Virus record (IMG/VR): IMGVR_UViG_3300029263_000344
Span: 1-32,357 of that record
Length of the DNA stretch: 32,357 bases
Reading direction: 5' to 3' (one strand)
Source: a virus
Shown here: piece after piece, positions 1 to 32,357 of the stretch
Position numbering within the stretch: the stretch's first letter is position 1
How the letters are laid out: the number at the start of each line of letters is the position of its first letter
Notes under the pieces: model-generated
Databases searched by the model: none
Told to the model about the DNA's origin: nothing
The model's input: only the letters and a program-made list of their open reading frames with translations
Position numbers and translations under genes: made by a program

Positions 1-489
1 ACTTACACTATAATTCCCATTAGTTATAGAAGAAAATATATGTGTTGTATCTGCTGTAGTACCATAATGTGTACTCACGACAGAACCATTTTTTACCAAC
101 TCGTACCTATAACTAGATGTTTCTGTTATAGAATTTGTAATACTTATTTGACCTAATTTATTAGTGTTTAATACACAATCATCATTTGTTAAGCTTCCCA
201 CTATAGTTGGTACCGTAAACCCACTTATTTGTAGTTGGGTACTTCCTGTATTACCTATCGAGTCTGTGATGGTAGCTTCGTACCATCCCTCACATAAATT
301 TATAATATCAAATGTAGTTGCTGTATAACCATTACTACTACCTGACCAACTAATCATATATGGTGGTCTAGTATTCGTAGTCCCAGAAACATCGACAGAC
401 CAAACTTGCCCATCACACCTACCACTTAATGTGTTTTCCACATTATAGTTAATTAAATTTATATTTCCTTTTGATGTTGCTATTGCCAT
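1..489 (-). CDS. SprB-like repeat surface/adhesion protein, 3' end outside window (partial)
   Basis: An open frame of 163 codons starts with ATG at 489 and runs off the left edge without a stop. It begins three bases after the stop of the upstream 1277-residue gene, so it is the next gene of the tail operon. Two Ig-like repeat units can be seen. Residues about 25-90 start with C25, carry PPYMISWSGS and end with a W-Y-E-A-T-I-T-D-S-I-G-N strand. Residues about 105-163 restart at C105 and are cut off. The pattern C, then PYxxxWS, then L..G.Y..T.TD..G matches the SprB-type repeats of Bacteroidota gliding adhesins. A likely role is a tail fibre or host-attachment protein. Function is inferred only from the repeat type and position, and total length is unknown. 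Confidence 0.75.
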   Translation of the reverse strand, partial: MAIATSKGNINLINYNVENTLSGRCDGQVWSVDVSGTTNTRPPYMISWSGSSNGYTATTFDIINLCEGWYEATITDSIGNTGSTQLQISGFTVPTIVGSLTNDDCVLNTNKLGQISITNSITETSSYRYELVKNGSVVSTHYGTTADTTHIFSSITNGNYSVS

Positions 490-492
490 ATC

Positions 493-3400
493 TTAATTTT
501 TACAAGGTTCTTTGTCACTTATGCATTTACCAACACTTTCACACCAATAATAACCTTCGTTACAAATACCAGGTGCTTTAGAGGAATCAGCTAAACTTGG
601 GTTTATTTTGTATTCGTAACCAGCCTCCTTATCTTTTTTTTCTTCGGTATCATTACTTACATATATTGGTGTGTTTTCAGGTGGGTTAATTATATTGATA
701 CATTGACTCGCACACTCCTCAAATGTCGCATAACCACCTTTTGGGTCTTTGAAGCATAGTCCATCGTTACAGGAGTACCTAGTTTGTAATACTGTTGGTA
801 TTTCCCTTGGGCCACCACTAGGTCCTGTTCCTTGAGTTGATAGTCCTTTTGGTCCTCCTTCTATTATTTCTACCGGTTTACCACCCTCAATACCCTTACT
901 ATATAGAGTTGACGTGTATGGTGTTACTTGTTGGTTTAGATTATTTATCACTTGTTGTATATAGACGTTTTCTTTTGCACAACCACCCATTAATTTAGCT
1001 TCACATTTTTTATTTAGAGAAAAACAATACTCTTGTGCTTTCATTATACACTCACCACATTCATTTACTTGTAAATCTTTAAATATATTAGTTATACCAT
1101 ATATAGGGTCTAGTTTTAATGTTGATGCTAGTTCTTGTCCACACTTACAGTAATAGTTACATTTTGTTTTAGATTCGTTGGTTTCTGGTTCTGGTTTATA
1201 TTGTGAAAAAGCTGAGACAATATTAACTTCTTTACCTTTTATATTTAACTTCCTATTTAAATTAACCACTTTCCAATCAGCTGGTGTAGTTTTGTGTATT
1301 ATATCGTAAGTAGATTTTGGTTTTGTACCATAACATGGTCTGTGGAACCCACAATCTGGAGTAACAACAATAAAATGCTCTAACACATTACCATAATAAT
1401 TTTTAAATTTATTATGTATAACATAGGATTGTGTAAGTTGTGGGAAATTAAAGTCACATTTTCCACCATATTCATCACTATTGTAGGTAGGCATATAAAA
1501 ACAAAATACTCCGTTATCTTTCATAGCTGTCATACTATAATTAGATTTAGTGCTCAGTACGTAGTCTTTTATTGTGTTAGATTCTATCATCCCCTGCCAC
1601 CTATTGGTTGGTATCTCTGTGGTTACGTCCCAAACTAATTTACTATCTGGTGCGGTACTATCTAAGAATGTTAGTTTATTAAAGTTGCTATTATCCACAT
1701 ATGGTATTTTTATATTACCACATTCACTATCAGATAAATATAAAGTTCCGTTTAGTCTTACAGTTTTTGTAGCTCCACCCACTTTTAACTCAAAAGGTAA
1801 CGATTCCTTAGTAGAATCAAAAAATAGTTTTTTATCTAACACGGCGGTAGAAGCTTTTACACCCCTATAGTAAGGTGCTTCCAAAGTACGCCCACTCATA
1901 TCTAATTTATGCCCTAAGTTTATGCGGATAGCTGTAGCACCACCACTTAAGTCGTAAAAATTTCCTTTAGACGTTGATGTCCAATCTGTTTCATACCTTA
2001 ATTGTATTGTTTGTCCACTAATAAGGTTTATAAATCCAGTATCTAATGTCACTGGAATTTGCTTATGAAATATGGTGGATGAAGTCATGGAACTCAACAC
2101 ACAACTATTCATTCCACTAGTGGTTAAATCATTGTTGTCCACATCTAAAGTTAAATAGTCATTAGCTAAACCATCACTTTCACGACTCCTTAAAACTTGG
2201 AATTGTGTAAGTGTGGTACCCGTTCCACCTGTTGAGGAACCTTTTATTATTGAAGCTTTGAAATTAAAGTTTATTATCCCCGTATTTGTTGGTGTGTCCG
2301 TACACACATATTTTTCCCTACCAGAATAACAATTTCTATATTTTTCACCAGAATTAAAAACAAAATCAGTATCAACACCTACAGTTTCTTTTTCTCCCAT
2401 ACCAGCTTGGATTAGTGATGTATTTATTAATCTTTTAATTTCGTAATCGTTATTCGGGTATGTTTTAGTAAATCCTGAAGGGTAGGCTGTTTCTAGGTAT
2501 TGACACCACTTAGTATCCGTATACTCAATATTTAAATAAGCTTTGTAGGTAAACCTATAAACACCACTAGTTATCGCAGAATAGGTTAAATAATTATCCA
2601 CGTCAGATTCGTTAAAAATTAAGGTACCATCATTACTACCATATGCCTCACTAAAGGTATAAGGCCTATATTGTAAAGTAGGGTCACCTATTAAACTCAT
2701 TTTTGTTTGAGTTTCAATATTACTGATTGGTATTATAGTTTCAGCTGAAAAAGAGGCGGCACTTAATTGTATGTCGTATGTCTTATTGGTTTCATTGCTG
2801 TCTTCTGATGTAACCGTAAATCCACTATAAACTTCGTAATTACTTTTTTTGTTATACGTAGAAAAACAAAAATCATTTGCTGAATTTGCACTGATAGGTG
2901 CTATAGTGTATAAAGCTTTTAAACTATCATGGGATTTGTCCGTATGTTCAGCACCCACCATAGCTCCTTTTTCTGGATGTACGTGATAATACCCCACATA
3001 ATTTTCCCCATTAGATAAATTATATTCATTACCAGACGTATACAAACCTTTTTCAGTACCAATTTTTTCTGGTCCCACCACACATTCTTTGTTTGGGCAG
3101 ATTATTATACTATTTATACCCCCATAAGTATCATAACTAAATCTCACATCATTAAAGGAATTTAAACTACTCCTTTCTACCCATTGTGACAACCTAGAAT
3201 ATGTTCTAGGTTTTATCTCTGAAACACCCACATTATTATTTGTTAGGTAAGTTTCGACACTACCTATTTGTTGACTTTTTAATTTATCGATAAACGATTG
3301 TAATTGTGTTTTTGTAGCAAATTTTAAAGAGTAGCATGTATCAGCGTCGGCAAAAACTTCATTATTTTGCATTTCATTTACCCAATTTAAAGGGTATATA

Positions 3401-4326
3401 TACTTTCCGTTTTTAAAAATTTTGTTAGTTTCTTTTATTTCATTATCTTCAACATACCTAGATATGTTATATGGTATTTGTATTTTATTGTCTGTTGCTA
3501 AATTTAAGTCTGTTAAGTCCACATTTGTATCTAGTGGATTTTCTACGGTGTAGACATTACTACTTAGTAATTCCAACGTTTCTGGTTCACAATTTTGTGG
3601 TGTTAATTGTTTTTTGTAATCATACATTATCTCCCCATTATTTAAATCCTTAGGTTTTAAAGTTAGATAAGTTGTTTTTAGTTTTATATCTTTAGGTTGT
3701 GTTGTAATTTGTTTTACCGGATTAATTGTTATCACATCCCCCTTCATAATCCCAGTTTTATCTAAATTTACCTTAAACCCCAATGAATGAACATATTGTT
3801 CACACTTTTCTACGAAAATATCCATATCAAAAGAAATGGTGTTTATTGTATTTTTTCTAAGTTTAATACCGGGTATAATCATTTGAATTGCGTGAGATTT
3901 TCCACCAATAATCTTACCGAAAGGTTTTATACTACCTTCTGTTAAGTTAGTACTAAAATAGTTAGGGTGACTTAGGAAAGCTCCTGCTTGTGTATTAATA
4001 ATTTTTTCAAAACCTAAATTACCTTTAGAATTTCTGAAAATTTCTAATATTAAAGGAGTGTTAAGTGTGGTAACCAAATTATTAAAATTATTAAATTCTA
4101 ATAGTTTTTCATCAAAATATAGAAATGTTCTTTGTACGTTATTTTCTACTTTTACAATGATATCTACGGGGTAAATAGTTTTATAAACGAAGTTAAATGA
4201 ATTTCTTTTACTTATTACTTCTTGTTGGTTTGCTGTATTACTAATATTACCAGAAATAAAAAAGTTAAACTTTATTTCTTCACCTAAAACCCTCAAATCT
4301 ATTTTTGACCTATATATTTTTTCCAT
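493..4326 (-). CDS. Large virion structural protein (tail/baseplate region) with Cys-rich C-terminus
   Basis: A 1277-residue protein with an ATG start 11 bases after the preceding stop. I do not recognise a named family over the full length. The first ~350 residues look like mixed beta-rich structural sequence. Around residues 445-470 there is a His-rich block (GYYHVHPEKGAMVG, then AEHTDKSHD) of a kind I recall in phage structural proteins, though I cannot verify this here. Residues about 480-900 are Ser/Thr/Asn/Tyr-rich beta-type sequence, typical of tail components. The C-terminal ~200 residues are Cys-rich. They include CNYYCKCG, NECGEC and two short units (YSCNDGLCF with ATFEECASQC, and YWCESVGKCI) that resemble the Cys modules of the 2558-residue protein, separated by a Gly/Pro linker. 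The likely role is a distal tail or baseplate-attached host-recognition protein, inferred from the neighbours. Confidence 0.85.
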   Translation of the reverse strand: MEKIYRSKIDLRVLGEEIKFNFFISGNISNTANQQEVISKRNSFNFVYKTIYPVDIIVKVENNVQRTFLYFDEKLLEFNNFNNLVTTLNTPLILEIFRNSKGNLGFEKIINTQAGAFLSHPNYFSTNLTEGSIKPFGKIIGGKSHAIQMIIPGIKLRKNTINTISFDMDIFVEKCEQYVHSLGFKVNLDKTGIMKGDVITINPVKQITTQPKDIKLKTTYLTLKPKDLNNGEIMYDYKKQLTPQNCEPETLELLSSNVYTVENPLDTNVDLTDLNLATDNKIQIPYNISRYVEDNEIKETNKIFKNGKYIYPLNWVNEMQNNEVFADADTCYSLKFATKTQLQSFIDKLKSQQIGSVETYLTNNNVGVSEIKPRTYSRLSQWVERSSLNSFNDVRFSYDTYGGINSIIICPNKECVVGPEKIGTEKGLYTSGNEYNLSNGENYVGYYHVHPEKGAMVGAEHTDKSHDSLKALYTIAPISANSANDFCFSTYNKKSNYEVYSGFTVTSEDSNETNKTYDIQLSAASFSAETIIPISNIETQTKMSLIGDPTLQYRPYTFSEAYGSNDGTLIFNESDVDNYLTYSAITSGVYRFTYKAYLNIEYTDTKWCQYLETAYPSGFTKTYPNNDYEIKRLINTSLIQAGMGEKETVGVDTDFVFNSGEKYRNCYSGREKYVCTDTPTNTGIINFNFKASIIKGSSTGGTGTTLTQFQVLRSRESDGLANDYLTLDVDNNDLTTSGMNSCVLSSMTSSTIFHKQIPVTLDTGFINLISGQTIQLRYETDWTSTSKGNFYDLSGGATAIRINLGHKLDMSGRTLEAPYYRGVKASTAVLDKKLFFDSTKESLPFELKVGGATKTVRLNGTLYLSDSECGNIKIPYVDNSNFNKLTFLDSTAPDSKLVWDVTTEIPTNRWQGMIESNTIKDYVLSTKSNYSMTAMKDNGVFCFYMPTYNSDEYGGKCDFNFPQLTQSYVIHNKFKNYYGNVLEHFIVVTPDCGFHRPCYGTKPKSTYDIIHKTTPADWKVVNLNRKLNIKGKEVNIVSAFSQYKPEPETNESKTKCNYYCKCGQELASTLKLDPIYGITNIFKDLQVNECGECIMKAQEYCFSLNKKCEAKLMGGCAKENVYIQQVINNLNQQVTPYTSTLYSKGIEGGKPVEIIEGGPKGLSTQGTGPSGGPREIPTVLQTRYSCNDGLCFKDPKGGYATFEECASQCINIINPPENTPIYVSNDTEEKKDKEAGYEYKINPSLADSSKAPGICNEGYYWCESVGKCISDKEPCKN

Positions 4327-4337
4327 AATAGTATTTT

Positions 4338-7300
4338 TTAGTATCCACCACCACCACCTCCTGATGTTCCACCACCTCCTGATGATGTTCCACCACCACT
4401 AGAATAACTACTAGCACCACCACTGTTAGTATTAGTTGTGGTATTCGTGGTTACACTACCCCCACCTCTTGGGGTTGTGTTAGTCGAGTTAGGTGTGGTT
4501 GTTGGGTTATTATTATTATTATTTAAATCATAAGTCTTAACCCACCCTAGATTTTTCACACCAAAATCTTTTAACCCGTACACACATAAAAGGTTATCCG
4601 TACTTCCTTGTTTTGTAAAGATTGGTGTGGATGTGAATTTTCTTTTATTACTATTAAATTCTCTTGCTAATATTTTTGTTTCATTAGTTACCAACTCACT
4701 TCCAGATATTAGAGAAATTTTATCTATATCATATGCCGAAGCGTAGGTGGATATTGGGTTGATTGTGTTTCCAGTTAATATGTTGTTATAGTATAGCGTA
4801 TTAATTTTTGGTGAGGTCGGTGGTGCGTTAAAACTCATCATCCTAGCTTGGAAATGTGATGCTGGGTATGACGTATACCCTGTCGGGTTTACTGTGAAGT
4901 TTGTTGTGTACCCACTACTGTATGGGGTCCCTGACATGGAGTAACATCTATATACAAATTTGTCTCTGTGGAAATCTGAATTTTCTACCTTAACACCACT
5001 GGTCCATAATGTAGTTGCTGGAACCATTTGTTCAATTATCTTTATCCAATAATCCCCCATTGACTGAGCGTAGTCTACCATCTTAGTGTACGTATACTGA
5101 TTATTAGCACCACAACTCATTTTTAGATAATCTAAATACATTTGTTGTAATACTGGATAACCCCCCGTTTTACCATCGTTGATTGTCATCCTATTTTTAA
5201 CATCTATAAAGTATTTCCAAAAATTATCTCTAAACACTTTAAAGTCTAATTTTTTAGCGTTGATTTGTGGGTTGGTTGAGTCCCAGGTACCACCACTAGT
5301 CGGGTATGGTGGTGGTAGTGTCCCACCACTAAACATACAATTATGTAAACTGGATTGCCTCCAAACATCATAAGTTAATCCTTGGCCAATATTTAAATTT
5401 AGGTCAACATTTTTTACATTTAAAACTAGTTTTTCGTGACTGGTTTGGTAGTACGCACTTCTCCAATACCTATCATTAAAACTATATTGTCTGGTTTCGT
5501 CTTCAACAGAGCATCTATTTTTTTGAAACATCTCAACATACCTAATTCTACTTATAAGGTATTTTCTCCATAGTGGGTTTGTACCGGCTGCGGTCAACTC
5601 TTCAAACTTTTTTATTAATTTTTCTTTTCTTCTTTCTAGTCCACCACAAGTGTCATGAAAAACATGATTTTTAAAATTATTTGGGTCACCAGTACCTAGA
5701 CTAAACATTGCCATGTCTGGTTCTATATCTGGTCGGTATATGTCTTGACCTATTTCTACCCAAGATTTTTTATCGTCTATTATTCTTTTTAACCCAAAAC
5801 CAAAATACATATGTGGGAATCTCCTAAACCTATCTAAGTATGGTGCTTTAGGGTCGTTAGAAAGTATTCCCGTCCCCCAAAATCCACCCCAAGTAAAGTT
5901 ATTAAACTTAGTTACAATACTCGGACTACACCCACTTAGTATTGATTGTTCTTGGTTTATGATTAATTCTGATTTATGTTCTTCCGTCCTTTCAAACCAA
6001 CCGGCTCCTCTCTGAAAAAAGAAATTGTTTGTTATTCTAGGTACTTTTGGGTACCCGTCATTGTTTATGGGGTAGTCTGACTCTACGAATGGATTTATAG
6101 TTGTTCCAGTAACATAAGTAAAAGAAGAAAATGGTACACTGTATTTAATTACTTTAGTAGTGTAAGCTCCACCTGAAATACTACTCCAAGCATTATTAAA
6201 TTTATTTATATCTACCCTAGCATCCGCTAAAACTACATATTCGTTAAATTCTACTAAAGCTTCTGGGGCACCTAATAAACCCAACATAAACTCTATGGAT
6301 TTTCGAGTACCTTTAGATTTAAATAGGTATCCTGTGTTAAGTAATATCCTTCTGTACAATTCAATATCTAATTCTGCTGGTGTGTTACTAATACTTGTAC
6401 CCGAATATTGTGGTGCACTAATACCTAGAACATTATCTAAAAAGTTGTCATTATTAAGTGTACTTGGTGTTGACCAACCTAAAGTTCTAGCGAAATTTTT
6501 AATTAATTCGTTTGGTATGTTGTTTTTACTATCGTAGGTTACATTAGTCATGTAAGCTATACCGTCAACAAAAGTCTTAATTTCATCAAAACTTCTACCA
6601 TATATTTGTAGGGTTTTTTCTATTTTTTGGTCTACCGTATCAAATTCTTTAAGTACTGGAGATGTTAAAAATCTAGATACCAGATTTGTTTTTTGAGTGT
6701 CTAGTTCCGCACCTAAATCTGCTAATTGGGTTAGGTACTCGGTGTAGGCACTAGTAGTTATGTCTAAATTAATTTCGTCCTGTTTAGTCCAAGTAACTAA
6801 TGTGTTGTCATAGTAAGTACCGCCAGCACTGGACTCTTTTATTAATTTAAAATTAGCTGTGTACTCTGGTACCACATCTCTATTCATTAAAAATTTATCT
6901 ACATAATTAAAATTTTTAAATGCGTTATCACTTTCTAGTTTGTTTGGCTTTATAAAAAATGTTTCGGTGGTGGTTGTAGCACATAAGACCAAGTTCTTAA
7001 ATGGGTTACCCTCCACAGTAAAAGTTAAAAATCCTGTTGTTGTTGTTTGTGGTTTTAGGTTTATTACCTTATGTTCCACCTCACCTATCCCACCCCCAAT
7101 AGTTAAAACATAATTATTATATTCTGTGGTTAAATTCCTTAATTTAGATACAGTACCGTCAGCTACTTTAATTAAAGTATCCGACCCATAACCGAACATT
7201 TCTAAATTATTTAAGATTTGTTCTTTACTAATGGGACTGTTTAGTAATTCACCATTAGTTGTAAATTCTATTACGAATGGGTTTGATATGTGGTCAACAT

Positions 7301-7766
7301 TAACCTTAAATGTTGTTTGGTCTGTCCCTGTATTATAAATTATATTGTAAGCGGTGGTATTCCCACTCATATTTAAAGAATTTACACCATCAATAAATAA
7401 AGCTGCGGGGAAAAAATTAACTATGTTTTGTGTTGATACACTTAGTCTCTTTTTTAATGAACCGTACAGGACTAATTCAGATATATTACTTGTATCTGTG
7501 TTTATGTATACTTGGAAATTATTCTTTGTAAAATCTTGTGCTGTTTTTAAATCACCAAAATCTAGCGATTCAAGTGTGATTGGGTTTGAGAATCCTTCTA
7601 GTTTTTGATTGGTGGATAAACTTCTAGTGTATTCTTGGCCAATAGAAAAATTACCCATAGTCATTTGTGATGAACCATCGGTAATTTGGTTACCAACTAG
7701 GTTGTCACTAAAGGTATCTCCTCCGTGTCCTGGTGCTGGTGGATATCTAAATCTATTACTAGCCAT
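4338..7766 (-). CDS. Tail/baseplate protein with P2 gpI-like region and glycine-rich C-terminal tail
   Basis: A 1142-residue protein with an ATG start six bases after the preceding stop. Residues about 370-505 look like the phage tail protein I (P2 gpI) pattern: an acidic helical stretch, a LGW-type segment (ARTLGWS), then ELYRRILLNTGYLFKSKGT and a helix ending MLGLLGAPEA. Near residues 905-925 the sequence IIEQMVPATTLWTSGV resembles the end of such domains in long phage tail proteins. The gpI family builds the baseplate periphery, so this should be a baseplate component linking to fibres. The gpI part is embedded in a protein several times longer than P2 gpI (about 176 residues). The last ~45 residues are Ser/Thr/Gly low complexity ending in six glycines and a tyrosine, preceded by an Asn run. 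The gpI match is by eye only. Confidence 0.85.
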   Translation of the reverse strand: MASNRFRYPPAPGHGGDTFSDNLVGNQITDGSSQMTMGNFSIGQEYTRSLSTNQKLEGFSNPITLESLDFGDLKTAQDFTKNNFQVYINTDTSNISELVLYGSLKKRLSVSTQNIVNFFPAALFIDGVNSLNMSGNTTAYNIIYNTGTDQTTFKVNVDHISNPFVIEFTTNGELLNSPISKEQILNNLEMFGYGSDTLIKVADGTVSKLRNLTTEYNNYVLTIGGGIGEVEHKVINLKPQTTTTGFLTFTVEGNPFKNLVLCATTTTETFFIKPNKLESDNAFKNFNYVDKFLMNRDVVPEYTANFKLIKESSAGGTYYDNTLVTWTKQDEINLDITTSAYTEYLTQLADLGAELDTQKTNLVSRFLTSPVLKEFDTVDQKIEKTLQIYGRSFDEIKTFVDGIAYMTNVTYDSKNNIPNELIKNFARTLGWSTPSTLNNDNFLDNVLGISAPQYSGTSISNTPAELDIELYRRILLNTGYLFKSKGTRKSIEFMLGLLGAPEALVEFNEYVVLADARVDINKFNNAWSSISGGAYTTKVIKYSVPFSSFTYVTGTTINPFVESDYPINNDGYPKVPRITNNFFFQRGAGWFERTEEHKSELIINQEQSILSGCSPSIVTKFNNFTWGGFWGTGILSNDPKAPYLDRFRRFPHMYFGFGLKRIIDDKKSWVEIGQDIYRPDIEPDMAMFSLGTGDPNNFKNHVFHDTCGGLERRKEKLIKKFEELTAAGTNPLWRKYLISRIRYVEMFQKNRCSVEDETRQYSFNDRYWRSAYYQTSHEKLVLNVKNVDLNLNIGQGLTYDVWRQSSLHNCMFSGGTLPPPYPTSGGTWDSTNPQINAKKLDFKVFRDNFWKYFIDVKNRMTINDGKTGGYPVLQQMYLDYLKMSCGANNQYTYTKMVDYAQSMGDYWIKIIEQMVPATTLWTSGVKVENSDFHRDKFVYRCYSMSGTPYSSGYTTNFTVNPTGYTSYPASHFQARMMSFNAPPTSPKINTLYYNNILTGNTINPISTYASAYDIDKISLISGSELVTNETKILAREFNSNKRKFTSTPIFTKQGSTDNLLCVYGLKDFGVKNLGWVKTYDLNNNNNNPTTTPNSTNTTPRGGGSVTTNTTTNTNSGGASSYSSGGGTSSGGGGTSGGGGGGY
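4351..4389. repeat. Short tandem repeat coding the Gly-rich C-terminus
   Basis: Two near-identical units, CCACCACCTCCTGATGTT (4351-4368) and the same with an extra GAT (4369-4389), stand side by side and continue degenerately to about 4405. They encode the TS-plus-glycine run at the end of the 1142-residue protein. A nearby run of ATT triplets (about 4507-4524) encodes its Asn tract. Such triplet-phase repeats allow in-frame length change by slippage. Confidence 0.7.
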
Positions 7767-7772
7767 AAGTTG

Positions 7773-8681
7773 TTAAACGTTTATTGTGTTAAATGTCTTA
7801 CTGAAATCTATATTATTACCTCTATTTGCTCTAATTTCGTATAATTGGTCGTTAAATTGGTCTCTAACTTCATATAAGTTATATTGTTGGTATATGTTAT
7901 TACTAAAGTCGTATAGGGTGTAGATTCCATCATCTATCGATTTAGACTGGTTACCGTAAAGTGCTATAGCTAATGTATCAAAGTCGTGGTCCACCATTTC
8001 AACGTCTAGTACTACTGGGTTGAAAAATGTATTTGTTATGATGACTTTTTGTCCTGGTTGACCTATAAATGGGATAGCGTTAGGGTTGTTGGATGGTGCA
8101 CTTGTAGGTGTTAATGTACAAAACACTAAATTAGTTTCTGTATTTGTGTATGTATACCTAGGTGCTATTTGATTTGGGTTGGTTAGATTTGCCGCTACTG
8201 GTTCACAATAAAAATTAGACGTTACCAACCTAAAAAAGTTATGTATTTTTTCACCGTTGGCCTGTAAATATTCTATTCTATAACCAACTAAGGAGTGTGG
8301 TTTAAATCTACTTCTATACGCTGCTGGTACATTATTTAAATCAAAAACTAAACCTTTTACGTTTGGTAAAGATGCTAGTATACCACAATCTATAATGGTT
8401 GTTCTTATTTCAACAGGTCTAATGTAAATTGTATAAATTCCTTTTGCCGCAAATACGTTTGATGGTAGTTGTAAGTCGTACAGTCCACCTAAAATCTCAA
8501 CACCATTTGCCCCACCTGTATTATTTTGGTGGTAGTGAGGTGTTAGTAGTGTGGTTGCTGGTAATTGTGAAACTACAAAATTAGATGTTGCGTCCCTATT
8601 AGGGGTGTAGTGCACAATAATTTGTACATCATCTGGAAGTACATCTGCTGGTCTTTTTATTCCGTATGCTCCTAATGCCAT
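7773..8681 (-). CDS. Putative tail/baseplate structural protein (302 aa)
   Basis: A full-length 302-residue ORF whose ATG lies two bases after the stop of the 73-residue gene. I do not recognise a family. The sequence is beta-rich, with few charged residues in the first half and no signal peptide or membrane segment. The C-terminal third is Tyr/Asn/Asp-rich (DDGIYTLYDFSNNIYQQYNL). Placement between small tail genes and the gpI-like protein, with tight spacing, points to a virion component made with the tail module. Whether it is a wedge, hub or fibre protein cannot be told from sequence alone. Confidence 0.75.
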   Translation of the reverse strand: MALGAYGIKRPADVLPDDVQIIVHYTPNRDATSNFVVSQLPATTLLTPHYHQNNTGGANGVEILGGLYDLQLPSNVFAAKGIYTIYIRPVEIRTTIIDCGILASLPNVKGLVFDLNNVPAAYRSRFKPHSLVGYRIEYLQANGEKIHNFFRLVTSNFYCEPVAANLTNPNQIAPRYTYTNTETNLVFCTLTPTSAPSNNPNAIPFIGQPGQKVIITNTFFNPVVLDVEMVDHDFDTLAIALYGNQSKSIDDGIYTLYDFSNNIYQQYNLYEVRDQFNDQLYEIRANRGNNIDFSKTFNTINV

Positions 8682-8683
8682 TT

Positions 8684-8905
8684 TTAAGGTTGTTTATTTA
8701 TTTTATAAAACCCATAACCATGCAACTCTAGTTCACCCATATTAGGTGTTTGCCCTAGTCTTTGGGGTTTTTCAAAGACAGTTATTTTTCCTCTTTCAAT
8801 AAATATGTTAGACCTTGTTTCCGGTCTTTCACAAACATTCATTAAAACCTCCTCTTTTGTTAAAGGGGGGATACAACCATTTCTAAAAATTTTTTTAAAT
8901 CCCAT
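8684..8905 (-). CDS. Small conserved-looking hypothetical protein (73 aa)
   Basis: A 73-residue ORF with ATG at 8905 and stop two bases before the next gene. It follows one of the few real gaps in the window (33 bases), which holds a TATTTATA motif on the coding strand. The protein is basic at both ends and has two cysteines (CIPPLT and NVCERPETR); I recognise no domain. It is accepted as a gene because it fills the space between two genes without overlap, has the same strand and codon character as its neighbours, and no rival ORF exists here. Function unknown; it may be a small tail-assembly or minor virion protein. Confidence 0.6.
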   Translation of the reverse strand: MGFKKIFRNGCIPPLTKEEVLMNVCERPETRSNIFIERGKITVFEKPQRLGQTPNMGELELHGYGFYKINKQP

Positions 8906-8917
8906 CTATTATTTTAT

Positions 8918-8925
8918 TATAAATA
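8918..8925 (-). promoter_or_regulatory. Candidate promoter-like motif TATTTATA upstream of the 73-aa gene
   Basis: The coding strand reads AGATATTTATAATAAAATAA, ending a few bases before the ATG at 8905. The core TATTTAT is shared with the gaps before the gp25-like, helicase and 1130-residue genes. In this AT-rich genome part of this could be chance. It is read as a possible phage promoter or leader element, not a demonstrated one. Confidence 0.3.
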
Positions 8926-8938
8926 TCTAAGTAATAAT

Positions 8939-9523
8939 TTACACGGACTCATTTTGTGCATAATATTTTTCTTTATATTCTGTTATTGATATTGGTTTGC
9001 CGTATCTAAAACCAAACTTATTCCTTGCTCCATGTTTTTTTAGGGGAAACTCTCTATGTATTTCCCACAAATCTTTAATTAATTCTACGTTACCTTTATC
9101 ACCAAATTTAATAGCTTTAACAGTATGAGTTTTATCCGTATTTAATGATTCATCCGGATTTAAACCCCATATATCTTTTTTTCTTTGGAAACTTAGGTCC
9201 ATCCAAAAATCACAATCTATTAAAGCGACTTCAACAGATTCTAGTAAAACTTCTTTAATTAAGTCATAATCTAACTCTTTATTATTTTCTTGTGTTATAA
9301 TCATATCTATATCCCAAGTAGGCCAAAAAGGTTTAATATTCATTACATGACTTGTAAAAGAACCTGTAATATAAAATTCTACTTTATCATACCAAGATTT
9401 TTTAGATACAATATCTACCCATTTATTTAACCTTTCTACTGTAGGCATATAAATTTTTTTATCAACTTTTATATAACCAATGTCATATTTTTTGTGAGTG
9501 CCAAATTCCATACTTTTATTCAT
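8939..9523 (-). CDS. Putative nucleotidyltransferase-fold protein (194 aa)
   Basis: The sequence from residue 50 shows a pattern typical of the nucleotidyltransferase (pol beta-like) superfamily. FYITGSFTSH supplies the G54-S55 pair after a beta strand. After a spacer, WDIDMIIT supplies D71 and D73 as the two metal-binding acids. DCDFWMDLSF (D103, D105 or D109) could give the third carboxylate. Members of this superfamily move nucleotidyl groups onto RNA, proteins, antibiotics or toxins; the substrate here is unknown. The spacer between GS and DID is longer than in minimal members, so the assignment is tentative. The gene sits three bases after the giant Cys-rich gene and ends before a 33-base gap, among tail genes where an enzyme is unexpected. 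A second in-frame ATG at codon 5 could be the true start. Confidence 0.7.
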   Translation of the reverse strand: MNKSMEFGTHKKYDIGYIKVDKKIYMPTVERLNKWVDIVSKKSWYDKVEFYITGSFTSHVMNIKPFWPTWDIDMIITQENNKELDYDLIKEVLLESVEVALIDCDFWMDLSFQRKKDIWGLNPDESLNTDKTHTVKAIKFGDKGNVELIKDLWEIHREFPLKKHGARNKFGFRYGKPISITEYKEKYYAQNESV

Positions 9524-9526
9524 ACC

Positions 9527-12500
9527 TTATGCGTGGATTGATGATACTGGACTAATTGATGATGAACTACTTGATGTACCACCACAGGCTTGATTGGTAC
9601 TGGTTCCTCCACATGGTGCCCAAATTGAGTTCCAACTGGATGCGTTTACATAATACGTACCTGTGTTGGGGTCATTATTCGTTATGTGCCCTATACCACA
9701 AGCTGGTGGGTTCATACTTTTACTTGCATTACCAAACTCTACATTTTTTTGTGGTGTTTCTCCCATACGACGTGCTAAAGGTCCATTAGCTATCGGTATT
9801 GGTTCAATACAGTTATTCCCATCCCAACCATATTCACATGCACAACACCAACAACAGTTATCACCAGTACCAAGTGGGTCCACATCGTATATACACTCAC
9901 CTATGTTGAATGATAGGTATATTTGACCGGGTGGTCCATAACCAGGATTCCATGGGAAAGTAACTGGTGTTGGTAGGTCGTTTACTAAAGTTATGTCACA
10001 TGACTCACATACTGGTGATATTACATTTGTACATATTTGGTTTAGATTATTTACACCACAGGGTATCCACATCCCACCACCAATATTAATACCTACAATC
10101 GCACTTGGGTCTCCTTGTCCATCTTTACAGTATGCGGGTGAACTAGCATTAAATAATAATGTTTGTAAACTAGAACTAACAGCTAGAGCAGGACCCACCA
10201 CAAAAGGAGCACAACAATAACAACAGTCGTTGTCGTTGGGGTCAAACACACACTCATTAATCTGATAAGTAGTAGAAGAGTTGTAACTTCCCATATAAAT
10301 TGGTGCTCCGGGTAACTGTAGTAATTGGTCACAGTCGTCACACCCAAGTATAGTTGGGCAACAATCTATATTACACTGTGCTAACCCCCCATTTGCGGAA
10401 GTGTAGAACCCAAGTCCAGTTCCAGGGTCTAAACAAAGACACGAATGTGGGTCACAATCCCAACTAGGTTCTATTATTGTCCCACAACAAGAATTTATCG
10501 ATTGTTCACAAAGAAGTTGTGACGCGTATAAACCGTTTATATCTTCTTCACAATGACATTCACAGTAACACCTACAGAACGTAACCCCATCTGTAACCCA
10601 AAAATCACCACCACTCCAACTTGTACCTTCATTTATCCCCATTTTAACAAAACAAGTACCTACCGTATCAGTGTAGGCAAATGCTAACGACCAAGAGTTA
10701 GTAATGACTACCGAGTTAAGGTGGTCAATTACATCACCCCAACTAGTAAACCCATTTGCGTTAAATAGGGAAGCAGCAGGTCCAACAATATCAAGGTAGG
10801 TGGTGTAATTTAGACAATAACCATTACTATCTTCACACTGTGTATAACTATAATTAGGTGATGGTGGACATGGAGATGCATTACATAAACCCCCTCCGGT
10901 ATTTGACCAATAGTACAACCCAAATTGGTTGTAGTAGTCTGCTGGGTTGGATGTTACTGTAGCTACTATACCATTAAGTGCTTGGGTGTCATTAGCTTTA
11001 TTCCCTATATATATTTTATTTAACCCACATTGACTTTGTGCTAATGTCTCTGTACTACCACTTGTATCAATACAAGTCCATAATACTGGGTTAACTGGTG
11101 GTTCGTAACAACATGTAAGGGTATCCCCAGTACAAAGTGGTTCACTATTATACCCAACAACAGCAAGTGGGTCGTATATACAAGGACATACACCAGTTGA
11201 TTGGTTTGGGTTTCCAGTATCACAAACCCAGAAACCTGTTACAGGTGGGACACAACATGGTGTTGCATTCGCTGCTATATTACAAAGACTTAAATCAGAC
11301 CAAATACAATTAGCTCCACCAATACAAGGTTGGCAGTAACACGGCCCTGTTTGAGAACATTGACAACCAGAAGTTCCCGCGTATAGTGGGTGGGATGTGG
11401 TTTCTCCATAACTAAACATTTCCACCTTAGCATCATCTACACTCATACCTGTATTAAATGTTGGGGGTAGACTTAGGTTTGTGTTGACTAGATTTAATTG
11501 AGCGATAGCATCATTCCAATCAATGAATATCCCACTACATCCATTTGCTGCGTTATACATCGTATTAGTAATATGACAAGATGGCCTCGTCAAATATATC
11601 CCCCCATTACCACCGTATTGAGTTGTGTAATTAGGACAGGCTGGATTAACACCATTAGGGGAAACAGCCTTTTTACCATCAAATGGTGTATTTGGTGGGT
11701 AAGTTTGTACTATCCAATCAAAAAATATGAGACACCAAGCCCACGTATTAGTTCCTGCATTAATACCCTGATTTCCTGGCCAAGTTGTGCCTACTGGATT
11801 TATTGGAAATTCCATAGTTGCACTATCACAGAAGGTATATATTGGTTGTCCCGGAAGACATTCATACATAGATGTAGTAGCTGTGGTTGGACAACTTGTG
11901 TCACACGGTATCCAAACTAGTGGGTCACCATACTCTGTGACAAGACTGTTAGCTAGACTATTTGAGTAGAGGTTATACCATTCAGATGGGTTGTACAATC
12001 CTTGTGTTAGTGTAGAATACGCATCCACTACATTAACATAACAACAACAAGTACCACCACTACCACAATGTGTTACTGTATCACCTGAAAGATAGTTAAT
12101 CGTTGAGACCCATGGGTCGGATTGGATTATGGAACCGGCAATTGGTAGGTTAATACCAACAGTATGTAATGCCCAACCACCACCCATGTTTATTACTGGG
12201 AAGGTAACAGAACCCGCTAGTTGGCAGTCTTGACACGGACAACATGTTGTGTTGTTAGAACCTATACCACCCAACGAATAAGAGTTGTTCTGACAATCTA
12301 GTAAATTATTGTACGCTGTACAATTTGTATATGGTGGTGCTGCGGTATAAAATGGTGTCGTTATAAGACTACACTGACATGGGTCTGGTTGGAATGTCGG
12401 TCCTAAATCTGGAGTACATTCACCACATATAAAATTACATTCGTCTTGGCAGTCTGCAGGATTTCCAAATGGTCCATGTATACAACCCGCTGGCATTGTA

Positions 12501-15500
12501 CCCACAAAACTTACACACCCTAATGTTTCATCACAACACCATTCAGTGACTAATGGACAACAAGGGTAATTTGTTTGTGCGTTTACACAATCCTGTATAG
12601 ATATAGAACAATTAAAGTTATAAGGGTTTAAATCACACGTACAACTAACTACACTATCACAACAAAATCTACAAGCTTGTTGACAATCACTTTGACTTGC
12701 AAATCCTAACGCTGTACCAGTTGAGTATGGTGTGGATGTACCTCCTTGACCAAAAACTAAATTATCTGTCCAACTAATAAAAGGTGCTGTTGTTTGCCAT
12801 GCCTGTATCACACCTTCTTGAAAACAGTTAGATGTTGTTGCTGACTGACCAGCGTTAGTATCACAAAACCATAGTCCTGGAGTTGTACAATCACATTGGT
12901 TGGTGTTTTGGAAGCAGTCAAAAGCTGAGGAATGTTCTGGGAATAATCCATTAGGGTTATTTCCTACAAACTGACAAGTACCTAATGTGGTTGCTACATC
13001 ACATGCCCATTTACAGTTAGTGACACAATCACTTAAATTGGTATAGGCCGCTATACTATATAATATGTCCCCAGGAAAAACTTCAATACACCCTAGACCA
13101 TTTGTACCTGGTATTCCAGGGTTTAAAGAACTACACCAATCACTATCGTCACAATGAAATTTACTTCCAAGTGTTGAGCAGCAATCTAAATTAACTGGGG
13201 GTGGTAGTAGTATTGCTTGTTGGCAGGCCCATAGACTAAAAAATCCATACCAAGTGGACGTATTTGTGGTTAAACCGTTTATAACATCTTGTAACATAAC
13301 ACAAGCCGTAAAGTCGTCCGTTGGGTCTGCTGGTGTTGCATTTTCGTCACAATAACAACCTGATTTACAATGGTCTTGACAAGTACTAGCTGTGTAACAA
13401 TTTAATGCTGCTTCTGAACCAAATACATAAGAACAAGGTATTGGGTTTTGGACACAACCGTCTATATAATCACAACTATATGTGTCAGCTGATGGTGCCG
13501 AACATGGGTCACAACCTCCTGTAGTAGCACCACTAGGTGTGCTCCCACAACTTATCCACGCGTTTGGTATCCCATTAGGTGCATCTGGTCCCTCTGGAAC
13601 AAAGTAGTTACAATCGTAAAATCCTGGTGGTGTCCCTGTAAATGGGTTACTATATTGAGGTAAGTCACAATAATAACAACATGTACTAGGTGTACCACCT
13701 GGGTAGGATACATAGTCGTATAAAGTATAATCGCCACCTAAAGATACAAATACTTCTTGGTCGTTACCTTGACCACCCGTAAGTGGGTCACACGCACAAT
13801 CACAAGTTATTTCATCTGATACACACCCAGTTGGGTTATCTGCCACACACTGTGCCATAGTCCCATATATTGGTCCTAATGGAGTTGGTGGTGGATTACC
13901 ACCAACAACAGCAATATAGACACAAGGCCACCAAGGCCATGATGGGTCATATAAACCAGACATTGGGTCAAATATTTGTGCAGATTCGTCACATTCTATA
14001 TCACAACAACCTGTTGCTATACAACAAGCTGAAAAAGATTCGTAAGGTCCTCCAGGTGACCAACCATAACCACTAGGTAAAGCAACTGGGTTTGGCCAAT
14101 TGATACACTGACCATAACTTGTACCATCAGTCATATTTTCTAAACAATCAACACCACCCTCGGTTGGGCAGTTATCCTCACAATCTACTGCGTTAACAAA
14201 ACTTCCAAGGGGGTAGGAAAAATTAGAAAAATTAGGGTTAGCTCCAAATCCACTTAGTGGTACCAAAGCTGGGTCCACGTACCAATCAGATTCCCATGCT
14301 GGTAGTGGTGTTGGACACGGAGCTAAATTTTGACATGCTGTAGCTGACCCACTTAAACAAACCCAACATTCTGTTAAGGGTGGTTGACACCAATTACAAC
14401 AATCACCAGAAGTTGTGTACTGACCACAAGCATTGGTGTAACATGGTACACAAGCTGAACTACCTGGGAACCCGGTCCCACCACTACATGGTTGGCTCCA
14501 TGGGTCATAACAATCCCACCCACAAGGTCCTGGTATACCACTATTATTTCCTGGTGCTGTTTGACAAGATATTTCATCTGGAAAACCACCACCTACAATC
14601 TCTACGCATCCTTGGTCACAAAAATATTCCCAAGCTGCAAAATTACAACAAGCTGATATTCCTTGTAAAGAAACACCTAACTCACAATCACTTATCCCAT
14701 AATATGGGTCTAAGAATAACTGATTAAGATTTGCTGTTAATAGTGGTGTCGTTAAAACATAATTTGTCATTATAGTATAATAATCTGATGGTGCAACTGT
14801 AAAACATGAAACCTCTGAACAACATGGTGTAGCAGTTGGGGTTGTGCAGGACCACGCTATGGGATTACACCACGATTCACAGTCGGTCATTGATGAAAAT
14901 GTAACAGATAGTGGATAACCTACGTTATTGTATTGTGGGTGAGTATAATCTATTTCTTGACACCCAGGCATATCACAACCGTATTGATTTTCACAATGCC
15001 ACCTATCACTTACCGGACAATTACCATTATTATACGCTGTTACACAACCACCTGGTCCACCATAAAAAGTAAAACTGTCTGGTGTACTACCAGAAATCAT
15101 TTCACAAATATAAGGACCGGGACTTGCTAAATCTTGTGGACACACCCAACTTACACAGCCAACATAATCCCATAAATTAGAATTAGTCATTGCTGTGGGT
15201 ATTATACCTGTTGGTATACTAGTTATTGCTTGATAACAATTACCATCCGGACCATATATAAACTGTCCTTGTGTAAATACTTGTGAGTTATCCCACTGTC
15301 CAGCTATACCCACCGGACCCATAGGTGAGTAAGCGTTAAATACATTATATGGGTCAGCACAAGGTAAAGCACTTCCCGCTGGACAAGAAACACAATCAGG
15401 TGTACAACCTTCAAAAACATGCACATCAGCTCCAGTTGGGTTTAACCAAACTCCTTGGTACATTTGTGATGGCATGACACCAGCAAATGGGTCATTCAAA

Positions 15501-17203
15501 CCACTAGTACTTGTCTGTGTTATACCTAGTTCCGCAACAACTACATAACAGCAACAATCTTGTGGTGATACATCATAAACTATGTCACCTTGTACATAAT
15601 CAACGAAAGGTGACCAATTAGGTGGACTAGCGGGTGATAAAGTACTTATCATTTCTGGTTGGAGGGTGACCCTATTAATAAATTCATCTTTTGTTAAACA
15701 AAACTCACAGGTTTCCTCTGGACACTCAAAACAATCTTCACCACCAAAAGCTAATGAATTTAACCCACAACTAGTAGCAACAAAAATTGTAATTCCGTTT
15801 GGGAAGTCGTAAAAATCTATAGGTGTTTGTCCGTTTGCTGAAGAAATTGTATAACCAGTGTATAGTGCGTCAGCGTTAAATATTGAACCCATCATACCAG
15901 CTGTAATAGTATTTGTTATCGGGTCGACAACATCACCACCAACAGGTAGTGAAACAAATAACTCAAAACCGTTAGGTAAAAAACCTGGAGCTAATGTAGA
16001 TGGAGCATTACTATATGTAGAAAATATACCTACTGTACTATCAGTTATCCCAGTTAATTCAAAACAACCTATGGATGTACCACTATATTGATTTATGTTG
16101 GTACCAGAATCAAGTGGGTAATAGTTTGGTGAACCAAAAACACCGTATGTGCCATGATAAGCTGTAGATGTGAATAATGGTGCTAAGTAAACTGAAGGTA
16201 TCGGGTTAGGACCACTTAAATCTACTTGGTATGGGTCACCTCCTGGTGTACTAGGTGATAGTGGCCCTCCCATTCCAGCACCTGTAGGTGGTGCGGGGGA
16301 ATAAACTTGTGCTAATATTTGGTTATACGTTAAATTAGGCACTGTTATTCTTTGACTTACCGATGTAGGTCCCCATGGACCTTCATGTGTTATTGTTATA
16401 GAGTACTGTGATGCCACCACATATTCATAATCACTAGTAAGTGAGGGATATTGTAAATCTTCACAACAAGGGTACCCATTACCGTTAAGTGGTACAGAAC
16501 AATCACACTCACCCCAACTTATAGTGTATGGTGAGTTTTGGAACGCATTATACGAACCAAAATCTGTTGTATTATACACTTGAATTTTCATCCCATTACC
16601 TGTTGTGTTAGCAGTAAAAACAAAATTTGAGAATGTTTGTTGTTGGTCTACTCTGCCGTCCCAAACACTGTAATGACCAATATCGTTATAATCTTGTGTT
16701 AGTGTTAGTGGTATATTATATAACACACTATCTAGTGGGTCCAAACATTCACATATAGCAATACTTTCATCCCAAAAAGCATTTATGCCTTGTGATGACA
16801 ATGTTTGGTTTACGTTGGTGTTGGTTACATCATATATGGTACTTAATTCATTATAGCTATTTTGGTAAAAGGTACTGCCCGAAGTTAAAATAAGTCCTTT
16901 AAATAATACGTAATTATATCCCTCTGGGTTGGTACAATTAGTGGGGCTAATACTTAATGGTGCGTCCCATAATATCACACATGGTTGTGTTGGTGAGCAA
17001 TCTCTTAGTTCGTTTGGAAAACTAGACATCACACCACTTTCTAAAGCGTTAACCACTTCTGACCCAGTGGAATCATACATTGTCACACCAGAACAATTAG
17101 TACTTAGATTTATTGGGTAGAAGTTTGTTCCTCCGGTACAAGGTAGAGACCAGGTACTTGCTGACGCTGTGGTTCTTCTTATGGTAAACTTTTGTACGTC
17201 CAT
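9527..17203 (-). CDS. Giant Cys-rich modular tail-region protein (2558 aa)
   Basis: A single uninterrupted 7.7-kb ORF, the largest in the window, starting ATG three bases after the previous stop. It is rich in Cys (about one residue in ten where counted), Gly, Pro, Ser, Thr, Asn, Tyr and Trp and very poor in Lys/Arg until the last ~100 residues. Two repeat types alternate. One is a Cys module, roughly aromatic-x-C, G-x-C, then Y/F-x-S/T followed by D/E-C-x(3)-C, seen many times (e.g. LSDCVTNCKWAC, STCQDHCKSGC). The other has W, Y..G..V/I, CC(C)Y and a closing W..C; copies lie at about residues 530-594, 637-683, 1698-1767, 2303-2382 and 2418-2531. The second type recalls the aromatic spacing of small carbohydrate-binding modules (family 5/12-like), but this is weak. 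No signal peptide or membrane segment is visible. I infer a long fibre or virion surface protein that binds host or environmental polymers; no named family is claimed. Confidence 0.85.
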   Translation of the reverse strand: MDVQKFTIRRTTASASTWSLPCTGGTNFYPINLSTNCSGVTMYDSTGSEVVNALESGVMSSFPNELRDCSPTQPCVILWDAPLSISPTNCTNPEGYNYVLFKGLILTSGSTFYQNSYNELSTIYDVTNTNVNQTLSSQGINAFWDESIAICECLDPLDSVLYNIPLTLTQDYNDIGHYSVWDGRVDQQQTFSNFVFTANTTGNGMKIQVYNTTDFGSYNAFQNSPYTISWGECDCSVPLNGNGYPCCEDLQYPSLTSDYEYVVASQYSITITHEGPWGPTSVSQRITVPNLTYNQILAQVYSPAPPTGAGMGGPLSPSTPGGDPYQVDLSGPNPIPSVYLAPLFTSTAYHGTYGVFGSPNYYPLDSGTNINQYSGTSIGCFELTGITDSTVGIFSTYSNAPSTLAPGFLPNGFELFVSLPVGGDVVDPITNTITAGMMGSIFNADALYTGYTISSANGQTPIDFYDFPNGITIFVATSCGLNSLAFGGEDCFECPEETCEFCLTKDEFINRVTLQPEMISTLSPASPPNWSPFVDYVQGDIVYDVSPQDCCCYVVVAELGITQTSTSGLNDPFAGVMPSQMYQGVWLNPTGADVHVFEGCTPDCVSCPAGSALPCADPYNVFNAYSPMGPVGIAGQWDNSQVFTQGQFIYGPDGNCYQAITSIPTGIIPTAMTNSNLWDYVGCVSWVCPQDLASPGPYICEMISGSTPDSFTFYGGPGGCVTAYNNGNCPVSDRWHCENQYGCDMPGCQEIDYTHPQYNNVGYPLSVTFSSMTDCESWCNPIAWSCTTPTATPCCSEVSCFTVAPSDYYTIMTNYVLTTPLLTANLNQLFLDPYYGISDCELGVSLQGISACCNFAAWEYFCDQGCVEIVGGGFPDEISCQTAPGNNSGIPGPCGWDCYDPWSQPCSGGTGFPGSSACVPCYTNACGQYTTSGDCCNWCQPPLTECWVCLSGSATACQNLAPCPTPLPAWESDWYVDPALVPLSGFGANPNFSNFSYPLGSFVNAVDCEDNCPTEGGVDCLENMTDGTSYGQCINWPNPVALPSGYGWSPGGPYESFSACCIATGCCDIECDESAQIFDPMSGLYDPSWPWWPCVYIAVVGGNPPPTPLGPIYGTMAQCVADNPTGCVSDEITCDCACDPLTGGQGNDQEVFVSLGGDYTLYDYVSYPGGTPSTCCYYCDLPQYSNPFTGTPPGFYDCNYFVPEGPDAPNGIPNAWISCGSTPSGATTGGCDPCSAPSADTYSCDYIDGCVQNPIPCSYVFGSEAALNCYTASTCQDHCKSGCYCDENATPADPTDDFTACVMLQDVINGLTTNTSTWYGFFSLWACQQAILLPPPVNLDCCSTLGSKFHCDDSDWCSSLNPGIPGTNGLGCIEVFPGDILYSIAAYTNLSDCVTNCKWACDVATTLGTCQFVGNNPNGLFPEHSSAFDCFQNTNQCDCTTPGLWFCDTNAGQSATTSNCFQEGVIQAWQTTAPFISWTDNLVFGQGGTSTPYSTGTALGFASQSDCQQACRFCCDSVVSCTCDLNPYNFNCSISIQDCVNAQTNYPCCPLVTEWCCDETLGCVSFVGTMPAGCIHGPFGNPADCQDECNFICGECTPDLGPTFQPDPCQCSLITTPFYTAAPPYTNCTAYNNLLDCQNNSYSLGGIGSNNTTCCPCQDCQLAGSVTFPVINMGGGWALHTVGINLPIAGSIIQSDPWVSTINYLSGDTVTHCGSGGTCCCYVNVVDAYSTLTQGLYNPSEWYNLYSNSLANSLVTEYGDPLVWIPCDTSCPTTATTSMYECLPGQPIYTFCDSATMEFPINPVGTTWPGNQGINAGTNTWAWCLIFFDWIVQTYPPNTPFDGKKAVSPNGVNPACPNYTTQYGGNGGIYLTRPSCHITNTMYNAANGCSGIFIDWNDAIAQLNLVNTNLSLPPTFNTGMSVDDAKVEMFSYGETTSHPLYAGTSGCQCSQTGPCYCQPCIGGANCIWSDLSLCNIAANATPCCVPPVTGFWVCDTGNPNQSTGVCPCIYDPLAVVGYNSEPLCTGDTLTCCYEPPVNPVLWTCIDTSGSTETLAQSQCGLNKIYIGNKANDTQALNGIVATVTSNPADYYNQFGLYYWSNTGGGLCNASPCPPSPNYSYTQCEDSNGYCLNYTTYLDIVGPAASLFNANGFTSWGDVIDHLNSVVITNSWSLAFAYTDTVGTCFVKMGINEGTSWSGGDFWVTDGVTFCRCYCECHCEEDINGLYASQLLCEQSINSCCGTIIEPSWDCDPHSCLCLDPGTGLGFYTSANGGLAQCNIDCCPTILGCDDCDQLLQLPGAPIYMGSYNSSTTYQINECVFDPNDNDCCYCCAPFVVGPALAVSSSLQTLLFNASSPAYCKDGQGDPSAIVGINIGGGMWIPCGVNNLNQICTNVISPVCESCDITLVNDLPTPVTFPWNPGYGPPGQIYLSFNIGECIYDVDPLGTGDNCCWCCACEYGWDGNNCIEPIPIANGPLARRMGETPQKNVEFGNASKSMNPPACGIGHITNNDPNTGTYYVNASSWNSIWAPCGGTSTNQACGGTSSSSSSISPVSSIHA

Positions 17204-17206
17204 ATA

Positions 17207-18076
17207 TTAATTTGTGATATATTCATAAAATTTTATTGGTCCGTTAACCGTTTCACCTAATGGTGCTAACAAAATACCAGTCATACCCGCAACGGAATTA
17301 TATGGATGTATGGTGTAGTTATATTTTGGTGTCGTATTACCTATTTCTATATTTAAAACAACTTGGTAATAAAAAAAGTCTTGGAAGTTGTAACTTCCTT
17401 GTATGGGTGTTGGTTCTTGATTTAGCATCCTCATAACACTACCTGTTTTTGCGTTAAAAAACTTACAAGTCATATAAAAAGTGTTACCGGTAAACAATTC
17501 TCTACCTTTTAACCATTGTAGGTAGTAATTTTCTGTCTGACCTACTGGTCCAGAAGACGCGGAAAAAGCTGGTACGTAAACATCATAAACTGGTGTTGAT
17601 ATACCTTCACTACGTTGGGCCCAATATTCTTCTGGGTCTTCGGATGGAATAATCACAACACTTTTTCTTCTACAATTATTACTAGGCATTATAGTGGAGA
17701 ACATTAGTTTTTGTTCTTCTCTTACCGGGGAATCGAAAAAATCGAATTTAAAAAAACTTTTAGTAAATGACTTTGCATCTCTAGATAGGTCTACATTCTT
17801 ATAATCTAAAATGTTAAAGTTGTTAACGTAAGTTGAGTTTACACCATCCCAAAAGTCAAATTCATAGTATATTTCAAAATCTGGTGCGTAGTTAGGTGTA
17901 TATCTAGTAGTCTCATAGTCTTGTATGTAATTTATATTATTTTGTAACTCAATCTCATCATGCATTTCTAATAGTTGTTCACGACCTAGTTCGTCAAATA
18001 TTTGACCTAACGGTATAGTGACTTTTTTATCACTAAGAGATGCTTTTATTTGTATTCTATTCACAGACATCGACAA
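17207..18076 (-). CDS. Putative tail/baseplate structural protein (289 aa)
   Basis: A 289-residue ORF whose start overlaps the end of the 598-residue gene by 20 bases, suggesting coupled translation. The N-terminus is charged and helical (IFDELGREQLLEMHDEIELQ). The rest is beta-rich with many Tyr/Phe/Asn residues, has a KSFFKFDFFDSP stretch, and ends in YEYITN. I see no enzyme motif, signal peptide or membrane segment, and no family I can name. Its place between two structural genes of the same operon implies a virion component. Confidence 0.75.
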   Translation of the reverse strand: MSMSVNRIQIKASLSDKKVTIPLGQIFDELGREQLLEMHDEIELQNNINYIQDYETTRYTPNYAPDFEIYYEFDFWDGVNSTYVNNFNILDYKNVDLSRDAKSFTKSFFKFDFFDSPVREEQKLMFSTIMPSNNCRRKSVVIIPSEDPEEYWAQRSEGISTPVYDVYVPAFSASSGPVGQTENYYLQWLKGRELFTGNTFYMTCKFFNAKTGSVMRMLNQEPTPIQGSYNFQDFFYYQVVLNIEIGNTTPKYNYTIHPYNSVAGMTGILLAPLGETVNGPIKFYEYITN

Positions 18077-19853
18077 ATTCTGAAACTACATTTATACTAC
18101 TAGAGCTATAACCAAACATAATAGGGTCTATTTTAAATTCTAAATTTAAATATGGGTAGTGTGCATCATTTAAATATGGATAATTAACACCATTATCACC
18201 ATCTTCAAAATAATCTAAAGGTAGAATTGGTCTCCACCTAAACGTCCCTTCTGATAAAGAATAAGTAGCGTACGGTGGTGTTGTAAATAGACTGTCTTCA
18301 TAACTTACAGTGGTGGATAATTTACGTATAGGTATACGATTATGTGGTTTGTACTTATATATTGATTTTATGTAGTCTGATGAACCTCCTGGATATTCAT
18401 ACATAGCGTCTCTATTAAATTGTAATGAGTGTTGGATTTCTGAAATAATCCTTTCTTTTAATTCGAATGGGTTATATTCTACAAACGCTCCTCGATATGT
18501 CGTCCCACTTAATGGTAATGGGTCTACCCCGTTTGTTGTATTTTGAAATAGGTTAGTTGGGTTAACATTGTTATCAACAAATGGGTCTATGTTACCATTT
18601 TTTCTAAAGTTCCATTCCCACCCATATCCTGTTGGTGAGTTGGCTGGTGCTTCATAGTGCCACATAAGATTTCTATTGACTTGGAAAATCGTTAAGTACA
18701 AGTCTGTTAGTGGTCTGTTTAAGTTGTCTTGGTAGTCGTCCACATCTATGTCTAGGTTTGTGTTCCATAAAAAAGATTTAAAGTCTTGTGTGATTACCGT
18801 TTTATCACCGTACCCATCTGGTGTTTTTTTAGATTTGTACACCCTACCTTTTTTATTATATATACCATTTTCAAAACCTGTCCTATCCAAACTGTAGTCT
18901 GATGAATTAGTGATTAGTCTATGAACGTGAGTACAGTATTGTGACCTAGTTTCACCAGTATTATTTATACTGATTATTCTTTGTATAACACATACTGAAT
19001 CTTGTGGTACTTCAGTTAAGTCAACACCTTTTGTATATACGTTGATAACATATTCTTCTGAGTTTACGTATTCGTTACCCAAAAAATCTACTTTAAATAA
19101 GTTCTGGGTTGTTGATACTAGTGGTCCGTTAATCGTTATATCAGTAATAAGATTTGTTAATCCCATGGGAACGATACTTGGGTTACTTTGTAACTCTATA
19201 AATTCCCCAGCATTTACTCCATGTGGTGATGCTGTAGTTATCCTTAAAACTTGTTTACCTTCTACAGTAGTTAGTTGGATACGAGCTGGAATACCGTCAC
19301 CACTACGAAAATTTATACCAATGGTACTACCAGTGTATCTCACATAAAACTCCATCCCTTGATTTTTATCACATTCAGAAACATAGGAAATGTATGTCAC
19401 CCAATTATCTTGGTAGGCGTTAACACTACTGTATTGTGAACTATTACTAGTGCCGTAACGATAAGGAGGCATAAAAGTAAATAAGTCAGATGGTGGTAAA
19501 CCTACACAGGGTGGTCCACTAAATGGTGTTACTACTGGTAATATAGAGATTGGGTCTGGACAACCAATAAAAGGTGGTGTAAAATACATATAATTTAATA
19601 TACGGTTTTCGTCTGTTTGTCCGGTTATGATGTTATTATATAAAACATCTATCTTACCATATGGTCTATATGTTGTAGAATAGTCTCTCTCAAAATCGAA
19701 CTGGTCTCTTAGATTTAAAACCAAGTTTCTATCACCTTCTATCATAGTACGTTGTTCACTACTCAAAAAAGGTTGTAGACTCATATCTTTATTCTGAGAA
19801 CCAGCAAATTTAGATTCACCCCTTACAATTCTTATATTTTTTTTATTACTCAT
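18057..19853 (-). CDS. Putative tail/baseplate structural protein (598 aa)
   Basis: A 598-residue ORF. Its ATG shares one base with the upstream stop (TAATG junction), so translation is probably coupled to the 1130-residue gene. It ends with TAG, showing that amber is a true stop here. Residues about 200-260 contain ITTASPHGVNAGEFIEL, a beta-strand pattern I associate with phage fibre and baseplate proteins in which an HG..aG..v turn recurs. The remainder is Tyr/Asn/Pro-rich structural sequence without membrane segments. I cannot assign a specific T4 counterpart; by position it follows the gp6-like and 1130-residue proteins, so a baseplate or tail-tip role is inferred. Confidence 0.8.
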   Translation of the reverse strand: MSNKKNIRIVRGESKFAGSQNKDMSLQPFLSSEQRTMIEGDRNLVLNLRDQFDFERDYSTTYRPYGKIDVLYNNIITGQTDENRILNYMYFTPPFIGCPDPISILPVVTPFSGPPCVGLPPSDLFTFMPPYRYGTSNSSQYSSVNAYQDNWVTYISYVSECDKNQGMEFYVRYTGSTIGINFRSGDGIPARIQLTTVEGKQVLRITTASPHGVNAGEFIELQSNPSIVPMGLTNLITDITINGPLVSTTQNLFKVDFLGNEYVNSEEYVINVYTKGVDLTEVPQDSVCVIQRIISINNTGETRSQYCTHVHRLITNSSDYSLDRTGFENGIYNKKGRVYKSKKTPDGYGDKTVITQDFKSFLWNTNLDIDVDDYQDNLNRPLTDLYLTIFQVNRNLMWHYEAPANSPTGYGWEWNFRKNGNIDPFVDNNVNPTNLFQNTTNGVDPLPLSGTTYRGAFVEYNPFELKERIISEIQHSLQFNRDAMYEYPGGSSDYIKSIYKYKPHNRIPIRKLSTTVSYEDSLFTTPPYATYSLSEGTFRWRPILPLDYFEDGDNGVNYPYLNDAHYPYLNLEFKIDPIMFGYSSSSINVVSEFVDVCE

Positions 19854-22800
19854 TATATAACGGTGTTGGATAGTTCTTCGTCAACATAAAGTCTAATAAA
19901 TCGGTTATAAGCTGTTTCTCCTGGTCTTAGTCCAAAGTAATAGAATAGTGGTTGAGAAAATAACATTGATGGGCCTGTTACTTCTGACATCGGTGGGTAT
20001 GCGTCTCCTACTGTACCTGGTTCAGCAAAACCATTTAAAGCTCCTACCGTGTTTTGGTAGTCACCGGAATTAATAACTACTGTCCCACCCGTACTTGTCC
20101 AACTATATGAAGCTGATTGATACCCACCCCTTGTGTACTGCCAATCATTATTTTCATTACCAAAACCACTAGACCCGTTTACCCTCCAAATGTAAAAAGG
20201 GATTATTTGTGAACTACCAGATAATTCGTAAGAAACACAATCTATTAGGTCAGCTCCTGTCATAATGGTAGGTGTACTAGCGGTAAATAAATGAGGTCTC
20301 CATTGTATATCATACCCAGCGTTAACATTTATTGCGTAGTCCACATAAGTACCTGTTTCATTTATGTTGTTTGGTATTTCGTATTCTATATCTCCATCAG
20401 TCACCAAAAGTGGTGGTCCTGCCGGTACACTACAATCACAAGATGTGGTTGATACGTTAGTTTCATAACCAAAAACACCCAACATAGAATTTTGCATTAG
20501 TGCTTGTGCCATATCACCACCTATTTCTTTTTCAGGTCTAGCGAATAAATCCCCTAACGACATATTTGGTTGTGACGCTTTAAGATTGTAAGCGTCTGAA
20601 ACTAGGTCAGTTATGTCTTGGAATGTGGTACTACCTATTTGGTCTGTTACGGAACAATCCTCAGCAAATTTTTCATCTAAACATATTTGTTGTATACATT
20701 GATTTCTAGAACCCATATCTACAATTGTGGTTGGGAATAGTATGTGTCTTTCCATATCTCCTGATGAATGGTAATCACTACTACTTGAACCACCCCTTAC
20801 ACCATCGTCATCAGCTATAAATTTACCTGTAGTTGCTGATAGGTATCTAAATGGTGTGCACCTATAATAAAAAGTATGTTCAGATGGATGTAAATAAACT
20901 ACTTTTTTACAATATCTGGTACCAGAGGTATCGTAGGTGTCAGCGGCAGCATCATAAGATAATTTAGCTCTGAACTGGAATTGGTATAGAAATCCGTTTA
21001 CCCAAGCATTTTCCCAAAAATAATTCATTACACCATCACATAAAGCTGAAAATATTTTTTCTCTTCTGTACCACTCCCTAATTAGTACATCATTTGTGTT
21101 AAAGTCCAAACAGGCAGCATTTAAACACATACATTTTACATAACATCCACCTCCGGCTGCCATGTCATTACCTGCGGCTGTAGAATTACCGAATATGTCA
21201 GGTGGTGGGTTACTTGTAGTTGAGTCGTACCCAAAACTATCTGGACAGCAAACCACATCTCTTTCAACACCAAAAATATTAGTTGATACTCCACAGTCGT
21301 CGTTAGTCCAATTATAATTGTCATAAGCATTTTGCATGTCACTATTTGGGTTGGTCCTACACATGCAACTTTCACATTCTGGGTATTTTTTCTGCCTTAG
21401 AGTAAATAAGGTGAATCCCATTGGTATCCCAAAAGTTTTACATTGTGGTTGACACGTATTGGTCCACGATAATTGACCACACAAAGTAGGTGTGTTTTGC
21501 ATATTTAAGAGACTAGCAAGCCACCCCCATCCATTTATCAAATAATAAAGCAAACAAATAGCAGCAAAAATTATAAGAAATGGAATTAGTATTATTCCAA
21601 GTATACTAGCAATAAGACCAAACACTACGGATAACATTCTATAAATAACGTAAGTAAATAATAGAATAAACTGATTTAAAATTATAATACCTTTAAGTCT
21701 TTTTACAGCACTATTGACTGGGAAAAACATTGCTGAAGTTGAGCATTGTTGGTCTTGTTCCGGTAATATTTCTTTAATACCTAAAAATTGTCTCCTTCCG
21801 TTATGTTTAACGTGGTCATGGAATTGGGAAAATGTATATACCCTATTAAAGGACATGTCGTAGAATAAATCTGTAGCTGGTGGTATAAGATTTGTTTGAG
21901 CCCATGGGTGGTAATCGTGATATTCTAAAGAAAAACAATATGGGTCGTAGAATTTACTATTACCTTCCCCATCTTTTAAATTTTGACCTATCTCGGGCCA
22001 ATCACCATCCGTATCTGATGCGGTCCCAAATTCTCTAATTTGTGGTACTAAGTGTGAACCCCTTCTTCTTTGCCTAGCAGTACCTGAGGATTGTTCTGGT
22101 CTTACCCTAAATCTACATCTAGTCCTTGTCGCAACCCCTTTTGTTGGGTCGTTTGATTTTACTAAATTACCGAACTCGTCAGTAATTACGTGGTCTAGAT
22201 TCATAGGCATATGAACTAGAAAAGCACCTGTCTCATCAATCACCCTACCACCATCATCAAAATAAAATCTTTCCATTACCGGCACTTGTCCACCACCCAT
22301 AGCGGAACCATCATAAGGCCAAGGTGGAAAAGCTTTCGCATCTTCTTTAAAGAATGGTGTATACCTAATACAATCAATTATTCCGGGTTGCGTAACTAAA
22401 CTACACAATTCACCCATATGTCTTTTTGGTCTACATCTTTTATTGACTGAGTCTTTATCTGTGTCGGTAGCTGTACTACCCATAAAGACAGCTGTTGGTT
22501 GTATTTTAATCCCTGAGTTATTTAAGTCAAAATCTACTCTTGTTATTGCTGCGTTACAAAATTCTTCATCACCCCAAAAAGGTCTAACATCTATAGATTT
22601 TTGTTGTCCTACAATTTGTGGTAAATTGTCTAACGCTGAGTCATCCCTAAATCTAGTACCGTCAAATTTAGAGTCTGGGAATCCTAATTGTTTAAAATCT
22701 TCAGGCAACATAGAAAAACAACCTATATCACTCATATCAACATCCATAACTAGGGTTTGGTCACCAACAGGCACACCATATATCATAAAATCACCAGACT

Positions 22801-23245
22801 CGTTAGTTTTTACTGTAAATTTGTAGTACTTGTCATAAACGTATTGAACTTCTTGTTTATCTAAAACGTCTTCTATTGTTGGGAAGGTACCTACAGCGAC
22901 ATGACAATCGAAGTTTTGTTTGGAACTTAACAGATTAAACCTTTTACCATCTACTGTGGTATCAAAGGGTTGTGTGTAGGGGTATAACAACCTAATTACT
23001 TCATTTTCTTCGTCTTCACTATCTATAGGTAGAAATACAGAAACTTTAGCGTTTGGTATCCCATAACCCCCATTTGAGGTTACTCTACCCACCACAACAC
23101 CAAAATCAGCACACATTCTTGTGTAGACATCATTTTGTGAAAGCGATAGGCTTAATATTTCTAATAAGTCAAAGTCTTGGTTTAGATTTAAACTAATTTT
23201 TTGGTCTTTACCGACTTGTGTCCTTACTCTAATAGATTTGGCCAT
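19853..23245 (-). CDS. Baseplate-region virion protein with carboxypeptidase-regulatory-like domain and membrane-type segments (1130 aa)
   Basis: A 1130-residue ORF with its ATG after the window's longest gap. Residues about 50-170 look like a carboxypeptidase-regulatory or prealbumin-type beta sandwich: VVGRVTSNGGYGIPNAKVSV, then TNESGDFMIYGVPVGDQTLV. Residues about 519-580 form a long hydrophobic stretch able to span a membrane at least twice (QFILLFTYVIYRML, then SILGIILIPFLIIFAAICLL, then an aromatic NGWGWLASLL). It is followed by a Cys-rich region, residues about 589-712 (CESCMC, VVCCPDS, CYVKCMCLNAAC). The C-terminal part resumes as beta-rich structural sequence. A virion protein with helices of this kind may insert into the host envelope during DNA entry; that is inference. 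I cannot name a family, and a membrane role for the assembled protein is unproven. Confidence 0.85.
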   Translation of the reverse strand: MAKSIRVRTQVGKDQKISLNLNQDFDLLEILSLSLSQNDVYTRMCADFGVVVGRVTSNGGYGIPNAKVSVFLPIDSEDEENEVIRLLYPYTQPFDTTVDGKRFNLLSSKQNFDCHVAVGTFPTIEDVLDKQEVQYVYDKYYKFTVKTNESGDFMIYGVPVGDQTLVMDVDMSDIGCFSMLPEDFKQLGFPDSKFDGTRFRDDSALDNLPQIVGQQKSIDVRPFWGDEEFCNAAITRVDFDLNNSGIKIQPTAVFMGSTATDTDKDSVNKRCRPKRHMGELCSLVTQPGIIDCIRYTPFFKEDAKAFPPWPYDGSAMGGGQVPVMERFYFDDGGRVIDETGAFLVHMPMNLDHVITDEFGNLVKSNDPTKGVATRTRCRFRVRPEQSSGTARQRRRGSHLVPQIREFGTASDTDGDWPEIGQNLKDGEGNSKFYDPYCFSLEYHDYHPWAQTNLIPPATDLFYDMSFNRVYTFSQFHDHVKHNGRRQFLGIKEILPEQDQQCSTSAMFFPVNSAVKRLKGIIILNQFILLFTYVIYRMLSVVFGLIASILGIILIPFLIIFAAICLLYYLINGWGWLASLLNMQNTPTLCGQLSWTNTCQPQCKTFGIPMGFTLFTLRQKKYPECESCMCRTNPNSDMQNAYDNYNWTNDDCGVSTNIFGVERDVVCCPDSFGYDSTTSNPPPDIFGNSTAAGNDMAAGGGCYVKCMCLNAACLDFNTNDVLIREWYRREKIFSALCDGVMNYFWENAWVNGFLYQFQFRAKLSYDAAADTYDTSGTRYCKKVVYLHPSEHTFYYRCTPFRYLSATTGKFIADDDGVRGGSSSSDYHSSGDMERHILFPTTIVDMGSRNQCIQQICLDEKFAEDCSVTDQIGSTTFQDITDLVSDAYNLKASQPNMSLGDLFARPEKEIGGDMAQALMQNSMLGVFGYETNVSTTSCDCSVPAGPPLLVTDGDIEYEIPNNINETGTYVDYAINVNAGYDIQWRPHLFTASTPTIMTGADLIDCVSYELSGSSQIIPFYIWRVNGSSGFGNENNDWQYTRGGYQSASYSWTSTGGTVVINSGDYQNTVGALNGFAEPGTVGDAYPPMSEVTGPSMLFSQPLFYYFGLRPGETAYNRFIRLYVDEELSNTVI

Positions 23246-23261
23246 CTTTTATATTAATATT

Positions 23262-23276
23262 AACCTTATTAAGGTT
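23262..23276 (-). other. Small inverted repeat in the longest gap
   Basis: AACCTT (23262-23267) and AAGGTT (23271-23276) flank a three-base loop, giving a six-pair stem with only two G-C pairs. It lies about 17 bases before the ATG of the 1130-residue gene, after the gp6-like gene. It is too weak and lacks a proper T run to be called a terminator with confidence; it may be a leader hairpin or chance. Confidence 0.25.
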
Positions 23277-23290
23277 TATGGTGTTTATAA

Positions 23291-23298
23291 AATAAATA
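23291..23298 (-). promoter_or_regulatory. Candidate promoter-like motif TATTTATT in the 101-base gap
   Basis: The coding strand reads ACTATTTATTTTATAAACAC in the gap between the gp6-like gene and the 1130-residue gene, about 45 bases before the ATG. The core matches the motif in three other gaps. It could mark a new transcript for the downstream structural genes; low confidence because the region is AT-rich. Confidence 0.3.
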
Positions 23299-23346
23299 GT
23301 TCCACCACTAAAATTAAAAGTAAGTTATGGTCTAATATAGTAAAGT

Positions 23347-25188
23347 TTAGGAGAATGTAGGTTTAGTATTTCTCTTAGTCCTAACCGAGATGTCTTTTTG
23401 GGGTGACATTATCTGTAGTATTTCGTCGGGTTGAGCGAAAATAGTGTCGTCGATTAACCCTATTTGTTTTGTTGTGTTATTACTATATGGTTGTGTACTT
23501 ACGGATTGTGAATATGGGTCACCTACTTGATTGTACACTCTTACATCAACAATATTAACCACACCGTCTTGGTTCATTACTTGTTTTCTTAATTCCCCCA
23601 AAGCTAAATCTTGTCCCATTTCTATTTTATCAGTTTTGAAATATTCTCCAACAATTGAGATTACACTGGTTACAACTTCTGATTGATTGACTCCGTTAGC
23701 TATTATCAAATCTATTTCTAACCTTAAATCTATTACTTTTGCTGACCCAACTATAATATAGTCGTTTATCATTCTATGGTTAGATAGATATGTAGCTATG
23801 TTATTTTTTAATGTAGAACTTACATTAGAAGTTAGAGTACCTCCAGGTGTGTAAGAAAGTACACTTAATTTAATTTTATTCTCTATTTCCGTAGCACTTG
23901 CTTTTGCTGGTGAACCAAAAGAAGAAGGCATCGTTCTTAATTGTGAGACATAATCATTTATTGTTACAGCTCTTTTTTGTGCTGCAAAATTAAAAGAAAT
24001 ATAATTCCTAATTTCATCTTGTGTCATTGGGTCTGCACCACCTATGGCTGATGTTACATTATTTATGGATAAACTGTTAATAACTGATTGGTTAACCTGT
24101 TGACTAGGTCCAGCAACCACAAAATCTATTAACCCAATATTTCTTACAGCTCCAGCACCAATATTAGAAGATTTACCACCACCTACCCTGTACTGGATAA
24201 ATAGGGTACTATTTCCTTTTACGGTATTACCTAAAGCTATATTATTCATGAATTTAGACATATCTAATTTCACACCTTTAGATGTAAACTCATCTAGAAG
24301 GTCTTGTGAGGTTTGATTACCACCACCAAAAGTTAGAAAGAAGAACCCTTCAGGGGTATATTCGGTAATAAATCTTTGGGGTGCTGTTACATACTTACCA
24401 ACCTTAATACCCACATTATCTGGTGGTGAGGAAGGGTCTTCTACAAAAACTTCATTTTCTGCTAAAGCATCAACTTCATACCATTTATTTGCTAATGGTG
24501 ATATAAATTCTGAAGAATTAGGTAGCGATTGGTACCCCACTCCGGGCTTTTGTATTATAGATGTTATTGATATAATATTTTTTTCTGGTAAAAATAATTT
24601 AAAGAATGGTTTATTATTACTATCTAGTATTTCTTTCTTAAATATTTTAGTTGTTCCGTTTACAATAACTTCTCTTTTGGTGATTGTATAATTAATTAGG
24701 TTTCCGTTAGCATCAAAATTAGGTATTTTGGTTCTATTAGGTACTCCTTCCATACTGTATGGTGATGAAAAATCACAATCGTCAACCAATTCAAATATTT
24801 GTCCACCACCATTAAACTGGGCTCCGGCTCTTAAAAGACCTAAATATTTAAAATCTTCTTTATCACCTAAAGCTGGTACTACCACAGATAAGTCTCCGAC
24901 GGTTACAGAAGGTCTATTACCTGGTACTTTTAAACCGTAGGTTCTAGCTAGATTATATAAAGAACTTCTTTCTTCAGCAAATTGTAAAACTGTCTCCTGA
25001 AATGTTCTATCTATTTGAAAGTTTAGGTTATCTGCTACCGCTGCGTTTAAATCCAAAAACACCGAGTATATGGAAGCATCGTTTGCATTTTGTATTAAGT
25101 CGGGATAGTAGGTATTCGTTAGTCTTAGTAGTTCATTTCTTATCCCTAGGAAATCTCTTTCAGTGTACGCTATTTGTTTTTCCGCCAT
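23347..25188 (-). CDS. Baseplate wedge protein, gp6 / baseplate J-like
   Basis: A 613-residue protein that starts one base after the gp25-like stop. The N-terminus (YTERDFLGIRNELLRLT, then NDASIYSVFLDLNAAVADNL) and the block from about residue 380 (GGADPMTQDEIRNYISFNF, AAQKRAVTINDYVSQL) are the conserved features of T4 gp6 and the wider baseplate J family. The C-terminal part keeps the family's two alpha/beta repeats (IDLRLEIDLIIANG, then LGELRKQVMNQDGVVNIVDV). Length is close to T4 gp6 (660). In T4, gp6 dimers form the ring of the baseplate wedge and hold the sheath-side core together with gp25 and gp53. The gp25-gp6 gene pair is the classic contractile-tail arrangement, which supports both calls. 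Confidence 0.93.
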   Translation of the reverse strand: MAEKQIAYTERDFLGIRNELLRLTNTYYPDLIQNANDASIYSVFLDLNAAVADNLNFQIDRTFQETVLQFAEERSSLYNLARTYGLKVPGNRPSVTVGDLSVVVPALGDKEDFKYLGLLRAGAQFNGGGQIFELVDDCDFSSPYSMEGVPNRTKIPNFDANGNLINYTITKREVIVNGTTKIFKKEILDSNNKPFFKLFLPEKNIISITSIIQKPGVGYQSLPNSSEFISPLANKWYEVDALAENEVFVEDPSSPPDNVGIKVGKYVTAPQRFITEYTPEGFFFLTFGGGNQTSQDLLDEFTSKGVKLDMSKFMNNIALGNTVKGNSTLFIQYRVGGGKSSNIGAGAVRNIGLIDFVVAGPSQQVNQSVINSLSINNVTSAIGGADPMTQDEIRNYISFNFAAQKRAVTINDYVSQLRTMPSSFGSPAKASATEIENKIKLSVLSYTPGGTLTSNVSSTLKNNIATYLSNHRMINDYIIVGSAKVIDLRLEIDLIIANGVNQSEVVTSVISIVGEYFKTDKIEMGQDLALGELRKQVMNQDGVVNIVDVRVYNQVGDPYSQSVSTQPYSNNTTKQIGLIDDTIFAQPDEILQIMSPQKDISVRTKRNTKPTFS

Positions 25189-25189
25189 A

Positions 25190-25651
25190 TTATAAATTAA
25201 TTATTACAAAGTCTTTAGTTTGGAATACGTTGTCCCCCGAACTGTAGTCAATCCTTACCCTCATAGAATACTCTTTTTCTGTGACACCAACAAAAGTAAA
25301 ACTATTATCCTCCAAATCAGGAGTATTTATTTCTTCTTTTTCTTCTTGCCTAACATCTTCTGCTGTTTTTACCTCTACTTTAGTGATTACTAAATTAGGT
25401 ATGTACATATCTACAGCTTCTCTTATTTCACTATCTATAGATGTTTTGGTGGCTGAATCCATAGGTTCAAAAATATACCTCATTAAATTTGTACCGAAAT
25501 CAGGTAAAAAATAACGTGTACCTTTTAAAGTTAGTATTAAATGGATTAAATTAGAACGCACCTCACTGTCTGGTGTTTTATTAAGTCCTAGAAAAAATCC
25601 TTCTTGACTATCCGTAAATGGGAATGTTATACCATATCTTTGGTTGGGCAT
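25190..25651 (-). CDS. Baseplate wedge protein, gp25-like (GPW_gp25 family)
   Basis: A 153-residue protein, near the family's usual length (T4 gp25 is 132). Residues about 14-63 show the family signature: a Phe-rich N-terminus with GFFLGLN, a helix (RSNLIHLILTLKGTRYFLPD), then FGTNLMRYIFEPMD. In T4-like tails and related contractile systems gp25 nucleates sheath polymerisation at the baseplate core. The C-terminal half has an acidic stretch (AEDVRQEEKEEINTPDLED) that looks like a lineage-specific insertion before the last strands. It is separated by one base from the gp6-like gene and preceded by a 20-base gap carrying the TATTTATT motif. Confidence 0.93.
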   Translation of the reverse strand: MPNQRYGITFPFTDSQEGFFLGLNKTPDSEVRSNLIHLILTLKGTRYFLPDFGTNLMRYIFEPMDSATKTSIDSEIREAVDMYIPNLVITKVEVKTAEDVRQEEKEEINTPDLEDNSFTFVGVTEKEYSMRVRIDYSSGDNVFQTKDFVIINL

Positions 25652-25661
25652 CTTTTTTTAT

Positions 25662-25669
25662 AATAAATA
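25662..25669 (-). promoter_or_regulatory. Candidate promoter-like motif TATTTATT before the gp25-like gene
   Basis: The coding strand reads GAAGTATTTATTATAAAA, ten bases before the ATG. The 12-mer AAGTATTTATTA is shared exactly with the gap before the helicase gene. This gap marks the switch from DNA-metabolism genes to tail genes, a sensible place for a late promoter. Not demonstrated. Confidence 0.4.
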
Positions 25670-25671
25670 CT

Positions 25672-25911
25672 TCAAAGATTGGTTTGGTTGGTGTTATCAC
25701 CCTTACCTTTTAAATCTTTATTCATTTTTTGGTTTTTTGGTGAGTACGGGCAGTGTTTACATGCGTTACCACAACAGTACCCCCTTTTTTTGTGGTATTG
25801 TTCACTCATAACCATTTTACCTTTTTCCCAATAAAAATCTTCCAATTGTAGTTTTGGTTTTATAAATTCTTTGTGGTGTAGTTCACTAATCCAATCATCT
25901 CTTCTCGTCAT
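25672..25911 (-). CDS. DUF5522-like small Cys-rich protein (79 aa)
   Basis: A 79-residue protein with the block DFYWEKGKMVMSEQYHKKRG followed by YCCGNACKHCPY (Cys at 46, 47, 51 and 54). This matches what I recall of DUF5522, a small Bacteroidota family of unknown function with a Y-H-KRGYCCG-CxHCPY core, probably a metal-binding knuckle. The last ~20 residues are a polar Lys/Asn tail. Its start overlaps the preceding zinc-protein gene by 17 bases, and it ends with TGA. The family's cellular origin supports a Bacteroidota host. Function unknown; its place next to the reductase gene may be incidental. Confidence 0.8.
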   Translation of the reverse strand: MTRRDDWISELHHKEFIKPKLQLEDFYWEKGKMVMSEQYHKKRGYCCGNACKHCPYSPKNQKMNKDLKGKGDNTNQTNL

Positions 25912-26092
25912 TTTCTATTTCTTTTATTTCTTCATTATGTCCACAGTGAGGACATATTATTGAATTATGTACCTTTTTTTCATTTTCTGGTACATTATTA
26001 GAAAACAAATGGTAGTCAGCAATTGACCACCATTTATTACACTTACCACAATTAAAATGGTATAGAATTTCTTTACTGAACTTATGCTTCAT
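25895..26092 (-). CDS. Small zinc-ribbon-like protein (65 aa)
   Basis: A 65-residue ORF overlapping the reductase gene's end by 11 bases and the DUF5522-like gene by 17 bases. It has two CxxC pairs, CGKC (15-18) and CPHC (47-50), spaced like a zinc ribbon, and an acidic/basic C-terminal tail. Zinc ribbons of this size bind nucleic acid or proteins, but nothing here shows which. The tight overlaps on both sides argue that it is translated in series with its neighbours. No named family is claimed. Confidence 0.7.
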   Translation of the reverse strand: MKHKFSKEILYHFNCGKCNKWWSIADYHLFSNNVPENEKKVHNSIICPHCGHNEEIKEIENDEKR

Positions 26093-27986
26093 CCAATTCT
26101 TCTTCTTTTTTTATACTTTTTAAGTCTACGTCTATCTCACAAGTACCACCAGCACAAGCTAATTCACCAGTCAAATTTGTATTATCGTCTAATTCAACTA
26201 CCATACCTAAATCAACGTCTTTGAGTGATTCCATCATTTGGTTGTAATCTTCTTCTGTTATGTCTTCGAACGGTGCTTGTATATACGAACCCCCATTGTA
26301 AGGTAAAACTGATAACCCATTATAAGCTTTCCTATTTTCCCACATCCACTCACCAGCTGCGTCCCATTCGTGTTCTCTTAATGAAATTGTTGCTGAAACA
26401 TTATGAGTGTTTGACCCATTTCTATGTCCAGCTTTTACCCATTCTGTTGCTACTTTTTTAACTCTCTCTAGTAGTTGGAATGGTGACTCAGTTCTCATTA
26501 TCGAACCTTCAGGTGCTTTTTGTGGTATAGATATTACAGCTGTATCGTGTGGTCTAAAATATTCATCCTCAACTAATTCTGGATGGTTTTCGTTTAAATA
26601 AGTGTAAATCGCTTCATTTTTACCTACACGAAGTCTTCTAACATAATAATCATTATGCCATGCATGAATTCCTGATGAAGTACCTAACGTTAATGATGTT
26701 GTTCCTGCAGGTTTAACAGTTGTACATCTAGCTGATTGATTTATCTCTATTAATTTAGATACTCTAGTATTTTCTCTTTTAACTAGACTGGCGGCCTTGG
26801 ACATGTCATAAGTAAGAACTTTACCAGAACCGATACCTGTCATTGATACACCTATCAAGGCGTCTTTTTCAGTTGTTTCTTGCCACACTTCCCTTAAATA
26901 GTGAAATGAGGTATACCCCGCTTGTAGTGTACCTATAAATGCTGCTGTTTTTACTCTTTCGTTTAAATCTTCTTGTGATTCTATATTTGACACGTTTACC
27001 TCACAAAGGTTACAGAATTGATTAGGTCTTAGTGCGATTTCACAACATGGGTTTGTCCCCCAGTCTTTGTCATTATTAAGGTATATACCTGGTTCTCCAG
27101 CTCCTGATAACTCAACTCTTTTCCATAAATCCATAAAGAATTCTTTGGTTATTTTGTGTCTCATTAAGCAGGCTGAGTTGTTAGCTCTACCTCTTTGTGG
27201 GTTTAGTTCCCACCAATTACCAGATTTACACCCAATCATTTGTTCGTCATCAGCACTAAATAAACTAATAAGTGCAGCTCTACGAATACCACCAGCTAAA
27301 ACAGCGTCCGCTATATGACAAACAATATCATGAACTTCAATAGTACTTAGTTGTTCTCCATTTTCTTTTTGGTTTAATAGGCCTTCAATTTTAACTAGAC
27401 ATTCTTTAAGTGGTTGTGGTCCTGGTGCTTTGCCTCCTGATGTGATTAATCTAGCTCCTTTAGGTCTGATATCAGAATAATCGAATTCTACCCTAGAACC
27501 ACCACCATTCATATATGTTTTCATTAAAACTTTAATTGCGTCTGCCCACCCTTCGATTGAGTCACCAATTAAAAATCTTTTCTTTCTCTTTTGGTATGGT
27601 TTTTGAATTACTGGTAGTTTAGCGACGTGATGTCTTTGTACTGAATATCCAACACCTGTTCCACCCAACAATAAAAACATTGTTTCACTAAAAGAATCAA
27701 TATGGTCAATAGGTAGGTACGCACAGTTGTAAATTCTGTTTGGGGATATCTCAATCGGTTTACCACCGAATTGCATACTCCTCATAGATGGTAACACTTT
27801 TTTATCGTATACTAATCTATATTTCTCACCAATCTCATCTTTTAAGTGTGGATATCTTTTTTGGTGCATTTCTTTATTCCTAGTCACCAATTCATCCCAC
27901 GACTCTCTTCTATTTAGTTCTGGTAGGTATTTTGCGTACTTCATGTAGACAGTAATATCCGACAGAATCTTATTTGATACTTCCAT
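26082..27986 (-). CDS. nrdJ: Adenosylcobalamin-dependent ribonucleotide reductase, monomeric class II
   Basis: A 634-residue enzyme that reduces ribonucleotides to deoxyribonucleotides using a cobalamin-generated thiyl radical. The layout matches the monomeric RTPR type: NCAYLPIDHIDSFSETMFLL with redox C88, GGTGVGYSVQ, then TNPCCEI with the thiyl C314 and acid E316, FCNLCEVN with redox partner C325, and PAGTTSLTLGTSSGIHAWHN. A C-terminal CAGGTC pair (C611, C616) would shuttle electrons from thioredoxin-type donors. It is shorter than Lactobacillus RTPR (about 740). No separate small subunit or activase is next to it, as expected for class II. It lies between the helicase and baseplate genes, supplying precursors for phage DNA. 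The host must provide B12. Whether the substrate is di- or triphosphate cannot be told by eye. Confidence 0.93.
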   Translation of the reverse strand: MEVSNKILSDITVYMKYAKYLPELNRRESWDELVTRNKEMHQKRYPHLKDEIGEKYRLVYDKKVLPSMRSMQFGGKPIEISPNRIYNCAYLPIDHIDSFSETMFLLLGGTGVGYSVQRHHVAKLPVIQKPYQKRKKRFLIGDSIEGWADAIKVLMKTYMNGGGSRVEFDYSDIRPKGARLITSGGKAPGPQPLKECLVKIEGLLNQKENGEQLSTIEVHDIVCHIADAVLAGGIRRAALISLFSADDEQMIGCKSGNWWELNPQRGRANNSACLMRHKITKEFFMDLWKRVELSGAGEPGIYLNNDKDWGTNPCCEIALRPNQFCNLCEVNVSNIESQEDLNERVKTAAFIGTLQAGYTSFHYLREVWQETTEKDALIGVSMTGIGSGKVLTYDMSKAASLVKRENTRVSKLIEINQSARCTTVKPAGTTSLTLGTSSGIHAWHNDYYVRRLRVGKNEAIYTYLNENHPELVEDEYFRPHDTAVISIPQKAPEGSIMRTESPFQLLERVKKVATEWVKAGHRNGSNTHNVSATISLREHEWDAAGEWMWENRKAYNGLSVLPYNGGSYIQAPFEDITEEDYNQMMESLKDVDLGMVVELDDNTNLTGELACAGGTCEIDVDLKSIKKEEELDEA

Positions 27987-28003
27987 ATTTTAATTTTTAT
28001 TAA

Positions 28004-29380
28004 TTATTTTTTATTTATTACTTGTTCCCTTCTTTGTAGAGCTTTGGCAACTCTCTCCCTATTTCTATTGGTTTTTTCTTCTTCAAAACCTAGGAACGTT
28101 TGTGTGGTTTCTGTATTAATTTCTAGTGTTCCATTATCAAACTTACAATTTTCAAATATAACACCGTCTCTACCTAATCTAGATTTTACAACAGCTATGG
28201 TAGCTAACCCAAGTTCTTTTTGTTGTAAAGTTTTAGCTACAGATATAATAACGTGACCAACTTGTGCTTTTTTAATTGACCCACCCATCATGTCTGTGGT
28301 TACAACTTCAGAACTTATAGAAGTTCTATTTCCTTGTGTGGCTGTCCATCCCGCTATGTCTAATTCATGACACATACCTTCAAATTTTCTCATAACTGAA
28401 CCTTCACCTTTCCACTCATCATTAAATGCACGGTCTGGTAATATACAATCTATATAATCTATTAAAATCATATCTAATTTTATACCTTCCGATATTATTT
28501 TCCTTACTTGGTTTTTTATTTGAAGTATGGTCATTTCGTCTGAAGGTAATTTTTTTAGTATTAACTTACCACCAGTTTTTTTCATTTCGTCAGCTTTATC
28601 CAAAACTGTTTCTTTATGTTCACTTAATTTATCATTAGGTATACCAGTCCAACACGTAAAATGTTTTCTTTGTATTATCTTTGGGTTATCTTCAAAAAAT
28701 ATTTGTAGTACGTTATACCCCATATTAAATGCCGTATTAGCAAATCTAGTTAACATAGTAGTTTTACCAACACCGGTAGGTGCTAATACCACACCTATTT
28801 CTCCTTTGGCTAACCCACCGTTCAATATGTTATCTAACCCGTCTACCCCTGTTGGTATTGGGTGTCTATAATCTTCCTCTAATAATTTTTCTAGTTCTGT
28901 AAAAATTTCAAAACTACCTTGGTCTCCGTCACCTATTTTAATAGCGTCACGAATTAATTCCTCACATTTATCATAACTTTCGAAATCACCTTTCTCCATT
29001 ATACTTTCTACTTTACGAATAGCCTTTTTAAGTTCTTGTTGTTTACAAAAATTTAAAGATTTTTCTTTAATAAAAAGATGGTCTTCAAATGAAGCTTCTT
29101 TAATCTCTTTTAACATATCAAAAATATTTTTTCTTGCCATTTCCGAAGAAATCTCTATCCTTGTTAGTTGGTCTATAGCGTCAAACGATGGTGCTGTTTG
29201 GTATTTTTCGTAATATTCTTTGATTAATTGCATAATCAATCTAAAATATTGGTTGTCAAAATATTTAGGTATTATAGCATCTATTATAGACTGAAAAAAA
29301 GTATTGTCAGTAATAACTAGATTTAATAATTTTAGTTGGAAGGTATACCCTAGGTATCCAAAGTTTGTGGTTTCACTCAT
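28004..29380 (-). CDS. Replicative DNA helicase, DnaB/T4 gp41-like
   Basis: A 458-residue hexameric-helicase-type protein. An N-terminal helical domain (residues about 10-150) precedes a RecA-like motor that starts at PIPTGVDGLDNILNGGLAKG. Motifs visible: Walker A PTGVGKTT (201-208), catalytic E230 after QIFFE, Walker B MILIDY with D308, the Q349-containing ATQGNR motif, and a basic end motif KSRLGRDG (399-406). Length equals that of DnaB and T4 gp41. It unwinds the fork 5' to 3'; no primase gene is in the window, so the priming partner must lie elsewhere. It is preceded by a 27-base gap with the TATTTATT motif, and the reductase gene follows after 17 bases. Confidence 0.93.
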   Translation of the reverse strand: MSETTNFGYLGYTFQLKLLNLVITDNTFFQSIIDAIIPKYFDNQYFRLIMQLIKEYYEKYQTAPSFDAIDQLTRIEISSEMARKNIFDMLKEIKEASFEDHLFIKEKSLNFCKQQELKKAIRKVESIMEKGDFESYDKCEELIRDAIKIGDGDQGSFEIFTELEKLLEEDYRHPIPTGVDGLDNILNGGLAKGEIGVVLAPTGVGKTTMLTRFANTAFNMGYNVLQIFFEDNPKIIQRKHFTCWTGIPNDKLSEHKETVLDKADEMKKTGGKLILKKLPSDEMTILQIKNQVRKIISEGIKLDMILIDYIDCILPDRAFNDEWKGEGSVMRKFEGMCHELDIAGWTATQGNRTSISSEVVTTDMMGGSIKKAQVGHVIISVAKTLQQKELGLATIAVVKSRLGRDGVIFENCKFDNGTLEINTETTQTFLGFEEEKTNRNRERVAKALQRREQVINKK

Positions 29381-29397
29381 CTATAATTTTATTTAGT

Positions 29398-29405
29398 AAT
29401 AAATA
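29398..29405 (-). promoter_or_regulatory. Candidate promoter-like motif TATTTATT before the helicase gene
   Basis: The coding strand reads AAAGTATTTATTACTAAA, 17 bases before the ATG. It shares the 12-mer AAGTATTTATTA with the gap before the gp25-like gene. It may start a transcript for helicase, reductase and the zinc proteins; unproven. Confidence 0.35.
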
Positions 29406-29407
29406 CT

Positions 29408-29851
29408 TTATTCACTAACCATTAGTGAATAATCTTGGTAGTAGGTAGTAACTTTTCTACTTGACAGTACTTCTGTTAGTTCTCTTAATATACTAGAAAT
29501 TTGTGGTCTTATATCTACCGTATACCTCACTTTCGGGGGGTAGACGTCGGCAGGTAGGATTCTACTGTATATAGATTTGTTACCTTTCTTAATAGTTATC
29601 GTAAAATCACCTTCGTCAATTACCTGTTGATTTGGATTTTCTCTAAAATTACTATCCAACAAAAATAAAGTTTTTTGTTTTAGTCGGTCTTTCATGTCAT
29701 TTATAATGTCTGACATAGTCTCGTGTAGGTCTAAAGAAAATGCTGAATTATTGTTAAAGTTTCTTACTGAAAAGAATCTTTGACATACAATATTTTTTCC
29801 TAGTGTTAGTACAAATTCACATTTTTGTGTGTTATCGGTTTTATTTTTCAT
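29408..29851 (-). CDS. Hypothetical protein (147 aa) in the replication cluster
   Basis: A 147-residue ORF whose start overlaps the FEN-like gene by 11 bases; it ends before the helicase gap. I recognise no family. It opens with a strand-rich half (CEFVLTLGKNIVCQRFFSV), has a charged helix (MSDIINDMKDRLKQKT) and a strand pair with ITIKKGNKSIYSRI, then PADVYPPKVRYTVDIRP and a final helix. There are no signal, membrane or Cys-cluster features. Position between a 5' nuclease and the helicase suggests a replication or transcription accessory protein. In T4 the region after rnh encodes DsbA, gp33 and gp59, but I see no sequence similarity to claim any of these. Confidence 0.75.
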   Translation of the reverse strand: MKNKTDNTQKCEFVLTLGKNIVCQRFFSVRNFNNNSAFSLDLHETMSDIINDMKDRLKQKTLFLLDSNFRENPNQQVIDEGDFTITIKKGNKSIYSRILPADVYPPKVRYTVDIRPQISSILRELTEVLSSRKVTTYYQDYSLMVSE

Positions 29852-30869
29852 TTTTTATTTTTTTTTTACTTTTATAAAAATCTTTTTCTATTCTTGTTAA
29901 TCTTAAAAATGGCCTTACAAAATCAACCCAAGCATCATTTGTTTGTGGTAAAATATTAAGTAATCCATCTGACATCATCAAGTTTAAAGCATTTTTCCAT
30001 TCTCTACCTTCTGGGTCTATAGCTTCTTTTGATAATTCCTTTATTCCTTTTACAGCTTCTTCAGTTAGGAATTGTTCCCCAACGCCAATAATATCGTAGT
30101 TTGTGTTTAAAATATTTTTTTTATCGGCTATTCTTGTATCTTTTTGTGTAATACCTTCCAGTATGTTTTTTTCTTTTACTGTATTTTTTTCTTTAGATTC
30201 TATTGTTTCTATAACTTCTTTTAAAGTTACTTTTTTTTCTAGTATTTCTGGTTTTATTTTTATAAGTGATTTTACACCTACCATTTTTATACCATATATA
30301 TTATCTGAAGAATCACCACATATAGTTTTAACTAAGCGTACGTTGCTGGGGGGTATGTAGACACCCTCCAACGGTACTTTATCGTTAAATTTAAATATTT
30401 TATTTAATGATATGACATGCATCGAAACCTTTTCTGAAATTAGTTGTAGTAAGTCTCTATCAGAAGTTAGTATTATAATTTCTTCTTCATTATTATTGTC
30501 ACAATAATACCCAATACAATCATCGGCTTCACACCATTTAAACGTAGACTGTCTTACGTAGAGTTCTTCTAAGTATTCTTGAGTTCTTAGTTTTTGTCTA
30601 CCATAAGAGTCTACCTCTTCTTTTGGTTTTGGTTTTAGTCTCCTATTTAACTTATATTCGGGGTATATTTTTGTTCTGGGTTTAGTATTATCTTTCCCAT
30701 CCCAAAACACAACTACTTTTGTTATAAAATAGCTGTCAATGAGTTTTCTTAATGTATTTAAAAAATGATATAGTCCACCTATGTGGTCATCACCATTATA
30801 CATATTTTTAATACCGTGAAATCCTGTGTTTAATAGTGAATTTCCATCAACTAATAGTGTACGTGTCAA
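29841..30869 (-). CDS. 5'-3' exonuclease / RNase H of the FEN family (T4 Rnh-like), TTG start
   Basis: A 342-residue FEN/PIN-type nuclease that should remove RNA primers and flaps at Okazaki fragments. The active-site acids are visible in order: D8 in LLVDGNSLL, D57 in VVFWDGKD, E114/D116/D117 in CEADDCIG, D137/D139 in LTSDRDL, and D186/D189 in CGDSSDN. The last pair leads into the helix-hairpin-helix-like IYGIKMVGVKS. An arch-type basic stretch (RTKIYPEYKLNRRLKPKPK) is present. Length fits T4 Rnh (305) with a longer C-terminus. The frame opens with TTG: the first in-frame Met (codon 23) would lose D8, and only non-start codons lie upstream before a stop. A stray ATG five bases upstream is out of frame. 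The C-terminus is Lys-rich. Confidence 0.9.
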   Translation of the reverse strand: MTRTLLVDGNSLLNTGFHGIKNMYNGDDHIGGLYHFLNTLRKLIDSYFITKVVVFWDGKDNTKPRTKIYPEYKLNRRLKPKPKEEVDSYGRQKLRTQEYLEELYVRQSTFKWCEADDCIGYYCDNNNEEEIIILTSDRDLLQLISEKVSMHVISLNKIFKFNDKVPLEGVYIPPSNVRLVKTICGDSSDNIYGIKMVGVKSLIKIKPEILEKKVTLKEVIETIESKEKNTVKEKNILEGITQKDTRIADKKNILNTNYDIIGVGEQFLTEEAVKGIKELSKEAIDPEGREWKNALNLMMSDGLLNILPQTNDAWVDFVRPFLRLTRIEKDFYKSKKKIKNEK

Positions 30870-30900
30870 GACATTTAATTAAAAGGTTAAACAATTTTTT

Positions 30901-31335
30901 TTACGCTACAACTTCTACCAGTTCAATTTCAAAATTTAAATCTTCACCAGCTAATGGGTGGTTCATATCTAAATTTACAGTATCGTCTTCAACTTTAACT
31001 ATTTGTCCTTGTACCGGTCTCCCTTGGTCGTCTTGTCCTTGTACAAACCCATCTATGTCAAATTTCATTTCTGGTGGGAATTCAGCCTTTTTAACTGTTA
31101 TAACAGCTTCTGTGATATAATCACCATAAGCTTCATTTGCCGGTATGTTAGTTATTTTTTTCTCACCAACATTTAAATCTTTAACCACATCGTTAAATCC
31201 TTTTAACATTTTACCATCGTCAATAACAAATTCTAATGTTTGTTCTCTTTTTCTAGAACTGTCAAATTCTGAACCATCTTTTAAAGTACCTATATAGTGT
31301 ACTTTTACTTTGTCTCCTTTTTTTAATTTAGTCAT
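30901..31335 (-). CDS. FKBP-type peptidyl-prolyl cis-trans isomerase, SlyD-like
   Basis: A 144-residue protein that catalyses cis-trans isomerisation of prolyl bonds and acts as a folding helper. It matches the SlyD layout. An FKBP half (residues 1-72: KVHYIGTLKDGSEFDSS, FVIDDGKMLKGFNDVV, ANEAYGDY) is interrupted by the insert-in-flap chaperone domain (about 73-120, with FVQGQDDQGRPVQGQIVKVE). It then closes with NLDMNHPLAGEDLNFEIEL. The metal-binding His-rich tail of E. coli SlyD is absent. Its start overlaps the recombinase gene by eight bases, so the two are translated in series. Such a chaperone in a phage replication operon may help fold phage proteins; the client is unknown. Confidence 0.93.
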   Translation of the reverse strand: MTKLKKGDKVKVHYIGTLKDGSEFDSSRKREQTLEFVIDDGKMLKGFNDVVKDLNVGEKKITNIPANEAYGDYITEAVITVKKAEFPPEMKFDIDGFVQGQDDQGRPVQGQIVKVEDDTVNLDMNHPLAGEDLNFEIELVEVVA

Positions 31336-32332
31336 TTTGTTTTTCTATTTTTAAATCGAAATCACCACCCATGCCTAATTGCTCAGACCAAAATGTGGAA
31401 TTCTCTAGTTTATAATTATCTATTGATTTTTTTTCTTCACCTGCTTCTCTACCGGCGATAAAACCGTGTGGTGTAATTAGTATTTTTCCATCTTCGTACC
31501 CCAGACCATTAACGTGATTTTTCATGATTGTTATCTTAGTTCGGGTAGCAAACTTTACTTTTCTTTTTTCTTTAACAGCTGAAATGTTTGTAGTTCCAGC
31601 ATTTTTTTGGTTACCAAACCTAAAAACTAGTGTAGAATTTAACCATAGTGATTCACCACCTTTAGCTTTAATTTTTGGTTGTCCAAATGGGTTGTCTGGT
31701 AATTCAACCCATGGTTGGTTTACGACCACCAATGTGTTAGTGTATTTTGAGTCTTGTCTTCGTGACTTACCTATCCTTTGGTTTAGTCCCATACCTATTT
31801 TGTCAGCTAGGGTTGCCGCGTTATGCATTTTACCACCCTTACCTTCAAATGTCATTTTACAAGGTACTGAACCAACAGAGTCCCATAAAAATAATAAATC
31901 GTATTCTAATTCACCTTTATCTTGAGCATCTAATAGCTCGTTAATGTAGTCAGTAATCTGTTCTATATACTGAAAGTCGTTATTAAATAGGAAGAATCCA
32001 TCCCAATCTATTTCACCGGTAGTTTTATCTACAATTTCTTCACAATCAAAACCAAGAAGTTTAGCGTGTTCAAAACCCCATTTTTGTTCGGTAATGATTA
32101 ATACTGGTAAAATTCCTTTCTTTTGTGCGTCAACCGCTGATTTTATTAAAGCTGTGGTTTTTCCAGTATCGGAATGACCAAGAAACATTTGTAAGTGTCC
32201 CATAGCTGGTCCTGGTAATCCAGTAGCATCAAGGAAAGCTCCCCCTAAATCAAAAAATCTTTCTGGTTTAAAGTTTGCTTTCTTTGAGAATTTATTTTTC
32301 AAATCTGAAAATGTTCTTTTTTTCAATGCCAT
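31328..32332 (-). CDS. uvsX: RecA/UvsX-like recombinase
   Basis: A 334-residue strand-exchange ATPase that forms filaments on single-stranded DNA for recombination-dependent replication and repair. Motifs: Walker A GHSDTGKT (52-59), the TEQKWGFEHA segment with the catalytic-acid position near E82, and Walker B YDLLFLWDSVGS with D151. The DNA-loop and switch region is AATLADKIGMGLNQRI followed by LVVVNQPW (201-208), the place of the RecA allosteric Gln motif. It is slightly shorter than T4 UvsX (391) and RecA (about 350), with a short N-terminus. ATG is at 32332, 25 bases from the window edge, so the upstream control region is mostly outside. It overlaps the SlyD-like gene by eight bases. Confidence 0.92.
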   Translation of the reverse strand: MALKKRTFSDLKNKFSKKANFKPERFFDLGGAFLDATGLPGPAMGHLQMFLGHSDTGKTTALIKSAVDAQKKGILPVLIITEQKWGFEHAKLLGFDCEEIVDKTTGEIDWDGFFLFNNDFQYIEQITDYINELLDAQDKGELEYDLLFLWDSVGSVPCKMTFEGKGGKMHNAATLADKIGMGLNQRIGKSRRQDSKYTNTLVVVNQPWVELPDNPFGQPKIKAKGGESLWLNSTLVFRFGNQKNAGTTNISAVKEKRKVKFATRTKITIMKNHVNGLGYEDGKILITPHGFIAGREAGEEKKSIDNYKLENSTFWSEQLGMGGDFDLKIEKQND

Positions 32333-32357
32333 ATCTTACTAATTAAAATGGTAAGTC

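Follow-up and report, generated by a model that had tools for sequence, protein, structure and literature searches.

The 32,357-nucleotide stretch of viral DNA analysed here (IMG/VR virus record IMGVR_UViG_3300029263_000344, positions 1 to 32,357; hereafter the window) encodes a Cys-rich giant of 2,558 residues. It belongs to an unannotated family of such tail-cluster proteins, which is both real and widespread. Adhesins, that is, phage receptor-binding proteins of unusual composition, are the most likely role of the giant family, and we consider it fairly probable that the giant of the window (P0001) serves a T4-type myophage as its adhesin, in the form of a side fibre or a tail tip arm docked on the baseplate, with a stalk stapled by disulfides and a variable tip that binds the receptor.

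The giant gene and its baseplate cluster

The giant is encoded by a single open frame of 2,558 codons with an ATG start, which runs on the minus strand from 17203 to 9527 through a region where the plus strand is crowded with stops, and which adjoins its neighbours without a real gap, as is the case in the rest of the cluster. The 7.7 kb frame of the original prediction was exact, with only the minus strand omitted. In pairs with enough changes, dN/dS for residues 1-1780 is 0.05-0.25, which indicates purifying selection and therefore a functional gene. The order of genes at the locus is gp25, gp6, 1130 aa, 598 aa, 289 aa, giant, 73 aa, 302 aa, 1142 aa and 1277 aa, and is common to the 18 loci tested from five phage groups, barring locus ends or unmatched genes.

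25190..25651, minus strand: baseplate wedge gp25-like gene (PHROG 261, E 1.1e-16)
23347..25188, minus strand: baseplate wedge gp6-like gene (PHROG 6, E 6.7e-16)
17207..23245, minus strand: three conserved genes upstream, 1130, 598 and 289 aa (order in 18 loci)
9527..17203, minus strand: giant Cys-rich, Lys/Arg-poor protein, P0001 (open frame and relatives)
493..8905, minus strand: conserved downstream genes of 73, 302, 1142 and 1277 aa (order in 18 loci)
694..780, minus strand: one Cys unit close to the C-terminal end of the 1277-aa tail-cluster protein (profile search)

The gp25 and gp6 homologues identify a T4-type contractile tail, and bear out the earlier placement of the giant in a phage tail cluster. 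In T4, gp9-gp12 (baseplate pin and short tail fibre) lie on the matching side of the gp25-gp6 block; their likeness to the giant is one of position in the gene order, with no sequence relation detected.

The composition of the giant is extreme. It has a molecular mass of 273 kDa, a pI of 4.05 and 8.5% Pro, and its 200 Cys make up 7.8% of its residues, with 13 in residues 1-480 and 187 (9.0%) in residues 481-2558, so that the earlier count of roughly one Cys in ten is fair for the C-terminal part. Lys and Arg were described as almost absent, and indeed amount to 1.1% (28 residues), against 6.6-16.7% in the other large genes of the window (at least 250 aa), in which Cys is 0.2-2.9%; mean Cys in the remaining ORFs of two relatives' contigs is 1.1-1.2%. 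As Phe, Trp, Tyr and Leu together are kept at 13-20% in each region, the depletion of Lys and Arg is either specific or otherwise caused. The many CC and CCC runs that had been remarked upon are present (22, including two CCC) and are explained by the abundance of Cys, since the Cys-rich part holds 21 against a shuffled mean of 15.3 and a shuffled maximum of 25; as such, they were rejected as a special feature of the protein.

Several neighbouring genes are of interest in their own right. Near residue 540, the 1130-aa baseplate-cluster protein (19853-23245, minus strand) has a strongly hydrophobic stretch of the membrane type, which all eight relatives examined also have; such a stretch is unusual in a baseplate protein and may perhaps contact the host membrane. 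The C-terminal end of the 1142-aa tail-cluster protein (4338-7766, minus strand) is a long low-complexity tail rich in Gly, Ser and Thr. A 194-aa protein (8939-9523, minus strand) has a nucleotidyltransferase-like GS...WDIDMII motif and no Pfam match; no corresponding ORF was seen in relative L003, and it is present in the near twin of L003, G002/L004. A 79-aa DUF5522 protein with the pattern CC..C..C (25672-25911, minus strand) lies directly upstream of the gp25 gene. An FKBP prolyl isomerase is encoded by the phage (30901-31335, minus strand), and the relative contig G001 carries cyclophilin and DnaJ genes; that these proteins, given the Pro content of the giant, help with its folding is speculation. 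The class II (B12-type) ribonucleotide reductase (26082-27986, minus strand) has its best match, at 67% identity, in the enzyme of Microcystis phage Mel-JY01, whereas the tail-cluster proteins match that phage weakly or not at all. No Cys-rich giant was seen in the 115 kb inspected of the 190 kb of Mel-JY01, and tblastn against its complete record gave no match to P0001. The host may be a member of Bacteroidota and the source waters may be mostly marine, to judge by the names of the contigs and by one gene of the relatives that resembles a Bacteroidota lipoprotein or secreted protein.

Domains and modules along the chain

The regions and modules of the giant, all on the minus strand, are as follows.

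15764..17203, minus strand: conserved N-terminal region low in Cys, presumed to dock on the virion (residues 1-480; dN/dS 0.05-0.15)
16319..16636, minus strand: predicted PKD-fold domain (residues 190-295; Foldseek and VIA on predicted model)
11834..15763, minus strand: conserved Cys-rich stalk (residues 481-1790; Cys invariance and paired Cys changes)
15404..15628, minus strand: CBM5/12-like module with CCC insertion (residues 526-600; hhalign 96%)
15134..15304, minus strand: possible CBM5/12-like module (residues 634-690; weak, hhalign 19%)
13367..15001, minus strand: 545-residue stretch without Lys or Arg (residues 735-1279; composition count)
13547..13762, minus strand: CBM5/12-like module (residues 1148-1219; hhalign 94%)
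12428..12556, minus strand: one Cys unit, predicted hairpin and helix (residues 1550-1592; AF2 pLDDT about 79-84)
11891..12124, minus strand: CBM5/12-like module (residues 1694-1771; hhalign 96%)
10049..10297, minus strand: possible CBM5/12-like module (residues 2303-2385; hhalign 36%)
9530..11833, minus strand: hypervariable C-terminal third, presumed receptor-binding tip (residues 1791-2558; identity and dN/dS)

Residues 190-295 are predicted to adopt the PKD beta-sandwich fold, which is the shared core of the family. In the AF2 model from which this comes (residues 1-690, 23 sequences, mean pLDDT 55), Foldseek matched the segment to PKD domains with probability 1.00, and VIA gave Z 9.2 to 7kv7, a Bacteroides surface glycan-binding protein, and Z 8.4 (4l9d) and 8.2 to Vibrio PKD1 domains, the PKD1 superposition being 2.3-2.4 A over 77-78 residues. 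At the level of sequence the likeness to PKD proteins (PF00801, PF18911) is weaker: relative L040 matches PKD_4 with E 0.0017, P0001 itself has no match and relatives reach at most 18.8 bits against a gathering score of 27. P0001 also has WGEC where most relatives outside the giants keep WGDG, and its remainder is mostly not PKD. Structure prediction of parts, as had been proposed, yielded this fold, although the models were poor overall (mean pLDDT 55, and 66 for residues 1340-1600).

Further along the chain, the giant contains at least three CBM5/12-like modules, and perhaps two more. The hhalign values listed above were obtained against a profile built from the eight units of other family members only, and control tiles of the giant scored below 1%. 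A profile of 11 family units, comprising those eight and three from the window, the unit at residues 526-600 among them, was compared with the PDB, where it matched chitin deacetylases in their CBM5/12 domains (E 1.4e-6) and 1ed7, the module of chitinase A1 (E 0.0059). The family modules have in common with CBM5/12 (PF02839) the core W-x(5)-Y-x(2)-GD-x-V-...-Y, and differ from it in a CC or CCC preceding the core Tyr, in more Cys beyond it and in lying under the curated threshold, the best score being 19.2 bits in L046 against a gathering score of 26.2 bits, with none for P0001. They may be described as putative modules of a sugar-binding type.

Between these modules lie small Cys units of the form [WY]-x-C...G-x-C...G-x-[YF]-x-[ST]-x(3)-C-x(3)-C. 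The repeated aromatic, Gly and Cys pattern that had been noticed by eye is real, as profile search detects five to nine copies in each full-length relative. BLAST of P0001 against itself returned the self match alone, and profile iteration was needed to find the units. A profile built only from distant relatives scored 13.6-18.0 bits in L004 and L008 against a shuffled maximum of 4.0, and just 4.7 bits in P0001 against 3.7 for shuffled sequence, which implies that the units of P0001 are strongly diverged. The AF2 model of residues 1340-1600 consists of repeating strand-strand-helix, and for residues 1550-1592 the top PDB matches were nearly all Kunitz domains, with Z values of at most 3.6, not significant, and a Foldseek E of 1.7. 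The predicted hairpin and helix and the [YF]-x(5)-C-x(3)-C spacing, which is that of Kunitz F45-C51-C55, recall the core of Kunitz/BPTI. In contrast, the N-terminal half with its two Cys is missing and there is no sequence-level match; most units have four or five Cys in about 35-45 residues rather than the six of a Kunitz domain, which are bonded 1-6, 2-4 and 3-5, and the resemblance is only a lead.

A size series at one locus

The original prediction could not place the giant in a known family. In agreement with this, Pfam, PHROGs, NCBIfam and PDB sequences gave no match covering it, and a full-length match to a characterised tail fibre family was looked for and not found; in terms of its parts, the predicted PKD core and the CBM5/12-like modules now place it partially. 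No match was found in 50,697 isolate-phage records, and scans of bacterial and archaeal genomes found no cellular relative at the sensitivity of the scan, and hence pointed to no host. Relatives are found in IMG/VR, the first four at 62-83% identity, then others at 34-40% and many more with only the N-terminal core in common, and one IMG/VR scan recovered the family at 74 loci. All of the relatives come from uncultured contigs.

The smallest of 51 complete members has 362 residues and no Cys, and the largest has 2,991 residues, of which 8.5% are Cys (0 to 8.6% across the family), with Cys content rising with length (Spearman rho 0.93) and Lys plus Arg falling (-0.72). All short members share the residues of P0001 from about 164 onward. 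The best viral structure match, BFVD A0A6J5L9U6 (364 aa, uncultured Caudovirales phage; Foldseek E 1.6e-13), annotated as 'PKD domain-containing protein', looks like a small form of the family. Protein sizes sort along a tree of gp6 and the 302-aa protein, in which the giants form one side of a branch with 100/100 support; the direction of growth, from small to giant, is inferred from a midpoint root. It looks, on this sequence comparison, as if the giants evolved by lengthening of a small Cys-free protein that was kept at the same locus in related phages. Medium-size members (L046 9455-12412, L047 9698-12316 and L043 9380-12175) have weak dockerin or EF-hand-like stretches, as well as 'GC.D..A.NYN..AT.DDGSC' repeats of a type found in secreted bacterial proteins.

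Cysteine conservation, the variable end and the proposed role

Cys is the most conserved residue of the giants: in an alignment of 12 full-length members, 178 Cys columns are free of gaps and 147 of them (83%) never vary, against 24% for Trp, the second most invariant residue. Where Cys varies it tends to do so in neighbouring pairs, such as 1363/1370 and 1713/1719. In residues 480-1790, 21 of 44 variable Cys columns have, no more than 40 columns away, a partner present in exactly the same sequences, against 12.8 after shuffling (p 0.008), and in residues 1-1790 the figures are 26 of 50 against 14.8 (p 0.0005); Gly, Pro, Trp, Tyr, Asp, Asn and Thr have no excess of partners beyond the range of shuffles. 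The signal is only moderate because the sequences are related and represent few independent lineages. Odd numbers of Cys in several full-length relatives imply that some are free or paired between chains. This combination of conserved and pairwise changing Cys is that of a disulfide-rich extracellular-type protein, and favours disulfides over metal sites in the giant, the two having been offered as alternatives in the original prediction. In the ORF lists of two contigs, both probably incomplete, no Erv- or DsbA-like oxidase was seen by eye, and a glutaredoxin-like gene is present.

Agrobacterium phages Milano and 7-7-1 are documented to have disulfide networks in their virions (PMC10811340, PMC12796354), so that the statement that phage virion proteins are rarely so Cys-rich holds for the degree of enrichment rather than for the principle. 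These were the only precedents found in a largely open-access literature on Cys-rich phage fibres. In Milano the sheath, baseplate and fibres are disulfide-linked (PMC10811340), and in both phages, which have contractile tails, disulfides join the tail spike and short tail fibres to the baseplate and sheath (PMC10811340, PMC12796354). Cys makes up about 1.4% of their proteomes and 2.1% of the structural proteins of Milano, against 7.8% in P0001 alone; no sequence relation to the giant was seen.

The C-terminal third of the giant is hypervariable. L003 and L004 share 96-100% identity in residues 1-1600, 84-92% in residues 1601-1800, 19-50% in residues 1801-2000 and 29-90% thereafter to the C-terminus; L006 and L008 are identical through residue 1000, 94-100% identical to residue 1800 and 62-93% after it; and the genes flanking both pairs are 95-100% identical. 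In two close pairs, dN/dS is 0.70-0.86 over residues 1781-2300 against 0.00-0.16 upstream of 1781. A conserved arm with a hypervariable end is the pattern expected for a receptor-binding tip and is consistent with the surface fibre originally envisaged, and the giant has the sequence features of an adhesin in being a tail-module gene product with a conserved N-terminal part and a variable C-terminal tip; hypervariability by itself would fit other exposed proteins as well.

These data suggest a model in which the N-terminal 500 or so residues, including the PKD domain, would dock the giant on the baseplate, and residues 481-1790 would be a stalk assembled from CBM5/12-like modules and small Cys modules and held by dozens of disulfides. 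In the cytoplasm the Cys would remain reduced, and the disulfides would close once lysis exposes the protein to oxic water. The stalk, acidic and free of Lys and Arg, would withstand extracellular proteases of the trypsin type, and the last 770 or so residues, fast-evolving and still framed by Cys, would recognise the host surface. The sequence analysis establishes the gene and its family, the conserved gene order and the size series at that locus, the prediction of a PKD fold, the profile similarity to CBM5/12, the invariance of Cys and the variable tip, and from these we infer virion presence, disulfides, post-lysis oxidation, receptor binding and protease resistance.

The Cys clusters might instead be cytoplasmic binding sites for zinc or another metal, giving a metal-stapled fibre that folds before lysis and without disulfides, a reading that would suit phage assembly in a reducing cytoplasm and the frequent CxxC (20) and CxC (22) motifs, and with which Cys invariance is in itself equally compatible. 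We regard it as unlikely, since variable Cys change in nearby pairs and not in fours, His is just 0.7%, about 50 four-Cys sites would be required and profile searches gave no match to a zinc-finger family. The depletion of Lys and Arg, with 545 residues free of both, the many Cys and the acidic pI could also belong to a protective coat or decoy that sheaths the baseplate or tail against proteases, its variable part evading recognition with no binding to a receptor. The CBM5/12-like and PKD modules are, however, of an adhesion type, and variation is restricted to the C-terminal third, as in adhesins with variable tips, which makes such a coat quite improbable. A composition like that of secreted proteins, in a giant known only as a gene sequence, would also fit a non-virion protein that is set free at lysis and acts outside the particle, for example as a matrix protein. 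We think this very unlikely, because the gene has a fixed place within the baseplate cluster in all groups, the small forms have the core domain of the family at this locus too, the highest hydropathy in the entire protein is only 1.48 (at residue 2331) and the N-terminus, MDVQKFTIRR, is not signal-like.

The usual picture of a phage attachment protein is a trimer, beta-helical or triple-stranded, whose folding takes place in the cytoplasm. The AF2 models of the giant contained no trimeric fibre fold, and if the adhesin reading holds, the family would represent another solution, in which disulfides hold together a very long chain of sugar-binding-type and Cys modules such as occur in secreted proteins. 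It is conceivable, and we propose it only tentatively, that tail adhesins of at least 2,400 residues, which reach their mature fold only by oxidation outside the cell after lysis, evolved stepwise from a Cys-free baseplate-cluster protein of 360 residues by the addition of Cys-stapled CBM5/12-like and Kunitz-like mini modules and the loss of nearly all Lys and Arg. The family occurs widely among IMG/VR contigs, yet searches of isolate phages and annotation libraries did not find it, and its graded natural series at one fixed locus, from 362 to 2,991 residues and from 0 to 8.6% Cys, makes both the growth of adhesins and the time of their folding testable.

Follow-up and report, generated by a model that had tools for sequence, protein, structure and literature searches.

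A conserved membrane-type helix in a large protein encoded beside the baseplate wedge genes of uncultured phages

How contractile-tailed phages bring their DNA across the inner membrane is still poorly understood, and suspicion usually falls on the tape measure protein. In phage T4, the wedge protein encoded after gp6 is gp7, a protein of about 1000 residues that is not known to carry a membrane helix. Tape measure proteins with predicted membrane helices, for which a pore or a reach to the inner membrane has been proposed, are described in the consulted parts of reports on diffocin (PMC10996793) and TP901-1 (PMC5099701), the latter of which presents the role of tail-protein membrane helices at entry as partly disputed. 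Among contractile injection systems, Cis13 of the Anabaena thylakoid system is bound to the baseplate and enters the membrane with a predicted transmembrane helix, and deletion of this helix frees the particles, according to the section of the report used here (PMC8894136). Likewise, CisA is required for Streptomyces contractile injection systems, as stated in the portion drawn on of PMC12237407.

Here, we describe a conserved helix of membrane type that sits elsewhere than in the tape measure protein, namely, in a predicted baseplate operon, across a protein superfamily of uncultured phages. The window, i.e., the whole stretch of DNA that was analyzed, is the 32,357-base IMG/VR virus record IMGVR_UViG_3300029263_000344. 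A preliminary description of the window had proposed a membrane-spanning-type segment within a baseplate-region virion protein, and the segment proved to be real, conserved, and of the kind named. Membrane-active tail proteins are already known; the baseplate wedge module is a new place for one, and no paper assigning a membrane helix to a protein of the phage wedge module was found among the literature searched. The reading that we favor would be a baseplate-associated protein with its helices bundled in a membrane, either that of the target cell at infection or that of the producing cell.

Gene neighborhood, relatives, and host leads

A minus-strand run of genes encodes UvsX-like and DnaB-like proteins and a class II ribonucleotide reductase, followed by a tail module in the order gp25-like protein, gp6-like protein, the 1130-residue protein carrying the helix, and then proteins of 598, 289, and 2558 residues and more (Table 1). 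Among 173 loci put to a neighbor test, 145 had at least 3.6 kb of upstream sequence and 109 had at least 2.5 kb downstream. A gp6 relative was located directly upstream on the same strand in all 145 (54 to 1328 bases from the end of the gp6 match to the family gene; median, 134), and a relative of the 598-residue gene, or its 666-residue counterpart, was located downstream in all 109. The gene is thus fixed beside gp25- and gp6-like wedge genes, suggesting that it belongs to the baseplate module, in line with the region to which the preliminary description had assigned it; location beside gp6 is in itself no proof of a structural role. The ribonucleotide reductase (positions 26082-27986, minus strand) shares 67% identity with the enzyme of Microcystis phage Mel-JY01 and 63% with those of Vibrio and Oceanospirillum phages, which is far closer than the tail genes are, so that exchange between phages is likely.

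Table 1. Coordinates of the features discussed, as positions in the window
Feature	Position	Strand	Basis
1130-aa protein (P0001), carrier of the hydrophobic block	19853..23245	(-)	ORF, ATG start
Predicted hydrophobic helix, residues 519-572, one continuous	21530..21691	(-)	AF2 (90 rows), KD19 3.17, conservation
Small-residue stripe core, residues 539-554	21584..21631	(-)	Alignment columns and periodicity test
Entry motif FPxN...R/K, residues 508-518, conserved, before the helix	21692..21724	(-)	Alignment columns
Aromatic patch GWGW, residues 572-575	21521..21532	(-)	Sequence
Cys-rich segment, residues 589-712, 13 Cys	21110..21481	(-)	Cys positions, alignment columns
Predicted N-terminal beta-sandwich, residues 44-249	22499..23116	(-)	VIA-align fold; weak Pfam PF13620
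gp6-like wedge protein of the baseplate, 613 aa (Baseplate_J), immediately upstream	23347..25188	(-)	PHROG 6, E 6.7e-16; PF04865
gp25-like baseplate wedge protein, 153 aa	25190..25651	(-)	PHROG 261, E 1.1e-16
598-aa protein, uncharacterized, conserved directly downstream	18057..19853	(-)	Homologues in loci

Family loci were defined by match coordinates (a regex search alone gave 55 loci). The scan with the 1130-residue protein itself returned 49 loci, and that with a 26-row profile returned 132 matches, of which the best 80 were used; distant members gave at least 589 IMG/VR matches (80 used), and the most distant member gave 337 (best 80 used, representing 79 loci). These scans overlap in contigs, so that counts from different scans share loci. 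The protein belongs to a superfamily spread over hundreds of contigs of up to 326 kb, with sizes ranging from 1130 to 1885 residues, and the four superfamily members searched had no match among 50,697 phage records. By gp6 and sheath, the closest cultured phages are Mel-JY01 and Flavobacterium phage immuto. When a family profile was set against ORFs of at least 90 residues from Mel-JY01, immuto, and LR756508, one locus apiece, no hit exceeded 1.6% probability; in Mel-JY01 and immuto, the large proteins encoded after gp6 are without such a block. Judged from one locus each, these closest cultured tails seem to lack a relative, which counts against the explanation that we favor below. Mel-JY01 and a 210.6-kb relative each encode a membrane protein with four hydrophobic segments in a similar layout (L051:12716-13849 and G001 24643-26007, respectively).

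One relative lies on the 83.8-kb contig QCKH01000004.1 (L054) of the Prochlorococcus sp. AG-409-L21 single-cell assembly, which is also an IMG/VR virus entry (L222) and whose gene order matches that of the window by ORF lengths. Among 14 Prochlorococcus genomes, that assembly itself was the only one with a match, and a literature search by its assembly code found nothing. The contig may serve as a host lead for this uncultured phage group, or it may derive from a co-sorted free particle.

In the far branch of the superfamily, 73 of 80 loci have a gene for a small membrane protein inserted after gp6 and ahead of the family gene, and 58 of the 73 proteins have a CxxC near the N terminus. In the other two groups, such a small ORF occurs in 4/17 and 3/76 loci, none with CxxC. 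The small proteins (L054:7579-7992; L222-L300) have about 124 to 182 residues, often start with MGCxTC, and are absent from the window branch; the one member searched had no PHROG or Pfam hit above cut-off and no match among phage records. A membrane gene adjoining the family gene in one branch would suit a host-cell membrane protein that is encoded in the tail operon without being part of the tail and that acts in superinfection exclusion, lysis control, or envelope change, and the membership of the 1130-residue protein in the virion is something that we infer. However, such a role appears highly improbable given the strict place of the gene between gp6 and another conserved large gene, the large beta-sandwich fold resembling surface or fiber proteins, and the size of the family proteins, which favors a component of the particle.

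Predicted structure and conservation of the helix

The AF2 model computed with a 90-row alignment (mean pLDDT, 84.4; pTM, 0.83) is mostly beta outside residues 519-572, in agreement with the beta-rich flanks described previously, and these residues form a continuous helix (10-residue mean pLDDT, 87-95 from residue 511 to 570). An AF2 run with 26 close relatives had a pLDDT of 35, and nothing was used from it except the long helix. The stretch had been judged long enough for two helices; AF2 instead gives one of 54 residues, leaving the two-helix reading without support from a method that, however, models no membrane, and the longer blocks of the window branch may form a hairpin.

Residues 44-249 have a predicted transthyretin/CnaB/carboxypeptidase-regulatory-like fold, the VIA-align matches listed including domains of transthyretin, CnaB, and carboxypeptidase D. 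The best of them covers 86 residues with a Z of 10.5 and an rmsd of 2.5, and most have a Z from 10.5 to 7.5 over 78 to 103 residues. In this region, PF13620 (CarboxypepD_reg) scored 17.8 bits compared to a cut-off of 32.3 (E 0.0043), missing the gathering score. For the whole protein, searches of PHROG and NCBIfam found no match, Pfam matches were all below cut-off, and a PDB sequence search found no match for the protein or its 90-row profile. The best Foldseek matches in the PDB were pilins whose query TM-scores did not exceed 0.09, which are too poor to place anything beyond the 44-249 domain; the structural matches listed included no fold of gp7, Cis13, or another baseplate protein, an absence that excludes nothing. 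Among predicted viral structures (BFVD), the only strong match was A0A8S5LA66, an uncharacterized protein of Myoviridae sp. ctPuP5 matched in fold over its full length (E 1.1e-54; 1060 alignment columns; 24% identity). A0A8S5LA66 is a homologue from a named but uncultivated phage; it has 994 residues compared to 1130 here, and the likeness is one of fold.

The strongest 19-residue Kyte-Doolittle window of the protein (KD19) is 3.17, at residue 548. When the protein was shuffled 10,000 times, the value was never reached (maximum, 3.01; mean, 1.71). The longest stretch free of D, E, K, and R spans 66 residues (537-602), compared to at most 60 in 3,000 shuffles. Residues 519-572 are the sole block of such grade among window ORFs of at least 150 residues. 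A chance origin is ruled out by the shuffles, and an artefact or frame error is ruled out by the presence of the block in every relative reaching that region. The preliminary description had located the segment at 21500-21690, which deviates by only a few bases from the mapped positions (21691 for the start of residue 519 and 21506 for the end of residue 580), and its characterization as unbroken holds nearly so, with N524, Q525, and R536 lying inside. As judged from sequence, then, the block is a genuine membrane-grade helix.

The block was kept in all 148 loci that reach residue 620 in a set of 155; among the seven shorter loci, three have it and four end before its position. In a second set, the block was found in 71 of 75 loci, the other four ending at residues 456-508, before the block, and in a third set in 34/34 near-full sequences; the three sets share contigs. 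No homologue lacking hydrophobicity here, the finding named beforehand as refuting the proposed membrane role, was thus encountered among the loci long enough to carry it. Across 18 non-redundant close members, the mean pairwise identity of the helix is 0.39, compared to 0.64 for the whole protein and 0.73 for residues 1-510, making it the least or nearly the least conserved 54-residue stretch of the protein, while its mean hydropathy stays between 1.9 and 2.5 in all 18. Residues 1027-1080 are about as variable (identity, 0.40) and are not hydrophobic by the block test; low identity alone is therefore unremarkable, and it is the combination of low identity with fixed hydropathy that is special. 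Such drift at constant hydropathy is the pattern to be expected where selection would act on hydrophobicity only. Four members of one branch (L171, L172, L175, and L176) have a second strong hydrophobic block near residues 1030-1083, about 480 residues past the first.

Bulky residues (I, L, V, F, M, and W) recur along the helix with a mean spectrum peak at 100 degrees across 110 non-redundant members. Within-block permutation gave p<0.05 in 86 members and p<0.01 in 66, with 24 failing at 0.05, counts that are not independent because the members are related to each other; the same test on other membrane-type segments from the contigs of two relatives was significant in 0 of 15 cases. Gaps in the hydrophobic pattern hold small or uncharged polar residues every three to four positions. 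In the window protein, the stripe core includes S539, G543, A546, and G550, with G or A at 554 in most kin. Across the window branch, the columns are G/Y/S at 532, mostly S/T at 539, G/S/T at 543, mostly A at 546, G/S at 550, mostly A/G or hydrophobic at 554, and C at 564; in the far branch, roughly every third or fourth position is T, C, G, N, or H. The predicted helix is therefore an inside-out amphipathic one, with a small or polar stripe among bulky hydrophobics, the reverse of a soluble coiled coil, in which hydrophobics fill the stripe. This pattern would suit helices packed together with their remaining faces in lipid.

A heptad-like stripe would also be expected of a hydrophobic helix bundle that never meets a membrane and is wrapped by other baseplate proteins as a structural core of the particle, and AF2 places the helix with high confidence in a soluble-type fold. 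Such a core is nonetheless unlikely: bulky hydrophobics occupy the other faces over 36 to 54 residues and the sequence drifts freely, while a buried protein-protein interface is usually the most conserved part of a protein. Moreover, among the proteins of at least 500 residues that the 210.6-kb relative encodes, none but the family protein has a hydrophobic surface block to match, or any membrane-type block (KD19 maximum, 3.32; next, 1.78), a comparison made by protein size and not by assignment of the tape measure gene.

Flanks of the helix and the membrane concerned

Before the helix, the entry motif is nearly fixed (P509 in 110/110 and N511 in 109/110 members). The aromatic patch at the block end is present as described, and W573 is kept in 38 of the 46 rows having a residue at that column. 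The Cys-rich region that follows is confirmed as such, although its supposed CxxC-like clusters reduce to one true CxxC in the whole protein; C624 and C629 are near-invariant within YPxCxxCxC. The downstream 2558-residue protein (9527-17203, minus strand) has 200 cysteines (7.8%) and 20 CxxC, which is very unusual for a phage tail-region protein, and its positional equivalent in the 210.6-kb relative, of 2883 residues, has 7.9% Cys.

An anchor in the membrane of the producing cell, inserted as the protein is made and leaving the Cys-rich half outside, where it would dock or nucleate the baseplate, has the advantage of a natural topology, with one helix between two large folded halves. Such an anchor might stay behind or be carried off in the particle. 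Cys is commoner in the 130-residue stretch following the block than in the one preceding it in every one of the 110 members, as if the C-terminal side were in an oxidizing compartment. However, the second gene downstream encodes a very Cys-rich protein that lacks a membrane block, so that an abundance of Cys does not necessarily indicate a half in the periplasm. K+R is greater before the helix in 23 of 28 window-branch members, again in favor of an anchor, but the bias is reversed in the middle branch, where K+R is greater after the helix in 24 of 39, and positive-inside analysis of the flank charges found no topology common to the family. The small membrane protein gene of the far branch and the working precedents of Cis13 (PMC8894136) and CisA (PMC12237407), as far as the cited sections describe them, also fit an anchor, whereas no signal for release from the membrane was seen. 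On balance, we regard anchoring in the producing cell as somewhat unlikely, but as a rival to be taken seriously.

Tentatively, and with confidence short of even, we propose a baseplate-associated protein whose helices enter the membrane of the target cell at infection. The large beta-rich protein would belong to the baseplate module in a phage with a contractile tail, with bulky hydrophobic faces toward lipid and the small or polar stripe packed on the same helix of neighboring copies, such that the copies around the baseplate could form a helix bundle. The helices would be kept covered until a conformational change of the baseplate on the host, whereupon they would insert into the cell membrane, fixing the tail tip there and sealing or lining the site at which the tube enters. 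From the features above we infer presence in the virion, an oligomer, its release, membrane insertion at infection, and any pore. An anchor or seal is likelier than a DNA channel, because a small tight bundle alone would not pass double-stranded DNA. The one pointer to the target cell is an analogy, namely, such helices in the tail proteins of other systems (as described in the portion consulted of PMC10996793). Against action at infection, insertion from outside would leave folded parts of about 510 and about 560 residues on one side, which a single straight crossing cannot do, so that one 500-residue folded half would have to pass the membrane.

A more specific form of infection-time insertion, which we consider doubtful, is that this large uncultured clade of contractile-tailed phages carries its membrane-crossing device in the baseplate wedge module and not in the tape measure protein. 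Contraction would push one helix per baseplate copy, with its small or polar stripe facing inward, into the inner membrane, where the helices would form a collar or pore round the tube. If true, phages would have a third type of machine for membrane entry, in addition to tape measure proteins and ejection proteins stored in the head.

Comparison with known systems

With T4 gp7, the 1130-residue protein shares its place after gp6 and a similar size. Comparable residue spacing to that of the stripe is found in the synthetic Leu/Ser heptad channel peptides LS2 and LS3. Small residues at fixed helix spacing are also held in common with the glycine zipper of the T6SS effector Tde1, which is unrelated in sequence and which the consulted part of PMC10240207 ties to membrane translocation. 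The contractile sheath gene of the 210.6-kb relative argues against a podovirus with head-stored ejection proteins. Tape measure proteins, which occupy the lumen of the tube, are predominantly helical and have several membrane helices, whereas the 1130-residue protein is encoded after gp6 and, in the AF2 model, is beta-rich with one long helix in place of an alpha-helical coiled-coil rod; a membrane-type hydrophobic segment is the feature shared with them.

The closest working precedent appears to be Cis13. Both belong to contractile-tail systems, with a baseplate-cluster gene and a membrane-type helix (PMC8894136, in the section used), and the helix described here has the length and hydrophobicity of a membrane-spanning one, its link to the baseplate coming from gene order only. 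As presented in that section, Cis13 is tail-fiber-like and cell-encoded, with a C-terminal helix (predicted 122-154); in contrast, the phage-encoded protein has 1130 residues and a central helix with large folded parts on both sides. Were the helix to act in the producing cell, phages would have a counterpart to the injection systems that cyanobacteria anchor in their membranes.
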